Source of the DNA: a virus
Strand: one strand, 5' to 3'
Length of the DNA stretch: 52,459 bases
Virus record (IMG/VR): IMGVR_UViG_3300009155_004654
Span: 1-52,459 of that record
Under the pieces are notes generated by a model. The model saw nothing but the letters and a program-made list of their open reading frames with translations, searched no databases and was not told the origin of the DNA. The position numbers and the translations under genes were made by a program. Below, piece after piece: positions 1 through 52,459 of this stretch. How positions within the stretch are numbered: position 1 is the stretch's first letter; each line of letters starts with the position of its first letter.

Positions 1-10
1 ACAGGCTCCA
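1..10 (+). tRNA. possible 3' end of a truncated tRNA
   Basis: The window opens with a short run ending in CCA directly ahead of two tRNA genes. This fits the acceptor 3' end of a preceding tRNA cut by the window edge, but the rest of the molecule is not visible. Confidence 0.3.
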
Positions 11-15
11 CATAT

Positions 16-90
16 GGTCGCATGGTCTAGGGGTCATGACGCTAGCCTTTCACGCTGGAAATCGGGGTTCAACTCCCCGTGCGACTACCA
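16..90 (+). tRNA. tRNA-Glu (TTC)
   Basis: The sequence folds as a full cloverleaf with encoded CCA. The anticodon stem CTAGC/GCTGG closes the 7-base loop CTTTCAC, giving anticodon TTC. The T arm is GGGGTTCAACTCCCC, and acceptor GGTCGCA pairs with TGCGACT. The first acceptor pair is a G-U wobble, which is unusual. It lies 5 bases ahead of the next tRNA, so the two are probably co-transcribed. Confidence 0.93.
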
Positions 91-95
91 ATTTA

Positions 96-170
96 GGCTA
101 AGTAACTCAGCGGTAGAGTAATCGGCTGTTAACCGATAGGTCGTTGGATCGTTCCCAACCTTAGCCGCCA
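96..170 (+). tRNA. tRNA-Asn (GTT)
   Basis: Acceptor GGCTAAG pairs with CTTAGCC and is followed by G and an encoded CCA. The anticodon arm ATCGG-CTGTTAA-CCGAT gives anticodon GTT. The T arm is present with slightly degenerate pairing. This is the last tRNA of the cluster before protein genes begin. Confidence 0.92.
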
Positions 171-238
171 TTTTATATTATATGATAATTGCTTTTCCCG
201 AAGTTCGATACTACTTATTATCATAGGAGATAATAATA

Positions 239-790
239 ATGTCGAAAAGTTCGGAGGCAGTAAAACGTTGGAGAGAAAATACTAAATCAAGATTAGTAGA
301 AGGTATGGGTGGAAAATGCGTTATATGTGGATACTCAAAATGTAAAGCCGCATTAGATTTTCATCATATCGATCCAAACGAAAAAGAATTTGCTTTAGGT
401 GCAGCAAGAGGTTCCATATTAAATTGGGAAAAACTTGTAGACGAAGTTAAAAAATGTGTTCTTTTGTGCGCTAACTGTCATAGAGAAATACATGAAGGTG
501 TAGCAGAATTACCTAATGAGTTACCAATTTTTCTAAAAGAACATGAAGAATATAAAGTAATAAGAGCAGAAAGTAAATTTGATGTTTGTTCGATATGTGG
601 AAAGAAAAAAAGAAATAATCTTTCTTCTTGTTCCGTCGAGTGTTCTACATTAAAGAGAAGAAAGATAAGTAATAGACCTTCCAAAGAACAACTACTTGAC
701 GAGTTAAAAACAACAAGTTACGTTCAAGTAGGAAAGAAATATGGTGTCTCGGACAACGCAATAAGAAAATGGGTGAACTCAAATAAATAA
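239..790 (+). CDS. HNH endonuclease with zinc finger and C-terminal helix-turn-helix
   Basis: This 183-residue protein is a free-standing HNH nuclease. A C27-x2-C30 pair, the HH at 42-43 and the CxxCH at 77-81 with H85 make up a zinc-bound HNH (beta-beta-alpha-metal) site. A second CxxC...CxxxC zinc cluster follows near residues 115-135. The C-terminus (QVGKKYGVSDNAIRKWV) reads as a helix-turn-helix for DNA recognition. A strong AGGAGA ribosome site lies 10 bases before the ATG. Placement beside tRNAs is typical of phage homing-type nucleases; the target site is unknown. Confidence 0.85.
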   Translation: MSKSSEAVKRWRENTKSRLVEGMGGKCVICGYSKCKAALDFHHIDPNEKEFALGAARGSILNWEKLVDEVKKCVLLCANCHREIHEGVAELPNELPIFLKEHEEYKVIRAESKFDVCSICGKKKRNNLSSCSVECSTLKRRKISNRPSKEQLLDELKTTSYVQVGKKYGVSDNAIRKWVNSNK

Positions 791-797
791 TCAAAAA

Positions 798-804
798 CTA
801 TTTA
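798..804 (+). promoter_or_regulatory. CTATTTA late-type promoter-like motif
   Basis: AACTATTTAT lies 6 bases before the ATG of the thioredoxin-like gene, with no ribosome site between. It belongs to the set of CTATTTA boxes that precede many genes in this window. Confidence 0.5.
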
Positions 805-810
805 TAAGTG

Positions 811-1119
811 ATGATAACCTGTAACGAAAATAACATTAGAGATATTATAGATGAAAACACTTTTGTAGTAGTTCAATTTGGTAAATTATTTTGTTCACCT
901 TGTAAGCAATTAAAACCCAAGATTGAAAAACTATCAATTGATAATCCATCTATAATATTTGCTTATGTTGATGTTGAAAACACTCAAGATTTTTGCGTTG
1001 AGTGTGAAGTTTTATCTGTTCCTACTACTATCGCCTATTATAATAGTATTGAAATTGGTAGAGTAATTGGAAATAATGAAATTTTAGTAAAAGAACTTAT
1101 AAAAAAGATATCTATTTAA
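811..1119 (+). CDS. thioredoxin-like protein (CSPC)
   Basis: This 102-residue protein has thioredoxin family features. The active site FCSPC (C28-x-x-C31) follows a strand reading VVVQFG, with a later VDVENTQ strand and the cis-proline segment SVPTT. The canonical Trp before the first Cys is replaced by Phe. A GTG 3 bases upstream could also start translation; ATG 811 is preferred because the spacing from the CTATTTA box then matches other genes. A paralogue with WCMPC lies at 4033. It probably reduces disulfides or serves as a phage glutaredoxin-like donor. Confidence 0.8.
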   Translation: MITCNENNIRDIIDENTFVVVQFGKLFCSPCKQLKPKIEKLSIDNPSIIFAYVDVENTQDFCVECEVLSVPTTIAYYNSIEIGRVIGNNEILVKELIKKISI

Positions 1120-1128
1120 AGGTTCAAT

Positions 1129-1506
1129 ATGTTACAAATTAGAATATGCTCAAAATGTTGTAAACAACTTCCTTTAACGGAAGAATTCTTTACAAAAAAT
1201 GTTTCAACTAATACAAATGGAAAGCAGTATTTTAGACCAGAATGTAAAGAATGTAATAAGAAGCGCAATAAAGGTCAAAAAGAAGCGTACAAATTAGCTG
1301 GTGAACCTAAATATCCAGCAATAGGTACTCCATGTGATTTATGCAATAGAACAGATATGAAGCTGGTTTTCGATCATGATCATAAAACTTTAGAACATAG
1401 AGGATGGTTGTGTGAAAATTGTAATCAAGGTCTAGGAAGATTAGGCGACACCGAAGAAAGCTTACAAAGAGCATTAAATTATTTAAAAAAGTCAAAGAAC
1501 CCCTAA
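1129..1506 (+). CDS. recombination endonuclease VII-like protein
   Basis: This 125-residue protein has an N-terminal zinc cluster (C-x2-C near 7-10, then CKEC) and the endonuclease VII signature: a CDLC pair, a DHDHKT catalytic segment, GWLCENCNQGLG, and a C-terminal helix (ESLQRALNYL). Endonuclease VII (T4 gp49 family) resolves branched DNA before packaging, though many small phage copies act as free-standing homing nucleases. It starts 9 bases after the thioredoxin stop and ends on a terminator stem. Confidence 0.8.
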   Translation: MLQIRICSKCCKQLPLTEEFFTKNVSTNTNGKQYFRPECKECNKKRNKGQKEAYKLAGEPKYPAIGTPCDLCNRTDMKLVFDHDHKTLEHRGWLCENCNQGLGRLGDTEESLQRALNYLKKSKNP

Positions 1507-1533
1507 TCACAATAGATGGTTAGGGGGTTTTTC
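1500..1533 (+). terminator. intrinsic terminator
   Basis: CCCCTAA...TTAGGGG arms with extra ATC/GAT pairing are followed by GTTTTTC. The 5' arm overlaps the last codons of the endonuclease gene. Confidence 0.8.
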
Positions 1534-1545
1534 TTTATAATTTAA

Positions 1546-1552
1546 CTATTTA
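1546..1552 (+). promoter_or_regulatory. CTATTTA promoter-like motif
   Basis: The box sits directly after a terminator and 19 bases before the ATG at 1572. Confidence 0.5.
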
Positions 1553-1571
1553 TGCTTAGGAACTTTTATAA

Positions 1572-2237
1572 ATGAGAATAACCGAAGCACAATTAAGAAG
1601 AATCATTCGCGAAGAGCTAGAAAGCGTAACGGGCGATAAAATGTCTATTCTTCCTCCAGACGTTTCACCAGAATTATTTGCGAAAGCATTTAAAATGTAT
1701 TATGGTAGTAAAGAGATTCAAAAAATATTTGTTGATCGTTATGATACTAAATTTGATACAGGAGAATATCTTCGTTCACTTACTAGAGTAGATGATTATA
1801 CAGGAAAAAGCCACCTTACACAACAAGAAGCAGAAGAAGCATTAAAACTTCTTGAAATGTGTATAAAAGGCGAGCAATATGAATTTGGTTATTTAGAAAT
1901 TGTATATTCCATAAGAAAATTATTTAACAAAACTATTGATAGAGGTCCAGATGCTTTGAAAGATATTTATTATACTTACTTCAGTCCAAATATAAATATA
2001 GGAATTATAACCCACATATTATATTCTCCAGCTTCAATAACGACACATACTAAAATTAGTGAAATGAAGAACAGTGTTAATGCTGAGGATTTACAAAAGC
2101 AAATTGATGCTCTTGAATCACTAAAAGCCTTCACAGAACCTAAACAACTTAGCAGATCGAACCTTCTTAAATTAAAGAGGCTTGCTGTTGATCCGGAAGG
2201 TCTGTTTCAAGCTGCCCAATTATATGAGATGCTTTAA
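1572..2237 (+). CDS. unknown protein with RITE-type N-terminal leader (copy 1)
   Basis: This 221-residue protein has no domain I recognise. The first 19 residues (MRITEAQLRRIIREEL...) form an amphipathic helix shared with proteins at 2239, 22356, 24869, 25291 and 30389. The remainder is mostly helical and ends LFQAAQLYEML. The next gene is a diverged paralogue with the same leader, the same SILP segment near residue 25 and the same QAA-LY-ML end. I infer that the leader is a capsid-targeting or propeptide signal, as in T4 internal proteins; the body's function is unknown. Confidence 0.75.
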   Translation: MRITEAQLRRIIREELESVTGDKMSILPPDVSPELFAKAFKMYYGSKEIQKIFVDRYDTKFDTGEYLRSLTRVDDYTGKSHLTQQEAEEALKLLEMCIKGEQYEFGYLEIVYSIRKLFNKTIDRGPDALKDIYYTYFSPNINIGIITHILYSPASITTHTKISEMKNSVNAEDLQKQIDALESLKAFTEPKQLSRSNLLKLKRLAVDPEGLFQAAQLYEML

Positions 2238-2238
2238 A

Positions 2239-2883
2239 ATGAGAATAACCGAAGTCCAACTTAGACATATTATTCGTGATGAAATAAAAAATGTAATAGA
2301 TGATAAACTATCTATCTTGCCTTCAAATGTATCCACAGATTTATTTGTTAAGCACTATAATGTGTGTTGGGGTGGAAAAGAGGATAACGATATAACTAAA
2401 AAAAGAATTAATATTACACATATCACAAAAGGTCTTAAAGATAATTCTATTAACAATAGAACACTTACCGATAATGAGGTTCAAGAAGCATTTATTCTTC
2501 TTAATGCTTGTTTGGATGGTGGAGAATACAATAAATACAACATACACGAAGTTTTAGAACTTATCTCAAAAATTATTAAAGTTTCTTCTTATGACTTAAA
2601 ACTTCGACACATTAAAGAACTAGTAGGGTTAATGGATGCTACAAGAAGATTTGTAGATGGTCTAACGTGGAACCCTACTCTTAATGCCCTTAGTAGAGTA
2701 GTAGAACTTAAGACAAATGTTGACCCAGACAATTTAGAGAAAGGAATTGAATTTATGAATTCCTTACAAAACTTTGCTGAACAAAAAGAACTTGATGAAG
2801 AAATAGTAGAAAAACTAAAAGAATTAATACTTTCAGACATCGGTGGTATGCAACAAGCTGCTGAACTTTATTCTATGCTTTAA
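2239..2883 (+). CDS. unknown protein with RITE-type N-terminal leader (copy 2)
   Basis: This 214-residue protein is a tandem paralogue of the preceding gene, starting one base after its stop codon. Shared features are MRITE.QLR.IIR.E at the N-terminus, DK.SILP near residue 25, a central LL..C..GGEY region and the C-terminal ending QAAELYSML. The bodies have diverged strongly, so the duplication is old or under diversifying pressure. An in-frame start further upstream exists, but ATG 2239 restores the leader and is preferred. Confidence 0.75.
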   Translation: MRITEVQLRHIIRDEIKNVIDDKLSILPSNVSTDLFVKHYNVCWGGKEDNDITKKRINITHITKGLKDNSINNRTLTDNEVQEAFILLNACLDGGEYNKYNIHEVLELISKIIKVSSYDLKLRHIKELVGLMDATRRFVDGLTWNPTLNALSRVVELKTNVDPDNLEKGIEFMNSLQNFAEQKELDEEIVEKLKELILSDIGGMQQAAELYSML

Positions 2884-2894
2884 TTTTTATCCCC

Positions 2895-2920
2895 TTGACT
2901 TCTTCTCCAACCTCGTTAAG
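2895..2920 (+). promoter_or_regulatory. class A promoter-like pair TTGACT-N14-GTTAAG
   Basis: This is the first of the 24 TTGACn/GTTAAG pairs. It lies 8 bases upstream of the ATG at 2929 and opens the small-gene region. Confidence 0.6.
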
Positions 2921-2928
2921 ATTGAAGT

Positions 2929-3165
2929 ATGATCAACGAACCTCAAATTGGCGATCTTGTCCAGCTAGTAAAGCATATTGCTCTAAAAAATCAAGACCGC
3001 TATAAGGCTGCACAACTCTATAAACCTTCTAATGTTTATGGACTTATTACTAAAATCTCCAGCGGTTATTATGATAGCAAAGTAAACTATTATACCGTTA
3101 TGTGGCTTACAACAGGCGAAAGTTATAAGTATGAAGCAGAAGAACTAGCAAAGGTCATCGAATGA
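2929..3165 (+). CDS. small SH3/KOW-like family protein
   Basis: This 78-residue protein belongs to the repeated family of this window. It has the opening IGDLVQLV, a middle YGLITKI strand pair, YYTVMWL and a closing LAKVIE. The pattern of short hydrophobic strands separated by glycines suggests a five-stranded SH3-like barrel such as KOW domains; this is inferred from pattern only. It is the first gene of a tight operon and overlaps the next start by 4 bases. Confidence 0.7.
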   Translation: MINEPQIGDLVQLVKHIALKNQDRYKAAQLYKPSNVYGLITKISSGYYDSKVNYYTVMWLTTGESYKYEAEELAKVIE

Positions 3166-3317
3166 AATTTAAAGTTGGTGACCTTGTTTGTCGCAACAAT
3201 ATTGAATATGGAATAGTCATTAACGTTTATCACAATACTTACAAAGTTGAATGGTTGCACGATAATAGCAAGACGATACATATTAGTTCTAATCGAAAGA
3301 TCAAGAAGGTATCATAA
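3162..3317 (+). CDS. small SH3/KOW-like family protein
   Basis: This 51-residue gene starts on the ATGA overlap with its predecessor and ends on TAATG with its successor. The protein opens MKFKVGDLVCRN, continues YGIVINV, then YKVEWLHD, and closes IKKVS. It is among the shortest and cleanest members of the family, close to the minimum length of an SH3-like barrel with no added tail. Confidence 0.75.
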   Translation: MKFKVGDLVCRNNIEYGIVINVYHNTYKVEWLHDNSKTIHISSNRKIKKVS

Positions 3318-3499
3318 TGTTCCAAATTGGTGATCTTGTAATGATGCCAGCCGATAAAATTGATGATGAAGTTTTTGGAATCATTACAGGACTTGATCGA
3401 GAAATGTATGGTTTAAAGTTTTATAAGATTTTATGGTTTGATGGTCAAGATTCAAGCGAGGCACAAAACGATATTGTAAAGGTGGATACAGATGTTTAA
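3317..3499 (+). CDS. small SH3/KOW-like family protein
   Basis: This 60-residue protein reads MFQIGDLVMM, FGIITGL, YKILWFDG, then IVKV. The WFDG turn matches the copy at 11009 closely (VFGI...WFDG.DS), so these two are probably more recent relatives than most. It is translationally coupled by one- and eight-base overlaps with its neighbours. Confidence 0.75.
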   Translation: MFQIGDLVMMPADKIDDEVFGIITGLDREMYGLKFYKILWFDGQDSSEAQNDIVKVDTDV

Positions 3500-3656
3500 G
3501 ATTGGTGACCTCGTAACTCTTGCTCGTTCTAACGGATCTATTGTTGGATTTGTTACAAGTGTAGTTGATAAACCTTTTGTATGGGTTAAATGGTTTGGTA
3601 ACGATAAGTCAGTAGTTTATTCTTATACCTCGTTGGAGCTTGTTAACCATGTTTAA
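3492..3656 (+). CDS. small SH3/KOW-like family protein
   Basis: This 54-residue protein reads MFKIGDLVTLA, VGFVTSV, VWVKWFG, then LELVNHV. Its start lies 8 bases inside the previous gene and its end overlaps the next start by 8 bases, so coupled translation is likely. There are no extra domains. Confidence 0.75.
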   Translation: MFKIGDLVTLARSNGSIVGFVTSVVDKPFVWVKWFGNDKSVVYSYTSLELVNHV

Positions 3657-3849
3657 AATTGGTGACCTTGTTGAATACCAAATGGGAAACATTAAGATAG
3701 TAGGATTTGTTGAATGTTTTGTAGATAGTAAAGTAGGAGTTAGATGGTTAAATAATGGTAATGAATTTCCCAAGAACCATCTTTCTGTTTTTACTAATCC
3801 TCTTGACTTCCTCCGAAAGATTGATAAGATAGATGAAGAGGTGACCTAA
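3649..3849 (+). CDS. small SH3/KOW-like family protein
   Basis: This 66-residue protein reads MFKIGDLVEY, IVGFVECFV, VGVRWLNNG, followed by an added helical tail (PLDFLRKIDKIDEE) that most copies lack. ATG 3649 is chosen because it gives the family's usual N-terminus; an upstream TTG would add three residues. It overlaps the next start by one base. Confidence 0.72.
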   Translation: MFKIGDLVEYQMGNIKIVGFVECFVDSKVGVRWLNNGNEFPKNHLSVFTNPLDFLRKIDKIDEEVT

Positions 3850-4031
3850 TGGATGGTGACAATAATCGTGTAGCAGCAATTATTTCTTCTATTGTTTTCT
3901 TTATTGGATTTCTAATTGGTGCATATGTGATTAACTTTAAGTTCAAGGAAGATACTTATGATTGCACAGTAAAGTGTCTTATGGCTCATTCAATTCAATT
4001 TAACGATAAATGCTATTGTGAGGTAAAATAA
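3849..4031 (+). CDS. small single-pass membrane protein
   Basis: This 60-residue protein has a charged N-terminus followed by one hydrophobic segment (about residues 9-29, IISSIVFFIGFLIGAYVI). Its C-terminal part contains four cysteines (DCTVKCL...CYCE) that could form disulfides or bind metal. The topology is uncertain. A thioredoxin-like gene follows after one base, which could fit a thiol-linked role, but that is speculation from adjacency. Confidence 0.7.
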   Translation: MDGDNNRVAAIISSIVFFIGFLIGAYVINFKFKEDTYDCTVKCLMAHSIQFNDKCYCEVK

Positions 4032-4032
4032 A

Positions 4033-4344
4033 ATGACTTTTGTAAACGAGCAAAATGTAAAGGACTTTGTATCAAAAAATCCAAAATCCCTTGTAATGGT
4101 CGGGGCTAGCTGGTGTATGCCTTGTCGCGTTATGAAACCAAGGGTAATTAATATGGAACAGGATTACGATACTGTTTCTTTTGCTTACCTTGATATTGAC
4201 GAGGGACAGGGATGGGCGAAGGAACATAATATTATGGCAGTTCCAACTTTCGTCTTGTATGTTGATGGAAAGGTTGTTAGGGCTATGCCTACCTCAAATG
4301 AAATGGGGGTAAGAGATCTTCTCAGCCTAACAAAGAAACTTTAA
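4033..4344 (+). CDS. thioredoxin-like protein (WCMPC)
   Basis: This 103-residue protein is a compact thioredoxin. The active site ASWCMPC has the usual Trp (W27, C28, C31), followed by the VSFAYLDID strand, the cis-proline motif AVPTF and the final VLYVDGKVV hairpin. It is a second, more canonical copy of the protein at 811. It is expected to act in the cytoplasm as a dithiol reductant, for example for ribonucleotide reductase or other phage enzymes; no partner is visible nearby. Confidence 0.88.
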   Translation: MTFVNEQNVKDFVSKNPKSLVMVGASWCMPCRVMKPRVINMEQDYDTVSFAYLDIDEGQGWAKEHNIMAVPTFVLYVDGKVVRAMPTSNEMGVRDLLSLTKKL

Positions 4345-4351
4345 TCAACCC

Positions 4352-4378
4352 TTGACCGCATATGTCCCCAGCGTTAAG
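4352..4378 (+). promoter_or_regulatory. class A promoter-like pair TTGACC-N15-GTTAAG
   Basis: The pair lies after the thioredoxin stop codon and 8 bases before the ATG at 4387. The spacer is one base longer than in most copies. Confidence 0.55.
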
Positions 4379-4386
4379 CTTCCTAC

Positions 4387-4575
4387 ATGAGAGCAGTAGA
4401 CAAGCAAATAAACGTTGGGGACATTTTCTATAATAAGAATAGAAATTTTTATGTCCTTGTTGTTCAAATCATAGAAAGTGAGGATTTTTATAATGTAGTT
4501 TATCTTCACAGACCCGATGAACATTTAATATTTGGCCTTAAAACATTTGAAAGATCTTACAATAAGGTATCATAA
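4387..4575 (+). CDS. small SH3/KOW-like family protein
   Basis: This 62-residue divergent member reads INVGDIFYN, FYVLVVQI, YNVVYLH and YNKVS. The usual tryptophan of the central strand is replaced by Tyr. It ends on a TAATG overlap with the next, similar gene, and both carry a GDIF start, which suggests local tandem duplication. Confidence 0.65.
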   Translation: MRAVDKQINVGDIFYNKNRNFYVLVVQIIESEDFYNVVYLHRPDEHLIFGLKTFERSYNKVS

Positions 4576-4775
4576 TGACCCTATATAATATTGGAGATAT
4601 CTTTATTGATATTATTAGCTGTGATGCTGGCGACGACGAAATTTATTGTATGATCGTTAAAATTGAACAGGATTATTATACAATTCAATATTTTAAGCCT
4701 GTTGAGGAAGAAGAAACTATTTTTTCTTTTACTTATGCTAGCTTTGACCGCTATTTTAGGAAGGTGTCCCCATGA
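4575..4775 (+). CDS. small SH3/KOW-like family protein
   Basis: This 66-residue protein reads YNIGDIFIDI, YCMIVKI, YTIQYFKP and YFRKVSP. It is the neighbour-paralogue of the preceding gene (same GDIF opening and Tyr instead of Trp). An acidic stretch (EEEET) lies in the loop before the last strand. It overlaps the next start by four bases. Confidence 0.65.
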   Translation: MTLYNIGDIFIDIISCDAGDDEIYCMIVKIEQDYYTIQYFKPVEEEETIFSFTYASFDRYFRKVSP

Positions 4776-5107
4776 ATATTCCCGAAACTTACATTAATCA
4801 ATCAGTTAAGCCGCGAGGAGCTACAATTAACGAGCGTCTTAATTATCTCCTTAATTGGTATGTTGATACAGGCACAAAGGTAGGCAAGGACTCCGATTGG
4901 CCTTATCAAGTTCAGTTCTGCGCTATTATGGCCGATCAAGGAAAGACACTTCGTCCTATTTTGATGAAGGAAACAAACGAAGATACGCGAAATGCTATCG
5001 TTAATTTTCTTCCCCTTGTTGAACACATGCAGGCTAATAATCGTTCTGCTGCTGGAATTTCATTTTTTACTTATCTTTACGTTGAACTAAACAAGGTGAT
5101 TGCATGA
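4772..5107 (+). CDS. helical protein of unknown function
   Basis: This 111-residue protein is predicted mostly helical by composition, with no motif I recognise. It begins MNIPETYIN, has a basic PRGATINERLNYLLNW segment and a hydrophobic C-terminal helix (AAGISFFTYLYVEL). It is one of the few genes in this operon outside the SH3-like family. It is coupled by four-base overlaps at both ends. Confidence 0.65.
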   Translation: MNIPETYINQSVKPRGATINERLNYLLNWYVDTGTKVGKDSDWPYQVQFCAIMADQGKTLRPILMKETNEDTRNAIVNFLPLVEHMQANNRSAAGISFFTYLYVELNKVIA

Positions 5108-5301
5108 TTTTTTCTCTTCTAATTCTTTCTATTGCTTTTACAGTTTACTGCACGATTGGTTATGCTTATCATCCCGATACAAAAATTAATCTTAAGGTTC
5201 CCATCATTCCTGTTGTTGTCGATTTGATTGAGTACGATTACGTTCAAGATCCCGAAGACGTAGACCCTCCAACAATTGTAATGCCAAGGAAGCAAAAATG
5301 A
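5104..5301 (+). CDS. small membrane-anchored or secreted protein
   Basis: This 65-residue protein has an N-terminal hydrophobic segment (MIFSLLILSIAFTVYCTIGYAY, about residues 1-22). It is either a signal anchor or an uncleaved signal peptide. The short remainder is rich in Pro, Val and Asp. There is no lipobox and the function is unknown. Four-base overlaps at both ends show it is translated with its neighbours. Confidence 0.65.
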   Translation: MIFSLLILSIAFTVYCTIGYAYHPDTKINLKVPIIPVVVDLIEYDYVQDPEDVDPPTIVMPRKQK

Positions 5302-5525
5302 AGTTGGTTGATTATCTTAATAATTGTGTAACTGATGAAACCTCCGTCATTTTTGGAAAGTTTGGAGCAATCGAAAGTTTTAATCTAAATCCTAATGAAA
5401 AGGTAAAGGTTCTTACTCAAAAGGTAATGAGGGACAAAAAGTATTTCTCAATCGATACCTTGACGGTCAACAAGAGGGGAGATATCTTGTTGATTGAAAG
5501 CGGAGATAAGAAGTGGGTTCCATAA
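5298..5525 (+). CDS. small protein of unknown function
   Basis: This 75-residue protein begins MKLVDYLNNCV. Alternating hydrophobic strands (VIFGKFGAIESF, KVKVLTQKV, ILLIESGD) suggest a small beta-rich domain, but the GD opening of the SH3-like family is missing. Its last 13 bases overlap the next gene, which starts at a GTG. Confidence 0.55.
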   Translation: MKLVDYLNNCVTDETSVIFGKFGAIESFNLNPNEKVKVLTQKVMRDKKYFSIDTLTVNKRGDILLIESGDKKWVP

Positions 5526-5734
5526 AATTTAATTATGCGGATCTTGTAATTCTTAAAATTAGTTATAGTAAATCTAATAACAATTCTGTGCGTAGAGGTT
5601 CCATAGGGATTATTGTTGATCCAAAAGGTGATCGCAGTTACAATATTGTGAAGGTATTTGGTAGTGATGATAATTGGTATCTTAAAGATGATGAAATGGA
5701 TCTTCTTGAACATTCCTTGACGGCTAAACGATAA
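5513..5734 (+). CDS. divergent SH3/KOW-like family protein
   Basis: This 73-residue protein starts at a GTG inside the previous gene. It reads FNYADLVILK (ADLV in place of GDLV), GSIGIIVD, YNIVKVFG, YLKDDEMDLL. The retained strand spacing is the reason for family assignment. The last codons overlap the -35 of the next class A promoter. Confidence 0.55.
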   Translation: MGSIKFNYADLVILKISYSKSNNNSVRRGSIGIIVDPKGDRSYNIVKVFGSDDNWYLKDDEMDLLEHSLTAKR

Positions 5735-5743
5735 CAGGCTAAG
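5717..5743 (+). promoter_or_regulatory. class A promoter-like pair TTGACG-N15-GCTAAG
   Basis: This variant has C instead of T at the second base of the GTTAAG box. A CGGAGGGA ribosome site and the ATG at 5764 follow. Confidence 0.45.
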
Positions 5744-5763
5744 CTATAAGCATCGGAGGGAAG

Positions 5764-5970
5764 ATGAACTTTCGAGTAGGTGATCTTATTATGCACAAGC
5801 ACCGCAAGCATTATGGTTTGGTCGCAAAAGCTATGAAGCCATATTGGCTCAATTACTCCTTGCGCGACGAGCAGTATGATATTACTTGGTTTGATGAAGA
5901 ACTAAATAATCGTCATAATGCTGGCCTCCTACAGATTGAACATGGTGATATGCTTGTTAAGGCAACCTAA
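5764..5970 (+). CDS. small SH3/KOW-like family protein
   Basis: This 68-residue protein reads MNFRVGDLIMHK, YGLVAKAM, YDITWFDEE, and closes MLVKAT. It is rich in His and basic residues in the first loop (HKHRKHYG), which would give a positively charged face. A strong CGGAGGGA ribosome site lies 5 bases before the ATG. It is first in its operon. Confidence 0.72.
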   Translation: MNFRVGDLIMHKHRKHYGLVAKAMKPYWLNYSLRDEQYDITWFDEELNNRHNAGLLQIEHGDMLVKAT

Positions 5971-5985
5971 AGATCGGAGGAAATG

Positions 5986-6300
5986 ATGATTAACAACCGT
6001 CCCGAAATTGGCGATATAATTATGCTTCTTCGCCCAGAAATTGTTGAACTACCAACCAAGGTTCGTAGGGGTCGTCCTCCCAAGGTTCCTCGTATTGAGA
6101 CAAAAACTACTTGGCATGATGATGTTGAGGCAATTATTATTAGTGGTCCTATGCAGGGAATTTCTAGCGATGGTGAAGATTATTGGCTTGAATGGGTGAC
6201 GCAACGCCTTGACGACGGTCGCCCGCATGTTATTACTAGTAGTGGACGCTGGACAGGTTCAAATTGGCGTATCATCCAAAGGGTAAATCCAAATGCCTAA
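5986..6300 (+). CDS. SH3/KOW-like protein with an AT-hook-like insert
   Basis: This 104-residue protein opens PEIGDIIMLL and continues with WLEWV and WRIIQRV strands, like the small family. Between strands one and two it carries VRRGRPPKVPR, whose RGRPPK core matches the AT-hook that binds the minor groove of AT-rich DNA. I infer a DNA-contacting member. ATG 5986 is chosen over 5983 because it gives a 5-base spacing from GGAGG. Confidence 0.65.
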   Translation: MINNRPEIGDIIMLLRPEIVELPTKVRRGRPPKVPRIETKTTWHDDVEAIIISGPMQGISSDGEDYWLEWVTQRLDDGRPHVITSSGRWTGSNWRIIQRVNPNA

Positions 6301-6511
6301 TTATTATCAATCAAAGTTTGAAAAGGGTTCTCTGTGGTATGCGGTCCCTACAAATCATAAGAGGTCACCATTTCATTTTATTGTTAGAGATCCTCGCCCG
6401 CTTGATGCTCGCCTTGCTATTTATGATTTTGAGAGCGGAGAGCTTAAGGAAAATTTCTATCTAAACTATTCCGATCTTGCAACAAACTATATTGTAACTA
6501 AGGTAGCATAA
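6293..6511 (+). CDS. small protein of unknown function, possibly family-related
   Basis: This 72-residue protein lacks the GD opening. It has a FEKGSLWYAV start, an FHFIVRDP strand and a terminal YIVTKVA. The layout is similar to the SH3-like family but too weak to assign. It overlaps the previous gene by 8 bases and the next by one, so it is clearly part of the same operon. Confidence 0.6.
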   Translation: MPNYYQSKFEKGSLWYAVPTNHKRSPFHFIVRDPRPLDARLAIYDFESGELKENFYLNYSDLATNYIVTKVA

Positions 6512-6717
6512 TGTCCAGCAAGAAGTTTGACGATGTGAAGATTGGTGATATCCTTATTTCTAAGCAGCAAACCTCAGACGGGAGCAATTTTGTAGGAACC
6601 GTTGAAGCTATTCATTATTTGCCAACAAAGCGTTTGACTGTTAGGATGTTCCGTAATAATACTAATTATACTATTCATTCAACCTCTATCGGTGTAACTT
6701 GGTATATTGTAACCTAA
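6511..6717 (+). CDS. small SH3/KOW-like family protein
   Basis: This 68-residue protein reads VKIGDILISK, FVGTVEAIHY, LTVRMFRNN, and closes TWYIVT. The central strand has Met-Phe in place of Trp-Phe. It begins on TAATG at the end of the previous gene. The N-terminus SSKKFDD adds seven residues before the first strand. Confidence 0.65.
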   Translation: MSSKKFDDVKIGDILISKQQTSDGSNFVGTVEAIHYLPTKRLTVRMFRNNTNYTIHSTSIGVTWYIVT

Positions 6718-6734
6718 ACATGGAGAATTCAAAT

Positions 6735-6941
6735 ATGGTGCTAATGCACGGCGATCTTGTTTTTCAAATCAAGGAACCAAACAAGTTTTATTTTGTTCTA
6801 AATCCTTGTAGACCCGCTGATGGTTTTACGCAGGTTGTTGTCCAAAATGTAGAGGACAGAAACGATTTTCGATATATCAACAAATTTTGGTTTGACGCTG
6901 GCAATTGGGAGCGTTATACTGAACCCACAAAGGAGAATTAA
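6735..6941 (+). CDS. divergent SH3/KOW-like family protein
   Basis: This 68-residue protein opens MVLMHGDLVFQI and continues FYFVLNP, TQVVVQNV and FWFDAG. ATG 6735 is preferred because GGAG lies 9 bases upstream; an in-frame ATG at 6720 would add five residues but has no ribosome site. The end abuts the AAGGAG of the next gene. Confidence 0.6.
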   Translation: MVLMHGDLVFQIKEPNKFYFVLNPCRPADGFTQVVVQNVEDRNDFRYINKFWFDAGNWERYTEPTKEN

Positions 6942-6942
6942 C

Positions 6943-7149
6943 GTGGCTTTCCGTGGCTTTTTCGATGATGATAACAATAATGATAACAGTAAGAAGGTGC
7001 TTAATTGCCCCATTCATGGTGATTACCCAGCTTCTATGAAGGCTTTTGGGTGTCCCGAATGTGCGAAGGAGCAGGAGGACGAGCAAGAAATTGAAGAAAT
7101 GCTTGACAAGTCCAAGATTGCTCGTTTTAATACTCCAAGGAAGCGGTAA
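6943..7149 (+). CDS. small zinc-ribbon protein
   Basis: This 68-residue protein starts at GTG with AAGGAG 8 bases upstream. A C-x2-H followed about 15 residues later by C-x2-C (CPIHGD...GCPEC) makes a plausible single zinc site, followed by an acidic helical tail (EDEQEIEEML). The Asp/Asn-rich N-terminus (DDDNNNDN) is probably disordered. The target is unknown. One base overlaps the next ATG. Confidence 0.65.
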   Translation: MAFRGFFDDDNNNDNSKKVLNCPIHGDYPASMKAFGCPECAKEQEDEQEIEEMLDKSKIARFNTPRKR

Positions 7150-7313
7150 TGTTATATCACGATTTAACTGACAGAGAAATTATCCAAACTCTTGTTGAGG
7201 ATAAAATTCTGCTTGAAGCAAAAGTTAAGCAATTAGAATCCGAGGTGGAGAAACTTAAAAATAAGAGCGACAAGAAAACTATGTCAATCCCACTATTTAG
7301 ATTTGGAGATTGA
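7149..7313 (+). CDS. small coiled-coil protein
   Basis: This 54-residue protein is not otherwise described by any domain. Residues about 8-42 form a heptad-like coiled coil (IIQTLVEDKILLEAKVKQLE...). The C-terminus SIPLFRFGD is hydrophobic. It starts on the TAATG junction with the zinc-ribbon gene, so the two may act together. Confidence 0.6.
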   Translation: MLYHDLTDREIIQTLVEDKILLEAKVKQLESEVEKLKNKSDKKTMSIPLFRFGD

Positions 7314-7315
7314 TT

Positions 7316-7564
7316 ATGAGATATCTTATTTTAGCCCCCTTGCTTTTGCTTGCTGGAGATGCTAGAGCAGAGGACGAAGAACCAAAAAAGGTCTATCGCA
7401 AAGAAACAACCATCGATTTTGAAGAACTAGAAATTGAGGGTATTTTAGTTAAACCTCAATCAGCATTAGTCCTTGAAAGGAAAAAGGCAAGTTTTAATCC
7501 GCTTATTAAACTTAGAACGGATTGGAACGATGAAATCGAAAAGAACGTTGACGAAGTGAAATAA
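7316..7564 (+). CDS. small exported protein with signal peptide
   Basis: This 82-residue protein has a classical N-terminal signal sequence: Arg at position 2, a hydrophobic core (YLILAPLLLLAG) and a signal peptidase-like site DARA/ED near residue 18. The mature part is charged and short. GGAG lies 7 bases before the ATG. It is expected in the periplasm of a Gram-negative host; its role is unknown. The -35 of the next promoter lies inside its last codons. Confidence 0.65.
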   Translation: MRYLILAPLLLLAGDARAEDEEPKKVYRKETTIDFEELEIEGILVKPQSALVLERKKASFNPLIKLRTDWNDEIEKNVDEVK

Positions 7565-7573
7565 CCCGTTAAG
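7548..7573 (+). promoter_or_regulatory. class A promoter-like pair TTGACG-N14-GTTAAG
   Basis: The -35 is inside the end of the exported-protein gene, and the GTTAAG box is 8 bases before the ATG at 7582. Retention inside coding sequence argues for selection on the motif. Confidence 0.6.
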
Positions 7574-7581
7574 AGGCTTTC

Positions 7582-7776
7582 ATGGACCGCACCCTGTACG
7601 AATTCCAAACGGGCGATATTGTAGCCCATCGCATGAACGAGAATAAAACGGGAGTTGTTCTTGAAGCCAAATATCTAAATCACAAGGGTAGAGAAATTCT
7701 TTATATTTGCTGGTTCGATGAAGGCCCAGCATCTAAAAAGCGTTATCCAGCCGCGCATATTGTAAAAGTATCGTAG
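7582..7776 (+). CDS. small SH3/KOW-like family protein
   Basis: This 64-residue protein reads YEFQTGDIVAHR, TGVVLEAKYL, LYICWFDEG, and closes HIVKVS. It is a clear family member with the WFDEG turn. It has its own class A promoter and no good ribosome site, since the start follows the promoter by only 8 bases. Confidence 0.72.
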   Translation: MDRTLYEFQTGDIVAHRMNENKTGVVLEAKYLNHKGREILYICWFDEGPASKKRYPAAHIVKVS

Positions 7777-7797
7777 ATTTTTATAGGAGAAACTAAA

Positions 7798-7890
7798 ATG
7801 CCCCTAAATGAAGCCTTTGATCCTTTTTTGATCGTAGTATTCCTGGTTTTTTTCTTTGCTATTTCTACTGCTGCGAAACTTCGTCTTTAA
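7798..7890 (+). CDS. 30-residue membrane peptide
   Basis: An ATAGGAGA site 8 bases upstream supports translation of a 30-residue peptide. It begins MPLNEAFDP, has one hydrophobic segment (FLIVVFLVFFFAIS) and a basic end (AKLRL). It is shorter than most gene finders report. It could be a small inner-membrane effector, but nothing shows which. Confidence 0.55.
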   Translation: MPLNEAFDPFLIVVFLVFFFAISTAAKLRL

Positions 7891-7893
7891 CCC

Positions 7894-7919
7894 TTGCGCT
7901 ATCTCTAAGAGGCGTTAAT
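7894..7919 (+). promoter_or_regulatory. class A promoter-like pair TTGCGC-N14-GTTAAT
   Basis: The pair has the standard 14-base spacer and precedes the AAGGAGAG site and ATG at 7942. Confidence 0.5.
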
Positions 7920-7941
7920 AGGTATTCATCAAGGAGAGAAG

Positions 7942-8562
7942 ATGAAAGGCTATCGTCGCCACCCTCGCTGCTCGTTTTGCTCCGATACGGGCCATAATCG
8001 TCGGAGTTGCGAAAAGCTCAAGACCGTAAAAGATATTGTTGTCGAAAAGTATAAGACCCTTCGCGCAAAGTGGTGGGAATCTTACAAGAATCTTCCTTAT
8101 GGTTATGGAGCTATTTACAAGCATGTTAATGGCTCTTATGCTTATAATGAAGCTGGAGCTTGGACCCGTGCTGAACTAGGTAAGGAGATTATCCATGTTG
8201 TTGTAGGTATCCATCTTCCTACTTATATTAGCGATACAGGCTCTATTTTTACCTCGCCATTTTCTAGGATTGACGCTGGCGAGCATGGTGGTTATTCCGA
8301 TCTTCCTGTGGTTGACGGATATTTCACCAAAAATATCATGGAATCGCTTAAGCAGGGCTATAGTTATCATCCTACAAAGTGCGTTTTTGAGCGTCGTCTA
8401 CTTTCTTTTGGGGCTACCCTTGCCGATACCGTAGACCGCGATAAGCTTAACAAGTGGTTGGAAGCCCAAGACGTTACGGATTCCCATAGGTTTAGAGATT
8501 CTACAAATACCTACGGTCGTATTATAGAATCTTTTTGTATGGATACTGAACTCGTCGGATAA
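7942..8562 (+). CDS. CCHC zinc-knuckle protein
   Basis: This 206-residue protein begins with a perfect retroviral-type knuckle, C10-x2-C-x4-H-x4-C (CSFCSDTGHNRRSC), flanked by Arg and His. The rest contains a beta-rich segment (YGYGAIYKHV..., IIHVVVGIHL) and no recognised enzyme motif. Zinc knuckles of this kind bind single-stranded RNA or DNA. It shares the knuckle with genes at 8636, 10525 and 13367, so this is a small family. Confidence 0.75.
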   Translation: MKGYRRHPRCSFCSDTGHNRRSCEKLKTVKDIVVEKYKTLRAKWWESYKNLPYGYGAIYKHVNGSYAYNEAGAWTRAELGKEIIHVVVGIHLPTYISDTGSIFTSPFSRIDAGEHGGYSDLPVVDGYFTKNIMESLKQGYSYHPTKCVFERRLLSFGATLADTVDRDKLNKWLEAQDVTDSHRFRDSTNTYGRIIESFCMDTELVG

Positions 8563-8581
8563 AAGAAACTTGAAATCCTCC

Positions 8582-8608
8582 TTGACGGGTCTTGTAGGGT
8601 CCGTTAAG
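8582..8608 (+). promoter_or_regulatory. class A promoter-like pair TTGACG-N15-GTTAAG
   Basis: The pair lies in the gap after the first zinc-knuckle gene. The GTTAAG box runs directly into AAGGAG. Confidence 0.6.
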
Positions 8609-8635
8609 GAGTAAATGAAGGAGAGAGGAAAACAA

Positions 8636-9364
8636 ATGACTTGTAGATTCTGTGGAAGCCGTGGACATAATCGTAATGGCTGCCCCGATGTTGCGGCTCA
8701 TGCTGCCAGCGGTAAGGCAAAAATGGAAGAAGGACAAGATCGCTATTCTCTTGGTTGGAAGGAGCGTTTCGCGGTTTCTATCGTAGATAACAAGGCTACC
8801 CGTTCTGCCCGCGTGTCTACTACTCCTCGCAAGTGTTCCTATTGTTCCGTAGCGGGTCATACGCGAGCAAAGTGTGAAATTCTCACGAATGACCGTGCAG
8901 CCGTTTTTACTCACGAAAAGACGTTCCGCACTAACTTTGCGAATTGGGTTCTTACGAGCGGAATTGGTGTTGGTTCCATCGTTACGAGAAAGAATTGGGA
9001 TGGGACCGAATGGTCTGTTCTTATCACGAAGGTTAACTATGATGGTATCAACATCATGAACCCTAACGGACAGAGCCCTCTTCGCGGTCAGTATCTTAAT
9101 CGACAGGGTTGGGAGAATGACGTAGCAAGCTTGAATATTGCCCCGTCGCGGTATTTTGGATTTGAAATCTCCGCTCCCGCTCCCGCTATTCCTGTCCCCG
9201 ATAGCTTCCTTAGCGACGAGGAAATTACGAAGACGGTTAGTAGGTGGTTCGATGAAAAGTCAAGCCGTCGAACGCGCTGGCATGATGTTTCTGTCGGGAT
9301 CTTCCACGAAAATCGTCCCGATCTTGTGGAATTGACGGAGAAGGCGAAGGTTTACGCAGTTTAG
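8636..9364 (+). CDS. double CCHC zinc-knuckle protein with possible SH3-like domain
   Basis: This 242-residue protein has two CCHC knuckles: CRFCGSRGHNRNGC at residues 3-16 and CSYCSVAGHTRAKC near 68-81. After them comes GIGVGSIVTRKNWDG with following strands (WSVLITKV, GINIM) that resemble the small SH3-like family, so it may join the two families in one chain. ATG 8636 is chosen because AAGGAGAG sits 10 bases upstream; an ATG at 8615 would add seven residues. Probable nucleic-acid binder; the C-terminal third is unassigned. Confidence 0.75.
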   Translation: MTCRFCGSRGHNRNGCPDVAAHAASGKAKMEEGQDRYSLGWKERFAVSIVDNKATRSARVSTTPRKCSYCSVAGHTRAKCEILTNDRAAVFTHEKTFRTNFANWVLTSGIGVGSIVTRKNWDGTEWSVLITKVNYDGINIMNPNGQSPLRGQYLNRQGWENDVASLNIAPSRYFGFEISAPAPAIPVPDSFLSDEEITKTVSRWFDEKSSRRTRWHDVSVGIFHENRPDLVELTEKAKVYAV

Positions 9365-9382
9365 GAAACTATTTAATCCTCC

Positions 9383-9409
9383 TTGACTTTCGGGTCTTGG
9401 AGGATTAAC
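9383..9409 (+). promoter_or_regulatory. class A promoter-like pair TTGACT-N15-ATTAAC
   Basis: The pair precedes the GGGAGG site and ATG at 9429. A CTATTTA box also lies just upstream at 9367-9373, so two promoter types may overlap here. Confidence 0.45.
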
Positions 9410-9428
9410 TATTAGTGGGAGGCAAAAA

Positions 9429-9644
9429 ATGAAGTTTGATGTTGAAGAAGCGATTGAAGAAATCCTTGTTGAAGGTTTTAGCGAAGGAGATCTTTTGCGA
9501 GCGGTCCTTGCAGTTCTTCCAAAGAGTGAAATTGAGGAAATTCTAAATTCAGCCGAAGACCACCTTTTTGCCGAAGCAGAAGAAGAAAGCGAGGAAGATT
9601 GGGATAGCGACGAAGATGAAATTGACGAGGAAGAGGAATTCTAA
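9429..9644 (+). CDS. small strongly acidic protein
   Basis: This 71-residue protein is dominated by Glu and Asp. An amphipathic helical first half (VEEAIEEILVEGF...) is followed by an almost pure acidic tail (EDWDSDEDEIDEEEEF). The charge profile resembles phage DNA-mimic inhibitors in general character, but no specific family is recognisable. It is translationally coupled by a TAATG overlap to an SH3-like gene. Confidence 0.7.
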   Translation: MKFDVEEAIEEILVEGFSEGDLLRAVLAVLPKSEIEEILNSAEDHLFAEAEEESEEDWDSDEDEIDEEEEF

Positions 9645-9835
9645 TGTTCAAAGTCGGAGATCTTGTCGAGGTTAAATATAGGGAAAATAAACCTGGAATT
9701 ATAACTTCCATTTTTGAGGAGACGGACAGAAAAGATAAGTTTAAACATAAAAGAACTTTTTATGTCGTCAAACACCTTGAAAGTGAATCGACAGGAGAAT
9801 GGCTAGAAACTTCTTTACGACCCTTGAAAAGTTGA
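9644..9835 (+). CDS. small SH3/KOW-like family protein
   Basis: This 63-residue protein reads MFKVGDLVEVKY, PGIITSIFE, FYVVKHLE, then a closing SLRPLKS. The central strand has His-Leu in place of Trp-Phe. It is the last gene of the operon, with a strong terminator immediately after. Its basic character contrasts with the acidic protein encoded just ahead. Confidence 0.72.
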   Translation: MFKVGDLVEVKYRENKPGIITSIFEETDRKDKFKHKRTFYVVKHLESESTGEWLETSLRPLKS

Positions 9836-9839
9836 GAAT

Positions 9840-9899
9840 ATCGCCCCTCATACTCGGCAAATTTGGAAAATAAAAGAATAAGGATGAGGGGCGATTTTC
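9840..9899 (+). terminator. intrinsic terminator with long loop
   Basis: Twelve-base perfect arms ATCGCCCCTCAT / ATGAGGGGCGAT are followed by TTTT. The 32-base loop is AT-rich. Confidence 0.8.
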
Positions 9900-9905
9900 T
9901 ATTTA
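9899..9905 (+). promoter_or_regulatory. CTATTTA promoter-like motif
   Basis: The box follows the terminator T-run at once and lies 30 bases before the endonuclease ATG, which has its own AGGAGG site. Confidence 0.45.
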
Positions 9906-9935
9906 TATAACTACTTATTCATAGGAGGAAACTTC

Positions 9936-10505
9936 ATGGAAGATCAAGTAGTTGATGAAAAGAAAACAAAAAAGAGAGAAGCAAATAAAAGATATATACA
10001 AAAGAATAAAGAAAAGTTAAACGAGAAGAAGAAACAATATCGTTTAGAAAATAAAGAAAAAATTAAACAATATTATTTAGAGAATAAAGAAAAATTAAAC
10101 GAACATATGAAACAATATCGTTTAGTGAATAAAGAAAAAATAGAAGAGTATAATAAGCAATATCGTTTAGAAAATAAAGAAAACGATAAACAATATCGTT
10201 TAAATAATAAAGAAAGATATAGAGAAAGTAAACTTAAAAGAAAGTATAACATAACCCTTGACGACTACAATAAGATGTTGTTAGAACAAGACGGCAAGTG
10301 CTGGACCTGTTCTATCAAGATTGAAGATACAAAAAAGAAATATCTTTGTGTAGATCATAATCACTTGACAGGACAGGTAAGAGGGTTATTGTGTGATCCC
10401 TGTAACGTCGCTCTTGGTCTTCTTAAAGAAAGTCAAGAGATAATCGCAAATCTTTCAAAATATTTATATGAAAAAGATCCTTGCGTCCCCGAAGAAGGGC
10501 GTTAA
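9936..10505 (+). CDS. endonuclease VII-like nuclease with N-terminal tandem repeat
   Basis: This 189-residue protein has two parts. Residues about 20-90 hold five or six imperfect copies of a lysine-rich helical unit around QYRLENKEK. The C-terminal half carries the endonuclease VII signature: CWTC, CVDHNHLTG, RGLLCDPCNVALG and a terminal helix. I infer a mobile homing-type nuclease with a coiled DNA-binding arm. The AGGAGG ribosome site is strong. Its last 25 bases contain the class A promoter for the next gene. Confidence 0.82.
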   Translation: MEDQVVDEKKTKKREANKRYIQKNKEKLNEKKKQYRLENKEKIKQYYLENKEKLNEHMKQYRLVNKEKIEEYNKQYRLENKENDKQYRLNNKERYRESKLKRKYNITLDDYNKMLLEQDGKCWTCSIKIEDTKKKYLCVDHNHLTGQVRGLLCDPCNVALGLLKESQEIIANLSKYLYEKDPCVPEEGR

Positions 10506-10506
10506 G
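10481..10506 (+). promoter_or_regulatory. class A promoter-like pair TTGCGT-N14-GTTAAG
   Basis: The pair lies within the last codons and stop of the endonuclease gene and ends 18 bases before the ATG at 10525. Confidence 0.55.
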
Positions 10507-10524
10507 AGAGAGGAGGAGGAAAGA

Positions 10525-10845
10525 ATGGCTACCCCTCGTCTTTGCGGAAATTGTGGTGAACCTAATCACAATAAGCGCACCTGTAAAAACCCTCCGAAGA
10601 CAAGGGAGGTCACCCCTGTTCCTGTTGCCCCTGCTATCTCCTACGCTCCTAAGAATGTTGAGCGAATTAAGCAGGTTGAAGCCCAGGAATTTGAGGGTGG
10701 CCTCCCGATAGTCGATATGGCCCCTTGCCTTCTTCGCCTAAACGGTTATACTCAAATCTGTTCGGGATCGTTCCGTATGACGGTCCCCGACGATACTACC
10801 TTTGACCAAATCTCTAACTATGTCGCTTGGAGGCGATATGTTTAA
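10525..10845 (+). CDS. CCHC zinc-knuckle protein
   Basis: This 106-residue protein begins MATPRL and runs straight into CGNCGEPNHNKRTC, a perfect C-x2-C-x4-H-x4-C knuckle. The next 25 residues are Pro-rich and basic, probably disordered. The C-terminal half is short and beta-like. GAGGAGGA lies just before the ATG. The knuckle is nearly identical to that of the 13367 protein (CGNCG..(G/N)HNKRTC), which suggests recent duplication of this module. Confidence 0.75.
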   Translation: MATPRLCGNCGEPNHNKRTCKNPPKTREVTPVPVAPAISYAPKNVERIKQVEAQEFEGGLPIVDMAPCLLRLNGYTQICSGSFRMTVPDDTTFDQISNYVAWRRYV

Positions 10846-11008
10846 AATCGCTGATATCGTTCAGTTTACCGCATTTGGACAAAGTGACAATTTTGGAATT
10901 GTCGAAGAAGTATCTAAAAATGATAGAATTATTACGGTGAAATGGTTTAATAAGGGATTTTCTAACAAATATCGTTCATGTGACCTCACACTTATTAAGA
11001 GGGTATAA
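10838..11008 (+). CDS. small SH3/KOW-like family protein
   Basis: This 56-residue protein reads MFKIADIVQFT, FGIVEEV, ITVKWFNKG, and closes LIKRV. The GD is changed to AD, as in the 5513 protein. TTGGAGG lies 5 bases before the ATG, and the start is 8 bases inside the zinc-knuckle gene, tying the two families in one operon. Confidence 0.7.
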   Translation: MFKIADIVQFTAFGQSDNFGIVEEVSKNDRIITVKWFNKGFSNKYRSCDLTLIKRV

Positions 11009-11170
11009 ATGATTAAAATCGGTGATCTCGTCCGTCACAAGTATAACATTCAACCCGATGTTTTTGGTATCGTTATCGGTATTGACGGTCACCTTTATAG
11101 AGTTAAGTGGTTTGACGGAGTAGATTCAAAGGAATATCTTCACAACGTCCTTGAGGTTCAAAGTGGCTAA
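11009..11170 (+). CDS. small SH3/KOW-like family protein
   Basis: This 53-residue protein is a very clear member: MIKIGDLVRHK, FGIVIGID, YRVKWFDG, LEVQSG. It resembles the protein at 3317 most closely. The ATG directly follows the stop of the previous gene, and its last 8 bases overlap a gene that starts at GTG. Confidence 0.75.
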   Translation: MIKIGDLVRHKYNIQPDVFGIVIGIDGHLYRVKWFDGVDSKEYLHNVLEVQSG

Positions 11171-11411
11171 ACTCCCCGATTATATCGACAAAACCGATAA
11201 GAAAGCGGTAGCAGAATATTTTATAAAGCAACGCGAAATGGCCGAATATGAGAAATATTATCTTGAAGCAATAAATACCCTTGAAAAGCCATATCTTGAC
11301 CTTTATGGAGATTTCAACCGTTATAATACTGAAATTGGGGATCATCTTATCTCGCAAGGCTGGAAGGTTGAGAATATAGCCCTTTTAACCTACCGAATTT
11401 GGAAACCTTGA
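11163..11411 (+). CDS. small helical protein of unknown function
   Basis: This 82-residue protein starts at GTG with GAGG 5 bases upstream. It is rich in Lys, Glu and Tyr with long helical stretches (AVAEYFIKQREMAEYEKYYLE) and ends in a short beta-like segment (WKVENIALLTYRIW). No motif is recognised. It is the final gene of an operon that began with a zinc-knuckle gene. Confidence 0.6.
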   Translation: MAKLPDYIDKTDKKAVAEYFIKQREMAEYEKYYLEAINTLEKPYLDLYGDFNRYNTEIGDHLISQGWKVENIALLTYRIWKP

Positions 11412-11419
11412 AAGAACCC

Positions 11420-11445
11420 TTGACGCTTTAGAACAACAGGTTAAG
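11420..11445 (+). promoter_or_regulatory. class A promoter-like pair TTGACG-N14-GTTAAG
   Basis: The pair has the standard spacing and lies 22 bases before the ATG at 11468, with AAGGAG between. Confidence 0.65.
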
Positions 11446-11467
11446 TAGAAACCCCCAAGGAGCACAA

Positions 11468-11623
11468 ATGGACGAACTTTTCATGGAAATTCTAAACCCT
11501 CAGCCCGATCCTGTTTCTGCTGATTGCCTCTTGACGACGGAGGAAGCAGATAGTATGATGAAGGAGGAGGACGTTATGTTAATCTTCGCAGCTTCTATCT
11601 ACCCTCATATTTTATGGAATTGA
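11468..11623 (+). CDS. small acidic protein of unknown function
   Basis: This 51-residue protein has an AAGGAG site upstream and its own class A promoter. It is acidic with Met-rich patches (MELFM..., SMMKEEDVMLIF) and ends in a hydrophobic IYPHILWN. No family is recognised. Because of its size it would be missed by most gene callers; the promoter and ribosome site support it. Confidence 0.55.
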   Translation: MDELFMEILNPQPDPVSADCLLTTEEADSMMKEEDVMLIFAASIYPHILWN

Positions 11624-11691
11624 AAACTTCATTATTTCAATCTATTCGGCAATTCTTCTAATTCATTCAAATAACTTTCTTTGGAGGTCAA

Positions 11692-11826
11692 ATGTCGGCA
11701 ATCGAACGGTATTATTCTACTCTCTCCCCCGCTGGTCCCTATTGCGCTGAGGACGAGGAAGATGGGGGCACGCTTAGCGACGAAGAGATCGCTGCGCTCT
11801 ACGAAATCGCTATGCAGGACTTCTAA
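11692..11826 (+). CDS. 44-residue acidic protein
   Basis: TTTGGAGG lies 5 bases before the ATG. The protein has Asp/Glu runs (EDEEDGG, SDEEIAALYEIA) and a single cysteine. It follows the preceding small acidic gene after a 68-base AT-rich gap in which I see no promoter pair. It is a plausible small early protein without assignable function. Confidence 0.55.
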   Translation: MSAIERYYSTLSPAGPYCAEDEEDGGTLSDEEIAALYEIAMQDF

Positions 11827-11880
11827 AATGAAGCTGGCACCTAGCTCAACTGGTCCTCCGTCTTTTTCTTTGGATGGACC

Positions 11881-11906
11881 TTGCACCCTTTCAGCAACCC
11901 GTTAAG
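11881..11906 (+). promoter_or_regulatory. class A promoter-like pair TTGCAC-N14-GTTAAG
   Basis: The variant -35 TTGCAC has the standard spacer. It is followed by AGGAGGA and the ATG at 11926. Confidence 0.55.
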
Positions 11907-11925
11907 AGGATGAAGAGGAGGAAAG

Positions 11926-12180
11926 ATGAAGGTTTACGAGGTTTCGTGGGGAATTCGATACGAGGGATCGAGCGTTGTTGCGATCTACGCTACTGCTGAC
12001 CGCGCTATGATTGGTGCTTGGGAGGAAGCAGAAAGGCTGAATAAGATCTACGAGTCCACAAGCGGAAATCCTTCCAAAGAGACGGAGTGGACAGTTTCTA
12101 CCGAAAAAAAGTGTCTTTTTTACATCGCTAATGATCTTGACGATTATATCTTCGTCAAAGAACGCGAGGTAATCGAATAA
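11926..12180 (+). CDS. small alpha/beta protein of unknown function
   Basis: This 84-residue protein begins MKVYEVSWGIRYEGSSVVAI, then a helix (ADRAMIGAWEEAERL), then a WTVSTEKKC strand and a DDYIFVKEREV end. The layout beta-alpha-beta with an exposed helix resembles small phage proteins of unknown role. It is monocistronic, between two class A promoters. Confidence 0.65.
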   Translation: MKVYEVSWGIRYEGSSVVAIYATADRAMIGAWEEAERLNKIYESTSGNPSKETEWTVSTEKKCLFYIANDLDDYIFVKEREVIE

Positions 12181-12187
12181 AAGTTCC

Positions 12188-12213
12188 TTGACGATCCCCC
12201 TAAACCCGTTAAG
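12188..12213 (+). promoter_or_regulatory. class A promoter-like pair TTGACG-N14-GTTAAG
   Basis: A textbook copy: CCTTGACG, 14 bases, CCCGTTAAGAGGATG, then AGAGGAG and the ATG at 12237. The same downstream sequence GTTAAGAGGATGAAGAGGAG follows the 11881 promoter. Confidence 0.65.
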
Positions 12214-12236
12214 AGGATGAAGAGGAGAAAAGAGAA

Positions 12237-12701
12237 ATGAACTTCAAAATCGGTGATATCGTCGTTTCTCGCATGATCGGAGCGACGGGAATTGTGAGCG
12301 AAATCGAAAATCGTCCTTTCGACAACGATCCCGAAAAGATGCCAAGGTATTTCTACACCGTCAAGTGGTTTAATTATGATGTTGAATATACCCGTAATCT
12401 TGACGGACAATCTCTTAAACCTTTTGAAACGGAAAAGCCTGTGAATAATCCTACGAAAAAGATGTGGACGCGCCAGCAGATTGAGGCTATGCTTGAACAG
12501 GACGCAGCGGTCAATCAAGCCGTTGTCTCCCTCGCGAGGAACGTTGACCTTCTTCCCGAAAAGACCCGTTCCTACGTGATTAATTGGGGAAATTGGGTAG
12601 CAAGCGGCAAGTCCCTTAGCGGCAAGCACCTTGTAAACGCCCGTCGAACCTGTATTTTCAACTCCAAGACCCTTACCGCAATCGCAAATAAGGAGGTTTG
12701 A
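12237..12701 (+). CDS. SH3/KOW-like protein with added C-terminal domain
   Basis: This 154-residue protein has an N-terminal family domain (MNFKIGDIVVSR, TGIVSEIE, YTVKWFNYD, SLKPFE, residues 1-62). It is followed by a helical domain of about 85 residues with WTRQQIEAMLEQD and two Trp in VINWGNWVASGKSL. The second domain is not recognised. It shows that the barrel is used as a module in larger proteins. The end overlaps the next ATG by one base. Confidence 0.72.
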   Translation: MNFKIGDIVVSRMIGATGIVSEIENRPFDNDPEKMPRYFYTVKWFNYDVEYTRNLDGQSLKPFETEKPVNNPTKKMWTRQQIEAMLEQDAAVNQAVVSLARNVDLLPEKTRSYVINWGNWVASGKSLSGKHLVNARRTCIFNSKTLTAIANKEV

Positions 12702-12832
12702 TGTATACCGAAGAGCAGAAGAAGAAGGATATTGAATTTGTGGATAAGTTCACGGTTGTCCTTAGCGTTTTTGCTGGTTCCTACATGGTCTTCTACTTTA
12801 TCCCTATGGTTATCAGCAAGCTTTTCTTCTAA
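12701..12832 (+). CDS. 43-residue membrane protein
   Basis: AGGAGG lies 5 bases before the ATG. A charged N-terminus (YTEEQKKKDIEFVDKF) precedes one hydrophobic segment (TVVLSVFAGSYMVFYFIPMV) and a short basic end. A single-pass inner membrane protein is the likely form. It is coupled to the preceding two-domain SH3-like gene. Confidence 0.6.
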   Translation: MYTEEQKKKDIEFVDKFTVVLSVFAGSYMVFYFIPMVISKLFF

Positions 12833-12839
12833 AAGTTCC

Positions 12840-12865
12840 TTGACCATCTACGAGAAACGGTTAAT
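12840..12865 (+). promoter_or_regulatory. class A promoter-like pair TTGACC-N14-GTTAAT
   Basis: The pair has the standard spacing and precedes CGAAGGAGA and the ATG at 12889. Confidence 0.6.
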
Positions 12866-12888
12866 CTCTAAAACGAAGGAGAAAGAAA

Positions 12889-13071
12889 ATGACGGTCGCT
12901 CAGCTTCGTGCGCTTCTTGCTAATCTTCCCGATGATATGCGGATCGCTCTTTCCTACGAGGGATCGGTAGCGACGTTTATGTCTGGAGATATCTGCTTTG
13001 AAGATGATAAGGGCAGCGAGATCAACGAGAGCGAGGCTACGTCAAGCGATTTTCTCGTTTTTGTTGAATAA
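12889..13071 (+). CDS. small protein of unknown function (MTV.QLR.LL..LPDD type)
   Basis: This 60-residue protein begins MTVAQLRALLANLPDDMRIAL. This opening is familiar from many small phage proteins of unknown function, which share a helix, then PDD, then a beta hairpin. The remainder (VATFMSGDICFEDDKG, FLVFVE) fits that layout. AAGGAGA lies 8 bases upstream. Confidence 0.65.
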   Translation: MTVAQLRALLANLPDDMRIALSYEGSVATFMSGDICFEDDKGSEINESEATSSDFLVFVE

Positions 13072-13092
13072 AAGAAAGAGGAAAGAAAATGG

Positions 13093-13119
13093 TTGACGGT
13101 CTACGAGGTAATGGTTAGT
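13093..13119 (+). promoter_or_regulatory. class A promoter-like pair TTGACG-N15-GTTAGT
   Basis: The second box is imperfect. No start codon with a ribosome site follows within 60 bases. Confidence 0.4.
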
Positions 13120-13170
13120 TGAAAAGGGCTGGAGAGAAAACCAGCGAGAACGAAAAAAGAAAAAAGACCC

Positions 13171-13196
13171 TTGACGAAGTTTGAGGGTCGGTTAAG
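13171..13196 (+). promoter_or_regulatory. class A promoter-like pair TTGACG-N14-GTTAAG
   Basis: A consensus pair. It is followed by GGAGAGAAGG but by no open reading frame of useful length. Confidence 0.55.
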
Positions 13197-13273
13197 GAGA
13201 GAAGGTCAACGCGAGGAAAGAAAGCTCCTCGCCACATAAAAGAGGTCAAGGCGGAAAGTTGAAAAAAACTTCC

Positions 13274-13299
13274 TTGACGCTCCTCCCAAAGCGGTTAAG
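13274..13299 (+). promoter_or_regulatory. class A promoter-like pair TTGACG-N14-GTTAAG
   Basis: A consensus pair that leads into the GGGCTGGAGG element and the 13367 gene. Confidence 0.65.
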
Positions 13300-13366
13300 A
13301 AGAAAGGGCTGGAGGGAAATGGTTCCCGAAGGCTCGCTGATAAACTCCCGACTACGGACGTTCAAA

Positions 13367-13768
13367 ATGGCTCGCAAGAACACCCCCGCTACCTACGCTT
13401 GTGGCAACTGCGGTACTCACGGTCACAACAAGCGCACCTGCCCCGAACTTGGCCTTGTCGCGAAGGTCAAGCCTGTCAAGAAGCCCCGTGCGAAGAAGGT
13501 TGTTGAGGAGACGCCCGCTATCGCTCCTCTCGCGACTGAGGAGCAGCTTGAGGCTCTCCGCGCTCTTGCTGAGGAGATCGCCGCTGAGGTTGAGACGGCG
13601 TGCGAAGAGGAGAGCGAGCGTGAGCCTACCGACGAGGAGCTTACGGAGATTGAGGCTGGCGAGGTTGACGCGGCGTTTGAGGCTGAGATTCCCGCTGGTG
13701 AGGTGGTTGAGGTCAGCGACGAGGAAGAGGCCGCGTTCATGAACGAGTTTGCCGCGCTCTTCGCCTAA
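13367..13768 (+). CDS. CCHC zinc-knuckle protein with acidic tail
   Basis: This 133-residue protein has CGNCGTHGHNKRTC at residues 12-25, a basic linker (KVKPVKKPRAKK), then about 85 residues dominated by Glu and Ala. A nucleic-acid-binding head with an acidic, probably disordered tail suggests a chaperone-like or RNA polymerase-targeting role, but this is only inference. Codons end mainly in C, G or T and the DNA is visibly GC-richer than the surroundings. An in-frame ATG at 13319 behind GGAGG would add 16 residues. Confidence 0.75.
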   Translation: MARKNTPATYACGNCGTHGHNKRTCPELGLVAKVKPVKKPRAKKVVEETPAIAPLATEEQLEALRALAEEIAAEVETACEEESEREPTDEELTEIEAGEVDAAFEAEIPAGEVVEVSDEEEAAFMNEFAALFA

Positions 13769-13784
13769 AAGCTGAGGGAGATTA

Positions 13785-13826
13785 AGAGGTTGGAGGCTCA
13801 AAAGGCTTCCAGCCTCTTTCTCTTTT
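13785..13826 (+). terminator. intrinsic terminator
   Basis: A stem of about 13 pairs (AGAGGTTGGAGGC / GGCTTCCAGCCTCT) is followed by TTCTCTTTT. Confidence 0.8.
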
Positions 13827-13883
13827 ATGCGGGGGGAAGAAATCCAGGTTCTTCCTCCTCTTTGAGAAATCTTCAAAAGCTCC

Positions 13884-13909
13884 TTGACGGTCTTTGAGGA
13901 GCGGTTAAG
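13884..13909 (+). promoter_or_regulatory. class A promoter-like pair TTGACG-N14-GTTAAG
   Basis: A consensus pair with GCGGTTAAGTAGAAAGGGCTGGAGG downstream, the same leader as at 13294. Confidence 0.65.
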
Positions 13910-13973
13910 TAGAAAGGGCTGGAGGGGAATGGTCCTCGCCAGCAAACGTCCTTCTTCAAAAAGGGTATTTCAA

Positions 13974-14210
13974 ATGGCTTTCAACGCCGACGAGCTTGCT
14001 GCTCACATCTTTTCCGACGAAAACCCCGTAAACATCGTGGGGCGTTATCGTCTTGCTATGAAGAGCCTTCTTATTGACGCGAGGACGCTTAGCCCCGAAA
14101 ATGTTGAGCTTCAAGCTATCGTTTTTGAACGTCTCCGCGCTGCGCTTGATAGCGAGGAATACAAGGCGTATGAGAAGGCTTTGCTTGCCTCTTGGGCGAA
14201 CAAGGGCTAG
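13974..14210 (+). CDS. small helical protein of unknown function
   Basis: This 78-residue, mainly helical protein begins MAFNADELAAHIFSDENP and continues with IVGRYRLAMKSLL and ERLRAALDSEEYKAYEKALLASW. No motif is recognised. An in-frame ATG at 13929 directly behind GGAGG would add 15 residues; the same arrangement occurs at the 13367 gene. It may be functionally linked to the MoxR gene that follows in the same GC-rich block. Confidence 0.65.
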   Translation: MAFNADELAAHIFSDENPVNIVGRYRLAMKSLLIDARTLSPENVELQAIVFERLRAALDSEEYKAYEKALLASWANKG

Positions 14211-14245
14211 GCATTAAGAGGTTCAAGGAAATCTTCAAAAGACCC

Positions 14246-14271
14246 TTGCGCCTCTTGATGGAGCGGTTAAG
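14246..14271 (+). promoter_or_regulatory. class A promoter-like pair TTGCGC-N14-GTTAAG
   Basis: This is the distal of two promoter pairs ahead of the MoxR gene. The 80 bases after it carry no gene. Confidence 0.5.
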
Positions 14272-14352
14272 TAGAAAGGGTGAGGGTCGGAACCCCTCCA
14301 GCTTCCCGAAAACGAGGCAGGGACGAGAAAGAAGAAACTTTCAAGAAAGTCC

Positions 14353-14378
14353 TTGCCGCTTCTCCAAGACCCGTTAAT
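14353..14378 (+). promoter_or_regulatory. class A promoter-like pair TTGCCG-N14-GTTAAT
   Basis: This is the proximal pair ahead of the MoxR gene, followed by AGAAAGGGGCTGAGGGA and a leader of about 65 bases. Confidence 0.5.
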
Positions 14379-14443
14379 AGAAAGGGGCTGAGGGAATCCT
14401 CCCGACGCTTCTTCAACAACCAGCAATCAAGGTAATCCACCAA

Positions 14444-15529
14444 ATGGCTATCGATTTCAAGACCTTCCTTTCGGTCGCTCCCTACGTCCTCAACGTCCGC
14501 AAGCCTGTCCTTATTCGTGGTCGCCACGGTATCGGCAAGAGCGAGGTTGTCTACCAAATCGCCCGCGAGCTTGGCCTTCCTGTGGTTGAACGCCGCGTTT
14601 CGCAGATGACTGAGGGTGACCTTCTTGGTATGCCTTCCGCTATCGGCACTGAGATCGGCGGCAAGCGTGCGACGACTTGGGACGCTCCCGATTGGCTCCT
14701 CACCGCTTGTGCTCAGCCTGTCGTGATGTTCCTTGACGAAGTGGACCGCGGAACTACTGAGGTTCGACAGGGCATCTTCGAGCTTACCGACTCCCGCAAG
14801 ATCGCTGGCGTTACGCTCCACCCCGATACGCTGATTATCGCTGCTGTGAACGGTGGAAATCACGGGTCGCAATACCAAGTTGGCGAGATGGACCCTGCTG
14901 AGCTTGACCGCTGGACTGCTTTTGACCTTGAGCCTACCGTCGAAGATTGGCTTACTTGGGCGAAGGACAATACTCACGGGCTTGTTTGGGACTTTATCAA
15001 CCAAAACCGCAAGGATCTTGAGCACAACGGGGATTTTGAGCCCAACAAGAAGTACCCGTCCCGACGCTCTTGGAAGCGGCTGAATGACTGTCTCGTCGCT
15101 GGCAAGCTCACGACGGACGCTGCTAAGAAGGCTGGCATCATCTACAACCTCGCTTGCGGATTTGTCGGCTTTGAAGCTGCGGTTAAGCTGAAGGCTCACG
15201 TTGAGAACTACAAGGAGCAGGTTACCGTCGAAGATATCCTTGACGACGGAAAGGTGAGCAAGACCAAGGACTTCGCTATCACCGACCACGCTGCCCTTGC
15301 GGAGAAGATCACTCAGTCGGGTCGTCTCAACGAGGCTCTTACGACGGTCGCTCTCAAGAACCTTGCTTCTTATTGGCTTACTCTGCCCTCTGAGGTTGCC
15401 ATGAAGCTCTACACCGATATCGGTCGCAGCTTCGTCAAGAACGCCGTTGCCCTGCACGCTACGGAGGTCAACGGAGTCAAGGTTGGTGAGCAGCTTGCTA
15501 AGGTGCTTGGTGCTGGTCGCTCTAAGTAG
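14444..15529 (+). CDS. MoxR-type AAA+ ATPase
   Basis: This 361-residue ATPase has Walker A GRHGIGKS (residues 26-33), Walker B VVMFLDEVDR (about 93-102), and a sensor-1 region (TLIIAAVNGG) with the arginine-rich box-VII area after it. The C-terminal 160 residues are a helical lid and an extra domain. MoxR ATPases act as chaperones that activate or insert cofactors, usually with a VWA-domain partner; a candidate partner is the gene at 20828. The gene is GC-rich and codon-biased relative to the right half of the window. Confidence 0.85.
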   Translation: MAIDFKTFLSVAPYVLNVRKPVLIRGRHGIGKSEVVYQIARELGLPVVERRVSQMTEGDLLGMPSAIGTEIGGKRATTWDAPDWLLTACAQPVVMFLDEVDRGTTEVRQGIFELTDSRKIAGVTLHPDTLIIAAVNGGNHGSQYQVGEMDPAELDRWTAFDLEPTVEDWLTWAKDNTHGLVWDFINQNRKDLEHNGDFEPNKKYPSRRSWKRLNDCLVAGKLTTDAAKKAGIIYNLACGFVGFEAAVKLKAHVENYKEQVTVEDILDDGKVSKTKDFAITDHAALAEKITQSGRLNEALTTVALKNLASYWLTLPSEVAMKLYTDIGRSFVKNAVALHATEVNGVKVGEQLAKVLGAGRSK

Positions 15530-15545
15530 TCAGTAAGGCAGCATA

Positions 15546-15589
15546 AACCCTCGCTTTTCCTTCGGGAGAGGCGGGGGTTTTCTGCTTTT
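15546..15589 (+). terminator. intrinsic terminator with UUCG loop
   Basis: A long stem AACCCTCGCTTTTCC / GGAGAGGCGGGGGTT (with G-U pairs) is closed by a TTCG tetraloop and followed by TTCTGCTTTT. Confidence 0.85.
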
Positions 15590-15727
15590 AATCCGCAAAT
15601 TTCAAGGGCATTTCAGTTCTTGAAATCCGAAAGCTGAAAGCCAGGAGGAGGGGCGACGAAGCCAGGACGATGCCCCTTCCCGAAGGTGAGGGACGGTCCC
15701 GAAGATGCCCCTAGCCCGCAATAGGAA

Positions 15728-15798
15728 GCGATATGGGACGCGAGGAGGGGCAGGGGTAGGGTGAGGGTAGGGGTCGCAGGGAGGGTCGCCCATATCGC
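15728..15798 (+). repeat. G-rich element A inside a 10-base inverted repeat
   Basis: GCGATATGGG and CCCATATCGC are perfect inverted arms separated by 51 bases. The interior contains seven runs of three or four G with short loops, a textbook G-quadruplex pattern. The octamer GCAATAGG occurs on both sides of the element. Confidence 0.7.
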
Positions 15799-15918
15799 AA
15801 TAGGTTTAGCAAGTAGTTTTGGACCTCCGCGCAACCTCTTTTGAAAGAAAAAGTTGAAATAAAGTCCTTGACAAAATAAATATTCTTTTTGCTCTTGACT
15901 TTTAGAAGATCCAAAGTG

Positions 15919-15942
15919 GCGTTACTTGTTCGCAGGTAACGC
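15919..15942 (+). repeat. 7-base-pair hairpin
   Basis: GCGTTAC and GTAACGC form perfect arms around a 10-base loop. There is no T-run, so it is not an intrinsic terminator. It could be an operator or origin hairpin. Confidence 0.55.
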
Positions 15943-16015
15943 AAGATCGGAACATCCAGCCCCTAAGCCTACTCCACGGGTCACCCTCAAAGACCTCCGC
16001 TAAGGGCTCTAGGAA

Positions 16016-16086
16016 CGCTTATGGGAGCGATGGAGGGTAAGGGGTAGGGTAAGGTAGCCCCCCACGGTCCACGAGGCTCATAAGCG
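16016..16086 (+). repeat. G-rich element B inside partial inverted repeat
   Basis: CGCTTATGGGAGC at the left and GCTCATAAGCG at the right are near-complementary arms around a G-rich interior (GGAGGGTAAGGGGTAGGGTAAGG). Layout and sequence echo element A about 290 bases upstream. Confidence 0.6.
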
Positions 16087-16157
16087 AAATGGGAGCGTCG
16101 AGAACTTTTGGGGAGTCGTCAAGGGCAAAGAAGAAGAAAGTTGAAGAAAGTTTCTCC

Positions 16158-16183
16158 TTGACGATGGAGGTGGACCCGTTAAG
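16158..16183 (+). promoter_or_regulatory. class A promoter-like pair TTGACG-N14-GTTAAG
   Basis: A consensus pair at the end of the G-rich region, 24 bases before the ATG at 16208 with AAGGAG between. Confidence 0.65.
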
Positions 16184-16207
16184 AGAAGAACGAAGGAGAA
16201 AGAAGAA

Positions 16208-16384
16208 ATGAACAAGCTCGTCATGATCTATCTGATCGCGGTTTCTCACCTTTCCAACATCGTGCCCCTTGCCATTCCCGAAGGCGAGGTTATTGGAGGT
16301 GGGGCTGAGATCGAAGCGGTTTACGTTCCTGCTGGCTACGCTGGTCCTATCGTCGCAGCCCCTTTCAGCGAAAAGGTTTTCTAA
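16208..16384 (+). CDS. small hydrophobic protein
   Basis: This 58-residue protein has an N-terminal hydrophobic helix (LVMIYLIAVSHLSNIVPLAI) and a Gly/Ala/Pro-rich remainder (VIGGGAEIEAVYV, PAGYAGPIVAAP). It may be membrane-anchored or exported. It has its own class A promoter and AAGGAG site. Function unknown. Confidence 0.55.
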   Translation: MNKLVMIYLIAVSHLSNIVPLAIPEGEVIGGGAEIEAVYVPAGYAGPIVAAPFSEKVF

Positions 16385-16390
16385 AAGACC

Positions 16391-16416
16391 TTGACGCTTC
16401 TCCTAAACGCATTAAG
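16391..16416 (+). promoter_or_regulatory. class A promoter-like pair TTGACG-N14-ATTAAG
   Basis: The standard spacing is kept with A for G at the first base of the second box. The ATG at 16436 follows AGAGGAGGG. Confidence 0.6.
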
Positions 16417-16435
16417 AGGTTCAAGAGGAGGGAAG

Positions 16436-16630
16436 ATGAAGGTTTCGTTCAACGTCCTGTATGCCCAAATTGAGGCAAAGAGGAAGGCTGACCCGCGTTC
16501 CAGCCCTAGCCGCGATAATCATTCCTTCAAGGACATTCTTGCCTTGATGAAGGAGATCGAAAAGGATATCGAAAGCGCGGGCTGGAGCGTTCCCGAATAC
16601 TACGATCAAGTCAAGACCATGCCTCTCTGA
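16436..16630 (+). CDS. small helical protein of unknown function
   Basis: This 64-residue protein begins MKVSFNVLYAQIEAKRKAD, has a Ser/Arg-rich loop, and then a helix (FKDILALMKEIEKDIESAGW). GAGGAGGG lies 5 bases before the ATG, which decides this start over an upstream in-frame codon inside the promoter. No family is recognised. Confidence 0.62.
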   Translation: MKVSFNVLYAQIEAKRKADPRSSPSRDNHSFKDILALMKEIEKDIESAGWSVPEYYDQVKTMPL

Positions 16631-16648
16631 AAAAAGAGAGGGGGGGCC

Positions 16649-16674
16649 TTGCGCTTATACACCAACCCGTTAAG
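16649..16674 (+). promoter_or_regulatory. class A promoter-like pair TTGCGC-N14-GTTAAG
   Basis: The pair comes after a G-run that ends the previous gene's trailer and precedes the ATG at 16694. Confidence 0.55.
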
Positions 16675-16693
16675 AGAAGAAGACGGAGGCAAG

Positions 16694-17287
16694 ATGGAAG
16701 CGGTAGAGAGGATCGCAGCAATCAAGGCTAACCCTGCCTTTGAGGGTCTTTCGCAGAGTCACAAGGATTTCGTTGATTCTGTCGAAAAGTGGGTTAAAAC
16801 GCGCCCTCTTTCGATGGGTCAAGAGGCATGGATCGAGCGGATCGAAAAAGTTCTCAAACCTGTTGACAATAGCTGGTTTGACCTTAACGACGAGGAATTC
16901 CAGAAGAAGCGTGCTTATGCGATCCAGCACTACAAGGCAACGGGCTACTACCTTCATCAAGTTTCCCGTATGGAAGCCGATCCTGCCTACATGCCCGAAA
17001 AAGAACTTTGGGATAGAATGTGGGGAAACAAGTATATCAACGCCGCTTTTAAGCGATGGACGGCTGGAGCCCGTTTCAAGATCGGTGATATGGTAGTCAA
17101 CAAATATTATCCTAGTTACTACGGAAAGATCGCGGTTATTGAAAATGTTGTTTGGAATAGTTCGGGCTGGACATATGGCGCACTTCCGCTTAATCCCGGT
17201 GAACATTATATTAATCAAAAGATGCAGCAGATTGACGAAAAGCACTTTCTACCTGCTTCTAATCGCAATCTCAAAAACCGCATCTAA
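16694..17287 (+). CDS. helical domain fused to C-terminal SH3/KOW-like domain
   Basis: This 197-residue protein has an N-terminal helical domain of about 130 residues (HKDFVDSVEKWVK, EEFQKKRAYAIQHY) with no recognised family. A barrel domain follows, starting at ARFKIGDMVVNKY and continuing GKIAVIENVVW. It is the mirror arrangement of the 12237 protein, where the barrel comes first. A GACGGAGG site precedes the ATG. It supports the view that the barrel is an adaptor module. Confidence 0.72.
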   Translation: MEAVERIAAIKANPAFEGLSQSHKDFVDSVEKWVKTRPLSMGQEAWIERIEKVLKPVDNSWFDLNDEEFQKKRAYAIQHYKATGYYLHQVSRMEADPAYMPEKELWDRMWGNKYINAAFKRWTAGARFKIGDMVVNKYYPSYYGKIAVIENVVWNSSGWTYGALPLNPGEHYINQKMQQIDEKHFLPASNRNLKNRI

Positions 17288-17298
17288 TCATTAGCGAG

Positions 17299-17337
17299 CC
17301 GTCAAGGTCTTTCTCTAAAAAAGATTGGCCTTGACGG
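17299..17337 (+). repeat. inverted repeat that contains a promoter -35
   Basis: CCGTCAAGG and CCTTGACGG form perfect 9-base arms, with TCTTT/AAAGA adding to the stem. The right arm includes the TTGACG of the 17331 promoter. There is no T-run after it. It could act as an operator or as a weak terminator for the upstream gene. Confidence 0.55.
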
Positions 17338-17356
17338 TTCTTCGTAGCGGGTTAAC
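17331..17356 (+). promoter_or_regulatory. class A promoter-like pair TTGACG-N14-GTTAAC
   Basis: The standard spacing precedes AAGGAGGAGGG and the ATG at 17374. It is the last pair before the long SH3-like operon 17.4-20.2 kb. Confidence 0.6.
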
Positions 17357-17373
17357 TTCAAGGAGGAGGGAAG

Positions 17374-17541
17374 ATGGAAGAGAACTTCAAGAACGAAGAC
17401 CACACGGCTTTCTGTGATATGGTGCTAGGCTCCGATAACGGTTTTAGCGAGGGAGATCGTCAAGTTCTTTTTCTCCACGCTCTTATCGAAAAGTATAGCG
17501 TCCCCCTTGATAATCCCCGCGAAAACGTTACTATCTTCTAG
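17374..17541 (+). CDS. small acidic protein of unknown function
   Basis: This 55-residue protein begins MEENFKNEDHTAFCDMV, with a helical middle (EGDRQVLFLHALIEKY) and a short end. AAGGAGGAGGG 5 bases before the ATG is one of the strongest ribosome sites in the window. It is the first gene of an operon of about a dozen small genes. Confidence 0.6.
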   Translation: MEENFKNEDHTAFCDMVLGSDNGFSEGDRQVLFLHALIEKYSVPLDNPRENVTIF

Positions 17542-17551
17542 GAGGTTCTAA

Positions 17552-17761
17552 ATGGCTAAGGCAAAGAAGGCTAGGCGTGTCTATCCTCTAATTAATGAAA
17601 TTGTTGAGCTTATCCCGCAAAAGCGCAGGGCAAAGGTTACTTTTCTTGACCCTCGCATTATCAAGGTCCGCTGGATGGATAACGAAGCGGTTGAGGAATT
17701 CAGCACAAGTTATTTCGTTGATACATATTGGACTATTGCCGTGAGGAATTACGATGTATAA
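17552..17761 (+). CDS. divergent SH3/KOW-like family protein
   Basis: This 69-residue protein has a basic start (AKAKKARRVYP) before INEIVELIP (in place of IGDLV), then AKVTFLD, IIKVRWMDN and a YFVDTYW ending. The basic N-terminus is suited to nucleic-acid contact. AGGAGG lies 6 bases upstream, and the last 8 bases overlap the next gene. Confidence 0.62.
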   Translation: MAKAKKARRVYPLINEIVELIPQKRRAKVTFLDPRIIKVRWMDNEAVEEFSTSYFVDTYWTIAVRNYDV

Positions 17762-17966
17762 GAAGCCTGCTCCCCCGAAGCTTGGAACCCTTGTTGTTGC
17801 TCAAAATATTGATGGGACTATGTGTAATGGATATGTAAGCGGATTTATGGGCGATATTGCTAAGGGTAGATATTGTATTGAAATTACGTTCCATGAAGGA
17901 AAGCAAAATCATCGTTTCTTCTCAGTTGGTGAGGAAGGCAAACTATGGCGCAAGCTCCCCTCGTAA
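17754..17966 (+). CDS. divergent SH3/KOW-like family protein
   Basis: This 70-residue protein reads PKLGTLVVAQ, GYVSGFMGD, YCIEITFHEG, then LWRKLPS. GD is replaced by GT, but strand order and length are kept. It overlaps the previous gene by 8 bases and the following gene by 22 bases in another frame. Confidence 0.6.
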   Translation: MYKKPAPPKLGTLVVAQNIDGTMCNGYVSGFMGDIAKGRYCIEITFHEGKQNHRFFSVGEEGKLWRKLPS

Positions 17967-18169
17967 ATATTGGAGATTTGGTATGGGTTAAAATCCAGCT
18001 TGGAAGGGATCATTATACCTGCTTGACTGCTTTTATCTTTGCGGTTAACTATTGGGATGGGCAAAACGTATCATCTTATTATGCTGAATATTTAGAACAA
18101 AATAATCCTCAAACAACTGCCCTTTATGGGTTTGACTTCAACGATATATGGGGGAAGCTTGAAACCTAA
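17945..18169 (+). CDS. small SH3/KOW-like family protein
   Basis: This 74-residue protein reads VNIGDLVWVKI, LTAFIFAVNY, YYAEYLEQN, and closes IWGKLET. The loops are longer than usual. The 22-base overlap at its start and an overlap of about 40 bases or less at its end are larger than elsewhere in the operon, so start choice here is less certain. Confidence 0.62.
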   Translation: MAQAPLVNIGDLVWVKIQLGRDHYTCLTAFIFAVNYWDGQNVSSYYAEYLEQNNPQTTALYGFDFNDIWGKLET

Positions 18170-18371
18170 TATCAACGTCGGAGATATGGTCGAGATTAAA
18201 TATAGGGTTGATAGCAAGACCCATACTTATCGATATGCTTATGTTACCGAAATTGATGTTCAAGTTGGTAGCATTATGGCAGCAGATGGTTTTGTCGCTA
18301 AATACCTTGACATAGATGAAATTTGCTACCTCATTTATTCCCATAATGAAAGCTGGTGGAAAAAGCTATGA
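18126..18371 (+). CDS. small SH3/KOW-like family protein (start uncertain)
   Basis: The protein core reads INVGDMVEIKY, YAYVTEIDV, YLIYSHNE and ends WWKKL. Translation from ATG 18126 gives 81 residues but overlaps the previous gene by 44 bases. A TTG at 18159 would overlap it by only 11 and fits the family's usual N-terminal length, but its ribosome site is poorly spaced. The coding frame itself is clear. Confidence 0.6.
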   Translation: MGLTSTIYGGSLKPNINVGDMVEIKYRVDSKTHTYRYAYVTEIDVQVGSIMAADGFVAKYLDIDEICYLIYSHNESWWKKL

Positions 18372-18395
18372 AAATTGACTTTGATAAGGTGGACC

Positions 18396-18599
18396 ATGCT
18401 TAAACTTGGTGATATGGTTGACTTCTACGGTAAAGCTGGTGTATCCCCAAGAGGCACACAAGGTATTTATGTGATAATTGAAGAGCATAAAGGTGCCAGC
18501 ACAACTCAATATATTGGCGTGCTAATGTTTGAAGACAAAAAAGAAAGGCTATGGATATTTCCTTCTCAAGAGGGTATTACATGGAAGAAAATAACATGA
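18396..18599 (+). CDS. small SH3/KOW-like family protein
   Basis: This 67-residue protein reads MLKLGDMVDFY, GIYVIIEEHK, YIGVLMFEDK and ends TWKKIT. AAGGTGG lies 5 bases before ATG 18396, which decides this start over a TTG further upstream. The ending WKKIT matches the WWKKL of the preceding gene, suggesting tandem duplication. It overlaps the next start by four bases. Confidence 0.68.
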   Translation: MLKLGDMVDFYGKAGVSPRGTQGIYVIIEEHKGASTTQYIGVLMFEDKKERLWIFPSQEGITWKKIT

Positions 18600-18802
18600 G
18601 ATTTAAAGTTGGGGATTTGGTCCAAAGTGTTAGACACGATCCCGCTGGCAGATTTAGGCTTGCGATTATCATGGGCACAAGCGAGAGCGAGCACAGAAAG
18701 AATTTCCTTTATTATCACCTCTTCGTTGTTGATTGGGACGAGCACCAGCGTTATAGTGCTTACACCGCAGAACGATGCTTTGATTTGATTTCCGCCCCAT
18801 AA
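18596..18802 (+). CDS. small SH3/KOW-like family protein
   Basis: This 68-residue protein reads MRFKVGDLVQSV, RLAIIMGTSES, YHLFVVDWDE and ends CFDLISAP. The central strand has VDWDE in place of V.WFD. It starts on the ATGA of the preceding stop. An in-frame upstream start exists, but this ATG gives the standard family N-terminus. Confidence 0.7.
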   Translation: MRFKVGDLVQSVRHDPAGRFRLAIIMGTSESEHRKNFLYYHLFVVDWDEHQRYSAYTAERCFDLISAP

Positions 18803-18825
18803 TTTTTCCATTCCAAAGGATTCCC

Positions 18826-19089
18826 ATGCCAAAAACAATCCCAAATAACGAGCAATATAAGCTCAAAGATGGAAGAGTTATAAAGCTTGGGGATATTGTT
18901 AAATACAAATGGGGTTATTTTCCAACGGGATATGTGTTTAAAATTGAAAAGAAATGGGGACGTTGGAGGTCGCATGTTCAGTTATTTAATTACGAGCAAC
19001 CATACGATATAATTGAAACAAAACTTTGCGACTTTGATCATTTCTTTTCCTTTCTAACCGAAGAGGAATTAAAAAATGAAGATAGGTGA
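18826..19089 (+). CDS. small SH3/KOW-like family protein
   Basis: This 87-residue protein carries about 18 extra residues before the barrel, then VIKLGDIVKYK, TGYVFKIEKK, SHVQLFNYE and a helical end (FFSFLTEEELKNED). AAAGGA lies 7 bases upstream. The last 14 bases overlap the next gene. Confidence 0.68.
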   Translation: MPKTIPNNEQYKLKDGRVIKLGDIVKYKWGYFPTGYVFKIEKKWGRWRSHVQLFNYEQPYDIIETKLCDFDHFFSFLTEEELKNEDR

Positions 19090-19279
19090 TTTGGTCTGTA
19101 GGCGATCTAATCAAAGGGATCAAATAGGATATATCTATAAGTTAACAAATCATCACAATCCATTTAGAAATAGGGGAGAGCCAGCAAATTATATTATGTA
19201 TCATGTTTGTTGGATTGAAACAGAATGTAAAAACTATTGTTACGAGGAAGGGGATATAGAGATTGTTTCGGAGGCATAA
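19076..19279 (+). CDS. small SH3/KOW-like family protein
   Basis: This 67-residue protein reads MKIGDLVCRRS, IGYIYKLTNHH, YHVCWIETE, DIEIVSEA. The N-terminus is the shortest of the family, with the GD at residues 4-5. Several Arg, His and Asn in the first loop would form a polar basic face. Confidence 0.7.
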   Translation: MKIGDLVCRRSNQRDQIGYIYKLTNHHNPFRNRGEPANYIMYHVCWIETECKNYCYEEGDIEIVSEA

Positions 19280-19317
19280 ATGATGGGAGAAAGTAAATTA
19301 ATGGGAAGTAGAGCAAT

Positions 19318-19833
19318 ATGATAGAATACCCCGCAGAATACCCCGTCACATATATAATTCTTTCGCTTTCCTTCTTTCTTCTTATTATTCCTCTTGCTAT
19401 TCAATATGCGATAGGACAATACTCAAAATATCTTAAATATCTTTGGAATAAGGACAACGCTTGTAAAGCAGGACAAACAATCATTTGTGAATATAAATTT
19501 TCAATATCCCATGACTATAACATTATATCGAAAGGTGTAGTATTACAAGATTTTGTTTGGGAGCAAAGACATGAATATCCCCCTTTCTATATAGAAATTG
19601 GCCGTCCCGCAAAGAATCTTAAGGGAGAAGAGCTTTTCGATTACCAATTACTTTACACCAATCAAATTATAAGCATTCAAAAAGTGATTGATGTGGAATA
19701 TTCTAACGATATTATGAAGAGATATAAACAAAAGAAGATTATTAGACCGAAAGAAAAAGAAGATTATTTGAAAGTTTATTCAGACATATTATTTAAAAAT
19801 TACTTTCAGAGTAAATTTCCAAGGCATAAATGA
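19318..19833 (+). CDS. membrane-anchored protein of unknown function
   Basis: This 171-residue protein has one N-terminal transmembrane segment (YIILSLSFFLLIIPLAIQYAI, about residues 12-32). A basic stretch (YSKYLKYLWNKD) follows, and then a soluble domain with beta strands (GQTIICEYKFSIS, IISKGVVLQDF, FYIEIGRP) and a basic helical C-terminus (RYKQKKIIRPKEKEDY). The soluble part might be a barrel related to the neighbouring family, but the GD motif is absent. It is coupled to the next gene by ATGA. Confidence 0.62.
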   Translation: MIEYPAEYPVTYIILSLSFFLLIIPLAIQYAIGQYSKYLKYLWNKDNACKAGQTIICEYKFSISHDYNIISKGVVLQDFVWEQRHEYPPFYIEIGRPAKNLKGEELFDYQLLYTNQIISIQKVIDVEYSNDIMKRYKQKKIIRPKEKEDYLKVYSDILFKNYFQSKFPRHK

Positions 19834-20030
19834 ATAATCAATTTAATGTTGGAGATATCATTATTCCTATTGAGGGACAAAAAGGAAATACTTGGATTGT
19901 TCTAAACATAATACATCCAGCATTAGATTATATGTCTTTCTACCTTCTTCAAAATTTAGAAGATAGTGATGAAGTTGAAGCATTATATTGTAATCACATA
20001 GAGAAGTATTATGAGAGAGCAAATGAATAA
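19830..20030 (+). CDS. small SH3/KOW-like family protein
   Basis: This 66-residue protein reads FNVGDIIIPIE, WIVLNIIHP, SFYLLQNLED and an acidic-basic helical end (HIEKYYERANE). It pairs with the following gene, which shares the same Tyr-Leu-Leu-Gln/Asn central strand. It is coupled at both ends. Confidence 0.68.
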   Translation: MNNQFNVGDIIIPIEGQKGNTWIVLNIIHPALDYMSFYLLQNLEDSDEVEALYCNHIEKYYERANE

Positions 20031-20208
20031 GTTCAGCATAGGGGATATCGTAAAGCATCCTAATAATGGTTCTTACCATATTGTTATTAAAGATACCTTA
20101 ACCCATACAGGGCTTTCCTATTATACTTTATTGAATTGCCAAAACAATACCGAAACCACCCTATACCGTTATGATATTATAAAGTTTGTAATGGTATCGA
20201 GCGCATAG
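20023..20208 (+). CDS. small SH3/KOW-like family protein
   Basis: This 61-residue protein reads MNKFSIGDIVKHP, YHIVIKDTL, YYTLLNCQNN, IIKFVMVSSA. ATG 20023 gives the family's usual N-terminus; an ATG at 20011 would add four residues. It is the last gene of the long small-gene operon before the AT-rich repeat region. Confidence 0.68.
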   Translation: MNKFSIGDIVKHPNNGSYHIVIKDTLTHTGLSYYTLLNCQNNTETTLYRYDIIKFVMVSSA

Positions 20209-20390
20209 GGATTGTTGTGGTGTGTTGTGCTAATTAAAAGAAAGCTTGACGAACGCTAAGCTTCCATTTTTATTACAAGCCAATAACGTGTAGTTAAAGC
20301 TGTAAATTTATGGGGATAATTGGGCATTTAATAGGCCCTAATAAGTAGTTTGTCAAATGAAAAAAAGCATGTATTATTAAAAATATTTTG

Positions 20391-20556
20391 TATCAACACA
20401 AGTATCAAAAAAATGATAAATGATACTATGTATTAATGTATTGTGATAAATGATACAAGTATTAATAAAACGTTAACATGACACTAATACATTTGGTTAA
20501 CATGACACTTCAAGTTTATTGATACAAGTATTATGATAAACGATATATCAATACAT
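20391..20556 (+). repeat. iteron-like repeat cluster
   Basis: TGATAAATGATAC occurs at 20414 and 20444, with a variant TGATAAACGATAT at 20534. GATACAAGTATTA occurs at 20452 and 20521. GTTAACATGACACT occurs at 20472 and 20496, 24 bases apart. A related segment with ATGATACAAACTAATGATA recurs downstream of the VWA gene near 22130. Such clusters act as origins or as operator arrays. Confidence 0.7.
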
Positions 20557-20666
20557 TAGACCTCTTGACCATTAAGCGTCGTGAGGCTTTTTGTGTTTCT
20601 AAATAAAAGTCAAGCCCTATCATCAAAAGAAAGTTTGTCAAGAGGCATAGAAAGAAAAGATTCCTC

Positions 20667-20692
20667 TTGCACCTCCTCTAAGAGCGGTTAAG
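20667..20692 (+). promoter_or_regulatory. class A promoter-like pair TTGCAC-N14-GTTAAG
   Basis: The standard spacing, 135 bases upstream of the VWA gene; a leader of about 130 bases would result. Confidence 0.5.
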
Positions 20693-20766
20693 GTATTGAT
20701 GTGGCGGGGAGAGAAGAAGAAACTCTCTCAGCCCTCTTTGAATCCCCGAATACTTGTGGTGGCCCC

Positions 20767-20793
20767 TTGACGCTTCTAATGGTGGAAGCTATA
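20767..20793 (+). promoter_or_regulatory. class A-like pair TTGACG-N15-GCTATA
   Basis: A variant pair closer to the gene, followed by GGAGG and the ATG at 20828. Confidence 0.4.
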
Positions 20794-20827
20794 GAGGGAA
20801 AGTCGATGAACCCACTACGGAGGCAAC

Positions 20828-21991
20828 ATGGAAGCTGAAGCAATCAACTACGATCTGAATATGGATCTCTACTACCTTCTTCGGGATGAACCGTTCTTCG
20901 CTACGTTCTCCCGCAACATCAACAAGTCCGCAACAACCGCTATTCCTACTGCTGGCGTTCGTATCAACAAGGAAACGCAGCAATTTGAAATGGTCTACAA
21001 TCCCTCCTTCTTCGCGGGTCTGGAAGATAAGGAGCGAATCGATGTGCTCAAGCATGAATTCTATCATGTTATCTTTGAGCATGTTACAGGTCGTCTTCCC
21101 CCCGAAGGTATGACGAAGATGTGGAATATTGCTACGGACCTTGCGATTAATTCCCACCTTCCGAACATTCCAAAAATGGCTTGTATCCCAGGCGTTGGAA
21201 AGTTTGAAAAGTATCCTGCTGGTCTTTCGGGTGAGCAGTATTTCGATCTTCTTAAGGAAGACCCCGAAATGAATAAGGAACCTCAAGAGGGAGAAGGCGA
21301 TCCTAACTTTGACGATCACGAAGGTTGGGGCGATGGTGAGATTGATAACACCATGAAGGAGATCGCTAAGGAAAACCTCAAGGAAGCTCTTAAGAAGGCA
21401 GCTAAGGAAGCTTCTTCTAAGAATTGGGGTTCTGTCCCTGCTGATGTTCGCAAGCAAATTATGGACAAGCTTGAAGCAACTGTCGATTGGCGTAAGATGC
21501 TTCGATACTTTATCAAGACCTCTCAGCGTGCGGATAAGAACTCTACTGTTCGTAAGGTCAATAAGCGGTTCCCAAGGATCCACGCTGGCAAGAAGGTCAA
21601 TCGTGTTGCGAAGATTGCGATTAGTATTGATCAGTCGGGAAGCGTTAGCGATGAAATGCTTGCTATGTTCTTCACTGAATTGAATGAGCTTTCTAACCTT
21701 GCTACCTTCACTGTGATTCCTTTTGATACACGGGTTGATGAAGCCCTTGTGTATGAATGGAAGAAGGGCAAGCGTCATGTATGGGAACGGGTCATGTGTG
21801 GTGGGACTTGCTTCAACGCTCCTACCAAGTTCGTTAACGAGGGCGATTGGGATGGTCATATTGTCCTTACGGATATGTGTGCTCCTAAGCCGATCTCTTC
21901 TCGTCCCTCCCGCATGTGGATGACAGACAAGGCTAACGCTGCTAATCCCTACTTCAAGACAAATGAGCTTGTGGTTGCGGTTGGTAAGTAA
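20828..21991 (+). CDS. VWA-domain protein with N-terminal zinc-peptidase-like domain
   Basis: This 387-residue protein has an N-terminal half with H76-E-F-Y-H80 plus H85 and a DLAINSHL segment, typical of the metallopeptidase-like domain that precedes VWA in this family. An acidic linker leads to a C-terminal VWA-like domain with the MIDAS sequence DQSGSVS and a distal TDM segment. Family members pair with MoxR ATPases, and a MoxR gene lies 5 kb upstream with similar codon use. GGAGG precedes the ATG. The substrate is unknown. Confidence 0.82.
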   Translation: MEAEAINYDLNMDLYYLLRDEPFFATFSRNINKSATTAIPTAGVRINKETQQFEMVYNPSFFAGLEDKERIDVLKHEFYHVIFEHVTGRLPPEGMTKMWNIATDLAINSHLPNIPKMACIPGVGKFEKYPAGLSGEQYFDLLKEDPEMNKEPQEGEGDPNFDDHEGWGDGEIDNTMKEIAKENLKEALKKAAKEASSKNWGSVPADVRKQIMDKLEATVDWRKMLRYFIKTSQRADKNSTVRKVNKRFPRIHAGKKVNRVAKIAISIDQSGSVSDEMLAMFFTELNELSNLATFTVIPFDTRVDEALVYEWKKGKRHVWERVMCGGTCFNAPTKFVNEGDWDGHIVLTDMCAPKPISSRPSRMWMTDKANAANPYFKTNELVVAVGK

Positions 21992-22008
21992 TTAGGTTAG
22001 CCACCTCG

Positions 22009-22045
22009 CCCCCTGTTAGCCTTCGGGTTAGCAGGGGGTTTTTCT
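22009..22045 (+). terminator. intrinsic terminator with UUCG loop
   Basis: CCCCCTGTTAGCC-TTCG-GGTTAGCAGGGGG is followed by TTTTTC. It shares the TTCG loop of the MoxR terminator. Confidence 0.88.
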
Positions 22046-22166
22046 TTTGTCAATAGCTAAATGAATATATATATTTTTTATTTATTTCTTTTGATCTTGA
22101 CTCTTAGAATGTGTTGCGATGTATTGAATGTGTCATGATACAAACTAATGATATCAAGGGGTTAGG

Positions 22167-22192
22167 CCCCCCTCCCCCCCTCCCCTCCCCCC
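22167..22192 (-). repeat. C-rich tract (G-quadruplex pattern on minus strand)
   Basis: Four runs of four to seven C are separated by single T bases. Read on the minus strand this is a dense G-run array. Confidence 0.65.
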
Positions 22193-22321
22193 TACGGAAT
22201 GTATCTCCCATACTTGACAGGCATGTTATATTTCATTAGGTGCTCATTTACGACGGGGGGATAATTTTTGAGATTTTTTGAACCATTAAAAATTTCTATA
22301 GAAAAATCCCAAAATCTTTAA

Positions 22322-22328
22322 CTATTTA
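22322..22328 (+). promoter_or_regulatory. CTATTTA promoter-like motif
   Basis: The box lies inside a 7-base inverted repeat (TTTAACT...AGTTAAA) 27 bases before the ATG at 22356. Confidence 0.45.
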
Positions 22329-22355
22329 AAACAGTTAAAAGGAATCGAAATCATT

Positions 22356-22841
22356 ATGAAACTTACAGAAAGACATATACGTTCAATCGTTAAAGAAGAA
22401 ATTAAATCTATTATGGTTGAAGGATTGTTCGATATATTTAGATCAAAACCAAAGGAAGAAGGGGCATTACAAAAGGCATCAACCGCTTTGGGCGACACCA
22501 ATCCAAAAACTCCCCTAATCCAAGTTCTTTATAAGTTAATGGATAGAGCTTCAACAATCTCTCATAAGGGTGGAATGGTTAGATTTACCGATCCAAGAGC
22601 GTATGAAGAAAGCATGAGAAAAACTGAAATCTTGGTTAATCATTTTGAGGATGTATTAAAGGGATTAAATGAAAAAGAATTCGCGAAGGTTTATAATGAA
22701 GCAGATAAACTTGGGAACTTTCAAGATGCTACTTTTCTTCGACACAATATGAATTCTTTTTATTCTGGAGATCCTTATATTGATAGCAGATCTTCTTATC
22801 ATCAAATATGGGATAAGAAGCTGGAACTTATAAAAGTTTAA
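22356..22841 (+). CDS. unknown protein with RITE-type N-terminal leader
   Basis: This 161-residue protein has a leader MKLTERHIRSIVKEEIKSIM ending in VEG, a plausible I-x-E/G prohead-protease-type site near residues 21-23. The body is helical (AYEESMRKTEILVNHFEDVL) with no recognised motif. It is the first of a series of leader-bearing genes, so it may be a packaged virion protein. AAAGGA lies upstream. Confidence 0.7.
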   Translation: MKLTERHIRSIVKEEIKSIMVEGLFDIFRSKPKEEGALQKASTALGDTNPKTPLIQVLYKLMDRASTISHKGGMVRFTDPRAYEESMRKTEILVNHFEDVLKGLNEKEFAKVYNEADKLGNFQDATFLRHNMNSFYSGDPYIDSRSSYHQIWDKKLELIKV

Positions 22842-22852
22842 AACATATAATA

Positions 22853-22859
22853 CTATTTA
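22853..22859 (+). promoter_or_regulatory. CTATTTA promoter-like motif, 5 bases from start codon
   Basis: TACTATTTATAATC runs straight into the ATG at 22865. No ribosome site fits between, suggesting a leaderless transcript. Confidence 0.6.
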
Positions 22860-22864
22860 TAATC

Positions 22865-23341
22865 ATGAAAACATTATTAGAAAATTGGAATAGATTCTTA
22901 ACGGAAGGAATGCAAGATACATCTGATACTTTGTTTTTTCTTAAATCTCCTTGGGGAATGAAAAGAGGAAAATTTGATCATGTTGGATTTGTTTTGAAAG
23001 ATGGAAGAATGAAAGATATGTCTGGTCATAGAGGGGAAATGATTGCTCCTATTATAAGTACTTGGGAACAATTATTGACCGATGATGTATTCTGGGAAGG
23101 TTGGCCCGATAATGAAGACAAACCACAATCTCCCGATGAAGCAAAAAAAATTGGGATTTATCAAATAATGAAACTTCCAAAGGTTGTTGATGTTCCAGAT
23201 GAGATTGTTTGTAGAACATCCGATAAATCAAAAGTATCGGAGAATTGTGGAAGCTTTGTTTTTAATGTTCTTCATAATGCTGGTATTAATCCAGATTTTT
23301 TGAAAGATGATAAATATATTGTTGTTGGAAAGCAATTTTAA
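22865..23341 (+). CDS. papain-fold (permuted NlpC/P60-like) protein with ENW leader
   Basis: This 158-residue protein starts with the leader MKTLLENWNRFLTEG. The body has FDHVGFVLKDGRMKDMSGH (His in the first third) and later SENCGSFVFNVLHNAGI, with a Cys at the start of a helix. His-before-Cys order is that of circularly permuted NlpC/P60 enzymes, which hydrolyse or acylate amide and ester bonds. The assignment is by motif order only. With the leader it is a candidate capsid-packaged effector or wall-modifying enzyme. Confidence 0.55.
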   Translation: MKTLLENWNRFLTEGMQDTSDTLFFLKSPWGMKRGKFDHVGFVLKDGRMKDMSGHRGEMIAPIISTWEQLLTDDVFWEGWPDNEDKPQSPDEAKKIGIYQIMKLPKVVDVPDEIVCRTSDKSKVSENCGSFVFNVLHNAGINPDFLKDDKYIVVGKQF

Positions 23342-23366
23342 CTAATGTATTACAAGGATTACGATT

Positions 23367-23930
23367 ATGAAAACATTACTAGAAAATTGGAATAGATTCT
23401 TATTAAGAGAAAAACTTGAACAAGGCCAAAAGATTTATTATTGGCAAGCTCAAGGTGAATGGAGAGGGGACAAACCAATTGAATATGGTGTTACTCACGT
23501 TCCCCAAGCAATACCATTACAAAAAACAATTGGTTCATCATTAAATCACAAATTAGAAGATTTACTTGAAAGAGCAAGATTAGAAGTTGACCCAAGCCTT
23601 CCAAGTCGTTTATCATGCGCTTATGTATGCGACCTTATACAAAAAGGATATTTTGAACATGAAAAATCTTTAAGATCTTATTGTAAGTGTGGAAGTGAAA
23701 AATTAATTACTTATAAGGTAATAATAAAACCTGGAGCAACAATATACAGAGCTAATTCCGCAATATTGGGACATATTATTTATGACCAAACAAATCTTAA
23801 AGATAAAATGGAAGCAGCAAGATTTTACTGGAAAGGGATTCATCCAGAAGATCCAAGTCCATCACCCGAAGTTCTTGTATCTCCTGCAAGCTCCGTTATA
23901 ATAGTTGGAAAGTTGGAGGGCGGCTGTTAA
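23367..23930 (+). CDS. possible ADP-ribosyltransferase-like protein with ENW leader
   Basis: This 187-residue protein starts with MKTLLENWNRFLLRE, identical to the previous gene for 12 residues. The body contains LLERAR...PSRLSCAYVCD, a YRAN strand, EAARFYWKG and SPEVLVSPASSVIIV. This series resembles DUF2441-type ADP-ribosyltransferase-like folds, with an (E/A)ARFYW.G helix and a final E-x-L strand. T4 packages the ADP-ribosyltransferase Alt in its head, so a packaged ART would make sense. Catalytic residues cannot be settled by eye. Confidence 0.45.
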   Translation: MKTLLENWNRFLLREKLEQGQKIYYWQAQGEWRGDKPIEYGVTHVPQAIPLQKTIGSSLNHKLEDLLERARLEVDPSLPSRLSCAYVCDLIQKGYFEHEKSLRSYCKCGSEKLITYKVIIKPGATIYRANSAILGHIIYDQTNLKDKMEAARFYWKGIHPEDPSPSPEVLVSPASSVIIVGKLEGGC

Positions 23931-23934
23931 TATT

Positions 23935-24804
23935 ATGAAACTCTTAATAGAAAACTGGAAGAAATATCTCCTTAACGAAATTGAAATTGTCGATAATGAA
24001 GAAGAAGAGGAATATGATTATGATGCCGAACTTCTTAAACAACAAGGAGAAACAGAAAGCAAATTCTTTGGTCCTGTATTGGAAAGGGCACAAGAGCTTG
24101 CAGTTGATGTTAGCAGATTAATGTTCAGCTTTGAGGATTATGGCGAGGGAGGTCAAATGCTTAGAAGAGCGGTTGAAAAAAAAGGAGAAAAGCTTGGATT
24201 AAATGTTAAATATCTTGGCTCTGGTTCTTCTCGCTTTACTATCTCCGTTAATGATGATTTTGTTATTAAAGTTGCAAAGGAATTGAGATCTACTGACATA
24301 ATCCAAATGAATAAGGATGATTATAATCTTGGAACGAATCCTAGCTTTGGAGGAATATTTCCAAGAGTTTATAAGCATGGTCCTCAAGGGGAAAAGTATC
24401 ATCCCGATTTCTTTTGGATTATAATGGAAAAAGCAACTCCCCTTGTTGATAATAAAAAAATTGCTTCATTCTTTAAAAGCTCTTTTGTTGATTCCGATAA
24501 CTTGGACGAAAGTGAAGCTTATGCTTTTCTTATATTAATGTCCTCATGTATCGTTCGTGGTAGCCTTTATTATGAAGTAAAACCAAGAATTATAAAGTTA
24601 TTGCAGAAAAAAAATCCAAATATGTCAACAATTGATTTTGATATGATAAACCAAGATTTCATGAGATATTCGGACAACTTTAGAAAGATTGTTAGAATCA
24701 CAAAAGAATATCCAAACTTAGATGTTATGGAAGCCTTAGCAATTGGAAACTGTGGAGTTGGATATGATGGAAGATTTGTTATTATTGATTCTTCCATATT
24801 TTAG
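23935..24804 (+). CDS. kinase-fold-like protein with ENW leader (copy 1)
   Basis: This 289-residue protein begins MKLLIENWKKYLLNE, then an acidic linker. The kinase-like part has a Gly-rich loop YLGSGSSR (residues 93-100), FVIKVAK with Lys112 in the VAIK position, a NKDD..LGTNP segment, hinge-like FWIIMEKATP, and near the end GNCGVGYDGRFVIIDSS, resembling the N...D metal-binding pair. The catalytic HRD aspartate is not visible, so activity may be altered. Two paralogues follow. ATG 23935 is chosen because it restores the leader. Confidence 0.6.
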   Translation: MKLLIENWKKYLLNEIEIVDNEEEEEYDYDAELLKQQGETESKFFGPVLERAQELAVDVSRLMFSFEDYGEGGQMLRRAVEKKGEKLGLNVKYLGSGSSRFTISVNDDFVIKVAKELRSTDIIQMNKDDYNLGTNPSFGGIFPRVYKHGPQGEKYHPDFFWIIMEKATPLVDNKKIASFFKSSFVDSDNLDESEAYAFLILMSSCIVRGSLYYEVKPRIIKLLQKKNPNMSTIDFDMINQDFMRYSDNFRKIVRITKEYPNLDVMEALAIGNCGVGYDGRFVIIDSSIF

Positions 24805-24824
24805 TAATAATACAAAATAATATA

Positions 24825-24831
24825 CTATTTA
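24825..24831 (+). promoter_or_regulatory. CTATTTA promoter-like motif
   Basis: The box is 37 bases before the ATG at 24869, which has its own AAGGAG site, so this transcript would carry a leader. Confidence 0.5.
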
Positions 24832-24868
24832 TTGATGAATTAATCACAATATAAAGGAGATTGATTAA

Positions 24869-25192
24869 ATGGCTAAATTAACAGAATCATATTTAAGAGG
24901 TATGATAAAACAAGTAATGAGCGAAATGCAAGATAGATACGAAAGTGGCTATGGTATAGAAAGTGATTTTAATTATGGATTAGAAGCAGGTTATGGCGAT
25001 ATGGTAAAACCTGGCTTTAGAGATCTTGAAGAAATGGCTGATGAATTAGGTTTACCAGTAGGAGAAATCGAAAGTGTTGCTCTAAAATTAGGACACCAAA
25101 TACAAACTCACGGTGGAAGAAGATTAATTAAACTTAAAGATGATGGTCTTTCCGAATCCCGTAAATCAAAACTTGCTCCAAAACGTAGATAA
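24869..25192 (+). CDS. unknown protein with RITE-type leader
   Basis: This 107-residue protein starts MAKLTESYLRGMIKQVMSEM, a variant of the RITE leader. A Gly/Tyr-rich middle (YESGYGIESDF...LEAGYGD) follows, and then a compact helix-turn-helix-like segment (LEEMADELGLPVGEIESVALKLG) and a basic end. DNA binding is possible from the latter part but not shown. AAGGAG lies upstream and a strong terminator follows. Confidence 0.65.
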   Translation: MAKLTESYLRGMIKQVMSEMQDRYESGYGIESDFNYGLEAGYGDMVKPGFRDLEEMADELGLPVGEIESVALKLGHQIQTHGGRRLIKLKDDGLSESRKSKLAPKRR

Positions 25193-25213
25193 TATTTAAT
25201 ATTCTTCGTTAAG

Positions 25214-25249
25214 AAAAAAATCCCTAGGAGAAATTCTGGGGATTTTTTA
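25214..25249 (+). terminator. intrinsic terminator (repeat copy 1)
   Basis: The stem AAAAAATCCCTAG / CTGGGGATTTTTT is followed by ATTG. The whole unit, with the flanking ATTCTTCGTTAA, recurs after the next gene. Confidence 0.85.
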
Positions 25250-25260
25250 TTGTTTATGAT

Positions 25261-25267
25261 CTATTTA
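25261..25267 (+). promoter_or_regulatory. CTATTTA promoter-like motif
   Basis: The box lies 12 bases after the terminator and 23 bases before the ATG at 25291. Confidence 0.5.
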
Positions 25268-25290
25268 ATTTAGCAAAAGGAAGTATTATT

Positions 25291-25890
25291 ATGAGAATAA
25301 CTGAATTACAATTAAGAACTGTAATAAGAGAAGAATTAACAAATTATCTAAATGAAGATAAACAAGTTCTTGAAGAAGGAAAAATACATAATTTTATTGC
25401 TGGTATTCTTGCTGCTGTCGCAATTGGTGGTGGTATAGGAGCTAAGATGAATTCTGCACCAACCTCAAGAGAAGTTGTTCAAACGTCTGTCACAGCAAGC
25501 GATACAGCAGCAACTAATGTAGAAAAAATTATTGAGCAAAATCAAATAAAATTTAACAAAGAAGATAGTTCATTTTCAATTGGTAAAGAAAATATTGGCA
25601 AACTATCTCCTAATGTTGTAAAATCAATTATGAGATTAAAAGAAATTGGCTATGTTGCTAATACTGGTGCCAACACAAATAAGTTAAGAGAGATAGAACA
25701 ACTTAAACAACAAATTGAGAAAGACGAAAGTTATAAACAAGTAGCAGCTAAAATACAAAATTTGAAAGGTATTCAAACAGACCAACAAAATAAAGCTCAA
25801 TCTATATTTGCAATTATTGTTGGTGCTGCTACGATTGGACTTCTATTTAATACTGTAGCTTCCATATATGCTGATGAAAAACGCAGATAA
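25291..25890 (+). CDS. two-helix membrane protein with RITE leader
   Basis: This 199-residue protein starts MRITELQLRTVIREELTNYL. It has a Gly-rich hydrophobic segment (FIAGILAAVAIGGGIGA, about 36-52), a long helical or coiled-coil middle (LREIEQLKQQIEKD...) and a second hydrophobic segment near the C-terminus (IFAIIVGAATIGLLFNTVA). Two membrane segments in a leader-bearing, possibly packaged protein would fit an injected pore-forming or internal-membrane protein. Function unknown. Confidence 0.68.
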   Translation: MRITELQLRTVIREELTNYLNEDKQVLEEGKIHNFIAGILAAVAIGGGIGAKMNSAPTSREVVQTSVTASDTAATNVEKIIEQNQIKFNKEDSSFSIGKENIGKLSPNVVKSIMRLKEIGYVANTGANTNKLREIEQLKQQIEKDESYKQVAAKIQNLKGIQTDQQNKAQSIFAIIVGAATIGLLFNTVASIYADEKRR

Positions 25891-25901
25891 TATTCTTCGT
25901 T

Positions 25902-25935
25902 AAAAAAATCCCTAGAAGAAATTCTGGGGATTTTT
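25902..25935 (+). terminator. intrinsic terminator (repeat copy 2)
   Basis: This is nearly identical to the copy at 25214, with one base changed in the loop. Its T-run runs directly into the next CTATTTA box. Confidence 0.85.
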
Positions 25936-25936
25936 A

Positions 25937-25943
25937 CTATTTA
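25937..25943 (+). promoter_or_regulatory. CTATTTA promoter-like motif, 5 bases from start codon
   Basis: TTTTTACTATTTAATAAC is followed by the ATG at 25949. The terminator's T-run leaves no room for a -35 of normal sequence. Confidence 0.6.
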
Positions 25944-25948
25944 ATAAC

Positions 25949-26860
25949 ATGAAACTATTATTAGAAAACTGGCGTAGATTCCTCAAAGAAGAGGATCAAA
26001 AAGAATATGATTATGAAGCGGAAGTAGCAAAAGAAAAAGAAGAGCTTGAACAAAAGCACTTTGGAGCTTCTGCTAATATTGGTCAAATGTTATATGATAT
26101 TTATCAACAAGAAATGGTAACTCTTGAAGCACAGGGATATACATTTAAACAAATAATTGATAATCATCATAGAGAAATTTTTAATGTTATTCAAACAAAA
26201 TTTAATAATATTTCATCAAACAAAGTTTCTTCAAATAGTTTAGAAAATTCTGGTAGAGGAGCATTTCGTGCTGTTTTCTCTTGTGATAAAGATTTCGTAA
26301 TTAAGATTGATGCTTCTGTTGATGGTTCTGGAACGGATATGAACCGTGATGATCAAAAAGTTGGAACAAACCCAAAGTATAAAGATATTTTCCCTCGCGT
26401 GTTTAAGGTTGATCCAGAATATAAATGGATTGTTGCGGAGAAAGTAAAGCCTATTCGTCATAAGTTAACAATATGTGATGCCTTTCCAAACAGACATTTA
26501 AATAATGATCTTTCTAATACAGACAAATATGTTGAATTAATTAAAATTTGTATGATATATAAAGTAGCACAAATGAAAGGTGCTAAAAATACTATGGTAG
26601 AATGTGAAAACAAATTTTTTACTTTAAGAACTGTTTTGCATATTGGTCGTGCTGCTAAATTAGATACATTTATGGACATTATAAAAGAATTTAATAAATT
26701 GCCACTATTCTTCAAGATGGTTTCGGCAGTGTTTGAATTAGATGTTGACGTTGAAGAAATAATGACTGTAAGAAATTTAGGCACTGGAACTGATGATAGA
26801 TTGGTCATTCTTGATTCCTCAATAGCTGATTCTTTGGATAAAGGTAGAGCAGCATTTTAG
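25949..26860 (+). CDS. kinase-fold-like protein with ENW leader (copy 2)
   Basis: This 303-residue protein starts MKLLLENWRRFLKEED, with an acidic linker as in copy 1. The kinase-like elements are GRGAFRAVFSCDKDFVIKID, MNRDDQKVGTNP, FPRVFKVDP, KWIVAEKVKP and, near the end, VRNLGTGTDDRLVILDSSI. The HRD aspartate is again missing; Asn and the later Asp are kept in all three copies, which argues for conserved nucleotide or metal binding. It probably shares a packaged, injected role with its paralogues. Confidence 0.6.
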   Translation: MKLLLENWRRFLKEEDQKEYDYEAEVAKEKEELEQKHFGASANIGQMLYDIYQQEMVTLEAQGYTFKQIIDNHHREIFNVIQTKFNNISSNKVSSNSLENSGRGAFRAVFSCDKDFVIKIDASVDGSGTDMNRDDQKVGTNPKYKDIFPRVFKVDPEYKWIVAEKVKPIRHKLTICDAFPNRHLNNDLSNTDKYVELIKICMIYKVAQMKGAKNTMVECENKFFTLRTVLHIGRAAKLDTFMDIIKEFNKLPLFFKMVSAVFELDVDVEEIMTVRNLGTGTDDRLVILDSSIADSLDKGRAAF

Positions 26861-26864
26861 AATA

Positions 26865-26871
26865 CTATTTA
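26865..26871 (+). promoter_or_regulatory. CTATTTA promoter-like motif, 4 bases from start codon
   Basis: AATACTATTTATTAT is followed by the GTG at 26876. The box lies 5 bases after the previous stop. Confidence 0.55.
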
Positions 26872-26875
26872 TTAT

Positions 26876-27070
26876 GTGTCCCTTCAAAGATTTAATGTTG
26901 GCGATGTTGTAAAGGCTTTAAACCTTAGTGAGTGTGGTTTTGTTGAAAAAATTGAAGAACATTACATAATAAGTGAAAAAAATTTTGTATTTGTTTATTA
27001 CATAAGAATGTTTCACGATAATGTTATTCATATATGGTTTTATGAGGATACATTAGTTAAGATATCGTAG
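26876..27070 (+). CDS. small SH3/KOW-like family protein (outlying copy)
   Basis: This 64-residue protein starts at GTG and reads FNVGDVVKALN, CGFVEKIEEH, YYIRMFHDN and closes LVKIS. It lies more than 6 kb from the main array, under a CTATTTA box rather than a class A promoter, so the family is not limited to the early region. An out-of-frame ATG overlaps the GTG. Confidence 0.68.
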   Translation: MSLQRFNVGDVVKALNLSECGFVEKIEEHYIISEKNFVFVYYIRMFHDNVIHIWFYEDTLVKIS

Positions 27071-27078
27071 AGGTGCAA

Positions 27079-27279
27079 ATGCAAAAGAACTTTGTTCGTT
27101 ATAAGTCCGAAGGATTGTTTGGAGATATTATAACAATTACAATTTCAAAAGACGAAGCAATTGAAAGACAAATTAGAGCTGGTGAAATAAACAATTATAT
27201 TTACAAGACCAGAGAAGAAGCACTTGAAGATTTTATGATTTGTAATTGGGCTTGGTTTTTTGAAGAAACGCCTTATTAA
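27079..27279 (+). CDS. small conserved-type phage protein of unknown function
   Basis: This 66-residue protein has ITITISKDEAIERQIRAGE in its first half and then YKTREEALEDFMICNWAWF. The ending (T.EEALEDF...NWA) is a pattern I have met in many small phage proteins without known role. AGAGG lies 6 bases before ATG 27079. It is flanked by a barrel gene and a kinase-like gene. Confidence 0.65.
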   Translation: MQKNFVRYKSEGLFGDIITITISKDEAIERQIRAGEINNYIYKTREEALEDFMICNWAWFFEETPY

Positions 27280-27281
27280 TA

Positions 27282-27288
27282 CTATTTA
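27282..27288 (+). promoter_or_regulatory. CTATTTA promoter-like motif, 5 bases from start codon
   Basis: AATACTATTTAATAAC is followed by the ATG at 27294, the same 15 bases or so as upstream of 25949. Confidence 0.6.
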
Positions 27289-27293
27289 ATAAC

Positions 27294-28256
27294 ATGAAAG
27301 TATTATTAGAAAACTGGAAAAAATATATTAAAGAAGAATTAAGACCAGAAGATTATGAAGATGAACCTTTTCCAGAAGAACAAAGCGAAGAAGAAAAAGC
27401 AGAAGCTTATTTAGGAAATCCAAAATCTATTGGTGAATTTATTTATACAGCTTTTCGTGAAGAACTTGAAAAGCAGCCAAATGATACCGAAGCTCAACTT
27501 TGGTCCGATAGAATTGTAAGTGATGCAAACTATAAAATTAAACAAAAATTTCCAAATGTAAAATATCTTGGTAATGGTGTATTTAGAACTGCTTACACAT
27601 TAAATAAAAATTTAATTATAAAAGTTAATACTTCTTTTACAACTGATAGTGGACAAATGATGAATAAAGAAGATTTCACATTAAGTCGTGATCCTCAAAC
27701 TTCACAAATGTTTCCAAGAGTTTATTCTCACGATCCAGATTTTAATTGGATTGTTATGGATTTGGTTTATCCAATTGTAACACCAAAAGAATTTTATTCA
27801 TTTTTTCCTAACGATATCATAGCTCCTATCTTATCTAAAGAGCCTATGCTTTATAGATTAATTTTTCATAATTCAATTCGACTTGAAATAGCAAGAATGA
27901 AAAAGAATAAAAAATTATTTGTTGAACTTAATGATATATATAAAACAAAATTATCTGCTGGAATTAAAAACCATTTAGGTAAGAAAGTAAGTATGGATAA
28001 AATTGTTAGTGGATTTAAACCTTTATTTTTGCAAGTATGTAATGCTATTCTTAAACATAATATAAAAATAGAAGAAGTAAGAGCAAATAATACAGGGTTT
28101 ACAATCGATCAAAGTGGTAATAAAAGTTTTGTTTTGCTAGATTCCTCTATTGATGCAAGTATTAAAAAAGCACTTAAACAACCAGAACCTAAAGTGGCTC
28201 CAACAAAACAAAAGAAACAAATAGTAAATGCTGCAACTACTACAATTAGAAGATGA
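27294..28256 (+). CDS. kinase-fold-like protein with ENW leader (copy 3)
   Basis: This 320-residue protein is the longest of the three. Leader MKVLLENWKKYIKEEL, acidic linker, then YLGNGVFRTAYTLNKNLIIKVN, MNKEDFTLSRDP, FPRVYSHDP, NWIVMDLVYP, and RANNTGFTIDQSG...VLLDSSI. The C-terminus adds a basic tail (PKVAPTKQKKQIVNAATTT). The HRD Asp is missing here also. Four bases overlap the next gene. Confidence 0.6.
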   Translation: MKVLLENWKKYIKEELRPEDYEDEPFPEEQSEEEKAEAYLGNPKSIGEFIYTAFREELEKQPNDTEAQLWSDRIVSDANYKIKQKFPNVKYLGNGVFRTAYTLNKNLIIKVNTSFTTDSGQMMNKEDFTLSRDPQTSQMFPRVYSHDPDFNWIVMDLVYPIVTPKEFYSFFPNDIIAPILSKEPMLYRLIFHNSIRLEIARMKKNKKLFVELNDIYKTKLSAGIKNHLGKKVSMDKIVSGFKPLFLQVCNAILKHNIKIEEVRANNTGFTIDQSGNKSFVLLDSSIDASIKKALKQPEPKVAPTKQKKQIVNAATTTIRR

Positions 28257-28471
28257 ACTACAAAATTGGAGATATGATTGAAGTAAGTTTATCTCCAAAA
28301 AAAGGTTACTCTCAAAAGGTGCCAGCAGTATTGGGTTTGATTGTTGATATTGATGATACAAAATTGAACTTTGTAAAAACTGCTTATTATATTTTATTAA
28401 TCAAATCTCTTAATGAAACAAAAATATGGATTGAGTTAGATAATTACAAAGTTAAAAAATTAAACACTTGA
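28253..28471 (+). CDS. small SH3/KOW-like family protein (outlying copy)
   Basis: This 72-residue protein reads MNYKIGDMIEVSL, VLGLIVDID, YYILLIKS, YKVKKLNT. It is translationally coupled to the third kinase-like gene through an ATGA overlap, the only direct coupling between these two families. Confidence 0.65.
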   Translation: MNYKIGDMIEVSLSPKKGYSQKVPAVLGLIVDIDDTKLNFVKTAYYILLIKSLNETKIWIELDNYKVKKLNT

Positions 28472-28496
28472 CTTTCTAATTTGACCTGCATAAGAT
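28468..28496 (+). promoter_or_regulatory. sigma70-like promoter TTGACT-N17-TAAGAT
   Basis: The -35 begins within the last codons of the previous gene, with a 17-base spacer. TTAGGAG and the ATG at 28517 follow. A second TTGACC lies inside the spacer. Confidence 0.55.
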
Positions 28497-28516
28497 GTAT
28501 ACTCTTAGGAGATAAT

Positions 28517-29002
28517 ATGTCTGTGCAGGTTGATTATTTTTCTAGTTCAAAATTTATTGTGAGAGAAGATAAAGCTGAACGTCTAAAAGAACTTGTTGAA
28601 CTTCTCAAAGAAGAAGGAAATACTGGATCTGGTTATTATAGTAGCGAACATTATATAAATCTTTATGACTATGGTAATAATGCTTTCTCTCTTCATACAG
28701 GTGGGTATTGTGATGGAGGTCCAGAACTTTGGGACACTATTATAAATGGTTATAATAGTGAAGAATACGAAAGTGAAGAAGACCAAAATAGTTATTGTGG
28801 CTCTCACAATATTTATGATATAATTCAAGATATGCTACAAGAAGGATCTTGGTTCTTTGTTGACTCTACTGGATTTGAGAAAGGTAGAATTTATAATAAC
28901 ACTTCTTTTTATCACGCAGATGGTAGGAATGGTTCTATAAATACATGGGAACTAAAACGTAAGATCCTTCAAGAACATGGAATAGATACCAAAGAGTTAT
29001 AA
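28517..29002 (+). CDS. protein of unknown function
   Basis: This 161-residue protein begins MSVQVDYFSSSKFIVRED with a helix (KAERLKELVELLKEEG). It has several Tyr/Gly/Asp-rich segments (YSSEHYINLYDYGNN, GGYCDGGPELW) and ends in a helix (ELKRKILQEHGID). It has neither leader type. TTAGGAG 7 bases upstream decides ATG 28517. It is monocistronic between a sigma70-like promoter and a terminator. Confidence 0.65.
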   Translation: MSVQVDYFSSSKFIVREDKAERLKELVELLKEEGNTGSGYYSSEHYINLYDYGNNAFSLHTGGYCDGGPELWDTIINGYNSEEYESEEDQNSYCGSHNIYDIIQDMLQEGSWFFVDSTGFEKGRIYNNTSFYHADGRNGSINTWELKRKILQEHGIDTKEL

Positions 29003-29008
29003 TCTAAG

Positions 29009-29034
29009 CCCTCGTAGAAATACGGGGGTTTTCT
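29009..29034 (+). terminator. intrinsic terminator
   Basis: CCCTCGTA-GAAA-TACGGGGG is followed by TTTTC. The loop is a GNRA-type tetraloop. Confidence 0.8.
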
Positions 29035-29045
29035 ATTATTAAAAA

Positions 29046-29052
29046 CTATTTA
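29046..29052 (+). promoter_or_regulatory. CTATTTA promoter-like motif, 4 bases from start codon
   Basis: AAAACTATTTACAAC is followed by the ATG at 29057, right after a terminator. Confidence 0.58.
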
Positions 29053-29056
29053 CAAC

Positions 29057-29653
29057 ATGCTTACTGCTATCGGCGACGTAATGAGAAGATGTTACGAAAA
29101 AGGTTGGATAACAACAAGAGATGGCAACATTTCATTAAGAAGAAAAAACTCAAATATATTATATGTAACTCCTTCTGGTTGGAGAAAAACAATCATTCAC
29201 CCAGAACATATAGTTAAATGTAAATTAGATGAATATAAAGAATTAATAGTTCCACAAAATTCTAAGCCTTCTGGTGAATTATATATGCATTATTTAATCC
29301 AAAGAGACACGCAAATAACAAGAGCAGTTTTACATGTTCATGCTACCAATATTGTAGCTGCTATGTATGCTGGTTTAAGCTTGCCACAAATAGCTGCTGA
29401 GTTTCCAGAAATACATAGATATACAAGAGTTGGTGCTTCTGTTTCTGCTGTTCCTGCTTTATCAAAAGAACTTGCGATAGAAACAGCGGATAACTTATAT
29501 GTAAAAGAAAATGGTTCTTATGAATTTGATATAGTAGGTCAAAAAAATCATGGTGTATGTGCTGTAGGTAAAGACCCTTGGGATGCTTATGAACATGTTG
29601 AAAGATTAGACCATATATGTGAAATTGTTTTAAAAGGAACATTATTGAGGTAA
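29057..29653 (+). CDS. class II aldolase/adducin-family protein
   Basis: This 198-residue protein has the family's signature: GNISLR near residue 25, PSG-ELYMH (catalytic Glu region), the metal pair in VLHVHATN, and the third His in QKNHGVCAVGKDPWDAY. Members are zinc enzymes such as fuculose-phosphate aldolase, ribulose-phosphate epimerase and methylthioribulose-phosphate dehydratase. The exact substrate cannot be read here. In a phage it may feed the sugar cluster at the right end or host pentose use. It is followed by a lysin gene after 2 bases. Confidence 0.8.
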   Translation: MLTAIGDVMRRCYEKGWITTRDGNISLRRKNSNILYVTPSGWRKTIIHPEHIVKCKLDEYKELIVPQNSKPSGELYMHYLIQRDTQITRAVLHVHATNIVAAMYAGLSLPQIAAEFPEIHRYTRVGASVSAVPALSKELAIETADNLYVKENGSYEFDIVGQKNHGVCAVGKDPWDAYEHVERLDHICEIVLKGTLLR

Positions 29654-29655
29654 AA

Positions 29656-30363
29656 ATGAATTTAACAGAACAACAAAGACACGCAATTGATTGTGTTGTA
29701 GCTATATTTGAAACAGGAAAAGTTCCATCAGCTAAATCATACTCAACTTGTTCAGTTCTCGATGATGGGGCTGGAATAAGTTATGGAAAGCACCAGTGTA
29801 CGGACAAAGCAGGTTCATTAGATTTGGTTTGTAAAAAATATATTGAATTAGGTGGACAACATGCAGAGCCATTAAAACAATATATGAATTATCTTTCTAC
29901 AAATCAATCTTCTAAATTTGGTTCAAGAAGAGAAAATTATCCAACTTGGCTTGTGTCTTTAATCAATCTTTTGAAATCTGCTGGTGAAGATTCAATCATG
30001 CACAAAGCTCAAGATGAAGTATTTGATGTAAACTATTGGCTTCCAGCAGTTAATCACTGTAAAAATATTGGTATTACATCAGCTTTAGGACATTTAGTAA
30101 TTTATGATACTTGTATTCATTCTGGTCCTGGTAGAGTTTCTTCTTTAAGACAATTATTCCCAGAGAAATCACCAGCTAACGGTGGCGATGAAAAAGCTTG
30201 GGTTCTTGCTTTCTTAAATGCCAGAAGAAATTGGCTTGCTGCTAATTCAAATCCATTAGTTCAAAAAACAGTTTATAGAATTGATGCTATGAAAGCTATT
30301 GCTGATTCTGGTAATTGGGAATTAAAATTACCTATGACAGTAAGAAATGTTAAAATTGCCTAA
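29656..30363 (+). CDS. chitosanase-like (GH46-type) endolysin
   Basis: This 235-residue protein has AIDCVVAIFETGK (a Glu at residue 19 in the catalytic position), GAGISYGKHQCTDKAGSLDLV, and later HLVIYDTCIHSGPG. This layout matches chitosanase-type glycoside hydrolases that phages use as peptidoglycan lysins. No signal peptide or wall-binding domain is present, so release would need a holin. No RITE or ENW leader is present. Confidence 0.65.
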   Translation: MNLTEQQRHAIDCVVAIFETGKVPSAKSYSTCSVLDDGAGISYGKHQCTDKAGSLDLVCKKYIELGGQHAEPLKQYMNYLSTNQSSKFGSRRENYPTWLVSLINLLKSAGEDSIMHKAQDEVFDVNYWLPAVNHCKNIGITSALGHLVIYDTCIHSGPGRVSSLRQLFPEKSPANGGDEKAWVLAFLNARRNWLAANSNPLVQKTVYRIDAMKAIADSGNWELKLPMTVRNVKIA

Positions 30364-30388
30364 TTAATAGTGATATAAGGATTATAAA

Positions 30389-30709
30389 ATGTTAACAGAA
30401 ATAAAGCTTAGGCAAGTAATTCGCAAATATATTCTAAACGAAATGGGAAGATTTGATCCTATGCTAAATAAGATGTCCAATATTCGTAGAGATATACCAG
30501 GTTTTGATATACCAAGTTCTGAAAAAAGAGTAAGTCAATTTAAATCTGATCTTGGAATGACTTCTGATAAAAGTGTCAATAAAGAAGATGTTAAAGCAAA
30601 TTTAAAAGTTTTAGCTGATTTATTAGGGTGGCAAGATTTTGATCCATTAATAGCAACACCAGAAGCTATTAATAACTTAATTCATTACGCTATTGAAAGA
30701 ACCAGATAA
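30389..30709 (+). CDS. unknown protein with RITE-type leader
   Basis: This 106-residue protein starts MLTEIKLRQVIRKYILNEMG, a leader variant with a plausible LNE/M cleavage site at residue 18. The body is short and helical (VKANLKVLADLLGWQDFDP). A weak ribosome site (AAGGATT) precedes it. No function can be given. Confidence 0.65.
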   Translation: MLTEIKLRQVIRKYILNEMGRFDPMLNKMSNIRRDIPGFDIPSSEKRVSQFKSDLGMTSDKSVNKEDVKANLKVLADLLGWQDFDPLIATPEAINNLIHYAIERTR

Positions 30710-30740
30710 CCTAGATAGAGATCCCACGGAGAGGTGTTTA

Positions 30741-31145
30741 ATGGAACGTCCTTCGTGGGATTTTATTTGGTCTTCTTTTGCTTCTACAATCGCTCAACGT
30801 TCTATGGACCCTAACTTCAAGGTGGGTGCCGTAATCGTCCCAGAAGACAATACAGGTGTCCTAGCGATTGGATATAACGGTGATCATAAAGGTGGAACAA
30901 ACTGTAGGGATAGTGATGAAGCTGGTTCCTCTGGTTTTATTCACGCTGAAATAAATGCACTTATTAAGATGGATTTTAATAACCCAAAGAGAAAGAAAAT
31001 GTATGTAACTCTTTCTCCTTGTAAGATGTGCGCGAAAGCAATTATTAATGCTGATATAAAAGAAGTTTATTACATACAAGAATACCGTGATGATGCAGGA
31101 ATTAAATTACTACAAAATCACGGTATTAAGGTTTGTAAGATTTAA
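30741..31145 (+). CDS. dCMP deaminase-like protein
   Basis: This 134-residue protein is a zinc-dependent deoxycytidylate deaminase by motif: HAEINAL (His ligand and catalytic Glu) and SPCKMCAKAI (two Cys ligands), with the N-terminal WSSFA and FKVGAVIV strand-helix pattern. It would convert dCMP to dUMP for dTTP synthesis. ATG 30741 is chosen because GGAGAGG lies upstream and the longer form overlaps the previous gene. It converges on the minus-strand exonuclease, overlapping by 4 bases. Confidence 0.88.
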   Translation: MERPSWDFIWSSFASTIAQRSMDPNFKVGAVIVPEDNTGVLAIGYNGDHKGGTNCRDSDEAGSSGFIHAEINALIKMDFNNPKRKKMYVTLSPCKMCAKAIINADIKEVYYIQEYRDDAGIKLLQNHGIKVCKI

Positions 31146-32560
31146 CGTCTTATTTTAATTCTTATTTTATTTTCTGATATTGTTGAAGGCTTTCCTCTTC
31201 TTGGTGGAGAAATTCTTTCTTTTGTTTTTAACCAATCTTTATATTCTTCGGTATATTCACCTTCACCAGTTTCTCTATTATATGTTCCTTTAACAAATTT
31301 TGTAGGTTGAACTGTTTTGTTAAATTCTGCTTTTTGTTTTTCAAGCTCTATATCTTCTGGTCTTTCATTAACAACTCTTTGATAAATAATATCTGCCATT
31401 TCTGGTCTTTTATCTAAAAATAGCATAACTTGTTTTAATGATTGTGCTAACATATCCACATCTGCTAAGGCATCGTGCCATTTATCATTTTTTATTTTAA
31501 ATGCTGCTGTTATTTTTCCAAGTGATGCCGAAAGTTTTGGTGATAAAACTTTTGTTTTAATTTTAACGGTCTTTCCAGTGTCTTTTCTAACCTTAGTTAC
31601 TGTTTTGGTTGTAAAAGATTCTAAAGTTAAACTATTTAACAAGTTTTTTTCTTCTTGTGTTAATGGTTCAGATGTAAGTATTTTTTTTTCTTCTTCTGGT
31701 AATGATTCAAAAGATTCATATTTTTGTTTGAATTGTTGAATAACTGGTATTAAATAATCTCTGAATATTTGTAATGAATCAAATACATATTCATCTGGGG
31801 TTTGTATACCTTCTCTTGCAGCATTATTTTCAATATACTTAATATCAAAGTCAGCATTTTGAGCCATTAATTTTGGTTTTATTAATACTGAGTCACCGCT
31901 ACAAAATTGTACAAATTGTTCTAGTGCATCTTTTAACTCAAGATACTCGTTTGGATCTAAATTCCTTAAACCTTGTGGATTTAATTTATCTGGTGGTGCA
32001 TACTCGGTCATTTTTAAATTATCTAATATACTTCTAAAAGTATAAGATTCAGAATGTTCTTGTGGTGTATATGATTTTGGATCATATTGCTGTCCAGATT
32101 CTTCAGCTTCTTGTCTATTTATTGCTTCAATATCTTCAAATTCTTCTTGTCTTTTTGGTTCTTCTTCCTGCCATTTTTTTAATCTTTTTTCTTTTTGTGG
32201 CTCAGAGTGCCAAAACTGTTCGTTTTCTAGTTCATTCTCTATTTGTCTAATAGTTTCTTCTTTTAGTTTAACTTTTTTGTTAAATACATCAACAATTTCT
32301 ATTTCTGTATCTTCTTGAAAACCATGTGGATTTACTTTTATTGCGGCTATTTGTGTTATTTGACTATAACGCTTTTGTGGGTCAAGACCAGTAGTTTCAG
32401 TATCTAAAAAAATATAAAGTTTATTTGCTTGTGCTTCTTCTGCTACTTCTTGTCTTAATTTTTCAAAGGTTTCTGGGTATTGGTGTGGTTTTGTTCCTTT
32501 TTCATTTAGTAAAGATTTAAACCCTCTCCAGTTTTCCATAATCAAATCAAATTTTTTCAT
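31142..32560 (-). CDS. DEDD (DnaQ-like) exonuclease with ENW leader
   Basis: This 472-residue protein is the only minus-strand gene. It starts MKKFDLIMENWRGFKSLLNE, a variant of the ENW leader. Exo motif I is IFLDTETTGL, motif II AQNADFDIKYI and motif III HDALADVDML, the DEDDh pattern of DnaQ-type 3'-5' exonucleases. Long charged, Gln/Glu-rich inserts separate the motifs. AGAGGATC precedes the start. I infer a virion-packaged or DNA-processing exonuclease. The inversion suggests separate acquisition or separate timing. Confidence 0.82.
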   Translation of the reverse strand: MKKFDLIMENWRGFKSLLNEKGTKPHQYPETFEKLRQEVAEEAQANKLYIFLDTETTGLDPQKRYSQITQIAAIKVNPHGFQEDTEIEIVDVFNKKVKLKEETIRQIENELENEQFWHSEPQKEKRLKKWQEEEPKRQEEFEDIEAINRQEAEESGQQYDPKSYTPQEHSESYTFRSILDNLKMTEYAPPDKLNPQGLRNLDPNEYLELKDALEQFVQFCSGDSVLIKPKLMAQNADFDIKYIENNAAREGIQTPDEYVFDSLQIFRDYLIPVIQQFKQKYESFESLPEEEKKILTSEPLTQEEKNLLNSLTLESFTTKTVTKVRKDTGKTVKIKTKVLSPKLSASLGKITAAFKIKNDKWHDALADVDMLAQSLKQVMLFLDKRPEMADIIYQRVVNERPEDIELEKQKAEFNKTVQPTKFVKGTYNRETGEGEYTEEYKDWLKTKERISPPRRGKPSTISENKIRIKIRR

Positions 32561-32598
32561 TTATAGATCCTCTTTTTATTGTTAATTAGTATTCAAAA

Positions 32599-32605
32599 CT
32601 AATTA
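32599..32605 (+). promoter_or_regulatory. CTAATTA variant of the CTATTTA motif
   Basis: ACTAATTAATAAC is followed by the ATG at 32611. It differs by one base from the ACTATTTAATAAC upstream of 25949 and 27294, with the same 5-base spacing. Confidence 0.5.
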
Positions 32606-32610
32606 ATAAC

Positions 32611-33054
32611 ATGAACACATCAAAATGGTATAGATTTCTTCGTGAACAACAAGAAGAAGAAGAATTAACTATAAAAGTCAAAGATACTGATGAAGTAGCT
32701 GGTGATGATACTGCTGATAATCAAATCTCAAAAGAATTAGATATTGATCCAATCGTAACAGATGAAATTTCAGTATTTCAAATTATAGTAAAAGCAGAAT
32801 TCCGCAAATCTACAAACGTTCTTCTTACACAATTCAAAGATATTATTAGAGGTATTATTTCAGTTACTACCGTAGGAACTGAGGATTTACCAGATCCTTC
32901 TATGTTATACGATAGAAGAAATCTTAATATTAAATTTGAGTTGGAGCGTGGTGAAAATATCGATGAATATATGAGAGCAGTTCTTGTTCCTCAATTAAGA
33001 AAAATTAGAGGCATGAGAATTCTACACTATGGAAAAGTTGAAAAAGTAAGATAG
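32611..33054 (+). CDS. unknown protein with ENW-type leader variant
   Basis: This 147-residue protein starts MNTSKWYRFLREQQEEEE, a divergent form of the ENW.RFL leader followed by an acidic linker. The core has beta-alpha-beta elements (EISVFQIIVKAEF, VLLTQFKDIIRGI, NLNIKFELE, YMRAVLVPQLRKIRG) suggestive of a ferredoxin-like fold. No catalytic motif is seen. It is presumed a virion or head-assembly protein from its leader. Confidence 0.62.
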   Translation: MNTSKWYRFLREQQEEEELTIKVKDTDEVAGDDTADNQISKELDIDPIVTDEISVFQIIVKAEFRKSTNVLLTQFKDIIRGIISVTTVGTEDLPDPSMLYDRRNLNIKFELERGENIDEYMRAVLVPQLRKIRGMRILHYGKVEKVR

Positions 33055-33083
33055 TTGACAGTTTAGTTCCATGTGTATATATT
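33055..33083 (+). promoter_or_regulatory. sigma70-like promoter TTGACA-N17-TATATT
   Basis: The -35 is perfect with 17-base spacing, starting right after the previous stop codon. The first in-frame ATG at 33073 lies inside it, so ATG 33100 is the likely start. Confidence 0.7.
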
Positions 33084-33099
33084 GTTTTGGGTATCTTAT

Positions 33100-33402
33100 A
33101 TGTCCGAAACAAAAACAAAATTAAAAATTCCTGCTGATAGATTAGCTGCTGCGGCGACTATCGATGCCTTATTAAAGAGCCAAAAGAAAATAAAAGAATT
33201 ATATGCTTATGAAATGATTATGGGCGAAGGATACGGTCACTATTATAGCCCAGATGAAAAAACATTTGTAAAGATAAGAAAAGGAAGATTAATTACACGT
33301 TTGTCGGAAGACACGGACAAGAAAGGAAGATATCTTATCTACGCGGAGAACCAAAGAGTATTGGTCCCGAAAGAAGAAATAATAGACATAGGATATTACT
33401 AA
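33100..33402 (+). CDS. small protein of unknown function
   Basis: This 100-residue protein starts MSETKTKLKIP and has a helix (ADRLAAAATIDALLKSQKKIKELYAY), then a beta segment (GEGYGHYYSPDEKTFVKIRKGRL) and a KGRYLIYAENQRVLVPKEEII end. It could be a small regulatory or DNA-binding protein but shows no known motif. Its stop overlaps the next ATG by one base, tying it to an RNase H-like gene. Confidence 0.65.
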   Translation: MSETKTKLKIPADRLAAAATIDALLKSQKKIKELYAYEMIMGEGYGHYYSPDEKTFVKIRKGRLITRLSEDTDKKGRYLIYAENQRVLVPKEEIIDIGYY

Positions 33403-33875
33403 TGAAAAAAGAACGTTGGTTTTCTGGTGATCATAAAGAAACTACACTAGATCAAATATTTATTGATATTAGAAATCACTCTAAAAATAAAGGCAAGATT
33501 TATATTGGATCTGATTCATATGTTCAAAAACAAAATTGTGTATTTTGTTGTGCAATAGTTCTTCATGGAGCAGAGGGACAAAGTGGTGGAAAATATTACT
33601 ATCACAGGTTTCTAACTCATAAGAATAGTTTTCCTTCCATGACAGCAAGAATTACACATGAAGTTCAAAAGTCAATTGAAATTGGAATGGAAGTTGGTCA
33701 AGAATGTCCAAATGTTAAAGTAGAACTTCATTTAGATATTAATAATGATAAAAGAATGTCTAGCCAGAAAATGGCAGAATCTATGACAGGATGGGTTAAA
33801 GCGGTTGGGTTTGATTGTAAAATAAAACCAGAATCTTGGGCTTCTTCAAAGATAGCTGATATACACACTAAATAA
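33402..33875 (+). CDS. RNase H-like protein of the YkuK/DUF458 type
   Basis: This 157-residue protein has IYIGSDSYVQ, a beta-hairpin with an acidic residue, then CAIVLHG, YYYHRFLTHK, a helix with E (ARITHEVQKSIEIGMEV) and VELHLDINND. This layout matches the DUF458/YkuK family, predicted RNase H-fold nucleases with acidic catalytic residues. Real activity is unproven for the family as far as I know. It is followed by a terminator. Confidence 0.68.
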   Translation: MKKERWFSGDHKETTLDQIFIDIRNHSKNKGKIYIGSDSYVQKQNCVFCCAIVLHGAEGQSGGKYYYHRFLTHKNSFPSMTARITHEVQKSIEIGMEVGQECPNVKVELHLDINNDKRMSSQKMAESMTGWVKAVGFDCKIKPESWASSKIADIHTK

Positions 33876-33881
33876 GATTGT

Positions 33882-33915
33882 CCCCTTAACTATTTAATGT
33901 AGTTAAGGGGTTTTT
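33882..33915 (+). terminator. intrinsic terminator with promoter box in its stem-loop
   Basis: CCCCTTAACT / AGTTAAGGGG perfect 10-base arms are followed by TTTTT. The loop and the end of the left arm spell CTATTTA. Confidence 0.88.
33890..33896 (+). promoter_or_regulatory. CTATTTA motif inside terminator hairpin
   Basis: The box occupies the terminator's apex, 20 bases before the TTG start at 33917. Confidence 0.4.
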
Positions 33916-33916
33916 C

Positions 33917-34186
33917 TTGTTTGAAAAAGACAACATTTTTGGTGGTTCGTTAGTTAGCAAATTTAGTATCGGTGATATTGTTTCTTGGCCTGCTATTGAG
34001 CATTATTATGATGGTGATTTGGACCAAGTAAAAAAGCTTGGAATTTTGTCTGAACTTAAAAAAGTTATAAGATCTGAAAGACCTGTAATGATTGCTAGAG
34101 TTTTAGAACTTGAAACAGGAAAAGAAAAAGAAATTTTGCTTGTATCTATATCATTAGTATCGAAAGCAAAAGAAAATAGAGTTTAG
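33917..34186 (+). CDS. SH3/KOW-like family protein (outlying copy)
   Basis: This 89-residue protein uses a TTG start two bases after the terminator T-run; no better start is visible, so the N-terminus is uncertain. It reads SKFSIGDIVSWP, KLGILSELKK, VMIARVLEL, LVSISLVSK. It has longer loops than the early copies. It is separated from the zincin gene by 16 bases containing a CTATTTA box. Confidence 0.6.
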   Translation: MFEKDNIFGGSLVSKFSIGDIVSWPAIEHYYDGDLDQVKKLGILSELKKVIRSERPVMIARVLELETGKEKEILLVSISLVSKAKENRV

Positions 34187-34190
34187 AGGA

Positions 34191-34197
34191 CTATTTA
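34191..34197 (+). promoter_or_regulatory. CTATTTA promoter-like motif, 5 bases from start codon
   Basis: GGACTATTTAATATT is followed by the ATG at 34203. Confidence 0.6.
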
Positions 34198-34202
34198 ATA
34201 TT

Positions 34203-36095
34203 ATGAAATTTGTGTTAAATAAACAAACTGGTTTTTTTGTTTTACGAGAAGATTTAACTTCTGGTATTAAAGCTGCTGCTAGAGATTTAGTAGATCTAGA
34301 AAATAAAAAATTAAAAACTCTTGAAGATGTTACGAGAGAATCGGAAAGAGAATATAACAACGCAAAAAAAACTAAAGAGCAAAAGAAAACTGAATATGAA
34401 CAAGCTTATGCTTTTTTGCAAAGTTTTAAAGAAGAATTAACAAGTTTTTATTTTCAAGGAAATAAAATATTTTATAATAAATATGACAAGACAAAAGAGG
34501 TTGCATTATTTATTGAAGATCAAAAAAATGCCAAACCAACAACCGAACAAGTTAATAACTATTTAGAAGAATTACAAAAGCATTTAGATAACGATAGATT
34601 AAAAAATAACCTTGAAAATATAAAAAAAGCCTTATATAAATGTGCCGATTATTCTCCAAATGATGAACAAATTGATGAAAAAGAATTAGATGAAGCAATA
34701 AAGAATGTTCAAACGATGATTAGTGCTGGTGCTTTGATACCAATAGTTCTTGGACAACCAGAAATAGCTCCGTTTGTACTTTTTTTGTATAAAGCTTTGT
34801 GTGTTGAACCACCAGCAAAATTTGAACGAGTTGTTCCTATATATGGAGAGACAGTAGATCAAATATTAAATCTATTAAAGATTTTTCTTTCAGTAGATGG
34901 AATTAAAAGATTGATAATAAATTCTTTACCAGGTGTTGGTACGTATAATATGGTTAAATCTCTTTATATTGTTATAAAATACAGAGATCAATTGCCAGCT
35001 TGTAAAAAATCTACAGAAATTAATTCTGAAGAACCCACGCAACAAAAAGAGCAACCACAACAAACAAAAAATAATTCAAACGATAAAGATTTAACAGATT
35101 ATAAAAATCGCGAAGATTTTAATATTGCTGGTGATAGAAAAGCTAAAGCTGATTTAGAAAGATCTCTTTCTACAAGAAATAGAAGAATTGATCAAGCTAG
35201 AATAAATACTAGAAGAAATAAAGTTAATGAATCTAAAATATTAAAAGAATATAGAGAAGAAATCAATAATCTCCTTATTCCTCATATGCAAAAGCAACTT
35301 GGTTTTAATCATCCTCCAACAATTAATTTTGCGGAAGACCCAGAAAATGCACAAGATATGTTTGGAAAAACAGCATATTATAATCCAAGCACAAGCGAAA
35401 TAACGGTTTATATAACCAATAGACACCCAAAAGATATCATGCGTTCTGTAGCACATGAAATAGTACATCACGCACAGAACCAAAGAGGAGAGTTTGAGAA
35501 CTCATTTAATCTTGGTGAAGAAGGTTACGCACAAAACAATTCCCATTTAAGAAGTATGGAAGAAGAAGCTTATTTAAGCGGAAATATGATATTTAGAGAT
35601 TGGGAAGATAATTTTAAAAAACAAAGGAACCAAAATAAAATGATTAATGAATCAAGTTTAAGAGCAAAGATACGCTCGTTAATTAAAGAAGAAATGTATA
35701 ATCACATAGAAAATGAACCAGCTAATAAACATGATGCTGGATGTGGATGTAAGGAATGTGATAAGAAAAAAAGATTCTTAGATGATCATGGTGTTAAAAA
35801 CATAGCTGAATCTGTTGAAAAAGAAATCATGCCACTTAAAGAATGGCGTAACATGGAATTAAATTCTTTGCTTCTCAATAGATTTGGTATTGTCTCTCCA
35901 CAAGTATTAGGAGAGAAAACCATGACACCAAAAGAAAAAGAATTAGCAGCTAAATATCCACCAGAAGATAAAATTACTAGAGGCGATGTTATAACAGCAG
36001 CTAAAGAAAAAGGTGGTAAATCAGCTAAAAAACCAGCTAAGAAAGGTAAAGTCCCACCACAATTCTTAAAGGGAAAGCAAGATGAAAGCAAGTAA
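34203..36095 (+). CDS. large zinc-metallopeptidase-containing protein with internal leader-like segments
   Basis: This 630-residue protein begins MKFVLNKQTGFFVLRED, a degenerate leader, followed by a helical and coiled-coil region and a hydrophobic stretch near 180-200. The peptidase part has H418-E-I-V-H422 and a later Glu-rich helix (SMEEEAYLSG) that may give the third ligand. At residue 480 a RITE-like segment appears (MINESSLRAKIRSLIKEEM), then a CGCKEC zinc cluster and a Lys-rich tail. I infer a head-associated precursor that is cut into pieces. It overlaps the next gene by 14 bases. Confidence 0.68.
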   Translation: MKFVLNKQTGFFVLREDLTSGIKAAARDLVDLENKKLKTLEDVTRESEREYNNAKKTKEQKKTEYEQAYAFLQSFKEELTSFYFQGNKIFYNKYDKTKEVALFIEDQKNAKPTTEQVNNYLEELQKHLDNDRLKNNLENIKKALYKCADYSPNDEQIDEKELDEAIKNVQTMISAGALIPIVLGQPEIAPFVLFLYKALCVEPPAKFERVVPIYGETVDQILNLLKIFLSVDGIKRLIINSLPGVGTYNMVKSLYIVIKYRDQLPACKKSTEINSEEPTQQKEQPQQTKNNSNDKDLTDYKNREDFNIAGDRKAKADLERSLSTRNRRIDQARINTRRNKVNESKILKEYREEINNLLIPHMQKQLGFNHPPTINFAEDPENAQDMFGKTAYYNPSTSEITVYITNRHPKDIMRSVAHEIVHHAQNQRGEFENSFNLGEEGYAQNNSHLRSMEEEAYLSGNMIFRDWEDNFKKQRNQNKMINESSLRAKIRSLIKEEMYNHIENEPANKHDAGCGCKECDKKKRFLDDHGVKNIAESVEKEIMPLKEWRNMELNSLLLNRFGIVSPQVLGEKTMTPKEKELAAKYPPEDKITRGDVITAAKEKGGKSAKKPAKKGKVPPQFLKGKQDESK

Positions 36096-36330
36096 ATTTT
36101 TAAGATTAAAAGCTAAATTTCAAGAAGCTTCAAATATTATAACAGAAGCTGTAAAAGAAGTTTCAGTAGTTGTAGAGACAGCAGTTAAAGAAGTAATAGA
36201 AGCAGAAAAAGCAACAGAAGTAGCAGTAGAACAAATCAAAGAAGCTGTTGAAGAAGTAAAGCCTATTATAGAAGCTGTTGTAGATGAAGTCAAGTCAACA
36301 ACCAAAAAGAAAGTAGTAAAAGATGCCTAG
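36082..36330 (+). CDS. Lys/Glu/Ala/Val-rich coiled-coil protein, head-core-like
   Basis: This 82-residue low-complexity protein is built of alternating V/A/E/K (VKEVSVVVETAVKEVIEAEK...), ending TTKKKVV. It resembles the small prohead core proteins of T4-type phages (gp67/gp68) in composition and size. It lacks a catalytic motif. Position between a peptidase and coiled-coil genes fits a role in prohead assembly. It overlaps both neighbours by 8-14 bases. Confidence 0.6.
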   Translation: MKASKFLRLKAKFQEASNIITEAVKEVSVVVETAVKEVIEAEKATEVAVEQIKEAVEEVKPIIEAVVDEVKSTTKKKVVKDA

Positions 36331-36616
36331 TAATTTATTAGATAATATTTCTTGGAACTTTATTAAAGAAAGCGCAAAACCAAGCGTTAGATCTTATATT
36401 CTTTCAGTAGAAGAGAAGTTAAATTCTCTTATTAAGCCTTCCATTAGTGATTCGGATAGAGATAGAATTGCTATTGCTTTAAGAGATTTGAAAGAAGTGA
36501 AGAAACATGTTAATAGATTAGAAGAAGAATTAGAACAACAAAAGAACGATCATAAGGATCTTAAGTTTAGATATGAGAAGTTAAAATCTAAAGCAAAAGC
36601 ATCTAAGGAAGAATAA
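36323..36616 (+). CDS. coiled-coil protein, possible head-core component
   Basis: This 97-residue protein has an N-terminal WNFIKESAKPSVRSYILSVEEKL region and a long heptad coiled coil (about 55-90, VKKHVNRLEEELEQQKND). It is rich in Lys and Glu. A scaffold or core role is suggested by its neighbours; it could also be a chaperone for the next gene product, which starts one base after its stop. Confidence 0.62.
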   Translation: MPSNLLDNISWNFIKESAKPSVRSYILSVEEKLNSLIKPSISDSDRDRIAIALRDLKEVKKHVNRLEEELEQQKNDHKDLKFRYEKLKSKAKASKEE

Positions 36617-36617
36617 C

Positions 36618-38600
36618 ATGGGTCTAAGCAGCATACCACACGTTTATGATGATAAAGAATTAAACTATGAAGAAGTAGTAGAAATACTTACAAAAGCTGC
36701 TAATGGTAGAATTCAAGGAACTGAGAAAACAGATGGTCTTAATTTGTTTCTTGGTTATAAAGATGGTCAACCAAAAGCAGCAAGAAACTTTACTGAAATA
36801 AGCCAAGGTGGTTTAGATGCTGAAGCTTTTGCTGATAGAGAATTTCAAGCTGATGATCACATAAAAGAAATATTTAGAGCAGCTTTTAATGCTTTCTCTA
36901 ATGTTATAAAACACTTAAATCAAGAACAAATTAATATTTTGTTTGGAACTAATGGAAATACATTTTTAAATTGTGAGATTATCTCTGGTAAAACAAATGT
37001 TATTACATATGATACACAAGTTATATTAATTCATCGTTCTGGTCACAAAGAATTTAATACTGCAACTGGAAAAGTAGAGTCAGTTAGAGCAGATAGACAA
37101 AAAGCAATTTCTATTATGATAGATAACTTTAATGAAGTTATGCAGCAAATGTTAAATGGAACAGAATTTAAAGTTCAGCAAGATAGATTAGAAAGGCTAC
37201 CAGCATTAGAAGATCAATCAACATTAGCAAATACAATTCAAAAATTAAAACAAGCTGGTTTTAAAGAAGGTATGACTATTAGTGATTACCTCTTACAAAA
37301 GTCACTTGCATATGTTAAAGAGAAGCTACCATCCTTAAATAATGAAATAACAATAGAAGTAGCAAAGAAGATAGTTGGAGTAAAAGGAGCAGATAGTATT
37401 ACTGTTCTTAAAAGTTATGTTAATCAAAATCCTAAGTTTGTTGAAGAATTACAGAATTTAGTAAAGAGAAAAGAAGAAATAGTTGATGAAATTAATTTTC
37501 CTATTGAAGATGCTATACATGATTTTACGGTAGAAATATTAAGTAAGTTAAATTCACAATTCGTTCAAGATAAAGAAAAATCAACAGAAGTAATAAAACA
37601 AGAATTAGCAAAGAAAGTAAAAGAATTACAAAACTATAATGGACCAGATAAAGAAAAGGTACATAATAAATTAAAGAAACAATTATTAAAGTTAAAGCAT
37701 ATAGATAAAATATCAAGTCCAACTGAAGGATTTGTATTTAACTATAATAATAAAATGTATAAATTTACTGGTAATTTTGCTCCAGTAAATCAAATAAGAA
37801 ATATGAAGATAAACCAAGAAACAGATACCTCTGGTGCTTCAAGTATGAATTTTAATTTGAAAGAAAACAAAGCAGGTATAGCTTTATTTCCAGGTTCTTT
37901 TAGACCTCCACACAAAGGTCATTTAGAATTAATTAAAAAAGCATTACCAAAATATTCAAAAGTAGTTGTTTTAATCTCTCAACCAGAAAAACATACAAGA
38001 TCTGATATCACAGCAGAGCAATCAAAACAAATTTTTGATCAATATACAAAAGGTCTTCCAGTTGAAACAAGAATGTGCAACAATAGTTCACCTTATGTTG
38101 AAGCAGCAGATATGATTAAGAAGGGAGAAGGAAACGTAGTGTTAACCTCCGATAAAGAACCAACAAAATTTGATAAGTTTAATTTTCCAAAAGAAGTTGT
38201 TCATGCTGACTACAATATAAGTGCTGGTCAAATGAGAAATATATTAAGTTCCGACAAATCAAGAGAAGAGAAGAAAGCAGAATTATTAGGATATATTCCA
38301 GAAGAAACTAATGTAGAAGAAGTATTTAATATTCTTATGAGTGATCAACAACCAATTTCAATACAAGAAATCTTTTCAATATTAGATAACATGCCTTTAA
38401 AAGAAAATGTATCTACAAATAACTTGAAAATGGAAGACATATTTGGTATATTAGATGAAATGTCTGGTGTTAGTGCTACTGAAGGAGCACCTATGCTTAC
38501 ATCAAAACCACAAAGAAAAAAGAAAAAAACAAGAACTTATACACTTGAAGAGATAATTAATATGTCAAACAATTATCTAAAGGAATCTAAAAATGATTAA
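36618..38600 (+). CDS. fusion of ligase-like nucleotidyltransferase and HxGH nucleotidyltransferase
   Basis: This 660-residue protein joins two AMP-transfer folds. Residues 1-400 carry K37-T-D-G, the ligase/capping-enzyme motif I, NCEIISGKTN (motif III-like), EGFVF (motif IV) and MYKFTGNF (motif V). Residues 420-560 carry PGSFRPPH-K-G-H at 425-435 and an SAGQMRNIL segment, the signature of NMN/pantetheine-phosphate adenylyltransferases. The tail has three copies of a (E/D)(I/V)F.IL unit. The joint function is unknown; nucleic-acid ligation or cofactor salvage are candidates. Confidence 0.72.
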   Translation: MGLSSIPHVYDDKELNYEEVVEILTKAANGRIQGTEKTDGLNLFLGYKDGQPKAARNFTEISQGGLDAEAFADREFQADDHIKEIFRAAFNAFSNVIKHLNQEQINILFGTNGNTFLNCEIISGKTNVITYDTQVILIHRSGHKEFNTATGKVESVRADRQKAISIMIDNFNEVMQQMLNGTEFKVQQDRLERLPALEDQSTLANTIQKLKQAGFKEGMTISDYLLQKSLAYVKEKLPSLNNEITIEVAKKIVGVKGADSITVLKSYVNQNPKFVEELQNLVKRKEEIVDEINFPIEDAIHDFTVEILSKLNSQFVQDKEKSTEVIKQELAKKVKELQNYNGPDKEKVHNKLKKQLLKLKHIDKISSPTEGFVFNYNNKMYKFTGNFAPVNQIRNMKINQETDTSGASSMNFNLKENKAGIALFPGSFRPPHKGHLELIKKALPKYSKVVVLISQPEKHTRSDITAEQSKQIFDQYTKGLPVETRMCNNSSPYVEAADMIKKGEGNVVLTSDKEPTKFDKFNFPKEVVHADYNISAGQMRNILSSDKSREEKKAELLGYIPEETNVEEVFNILMSDQQPISIQEIFSILDNMPLKENVSTNNLKMEDIFGILDEMSGVSATEGAPMLTSKPQRKKKKTRTYTLEEIINMSNNYLKESKND

Positions 38601-39345
38601 CGAGAAAGAAGCAGTAAGATTGTATATTAGAAAAGCAATACAATTATATAAAGAAAATAAAAGACAACAAGAAGTTTTAGAAGAAACAAAATTAAGACAA
38701 CTTGTTCGTGGTCTTATTCTTAAAGAAGTAGCAGAAGATCAACCAAAACATGCTTCTACTGGTATTAACGTTCTTGAAGATTTATTAAAAAAGATTGTTC
38801 CTGTGCTTCAAGCAGATTTTAAAATGCTTACAACATCAGCAGGACAAAGAAGCTCATTTAGAGCACACTTAGTTAATGCTATTCAAAATTCACTTTCACC
38901 AGAACTTATGTATGTTCTCTCCGATAAAGAGAAAGAACAACTTAAAGAAGCAGCAACAATTAAGGTAGAAGATCCAGATATGGAGAAGTTTATTGATATT
39001 GAAGATAATGAAGAACCAGAGGAAGAAGAAATTTCACCAGAAGAAGAGTTCTCAAAAGGTCTTGAAGATCAAAATCTAGATTCAACTGGTAGAAATATGG
39101 CTATGGCTACATTCAAAAAAATTGAAAAAGGTATTCTTGATGCTTATGAACTTCTTGACGACGCAAAAGATAGAGAGTTGTTCTACGATTATCTTATTAC
39201 AAATATGAAATTGTACTTTGATAAATTTGAAGAAGAAATGACACCATCTGGTATTACTGAACCAACCACACCAGAATACGAAGCAGAGAAAGATCGTAAG
39301 CAAGCAGAAGATACAGGAACAGCACAAACTCCAGAAGGTCTTTGA
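38593..39345 (+). CDS. acidic protein with RITE-like segment, possible scaffold
   Basis: This 250-residue protein begins MINEKEAVRLYIRKAIQLY, then has ETKLRQLVRGLILKEV near residue 32, a form of the RITE leader. A helical body follows, with an acidic patch (DNEEPEEEEISPEEEF), and a Thr/Pro/Glu-rich disordered tail. Helical, acidic and in the head-core neighbourhood, it could be a scaffold, but this is not established. It shares an 8-base overlap with the previous gene. Confidence 0.6.
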   Translation: MINEKEAVRLYIRKAIQLYKENKRQQEVLEETKLRQLVRGLILKEVAEDQPKHASTGINVLEDLLKKIVPVLQADFKMLTTSAGQRSSFRAHLVNAIQNSLSPELMYVLSDKEKEQLKEAATIKVEDPDMEKFIDIEDNEEPEEEEISPEEEFSKGLEDQNLDSTGRNMAMATFKKIEKGILDAYELLDDAKDRELFYDYLITNMKLYFDKFEEEMTPSGITEPTTPEYEAEKDRKQAEDTGTAQTPEGL

Positions 39346-39734
39346 TGCACTGGAAGAGGAAGAGTAAACTAAATTTAAATGGTGTTTACTCTAAACATTC
39401 TCTATTAAAAAAACTAAAAGAAGAAGGTAAGTCGTCCGATGAATTTGAATTCTATATTGGACGACTTACCCTTGAGGAGTTAATAGCACTAAAGCTTGAA
39501 GTTTCAGCAAGAATGTTGGGCGGAAAGCTTTATGGTTTTAATATTTGGTCAGCTATGCCTAAAATTGCTAAAGATGCCGCTTTAATGTTTGCTATTTCTT
39601 CATCAAATACAATCGAAGAAGCAGCAACAATTTTAAATATGAATACTCTTCGATATTTAAGCATTTTAGACATTTACAAAACTGATAAATATTTTGGTAT
39701 TGTTAAAAGAAACTTGACGACCAAACAAGAGTAG
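39345..39734 (+). CDS. helical protein of unknown function
   Basis: This 129-residue protein starts on TGATG at the previous stop. It reads MHWKRKSKLNLNGVYSKHS, then ELIALKLEVSARMLGGKLYG and an Ala-rich helix (IAKDAALMFAISSSNTIEEAATIL), with a LNMNTLRYLSIL segment suggestive of helix-turn-helix. Two strong inverted repeats lie inside its first 130 bases. No family is recognised. Confidence 0.62.
   Translation: MHWKRKSKLNLNGVYSKHSLLKKLKEEGKSSDEFEFYIGRLTLEELIALKLEVSARMLGGKLYGFNIWSAMPKIAKDAALMFAISSSNTIEEAATILNMNTLRYLSILDIYKTDKYFGIVKRNLTTKQE
39361..39392 (+). repeat. 9-base inverted repeat in coding sequence
   Basis: AGAGTAAAC and GTTTACTCT are perfect arms around a 14-base AT-rich loop, beginning 16 bases after the start codon. 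Confidence 0.75.
39426..39470 (+). repeat. 12-base perfect inverted repeat in coding sequence
   Basis: GGTAAGTCGTCC and GGACGACTTACC are perfect arms around a 21-base loop. Such a strong hairpin in an AT-rich gene is not expected by chance. Confidence 0.8.
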
Positions 39735-39763
39735 ATTATATTTTATTCATCGTTGGAGGTCGC

Positions 39764-39928
39764 ATGGCTAATCAATTAGATAAAACCAAGTATAAAAACA
39801 AAATTGCTGATGTTGAAACAGAAGCACAACTTGAAGATCTCGCTTATCTTCAAGAAAAGAAAAAGCGACTTAATAGAAAAGAACTTTACATGAAGGAAGG
39901 TGAAAATGAGCCACAAGGCAGCACATAG
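39764..39928 (+). CDS. small charged protein of unknown function
   Basis: This 54-residue protein begins MANQLDKTKYKNKIADVE and is helical and rich in Lys and Glu (LEDLAYLQEKKKRLNRKELY). TTGGAGG lies 6 bases upstream. Its end overlaps a 28-residue basic peptide gene in another frame. No motif is recognised. Confidence 0.6.
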   Translation: MANQLDKTKYKNKIADVETEAQLEDLAYLQEKKKRLNRKELYMKEGENEPQGST

Positions 39929-39992
39929 TCACGGTAGACGTAGACGTAAATTGGGTTCAAAGAAACGTAGAGCAAAGCGTCTTCGTAAGTAA
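39906..39992 (+). CDS. 28-residue Arg/Lys-rich peptide
   Basis: This peptide begins MSHKAAHSHGRRRRKLGSK and is more than half basic, with no acidic residue. It is like a protamine or the basic tail of a ribosomal protein. GAAGG lies upstream and it overlaps the previous gene by 23 bases. It could condense DNA or bind RNA. The start and ribosome site support expression, but its small size leaves doubt. Confidence 0.55.
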   Translation: MSHKAAHSHGRRRRKLGSKKRRAKRLRK

Positions 39993-40006
39993 CACTCATG
40001 TTGCAT

Positions 40007-40013
40007 CTATTTA
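40007..40013 (+). promoter_or_regulatory. CTATTTA promoter-like motif
   Basis: The box is 15 bases before the ATG at 40029, with ATGGAGG between. Confidence 0.5.
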
Positions 40014-40028
40014 TTATATGGAGGCAAC

Positions 40029-40241
40029 ATGATGATTTTTGAAATTGAATTACTTAGAGTAGGAAACAAAATATTATATAATGCCTATAAAAAAGATAGG
40101 CTTGGTGTAGAATATGCTTGTGCTGCTGATTTACATAATGAAGAAGCAGCAGTAAACATAATAAGAAATAAATGGAAGCATAATGGTCCTATAAGAGTAA
40201 TTGGACCAGATAACGAAATTAAAACAATAGGTGGTTTATAA
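40029..40241 (+). CDS. small protein of unknown function
   Basis: This 70-residue protein reads MMIFEIELLRVGNKILYNA, then YACAADLHNEEAAVNIIRNKW and a GPIRVIGPDNE end. This is an alpha/beta pattern without the family GD motif. GGAGG lies 5 bases upstream. It is coupled by TAATG to the next nucleotidyltransferase gene. Confidence 0.6.
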   Translation: MMIFEIELLRVGNKILYNAYKKDRLGVEYACAADLHNEEAAVNIIRNKWKHNGPIRVIGPDNEIKTIGGL

Positions 40242-40690
40242 TGAGTGATGCTTATTCAACTGTTTGTGTGTCTGGTGGGTTTGATCCAATTCATAAGGGT
40301 CATGTTCGTATGATACGAGAAGCAGCACAATTTGGTGATGTTATAATAATTGCTAATTCGGACGAATGGATACTTAGAAAGAAAGGTAAATTTTTTATGA
40401 CTTGGGAAGAAAGAGCAGAAATTTTAGAATCAATTAAAGGTGTAATTAAAGTAGTAAAAGCAAAAGATGATGATGGAACAGTTTGTGAAAGTTTAAAAGA
40501 TATTAAACCAACTTATTTTGCTAATGGTGGAGATCGTAAAGATTATAATACACCAGAAGGCGAAGTTTGTAAAGAACTAGGAATTACCTTGCTTTGGGGA
40601 GTTGGTGGAGATAAAATACAATCTTCTTCTTGGTTACTTGCCGAAGCAGCAAAGGATGTTAATGTATTGGCTGATAGACAAACTATTTGA
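40241..40690 (+). CDS. HxGH cytidylyltransferase-like protein
   Basis: This 149-residue protein has SGGFDPIHKGHV (HxGH at residues 18-21), VIIIANSDEWI, and WEERAEILESI, typical of glycerol-3-phosphate cytidylyltransferase or the HldE C-terminal domain. The isolated SSS-W ending replaces the usual SST.I motif. It would activate a sugar or polyol phosphate with a nucleotide. A second related protein lies at 50725; this one is away from the glycan cluster, so its substrate may differ. Confidence 0.78.
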   Translation: MSDAYSTVCVSGGFDPIHKGHVRMIREAAQFGDVIIIANSDEWILRKKGKFFMTWEERAEILESIKGVIKVVKAKDDDGTVCESLKDIKPTYFANGGDRKDYNTPEGEVCKELGITLLWGVGGDKIQSSSWLLAEAAKDVNVLADRQTI

Positions 40691-40697
40691 GTTGTTC

Positions 40698-40802
40698 ATG
40701 ACGATCATATTAGATGATAGATATTTTTATGGTTTTATATCTATTTATACAGTCCTATTAACAGGATTAATTATATTATATTTCAATAAAATGGAGAAAT
40801 AA
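40698..40802 (+). CDS. 34-residue membrane peptide
   Basis: This small protein begins MTIILDDRYFYGF and is mostly one hydrophobic helix (ISIYTVLLTGLIILYF) with a basic end (NKMEK). A GTTG-type ribosome site is weak. The tiny lipoprotein gene starts one base after its stop. Candidate holin-like or anchor peptide only by size. Confidence 0.5.
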   Translation: MTIILDDRYFYGFISIYTVLLTGLIILYFNKMEK

Positions 40803-40803
40803 A

Positions 40804-40878
40804 ATGCTTAGTGTTATTATGCTTTTCCTTTTCGGTTGTACCGGAAAGAGTGACGACAGTTCCGATACTGCCGCTTGA
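40804..40878 (+). CDS. 24-residue lipoprotein-like peptide
   Basis: This peptide begins MLSVIMLFLFGC, with the lipobox LFGC ending at Cys12, followed by a TGKSDDSSDTAA tail. TGGAGA lies upstream. After processing only a 13-residue lipopeptide would remain. It is among the smallest possible lipoproteins. Together with the genes at 40908 and 41805 it makes three lipobox proteins within 1.5 kb. Confidence 0.55.
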   Translation: MLSVIMLFLFGCTGKSDDSSDTAA

Positions 40879-40907
40879 TTAATTAAATAAAAAAGGAAGT
40901 AAATAAA

Positions 40908-41114
40908 ATGATTTCAGTATTATTCGCAGCCCTCGTAGCTTGCTCACCAGCAGAAAAACCAGTAGAGGCACCTGTAGCCGCTCCAGAAACACCAGTTGTT
41001 GTCGAGGCTACTCCAGCAGTTCCAGCTACTAGCGAAGCCACAGAGGTTAAGCCAGAAGCCGCTACAACTACTCCTGCTACCACTCCAGCACCAGCAGTTA
41101 CTACTGGCAACTAA
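40908..41114 (+). CDS. small Pro/Ala/Val-rich lipoprotein
   Basis: This 68-residue protein begins MISVLFAALVACSPAEKP with the lipobox LVAC (Cys12). The mature part is a Pro-Ala-Val-Thr-Glu repeat, probably extended and disordered. AAGGAAG lies upstream. An extended lipoprotein of this size could span periplasm as an outer-membrane spanin subunit, but this is only a suggestion. A branched RNA structure follows the stop. Confidence 0.65.
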   Translation: MISVLFAALVACSPAEKPVEAPVAAPETPVVVEATPAVPATSEATEVKPEAATTTPATTPAPAVTTGN

Positions 41115-41128
41115 AAGTTAAACGCATT

Positions 41129-41199
41129 AAGCTATCTTCATCGCTAAGGTTCCCATCCTTACAATCCGTGAAAGTCGGATCGAGAAGATAGCTTTTTTA
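41129..41199 (+). ncRNA. branched three-way-junction RNA / terminator
   Basis: An outer stem (AAGCTATCTTC / GAAGATAGCTT, extended by TCG/CGA across one bulge) encloses two 5-base-pair, 7-base-loop hairpins: TAAGG-TTCCCAT-CCTTA and ATCCG-TGAAAGT-CGGAT. A run of six T follows. As a whole it can terminate transcription, but the two regular arms make it look like a structured RNA or riboswitch-like element rather than a plain terminator. Confidence 0.6.
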
Positions 41200-41213
41200 T
41201 TTGGAGTAAATAA

Positions 41214-41750
41214 ATGCGTAAGACCCGCCGTGATCGTTATAACGAAAAGATTGCTAACGGAGAAGTAAAACACTATCCATTTTCTCTTTGTGCTGTAAAC
41301 TTTCAGTGTGATGAAAACCTTGCTTATCTTGTAAGAACAGCGGCTTGTTTTGGTCTACGCGATGTTCATGTTATTGGATCAATTCCAAATTATGAAGATA
41401 TGCGCCGAAAGTCGGGAACTCTTCATGATTATGTAAATATTCATCAGTATTCTACACCATCACAATTTATGGAATATGCCCGTAGAACAAAAATGTGTGT
41501 TATTAGTGTAGAACTTACTGATGGAGCAATCAATCTCCATGATCTAGATATTCCTAACATAGTAAAAGAAAATAATAATATTTGTTTTGTTGTTGGAAAT
41601 GAAACAAGTGGAGTCCCAGCAGAAATTCTACATACAACAGATAGTGTTTATATTCCTATGCCGGGAGCAGGTTTCTGCCTAAATACTAGTCAAGCAGCTA
41701 ATATTGTTATTTACGAAGCAGTTAAGCAGATGGAGGAGCAAAACCAATAA
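41214..41750 (+). CDS. SpoU/TrmH-type RNA 2'-O-methyltransferase
   Basis: This 178-residue protein has the three SPOUT motifs: NLAYLVRTAACFG (motif 1), FVVGNETSGVP (motif 2) and IPMPGAGFCLNTSQAANIVIYE (motif 3), forming a trefoil knot that binds S-adenosylmethionine. It would methylate tRNA or rRNA. TTGGAG lies 8 bases before the ATG. In a phage with its own tRNAs, a tRNA substrate is attractive but not shown. Confidence 0.88.
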   Translation: MRKTRRDRYNEKIANGEVKHYPFSLCAVNFQCDENLAYLVRTAACFGLRDVHVIGSIPNYEDMRRKSGTLHDYVNIHQYSTPSQFMEYARRTKMCVISVELTDGAINLHDLDIPNIVKENNNICFVVGNETSGVPAEILHTTDSVYIPMPGAGFCLNTSQAANIVIYEAVKQMEEQNQ

Positions 41751-41751
41751 C

Positions 41752-41780
41752 TTGACCTCTGGATAAAAAGACACTATTTA
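41752..41780 (+). promoter_or_regulatory. sigma70-like TTGACC-N17-TATTTA containing a CTATTTA box
   Basis: A -35-like TTGACC lies 17 bases before TATTTA (CTATTTA at 41774-41780). It is 24 bases before the ATG at 41805, with AAGGAGG between. Confidence 0.55.
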
Positions 41781-41804
41781 CTAACTGACTAAGGAGGTCA
41801 CAAA

Positions 41805-42314
41805 ATGTTATTATACTTACTTCTTGCCTGTAGAGAACCAGAGCCAATTAATACAGAAGTTTGTGAAGAAGAAATCTCAGTAACAGATATGGCAAAAGGC
41901 CTAACTGATGAACAAAAGGAAGTTTCTTACATTATTGAGGAACAATTTGGTGAAATGAATATTCCACCAAATATTACCGCAGCAGCAATAGTAAATGCTA
42001 TAGCAGAAAGTAGGTTAAACGCAGATGCTATTGGAGACGGTGGTAAAGCAGTAGGAGCTTTTCAATTACATAAAAGCGGTCTTGGAAAAAATCTGTCAAC
42101 AACAGAAAGAACAAATGTTTATACAAGCGCAAATATTATAGGTATTCAAATTCTTAAAAATAATACTTTATATGATTTAGAAAATAATAATGCGCTTATT
42201 CCTGTAATGACAGAAGTAATTACAGAAGATATTATGCGACCAGATAAGGTAAAAGAGCAAAAAGAGAAGCGAAGCCAATTAGCCAAGCAAGTATTCCCAA
42301 CAAGAATATGGTAA
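41805..42314 (+). CDS. transglycosylase-like lipoprotein
   Basis: This 169-residue protein begins MLLYLLLACREP, a very short lipobox (Cys9). It then has a lysozyme-like segment: NAIAESRLNADAIGDGGKAVGAFQLH, the E-S-R-x-N...GAFQ pattern of soluble lytic transglycosylases with a catalytic Glu. A periplasmic or outer-membrane-anchored peptidoglycan-cutting lipoprotein is likely, perhaps for exit or superinfection control. A terminator follows. Confidence 0.75.
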   Translation: MLLYLLLACREPEPINTEVCEEEISVTDMAKGLTDEQKEVSYIIEEQFGEMNIPPNITAAAIVNAIAESRLNADAIGDGGKAVGAFQLHKSGLGKNLSTTERTNVYTSANIIGIQILKNNTLYDLENNNALIPVMTEVITEDIMRPDKVKEQKEKRSQLAKQVFPTRIW

Positions 42315-42320
42315 AATAGA

Positions 42321-42352
42321 CCTCCAAGGATTAAAACCCTTGGAGGTTTTTA
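42321..42352 (+). terminator. intrinsic terminator
   Basis: CCTCCAAGG / CCTTGGAGG is a perfect 9-base stem with an 8-base loop, followed by TTTTTAATTT. Confidence 0.85.
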
Positions 42353-42354
42353 AT

Positions 42355-42388
42355 TTGACAACTTATAAAAAGGGTCTTATACTATTTA
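42355..42388 (+). promoter_or_regulatory. sigma70-like TTGACA-N17-TATACT overlapping CTATTTA
   Basis: A near-consensus pair begins 2 bases after the terminator. The -10 TATACT runs into CTATTTA at 42382-42388, so two recognition signals share bases. The ATG at 42410 has AGGAA upstream. Confidence 0.7.
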
Positions 42389-42409
42389 TATTAGTTTAAC
42401 AGGAATTAA

Positions 42410-43723
42410 ATGGCTAAAAAAACTTACGTTCTAGATACAAGTGCTTTGATTACAGATACAGAATGTGTAAATTCATATGGTAATAATGATATTCTTATTC
42501 CAATTAAAGTATTGGAAGAATTAGATAAGCATAAAAAGCGTCAAGATTTGGTAGGAGCAAGTGCTAGAACTGTTATTAGATTTCTAGATTCTCTCCGCTC
42601 AAAAGGTTCCTTATACGAAGGCGTTAGATTAGGAAAAGGAAAAGGTATCCTTAAAGTTAAAGGATATAATCCAAATATGGAGTTTCCACCAGAGCTTGAC
42701 TTGGACGTTCCAGATCATCAAATTTTGGCAGTAGCCCTAAGTGAAAAAACAGATAGTAGAAAAGTTATTGTTGTATCAAACGACATTAACATGAGAGTTG
42801 TTTGTGATTCAATTGGTATGGAGTCCGAAGATTGTAGCCCAGAAAAAGTAGTTGAATCAAGTTCTAGCTTGTTTCATGGATTTACAGATATCTTGGTAGA
42901 TGATGAATTTATTGATAGATTTTATACAAACGAAAGAATGGAATTACCAGAACAAAAACAGAAGTTATTTCCAAATCAATATCTAATGCTTATTTCTTCG
43001 TATGATAACAAGAAAACAGCCTTAGCAAAATATATTGGACCAAATCAACCATTAGCTAAATTGGCTAACCTTGGTAAAAAAGGTGTATTCAATATTAAAC
43101 CAAGAAATAAAGAACAAAACTTTGCTCTTGACTTGTTAATGAATCCAGATATTCCACTTGTTTCAATCGTAGGTAAAGCTGGTTGTGGTAAAACCATGCT
43201 TGCTATTGCTGCTGGATTAGAACAAACAATTGGAGTAGATAGTAAATATTCTCGTTTGATTGTTTCTCGTCCTGTTCAGCCTATGGGTAAGGATATTGGT
43301 TTCCTTCCCGGTACATTAGAAGAGAAAATGTCTCCTTGGCTTCGTCCAATTCAAGACAACTTACAATTTTTAATGGGTAACGATAAAATTACTCTTGAAA
43401 TGTATATGCAGAAAGGTGTTATTGAAGTCGAAGCAATTACATATATTCGTGGACGCTCAATATCCAACGCCTATATCATTATAGACGAGGCACAGAACTT
43501 ATCCATGCATGAGATCAAAACTATCATTACTCGCGTTGGAGAGAATTCTAAGGTCATTCTAACGGGTGATATCGAACAGATTGATAACGTATATGTAGAT
43601 GAAACCACAAACGGTCTTACATATGTAGCAGAAAAATTTAAACCATACGATCTTGCTGGTCACATAACTCTAATGACGGGCGAACGTTCAAAAGTAGCGA
43701 CTTTGGCTTCTCGCATTCTCTAA
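42410..43723 (+). CDS. PhoH-like protein with N-terminal PIN domain
   Basis: This 437-residue protein starts with a PIN nuclease domain (KKTYVLDTSALITD, DHQILAVAL, VSNDINMRV, residues 1-130). It continues into a PhoH ATPase (GKAGCGKTMLAIAAG Walker A near 260, YIIIDEAQNLS Walker B, ILTGDIEQID). The PIN-PhoH order is that of the bacterial YlaK type, thought to be an RNA-processing ATPase/nuclease. PhoH is common in marine and large phages. Confidence 0.9.
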   Translation: MAKKTYVLDTSALITDTECVNSYGNNDILIPIKVLEELDKHKKRQDLVGASARTVIRFLDSLRSKGSLYEGVRLGKGKGILKVKGYNPNMEFPPELDLDVPDHQILAVALSEKTDSRKVIVVSNDINMRVVCDSIGMESEDCSPEKVVESSSSLFHGFTDILVDDEFIDRFYTNERMELPEQKQKLFPNQYLMLISSYDNKKTALAKYIGPNQPLAKLANLGKKGVFNIKPRNKEQNFALDLLMNPDIPLVSIVGKAGCGKTMLAIAAGLEQTIGVDSKYSRLIVSRPVQPMGKDIGFLPGTLEEKMSPWLRPIQDNLQFLMGNDKITLEMYMQKGVIEVEAITYIRGRSISNAYIIIDEAQNLSMHEIKTIITRVGENSKVILTGDIEQIDNVYVDETTNGLTYVAEKFKPYDLAGHITLMTGERSKVATLASRIL

Positions 43724-43767
43724 TGTAAAAAAAAATTATTTTCTACCTTTAATAATAAAATAAACAA

Positions 43768-43774
43768 CTATTTA
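43768..43774 (+). promoter_or_regulatory. CTATTTA promoter-like motif
   Basis: The box is 20 bases before the ATG at 43795, with AAAGGAG between. Confidence 0.5.
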
Positions 43775-43794
43775 TTATTAAAGGAGTAAATAAA

Positions 43795-44379
43795 ATGATT
43801 ATTGAAATAATAGAAACTGAATTAGCAAAAGATAAAAAATGTATAATAAAATGTGATATTTGCGGAGATACTAAAATAGTTAAATTTTGGGGTCCATGCT
43901 ATAAAGAAATACATAAATGTAGAAAATGTGCTGCATCCGAAAGTGGTAAGGGAAGGACTTATTCACTTGAAACAAGAGAAAAGATTAGTAAATCAAATAT
44001 AATTACAAAAGGAAATAAATCTGAAAGAAGACAAGGAAATGGATATAAAGGTAAGCTATTACCAGTTGGTATCGAACATCCAAGAATAAAATCATATAAG
44101 GGTGGAAGATACATAATGGAACATATTCTTGTTATAGAAGAAAAAATTGGAAGATTTATAAAAGAAGATGCTATAATTCACCATATTGATGGGAACAAAC
44201 TAAATAATAATATAGATAATTTATTTTTAATAGAAGAAGAAAACAGCAAAACAATACATATGCAAATACATAATGAATTAGAAAAATTAGCTTTTGAATT
44301 AGTAAAAAATAAATTAATTTTATTTGAAAATGGACATTATTTATTTGATGAAAAAATAAAAACTTTAATAAGAGGATAA
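43795..44379 (+). CDS. HNH endonuclease with NUMOD-like DNA-binding motif
   Basis: This 194-residue protein has an N-terminal zinc cluster (KCDICGDTKIV...CRKC), a NUMOD3-type element (YSLETREKISKSN), and an HNH_3-type core (MEHILVIEEKIGR...IIHHIDGNKLNNNIDNLFLI). These are features of free-standing homing endonucleases. The DNA is strongly AT-rich compared with its neighbours, consistent with recent arrival. AAAGGAG lies upstream. Confidence 0.85.
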   Translation: MIIEIIETELAKDKKCIIKCDICGDTKIVKFWGPCYKEIHKCRKCAASESGKGRTYSLETREKISKSNIITKGNKSERRQGNGYKGKLLPVGIEHPRIKSYKGGRYIMEHILVIEEKIGRFIKEDAIIHHIDGNKLNNNIDNLFLIEEENSKTIHMQIHNELEKLAFELVKNKLILFENGHYLFDEKIKTLIRG

Positions 44380-44380
44380 A

Positions 44381-44632
44381 ATGGAAGAGAATACACAAGT
44401 AGTAACTGATAACCCTATGAAAGAATGGTTAGTTGATTATGTAGGGCAAAAAATGAGGCCAGAAAATGGTGAAGTAACAGTAGAATTGATTGTAGAAGCT
44501 ATGGCTAATGAATTCCCAGATTTCTTGATTACTGTAGCAAAAGAAAATTGGCTTAGAGGATATCAACAAGCTCTACATGATGTTGATTATGGTGAATTGA
44601 GTAAAAATGAAGAACCAACCCAACCTTCTTGA
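44381..44632 (+). CDS. small protein of unknown function
   Basis: This 83-residue protein has DNPMKEWLVDYVGQKMRPENGEVTVELIVEAM split over two segments. It continues with FLITVAKENWLRGYQQALHDV, a helical pattern seen in small phage proteins of unknown role. It begins one base after the HNH stop, and its last 26 bases overlap the zincin gene. Confidence 0.62.
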   Translation: MEENTQVVTDNPMKEWLVDYVGQKMRPENGEVTVELIVEAMANEFPDFLITVAKENWLRGYQQALHDVDYGELSKNEEPTQPS

Positions 44633-45341
44633 GTATATGAAAAAATCTTCTACTAATTCTAAGAAAAGTCATAAAGAAAGGGTATTCCTTGATGGAATTC
44701 ATGTTCTTATAAAAGATCAATTTACAACAGATATTGATCTTGATAAAGTTCTTAACAAGATTAAGTCAACAATACCCCACTTTCTTTTTCAAAATGTAGA
44801 AGCAATTTATATAGGTCAATTTAAAGAGCTTAAAGAAAGGGAACTTAATGCAGCTTATATGGATGGTGCTTTATATTTAACTAACGAACAAAAAAGTGAA
44901 GTAAATATGTTGGAAGACATAGTACACGAAATAGCTCACTCAATTGAAGAATTAGCAAATTTTGATATGTATACCGATAATAAACTTAATAGAGAATTTG
45001 CTATAAAAAGAGCAAAGCTTAAACAAATATTAAAAGATAATAAATTTGATACTAGTAAATATGATTTTCTAAGTATAGAATACAATAAAAAATTTGATAT
45101 GTATTTGTATGAGGAGGTAGGATATCCAATTCTTAATACTTTAACTGTTGGGCTATTTTGTTCTCCATATGGAGCAACATCTATTAGAGAGTATTTTGCT
45201 AATGGATTTGAGTTCTTCTTCCTAAAGGATAGAGAAACAGTAAAACAGATATCTCCTCAATTATATAGAAAACTTGTAGAAATAGAAAAAGGTTTATTTT
45301 TTGATAACATAGATGAAGTAACTGAAGATATACCCTATTGA
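44607..45341 (+). CDS. zinc metallopeptidase-like protein (HEIAH)
   Basis: This 244-residue protein has VHEIAHSIEE (H107, E108, H111) and a later SIREYFANGFEFFF helix whose Glu may be the third ligand, a gluzincin-like layout. No signal peptide is present. The start overlaps the previous gene by 26 bases; ATG 44637 is a shorter alternative. Substrate unknown; a host protein or phage precursor is possible. It differs from the 34203 peptidase in sequence and context. Confidence 0.68.
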   Translation: MKNQPNLLEYMKKSSTNSKKSHKERVFLDGIHVLIKDQFTTDIDLDKVLNKIKSTIPHFLFQNVEAIYIGQFKELKERELNAAYMDGALYLTNEQKSEVNMLEDIVHEIAHSIEELANFDMYTDNKLNREFAIKRAKLKQILKDNKFDTSKYDFLSIEYNKKFDMYLYEEVGYPILNTLTVGLFCSPYGATSIREYFANGFEFFFLKDRETVKQISPQLYRKLVEIEKGLFFDNIDEVTEDIPY

Positions 45342-45366
45342 CCTATGCTCTAGTAGTTGTTATGAT
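45338..45366 (+). promoter_or_regulatory. sigma70-like promoter TTGACC-N17-TATGAT
   Basis: The -35 overlaps the stop codon of the peptidase gene. The -10 lies 25 bases before the TTG at 45392, with AAAGGAAG between. Confidence 0.62.
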
Positions 45367-45391
45367 AGTGGCATAGAAAAAAGGAAGTATC

Positions 45392-46165
45392 TTGTCACAT
45401 ATTTCATTCTCCGAACTTAAAGTTTGGAATGAGTGCCCACATAAGCACAAACTTCAGTATATTGATAAAAACAAAGTATTTACTTCAACACAATATACCT
45501 GTTTTGGTATTGCTATCCATGAAACTTGTGAGAAATCACTACTTAAAGAAATCAAGGAGGAGCAACACAGTGAATACTTTGAAGCAAAATTCAAGGAAGA
45601 ACTCAAGATCCTTGATGGTCAAGTTAAAATTGACCAAGTTCTTATTAATGATATGGTGGAGCAGGGTAAAGCAATCCTCTCAGAGCTTTACAAGAGCCTT
45701 AATAGTTATATGGAAGGCTACGAAGTAGTAGCTACTGAACAACCTCTTTTTGAGCGTATCCAAAACCTTGACTTTGAGTATGACTTCAAGGGTTTTATCG
45801 ATCTTATCCTTAAAACACCAGATGGTAAATATCACATTATTGATTGGAAGACCTGTTCATGGGGTTGGGGCACCGATAAACGTTCAGATCCTATGATCAA
45901 CTATCAACTTACATATTATAAGATGTTTTATGCTCAAAAATTCAATATTGATCCTAAAATGATTGAAACTCACTTTGCTCTTTTGAAGCGAACAGCTAAA
46001 AAAGACCGTGTTGAGTTTTTCCGTGTAACGAGTGGAACAAAAAAGACAGAAAACGCAAATTTACTATTGACAAAGGGAATTAAGGCGATTAAAAGTAATA
46101 AGTATATTAAAAATCGTCTATCTTGTAGTGGATGCGAGTTTTATAAAACAGATTTATGCAAGTGA
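45392..46165 (+). CDS. PD-(D/E)XK nuclease, RecB/Cas4-like, with Fe-S type cysteines
   Basis: This 257-residue protein starts at TTG. It has the RecB-family pattern: ISFSELKVWNECPHKHKL at the start (Cys15), GFIDLILKTPDGKYHIIDWKTC (D...D-x-K catalytic core) and QLTYYKMFYA. The end has CSGCEFYKTDLC. One N-terminal and three C-terminal Cys match the Cas4/AddB-type Fe-S cluster. It probably acts as a DNA exonuclease in phage recombination or host DNA breakdown. Confidence 0.82.
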   Translation: MSHISFSELKVWNECPHKHKLQYIDKNKVFTSTQYTCFGIAIHETCEKSLLKEIKEEQHSEYFEAKFKEELKILDGQVKIDQVLINDMVEQGKAILSELYKSLNSYMEGYEVVATEQPLFERIQNLDFEYDFKGFIDLILKTPDGKYHIIDWKTCSWGWGTDKRSDPMINYQLTYYKMFYAQKFNIDPKMIETHFALLKRTAKKDRVEFFRVTSGTKKTENANLLLTKGIKAIKSNKYIKNRLSCSGCEFYKTDLCK

Positions 46166-46172
46166 GTAATAA

Positions 46173-47423
46173 ATGGATAAAAAAATAAAGATTTTAACAC
46201 TATCAGATCACCCTTTTTCACCATCTGGGGTAGGAACACAAACCAAGTATATTATTGAGGGATTGTTGAATACAGGAAAGTATCAATTTATCTCTCTTGG
46301 TGGTGCGGTTAAACATCAAGATTACAGACCACAGAAGACAGAACAGTGGGGAGACAATTGGATTGTGTTTCCTGTTGATGGATACGGTAATAAGGATATG
46401 ATCCGCTCAATTATGAGGACAGAAAGACCAGATGTTATTTGGTTTATGACTGATCCTCGTTTTTGGGGTTGGTTATGGGAAATGGAGAACGAAATTAGAC
46501 CAAACATACCTTTGGTTTATTACCATGTTTGGGATAACTACCCATATCCAACCTTTAATCGTAAGTTTTACCTATCAAACGATCATATTGCTACTATTTC
46601 CAAGCTTACAGATGATATCGTAGCTACCGTAGCACCAGAAGTAGCAAGAACTTATGTACCACACGCTGTTGATACTAATATCTTTAAGAGGTTACCAGCA
46701 GAAGAGATCATTAAATTTAAGAAAGAGAACTTAAAGATTGAAGATGATAGATTAATCTTCTTTTGGAACAATAGAAACGCTAGACGTAAACAATCTGGTT
46801 CGCTTATATGGTGGTTTGCTCAATTCTTAAAGAAAACAGGAACAAAAGCAACTCTTATCATGCATACAGACCCAAGAGACGTTCATGGTCAAGATCTACA
46901 TGCTATTATGAAGGAATTAGGACTTGTAAATAGAGAAGTTCTTATCTCCGAACAAAAAGTTCCACCACAAAACCTAGCTTATTTCTATAATGCTGCTGAT
47001 GCTACTATCAATATCTCCGATGCAGAGGGATTTGGTCTTGCTACGCTTGAATCACTTGCTTGTGAAACACCAATTATAGTGACTAAGACAGGTGGACTTC
47101 AAGATCAAATAAGAAATGGTAATCAATTGTTTGGTATCGAGATTATTCCAGCCTCACAAGCTGTAATTGGTTCACAAGAAGTTCCATTTATCTATGAAGA
47201 TAGAATTAGCCAAGAACAAATGGTTGGTGCTCTTCAAACATTTACAGAAATTCCAAAAGAAACAAGAAAACTAATTGGACAAGCAGGTAGACAACACGTT
47301 ATAGATAATTTCAACTTTACAGATTTTATTAATCGTTGGGATACTATCTTAACTGACACTTATAACAAAGGTGTTTGGCCTAATAAATCTTACAAAGGTT
47401 GGGAGTTTAAAGAAATCGCATGA
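46173..47423 (+). CDS. GT4-type glycosyltransferase
   Basis: This 416-residue GT-B enzyme has an N-terminal HPFSPSGVGTQTKYI segment and a C-terminal nucleotide-sugar site: EGFGLATLESLACETPIIVT with GGLQDQI. The E...E spacing is that of family 4. It opens a run of sugar genes. It overlaps the next gene by 4 bases. The acceptor may be phage DNA, a virion protein or host surface glycan; nothing here decides. Confidence 0.85.
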   Translation: MDKKIKILTLSDHPFSPSGVGTQTKYIIEGLLNTGKYQFISLGGAVKHQDYRPQKTEQWGDNWIVFPVDGYGNKDMIRSIMRTERPDVIWFMTDPRFWGWLWEMENEIRPNIPLVYYHVWDNYPYPTFNRKFYLSNDHIATISKLTDDIVATVAPEVARTYVPHAVDTNIFKRLPAEEIIKFKKENLKIEDDRLIFFWNNRNARRKQSGSLIWWFAQFLKKTGTKATLIMHTDPRDVHGQDLHAIMKELGLVNREVLISEQKVPPQNLAYFYNAADATINISDAEGFGLATLESLACETPIIVTKTGGLQDQIRNGNQLFGIEIIPASQAVIGSQEVPFIYEDRISQEQMVGALQTFTEIPKETRKLIGQAGRQHVIDNFNFTDFINRWDTILTDTYNKGVWPNKSYKGWEFKEIA

Positions 47424-49396
47424 AAAAGAAATTATTAGTTACAGGACCAGCTTTAACTGCTTCTGGTTATGGTGAGCAATCCAGATTTGCCCTTAGAGCC
47501 CTTCGTTCAAGAGAAGATCTATTCGATATCTACCTTACTCCTACTTCTTGGGGACAGTGTGGATGGATACACGAAGATAATGAAGAACGTGCTTGGATTG
47601 ATAGTTTAATCATGAAAACAGTTCAATATACGCAAGCTTCTAACAATCAACCACAATATGATATATCACTTCAAATCTCCATTCCAAATGAGTGGAAGAA
47701 AATGGCTCCAATTAATATTGGCTACACAGCAGGAATTGAAACAAATAAGATTTCTCCTGCTTGGGTTCAACCTTCAAACGAAATGGACAAGATTATCGTT
47801 GTTTCAAGTTTTGCTAAAAAAGGTTTTGATAACGGAGTTTTTACAGCAGTTAATCAACAAACTGGTAAACAGATACAGGGATACAAAGTTAATACTCCAA
47901 TTGAAGTAGTTAATTATGCTTCAAGAAAGATTGATGGTATAGAACTTGATTTAAACCTTACAACAGATTTCAATTTTCTTGTAGTTGCTCAAGCAGGACC
48001 AAGAAAGAATTTAGCAAATACTATCAAATGGTTTGTTGAAGAGTTCAAGAATGATAATGTAGGTTTGATTTGTAAAACCCATCTTGGTGGTTCTTCTCAA
48101 ATTGATCGAGAAGCAATAACGAATAATCTAAAACAAATCTTAGAACAACACAAAGATAGAAAATGTAAAGTTTATCTTCTTCATGGTGATATGAGCGAAG
48201 GAGAAATGACTTCTCTTTATACCCATCCAAAAGTTAAAGCATTAGTATCTCTATCTCATGGTGAAGGCTTTGGTTTGCCCTTATTTGAAGCAGCAGGATT
48301 AGGACTTCCAGTAATTACAACTGAATGGTCTGGTCATACAGATTTTATGTATTGCCCTAACAAAGAAGGAAAAGTAAAACCACATTTTGCAAGAGTAGAT
48401 TTCACACTTGGTCCTGTCCAACCAGAAGCGATATGGGGAGGAGTAATAGAGAAAGATACTATGTGGTCGTTCCCTGTTGGAAACTCTGCTAAAAGCGAAA
48501 TGAGAGGGGTTTACAAGGATTGGAATAGATACCGTGGACAAGCAAAACGTCTTGCCCTTCATATCGAGAAAGAGTTTGCAGCAGAGAAGATTTATGAAGG
48601 ATTTGTTGAATATGTTTATGGCAAAAGAATAGAAAAGTTTGATATGAATAAACTTCCAAAAATTTCACTTGTAACTTCTATATTTAAAGCTGATGAATAT
48701 ATTGAACAATTTATGGACGATATTACTAGACAAACAATTTTTAAAGATAAATGTGAATGGATTATAATAAATCCAAATTCTCCCGGCAACGAAGAAGAAG
48801 TTATAAAACGTTATATAGAAAAATATCCAGATAATATTATTTATAAAAGATTAGATTACGATCCCGGTATATATGATACATGGAACATGGGTATTCAAAT
48901 GGCAAATGGGGAATACATAACTAATGCTAACGCAGATGATAGAAAAGCAATAAATTCAGTTGAAGAACACGCAAAAGCCTTATACCAAAATCCAGAAACT
49001 GATCTTGTTTATGCAGATAGCTATATAGCAAAAGAATCCAATAAACGTTGGGAAGATATTAGATCAGATTGGCAAAAATATAATTTTGAACAATTTTCAT
49101 TAGAAGCTATGCTTAGAGGTAATCCACCACACAATAATCCTATGTGGAGAAAATCAGTACATGATAAAAATGGTTACTTTGATCAAAAATATAAATCAGC
49201 AGGGGATTGGGATTTTTGGTTAAGGTGTGCATTTAATGATTCAAAATTTATGAAGATAAATGATACTCTAGGTGTATATTATTTTAATCCAGTTGGAATG
49301 AGTACAAATCCAGAACATGATAGCTGGAAGAAACAACATGAAAAAGAAATATTTATGAAATATTTAGAAATATATCAAGAGAGAATGAATAAATGA
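47420..49396 (+). CDS. two-domain glycosyltransferase (GT4 + GT2)
   Basis: This 658-residue protein joins two glycosyltransferases. Residues 1-405 are GT4-like (GYGEQSRFAL, HGEGFGLPLFEAAGLGLPVITT). Residues 410-658 are GT2-like (KISLVTSIFKADEYIEQFM, NANADDR as the DxD region, GDWDFWLRC). A bifunctional enzyme could add two sugars in succession. Four-base overlaps at both ends place it in a single operon. Confidence 0.82.
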   Translation: MKKKLLVTGPALTASGYGEQSRFALRALRSREDLFDIYLTPTSWGQCGWIHEDNEERAWIDSLIMKTVQYTQASNNQPQYDISLQISIPNEWKKMAPINIGYTAGIETNKISPAWVQPSNEMDKIIVVSSFAKKGFDNGVFTAVNQQTGKQIQGYKVNTPIEVVNYASRKIDGIELDLNLTTDFNFLVVAQAGPRKNLANTIKWFVEEFKNDNVGLICKTHLGGSSQIDREAITNNLKQILEQHKDRKCKVYLLHGDMSEGEMTSLYTHPKVKALVSLSHGEGFGLPLFEAAGLGLPVITTEWSGHTDFMYCPNKEGKVKPHFARVDFTLGPVQPEAIWGGVIEKDTMWSFPVGNSAKSEMRGVYKDWNRYRGQAKRLALHIEKEFAAEKIYEGFVEYVYGKRIEKFDMNKLPKISLVTSIFKADEYIEQFMDDITRQTIFKDKCEWIIINPNSPGNEEEVIKRYIEKYPDNIIYKRLDYDPGIYDTWNMGIQMANGEYITNANADDRKAINSVEEHAKALYQNPETDLVYADSYIAKESNKRWEDIRSDWQKYNFEQFSLEAMLRGNPPHNNPMWRKSVHDKNGYFDQKYKSAGDWDFWLRCAFNDSKFMKINDTLGVYYFNPVGMSTNPEHDSWKKQHEKEIFMKYLEIYQERMNK

Positions 49397-50049
49397 AATT
49401 AATAACTTACGCACTTTGGGGTAACAACCCAAAATATAACGTAGGGGCTATTAAAAACGCAGAGTCAGCCTTGGAGTTATATCCCGGCTGGCTTTGCCGT
49501 TTTTATTGTGCTAAAGACGTACCTACACAAACTATTGAAAAGTTATCGTTATTTAACAATACACAAATAATACAAACTGATGAAACTTCTAATTGGAAAT
49601 ATTCAGTAAATAGATTTTTACCTATGTCAGAAGATGGTATAGAAAGAATGATATCAAGGGACACAGATTCTAGAATAACAAAAAGAGAAGTTGATGCAGT
49701 AAATGCTTGGATCTTAAGCGAAAAAAGTGCTCATGTAATGAGAGATCATCCATATCATGGTGGATTTCCTGTTTTGGCTGGTATGTTTGGGATAAAAAAT
49801 GGTGTAATAAAAAATGTAAAAGCATTATTACACCTCGCACAACAAGTTCCAGAACAATATCATTATGATCAAATTTTTTTACAAAACTTTATTTGGCCTT
49901 ATATTGAAAATAATGTTATTATTCATGATGAGTTTTTTACAAATAATCCTTTCCCTTCAAGAAGAATTGGAACAACATATGTTGGACAACCATTTAACGA
50001 AGACGATACCCCATGCTACCCAGAGCATTCTAATATGGTAATTAAATGA
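49393..50049 (+). CDS. glycosyltransferase-like protein
   Basis: This 218-residue protein begins MKLITYALWGNNPKYNVGA and contains SRDTDSRIT, a DxD-type metal site, followed by HPYHGGFPVLAGMFGIK and a conserved Tyr-Asp-Gln (YDQIFLQ). These are features of small GT-A enzymes found in phage and surface-glycan clusters. The donor and acceptor are unknown. Coupled by 4-base overlaps to both neighbours. Confidence 0.68.
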   Translation: MKLITYALWGNNPKYNVGAIKNAESALELYPGWLCRFYCAKDVPTQTIEKLSLFNNTQIIQTDETSNWKYSVNRFLPMSEDGIERMISRDTDSRITKREVDAVNAWILSEKSAHVMRDHPYHGGFPVLAGMFGIKNGVIKNVKALLHLAQQVPEQYHYDQIFLQNFIWPYIENNVIIHDEFFTNNPFPSRRIGTTYVGQPFNEDDTPCYPEHSNMVIK

Positions 50050-50732
50050 AAACTTGTCTTGTTATGATTCATTTAGGTCTTGGAGATCTGATATTGTGTA
50101 ATGGTCTTATACGAGAGATAAAGAAACAAAATGATTTTGTATTTGTACCAATAAAATCACATAATTTATTTAATTTTAAAGATTTATTTAAAGACGATAA
50201 AGAAATAAAGCCTTTAATTGCAAATACAGATAAAGAAGCTTTTAATTATTCAAATGGATTATTTGATTCAATAATAAAAACTGGTATTTTTTGCGAAAGT
50301 AAACATAAAATTTATGAAGATTTTTGTGAACAATTTTATTACCAAGCAAAAGTAGATTATAATAAAAGATGGGATAATTTTTATTATAAAAGTAATACAA
50401 CAAAACAAGATGAATTATACAATAAAATGGTAACTAATGATGAATATGTATTTGTTCATCAAGACATAGAAAGAAATTTAATAATTAATAAAACATTTTC
50501 TAATGCAATATCTGCAAATCATAAATTTTCTCAAGAAAGTCAATATTCAATATTTGATTATCTAAAAATATTAGAAAATGCAAAAGAAATACACTGTATT
50601 GATAGTTCCTTTGCTTGCTTTATCGATCATATTGAAACTTTAAAAGATAAACCAAAATTTATTCATCGTTATGTTAGAAAATATAATGAAAATCCAACCT
50701 ATAAAAATAATTGGATAATTATAAATGAATAA
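50046..50732 (+). CDS. GT9/heptosyltransferase-like protein
   Basis: This 228-residue protein begins MKTCLVMIHLGLGDLILCNGLIREI, the typical opening of ADP-heptose-LPS heptosyltransferases. A later ENAKEIHCIDSSFACFIDHI corresponds to the second nucleotide-binding segment. It is shorter than classical WaaC/WaaF (about 320), so the protein is reduced. Next to heptose-activating genes, a heptosyltransferase-type role is reasonable. Confidence 0.6.
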   Translation: MKTCLVMIHLGLGDLILCNGLIREIKKQNDFVFVPIKSHNLFNFKDLFKDDKEIKPLIANTDKEAFNYSNGLFDSIIKTGIFCESKHKIYEDFCEQFYYQAKVDYNKRWDNFYYKSNTTKQDELYNKMVTNDEYVFVHQDIERNLIINKTFSNAISANHKFSQESQYSIFDYLKILENAKEIHCIDSSFACFIDHIETLKDKPKFIHRYVRKYNENPTYKNNWIIINE

Positions 50733-51135
50733 TAAAATATTTACTAATGGATGTTTTGACCTTTTACACTTAGGTCATATAGAATTGCTTAAATATGCTA
50801 AATCATTAGGTGATTATCTTGTTGTTGGTCTTAATAGCGATCAAAGTGTAAAAAAAATAAAAGGTGATTCAAGGCCCATTAATAATGAATTTACAAGAAA
50901 AACAATTTTAGAATCTTTAAAATTTGTTGATGAAGTTATAATATTTAATGAACCAACACCTTTAAATTTGATACAAAGAATACAACCACAAATAATTGTA
51001 AAAGGTGGAGATTATAAAAAAGAAGAAGTAGTAGGATATGAATATGAAAAACTTGGATTACTAGAGGTTAAAATATTTAATTATGTCAGCAACAATTCAA
51101 CAACTGAAATCATTAAACGTATTAGTAATAGGTGA
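50725..51135 (+). CDS. HldE C-terminal-like heptose-1-phosphate nucleotidyltransferase
   Basis: This 136-residue protein has FTNGCFDLLHLGHIE (HLGH at 15-18), VVGLNSDQSVKKIKG, RPINNEFTRKTILESLKFVDEVIIF and the NNSTTEIIKRI end. These motifs are those of the RfaE/HldE adenylyltransferase domain, which makes ADP-heptose from heptose-1-phosphate. In Enterobacteria the two domains are fused; here kinase and transferase are separate genes in reversed order and overlap by 53 bases. Confidence 0.82.
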   Translation: MNNKIFTNGCFDLLHLGHIELLKYAKSLGDYLVVGLNSDQSVKKIKGDSRPINNEFTRKTILESLKFVDEVIIFNEPTPLNLIQRIQPQIIVKGGDYKKEEVVGYEYEKLGLLEVKIFNYVSNNSTTEIIKRISNR

Positions 51136-51853
51136 TTACTGTATAGATCAATTTAGCTATGGTAGCTGCCTGCGGCTAAGCCCAGAAGCACCAGTTCCAG
51201 TATTTGATATAAAATATACAAATAAAATGGAAGGTATGGTTGGTAATGTATATAAAAATTTACAAAATTTAGGTTTAAATGTATTTTTAATAAAAAATGA
51301 AGAAACAGTAATAAAAACTAGATTTGTAGATTTAAAAACTAAACAGCATCTATTAAGAGTTGATGAAAGTAATATAATTAAAAAAATTGATATAAATAAT
51401 ATAAAATCATTTAAATATGATGCAGTAGTAATATCTGATTATGATAAAGGATTTATTACTAATGATATTATACCAAATTTACTAGCATTATTTAATTGTC
51501 CAATTTTTGTTGATAGTAAAAAAACAGATTTAAGTAAATACGAAAATTGTATTATTAAAATAAACGAAACAGAACATAGTAAAGTTCAAAAATATCCAAC
51601 AAACTATAAACTAGTAGTTACTCTTGGAGAAAATGGAGCCTTATATAATAATAAAATTATACCAACAAACAAAGTTCAAGTATTTGATGTTAGTGGTGCT
51701 GGAGATACTTTTATAGCTTCTTTAGTTACTAAGTATCTAATATCTAATGACTTGGAAAAATCTATAAAATTTGCAAATATTTGTTCATCAATAGTTGTTA
51801 CTAAAAGTGGCACAGCTACTATAAATTTTGAGGAAATTATAAATGAAATCTGA
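51083..51853 (+). CDS. HldE N-terminal-like PfkB-family heptose kinase
   Basis: This 256-residue protein has LVIGDYCIDQFSYG, RLSPEAPVPVFDI, and DVSGAGDTFIASLVTKYL, the PfkB signature with the GAGD anion hole and catalytic Asp. The RLSPEAPVPV segment is characteristic of heptose-7-phosphate kinase (HldE N-domain). It is shorter than bacterial copies (about 310). A 53-base overlap with the previous gene is unusually long, but no nearer start gives the first strand. Confidence 0.8.
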   Translation: MSATIQQLKSLNVLVIGDYCIDQFSYGSCLRLSPEAPVPVFDIKYTNKMEGMVGNVYKNLQNLGLNVFLIKNEETVIKTRFVDLKTKQHLLRVDESNIIKKIDINNIKSFKYDAVVISDYDKGFITNDIIPNLLALFNCPIFVDSKKTDLSKYENCIIKINETEHSKVQKYPTNYKLVVTLGENGALYNNKIIPTNKVQVFDVSGAGDTFIASLVTKYLISNDLEKSIKFANICSSIVVTKSGTATINFEEIINEI

Positions 51854-52190
51854 AATACATAAAAAAGGTTGGGGATACGAAAAGTGGATAGTTAATAAAG
51901 AACAATATTGTGGAAAATTACTATTCTTTAACAAAGATAGAAAATGTTCTTGGCATTTTCATAATATAAAAGATGAAGTTTTTTATTTGCAATCTGGAAA
52001 AATATTAGTTAGATATAGTGAAGCAAATGATATTGAGAATGCAAACGAAATTATCCTAAACCAAGGAAATTCTTTCCATGTTTATGTTGGTTTAAGACAC
52101 CAAATGATAGCACTAGAAGATAGTGAGCTGTTTGAATTTTCAACTCAACATTTTGAAGAAGATAGCGTGAGGATTATAAAAGGTGATTGA
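51843..52190 (+). CDS. cupin-domain protein
   Basis: This 115-residue single-domain cupin has SWHFHNIKDEVFYLQSGKI (motif 1 with two His and Glu) and NSFHVYVGLRHQMIAL (motif 2 His). It resembles the cupin domain of mannose-6-phosphate isomerase/mannose-1-phosphate guanylyltransferase type II proteins. A sugar-nucleotide or isomerase role fits its place in the cluster. Confidence 0.75.
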   Translation: MKSEIHKKGWGYEKWIVNKEQYCGKLLFFNKDRKCSWHFHNIKDEVFYLQSGKILVRYSEANDIENANEIILNQGNSFHVYVGLRHQMIALEDSELFEFSTQHFEEDSVRIIKGD

Positions 52191-52459
52191 ACTTATAATA
52201 TTTGATTTAGATGGAGTATTAGTAGATGCTTGCGAGTGGCACAGAGTTGCATTAAATAAAGCACTAAAGCAAGTATGTGATTATGAAATAAGCTTAAATG
52301 ACCATTATAAAGATTATAATGGTATACCAACAAAAATAAAATTAAATAAATTATTTGAAAAAGGTATAGTGAGTTCTAGTGATTTTGTATTAATTGAAAA
52401 ATTAAAACAACATTATACTATTGAATTGATAAACGAAACAGCTTGTATAAGACAAGAAA
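52183..52459 (+). CDS. HAD-family hydrolase, truncated by window end
   Basis: A GTG start overlaps the cupin stop by 8 bases. The translated protein begins VIELIIFDLDGVLVDACEW, the HAD motif I with nucleophile Asp in DLDGV. The following helical cap (HRVALNKALKQV) fits the beta-phosphoglucomutase or phosphatase subgroup. About 92 residues are visible before the window ends. A GmhB-like phosphatase step in heptose activation would fit the context, but is not proven. Confidence 0.75.
   Translation, partial: MIELIIFDLDGVLVDACEWHRVALNKALKQVCDYEISLNDHYKDYNGIPTKIKLNKLFEKGIVSSSDFVLIEKLKQHYTIELINETACIRQE

What the first reader, a model, noticed from the sequence alone, without database searches (positions are those of the whole stretch)
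23935..28256. Three kinase-fold-like paralogues lacking the HRD aspartate
All three keep a Gly-rich loop, a VIK(V/I) lysine, a WI(V/I)..(K/V).P hinge and an N...LDSS/IDSS pair. None shows an aspartate at the usual catalytic position. This points to pseudokinases or an atypical AMP-transferring (SelO/Fic-like in chemistry) activity. Triplication under separate promoters suggests selection for different targets.
Basis: partly seen in the sequence, partly recalled or inferred. Interest (0 to 1): 0.65.

Follow-up and report, generated by a model that had tools for sequence, protein, structure and literature searches.

The report
Head-tagged phage kinases with glutamate base
Three related kinase-like proteins of a T4-type phage each begin with a short detachable-looking tag, shared with about a hundred unrelated phage proteins, that probably loads them into the virus head for injection; they are not missing their catalytic acid but carry glutamate where kinases usually have aspartate.

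Summary
The three paralogues are real and have a kinase-like fold (two AlphaFold models; Foldseek and VIA neighbours are almost all kinase-superfamily proteins). The catalytic acid is not missing. Glu sits five residues before the invariant Asn in P0003 (as in HRDxxxxN) and six before it in P0001 and P0002. Twelve relatives share this 'E-type' pattern; six more distant relatives have the usual Asp. Across these 18 proteins a second acid, in helix C, is swapped the opposite way. The proteins end shortly after the DFG-like Asp, so they lack the activation segment and most of the C-lobe. The larger point lies outside the original finding: each protein starts with MK(L/V)L(L/I)ENWxxYLxE. That 14-residue module heads 231 distinct proteins with 104 unrelated bodies (HAD, Nudix, nucleotidyltransferase, canonical kinases). 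It ends at [LI]xE, the cleavage motif of the T4 prohead protease. A close sister phage encodes that protease, a gp20-type portal and a Gp23 capsid protein whose propeptide carries a similar motif before its [LI]xE. Best explanation: head-packaged, protease-trimmed, injected kinase-like effectors, probably catalytic. Packaging, injection, cleavage and activity are inferred, not shown.

The parts
23935..24804 (+). P0001, tagged kinase-like protein (289 aa): Gly loop aa 95-100, Lys112, helix-C Asp129, hinge 161-169, Glu266, Asn272, DFG-like Asp285; ends 4 residues after Asp285
25949..26860 (+). P0002, tagged kinase-like protein (303 aa): Gly loop 102-107, Lys119, helix-C Asp135, hinge 160-168, Glu270, Asn276, DFG-like Asp289
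27294..28256 (+). P0003, tagged kinase-like protein (320 aa): Gly loop 93-98, Lys110, helix-C Asp127, hinge 152-160, Glu261, Asn266, DFG-like Asp283; 67% identical orthologue in sister phage G001
23935..23979 (+). Tag A of P0001 (MKLLIENWKKYLLNE), ends in L-N-E
25949..25990 (+). Tag A of P0002 (MKLLLENWRRFLKE), ends in L-K-E
27294..27335 (+). Tag A of P0003 (MKVLLENWKKYIKE), ends in I-K-E
24727..24795 (+). P0001 catalytic-loop equivalent MEALAIGN...IIDSS (Glu-x5-Asn-x12-Asp)
26750..26821 (+). P0002 catalytic-loop equivalent VEEIMTVRN...ILDSS (Glu-x5-Asn-x12-Asp)
28068..28148 (+). P0003 catalytic-loop equivalent IEEVRANN...LLDSS (Glu-x4-Asn-x16-Asp)
22865..23341 (+). Tag-A protein (MKTLLENWNRFLTE), 158 aa, no family match
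23367..23930 (+). Tag-A protein (MKTLLENWNRFLLRE), 187 aa, DUF2441 (PF10386, E 1.1e-5) and phrog_5663
22356..22841 (+). Tag-B protein (MKLTERHIRSIVKEEI), 161 aa
24869..25192 (+). Tag-B protein (MAKLTESYLRGMIKQVM); an 18-residue stretch is 78% identical to the tag-B ORF two genes before the prohead protease in G001
25291..25890 (+). Tag-B protein (MRITELQLRTVIREELTNYLNE), 199 aa
30389..30709 (+). Tag-B protein (MLTEIKLRQVIRKYILNE), 106 aa
31142..32560 (-). Exonuclease-like protein (RNase_T) with a tag-A-like N-terminus (MKKFDLIMENWRGFKSLLNE)

Best explanation
The three proteins are single-domain, C-terminally truncated members of the kinase-like superfamily made as cargo of a T4-type phage head. 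Proposed sequence of events: during assembly the N-terminal helix MK(L/V)L(L/I)ENWxxYLxE docks the protein on the prohead core; the gp21-type prohead protease cuts after [LI]xE at residue 14-15 and releases the mature kinase inside the head; it enters the host with the DNA and modifies or binds a host or defence target at the start of infection. ATP and Mg binding are expected from the intact Gly loop, beta-3 Lys, catalytic-loop Asn and DFG-like Asp; the catalytic base would be Glu instead of Asp. Shown here: the kinase-like fold prediction, the Glu/Asp column, the truncation after the DFG-like Asp, the modular tag ending at [LI]xE, the T4-type head genes in the collinear sister phage, and the raised dN/dS of the P0003 pair. 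Inferred: cleavage, packaging, injection, catalysis and target.
For: Fold: P0001 model pLDDT 78.4; its 50 best PDB hits are all kinase-superfamily (APH(2''), methylthioribose kinase), 75 hits at E<=1e-3, VIA Z up to 6.9. P0003 model pLDDT 78.6, top hits also kinases, Z up to 7.3. Profile search of PDB sequences is weak (best E 0.025) but 19 of 20 hits are kinases. Active site: acidic residue in 15 of 15 rows; 12 E-type versus 6 D-type relatives. Tag: 231 proteins, 226 bodies in 104 clusters; in 104 one-per-cluster representatives, positions 9, 11, 12 and 14, which the search pattern did not fix, are conserved (R9 84, Y/F11 92, L/I12 91, E14 82) and conservation falls to background after position 15; [LI]xE at E13-17 in 89 of 104 against 3-10 of 104 in later five-residue windows. 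T4 precedent: gp21 cuts after L/I-x-E and a 10-residue CTS suffices for packaging and delivery (PMC9026906). Sister phage G001, collinear with the window and mostly 75-97% identical, has Peptidase_S77, gp20-type portal and Gp23. A tag-A matrix scanned over the ORFs of G001 and G003 finds, apart from N-terminal tags and one internal site in G001, the Gp23 propeptide RLLENQAKELLRE as the best hit (10.3 bits in both genomes; remaining ORFs at most 2.5); all five Gp23 proteins examined have this stretch. Tag-B proteins flank the protease in G001, with similar N-termini near it in other contigs. Tags A and B occur on the same CWxGYxKxGMKK...PNCV cargo domain. P0003 against its orthologue: dN/dS 0.58 while most collinear neighbours are 0.08-0.28.
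Against: No virion proteomics, no measured cleavage and no isolate carrying tag A. The window record itself is a fragment without head genes. VIA Z values are middling (6.9-7.3) and global TM-scores low. Tag A shares T4's [LI]xE logic but no demonstrated homology to the T4 CTS. Positions 1-8 of the tag were fixed by the search pattern. P0001 and P0002 have a one-residue longer catalytic loop. Whether Glu can serve as base here is untested.
Confidence: 0.62

Rival explanations
1. Head-packaged pseudokinases: they bind ATP or nothing and act as decoys, scaffolds or inhibitors of host or defence kinases after injection.
For: HRD Asp replaced; nothing much after the DFG-like Asp, so no activation segment; by the formal definition of pseudokinases (PMC12599244) they qualify; raised dN/dS.
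Against: Beta-3 Lys, Asn and DFG-like Asp are invariant in the 15-row alignment; the replaced residue stays acidic in all 12 E-type proteins; another E-type pair, L007/L010, is under purifying selection, dN/dS about 0.14.
Confidence: 0.22
2. An AMP-transferring (SelO-like) or other atypical transferase on a kinase fold.
For: SelO also carries a changed HRD Asp and is an AMPylase with flipped ATP (PMC8097203).
Against: Here the position stays acidic and D-type relatives look like ordinary kinases. SelO's inserts and arginines that hold the flipped ATP were not tested.
Confidence: 0.07
3. A kinase acting on nucleic acid or a small molecule (ArkI-, Bud32- or APH-like) rather than on proteins.
For: No peptide-binding activation segment; neighbours of the models include TkArkI, PRPK/Bud32, APH(2'') and RIO kinases. 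ArkI belongs to the tRNA-phosphorylation system of PMC9095486 (listed; that ArkI is the tRNA kinase is from my own knowledge).
Against: Those rows are tied in Z with ordinary protein kinases; no substrate-site conservation was shown.
Confidence: 0.2
4. The tag is not a head signal but another localisation signal, such as an amphipathic membrane-binding helix or a signal for some other phage compartment, and the proteins are ordinary cytoplasmic host-takeover factors.
For: The tag is a predicted helix (residues 2-16 and 2-15) with hydrophobic and basic residues; tagged genes in G001 lie about 70 kb from the head genes.
Against: The sharp end at [LI]xE, the related motif in the Gp23 propeptide and tag-B proteins beside the prohead protease.
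Confidence: 0.2

Closest known systems
T4 internal proteins IPI, IPII, IPIII and Alt with capsid targeting sequence (CTS) and gp21 processing
   Same: Short N-terminal peptide ending in [LI]xE on diverse proteins of a phage with an S77 protease, Gp23 capsid protein and gp20-type portal (in sister phage G001); in T4, delivery of host-modifying enzymes such as Alt.
   Different: Different and longer sequence (14 residues, LLENW core, against a 10-residue CTS); much wider cargo, here kinases, HAD, Nudix and nucleotidyltransferases; packaging not demonstrated.
Kinase-PolyVal (PF18762), kinase domains of phage and plasmid polyvalent proteins (PMC5512222)
   Same: Predicted to travel with phage DNA; kinases that lost the C-terminal subdomain but keep active-site residues.
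   Different: No PF18762 match in the window or in the other records searched; stand-alone tagged protein rather than a domain of a large polyprotein; Glu instead of Asp at the catalytic position.
phrog_4301 (unknown function) and the small kinase-like proteins of Pectobacterium phage CBB (gp534, gp535); CBB gp534 relatives in Salmonella phages Munch and SE_PL are annotated 'putative protein kinase'
   Same: Same motif order; the window proteins match phrog_4301 at 1e-7 to 3e-9; CBB proteins also end soon after the DFG-like Asp.
   Different: No tag; Asp at the catalytic position and Glu in helix C. Whether CBB gp534 and gp535 are themselves phrog_4301 members was not tested.
SelO pseudokinase AMPylase
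   Same: Kinase-like fold with a changed HRD Asp.
   Different: Here the change keeps an acid; no test of flipped ATP binding.

Membership tests
Protein-kinase-like superfamily | Two-lobed kinase-like fold | tested here: met
   Foldseek and VIA neighbours of two models are almost all kinase-superfamily; Z values are middling
Protein-kinase-like superfamily | Gly-rich loop, beta-3 Lys, catalytic-loop Asn, metal-binding DFG-like Asp | tested here: met
   Lys, Asn and Asp invariant in the 15-row alignment; Asn-Asp spacing 13 in P0001 and P0002
Protein-kinase-like superfamily | Catalytic Asp of HRDxxxxN | tested here: not met
   Glu instead, at N-5 (P0003) or N-6 (P0001, P0002); Asp in 6 relatives. 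Loss of this one residue does not remove a protein from the superfamily (pseudokinases, SelO)
Canonical Hanks-type protein kinase | Activation segment and C-lobe helices after DFG | tested here: not met
   Proteins end 4, 14 and 37 residues after the DFG-like Asp
Kinase-PolyVal (PF18762) | Match to the Pfam model | tested here: not met
   No match at E<=1 in the window or 8 other records; not among the Pfam matches of P0001-P0003
T4-type internal (CTS-bearing) head proteins | N-terminal peptide ending in [LI]xE | tested here: met
T4-type internal (CTS-bearing) head proteins | gp21-type protease and Gp23 head in the same phage | tested here: inconclusive
   Present in collinear sister phage G001 and four other contigs; absent from the window record, which is a fragment
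T4-type internal (CTS-bearing) head proteins | Found processed inside virions and injected | not testable with these tools
   Needs virion proteomics
SelO AMPylase | Flipped ATP with SelO-specific arginines and inserts | not tested
   Only the changed HRD position was compared

The most novel reading that the evidence does not exclude
A mobile 14-residue address tag, unlike the known T4 CTS in sequence but ending in the same protease motif, loads at least a hundred unrelated enzymes into the heads of environmental T4-type phages; among them is a family of minimal kinases in which the catalytic Asp and the helix-C Glu have traded places (Asp to Glu, Glu to Asp) while staying active.
Probability: 0.4. 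Interest if true: 0.78.

Novelty: new variant of a known kind. Interest (0 to 1): 0.6.

Why it matters
If the tag is a head-targeting signal, a simple sequence search lists the injected protein arsenal of a large group of uncultured T4-type phages without virion proteomics, including enzymes of unknown target. It would also give a second portable signal for loading proteins into T4-type heads. The kinase family poses a clean question about catalysis: can Glu replace the HRD Asp when the helix-C acid changes in the opposite direction?

Tried and rejected
Single-protein searches with P0003 found no relatives in viral contigs or phage isolates; only the alignment reached them. Pfam gave only sub-threshold noise for the three proteins. 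Tag A was not found in phage isolates, and isolates with related cargo were few and uninformative. No held paper contains the tag sequence (its hits are chance letter strings). PF18762 membership rejected. The separate-promoter claim rejected; the T4-type late promoter TATAAATA is no more frequent than chance. The idea that 12-17 kb is non-coding was dropped: an AAA ATPase lies on the + strand there. Tree placement of long-branch rows (L008, CBB534, L016) is unsure, so the claim of two independent E/D switches is kept as suggestive only. SelO did not appear among the listed structural neighbours, which does not exclude it.

Full report
What is there. The window is one whole IMG/VR virus record (52,459 bases, a fragment). 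The finding covers three paralogous genes: P0001 23935-24804, P0002 25949-26860, P0003 27294-28256. They are about 30% identical, match phrog_4301 of unknown function, and do not match any Pfam kinase. They are not adjacent: two other genes lie between P0001 and P0002 and two short ORFs between P0002 and P0003.

Fold. AlphaFold models of P0001 (pLDDT 78.4) and P0003 (78.6) have the kinase order of elements: three N-lobe strands with the Lys on the third, helix C, two strands to the hinge, helices, then catalytic loop and two short strands ending at the DSS Asp. The best structural neighbours are kinases: APH(2''), methylthioribose kinase, MPS1, PRPK/Bud32, RIO, PINK1. The Z values (up to 6.9 and 7.3) are middling and the global TM-scores low, so I rely on the agreement of hits and motifs. 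A profile search of PDB sequences finds kinases in 19 of 20 weak hits.

The catalytic acid. In alignment A3 a column just before the invariant Asn is acidic in all 15 rows. P0003 has Glu261-x4-Asn266, the spacing of HRDxxxxN; P0001 and P0002 have one residue more. Twelve tagged or close relatives (the window three included) are E-type; six more distant ones (L009, L075, CBB gp534 and gp535, HATV-2 gp073 and gp074) have Asp. L008 could not be classed. In helix C the acid three residues after the conserved Asn is Asp in the E-type set and Glu in the D-type set wherever I could read it. In the tree L009 and L075 fall beside an E-type clade (84/81), which would mean at least two joint changes, but support is moderate and several branches are long.

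Truncation. The three proteins end 4, 14 and 37 residues after the DFG-like Asp, so the activation segment and the later C-lobe helices are absent. The same trait was described for the kinase domains of polyvalent proteins (PMC5512222), but PF18762 itself does not match here.

The tag. All three proteins start with MK(L/V)L(L/I)ENWxxYLxE, as do two neighbours at 22865 and 23367. A DNA pattern scan fixing only residues 1-8 gave 80 listed viral loci (more exist). With the earlier loci this makes 231 distinct proteins; 226 bodies fall into 104 clusters, 69 of them singletons. In one representative per cluster, residues 9, 11, 12 and 14, which the pattern did not fix, are conserved and conservation drops to background after residue 15; 89 of 104 have [LI]xE with Glu at 13-17 against 3-10 of 104 in later windows. 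Cargo includes Pkinase (two above the Pfam cut-off), NUDIX, weak HAD and nucleotidyltransferase matches, and many unknowns. A second tag, B (ITExQLRxIIREE), sits on other proteins of the same island, and one cargo domain occurs behind either tag.

Link to heads. Contig G001 is collinear with the window; most shared genes are 75-97% identical. It carries a Peptidase_S77 prohead protease, a gp20-type portal and Gp23. Four further contigs with kinase relatives also have both S77 and Gp23. In G001, tag-B ORFs lie on both sides of the protease, and similar N-termini appear near it in other contigs. A tag-A matrix run over the ORFs of G001 and G003 finds, besides N-terminal tags and one internal site in G001, the Gp23 propeptide RLLENQAKELLRE as the best hit in both (10.3 bits; the rest at most 2.5), and all five Gp23 proteins have this stretch near the N-terminus. 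T4 gp21 cuts after L/I-x-E, and the ten-residue CTS of IPIII is enough to package and deliver foreign proteins (PMC9026906). This is why I read the tag as a head-targeting signal; it is an inference.

Evolution. Between the window and G001 the P0003 pair is 67% identical with dN/dS 0.58, while most collinear neighbours are 0.08-0.28; a few others (for example 34203-36095) are as high. P0001 has no close counterpart in G001. Faster change with conserved active-site residues fits a conflict-type effector but does not prove it.

Verdict (my estimates). Kinase-like fold: about 0.93. Glu as the catalytic-position acid: about 0.85. Head packaging: about 0.72. Injection: about 0.6. Catalytic phosphotransfer: about 0.5. 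New variant of known kinds (T4 internal proteins; truncated phage kinases).

Noticed in passing
L018:169-4380 (IMGVR_UViG_3300028920_000170): 1403-aa ORF that reads as three kinase-like modules in tandem (TDYG, FDFG, FDVG motifs) followed by a stretch resembling a CCA-adding/poly(A) polymerase nucleotidyltransferase; by eye only apart from the HMM hit to the first module.
   Followed up: partly
L011:5863-7293: E-type kinase fused to a C-terminal domain with a HELQH zinc-peptidase-like motif.
   Followed up: no
L119:1040-2020, L131:11471-12376, L141:1418-2452, L162:4639-5664, L119:10813-11892: Further tag-bearing kinase-like proteins with ordinary DxxxxN catalytic loops; the first four match Pkinase (two above the cut-off), the last carries tag B and has no Pfam match.
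   Followed up: partly
window 14444-15529 and 20828-21991: A MoxR-like AAA ATPase and a VWA/DUF2201 metallopeptidase-like protein, the first inside a G+C-rich stretch (0.50-0.55 against 0.35 overall) at about 12.7-16.7 kb.
   Followed up: no
window 2929-7776 and 17552-19279: A run of many short ORFs (about 50-105 aa) with a repeated xIGDLV...W pattern, possibly a paralogous SH3-like family.
   Followed up: no
window 25215-25248 and 25904-25935: Two near-identical terminator-like hairpins flanking the tag-B gene 25291-25890.
   Followed up: no
window 29656-30363: GH46 (chitosanase-type) glycosyl hydrolase, 76% identical in sister phage G001.
   Followed up: no
G001:2218-3585: 455-aa ORF with an internal tag-like site KILQNWDKFLNE at residue 177, possibly an internally cleaved head protein.
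   Followed up: no
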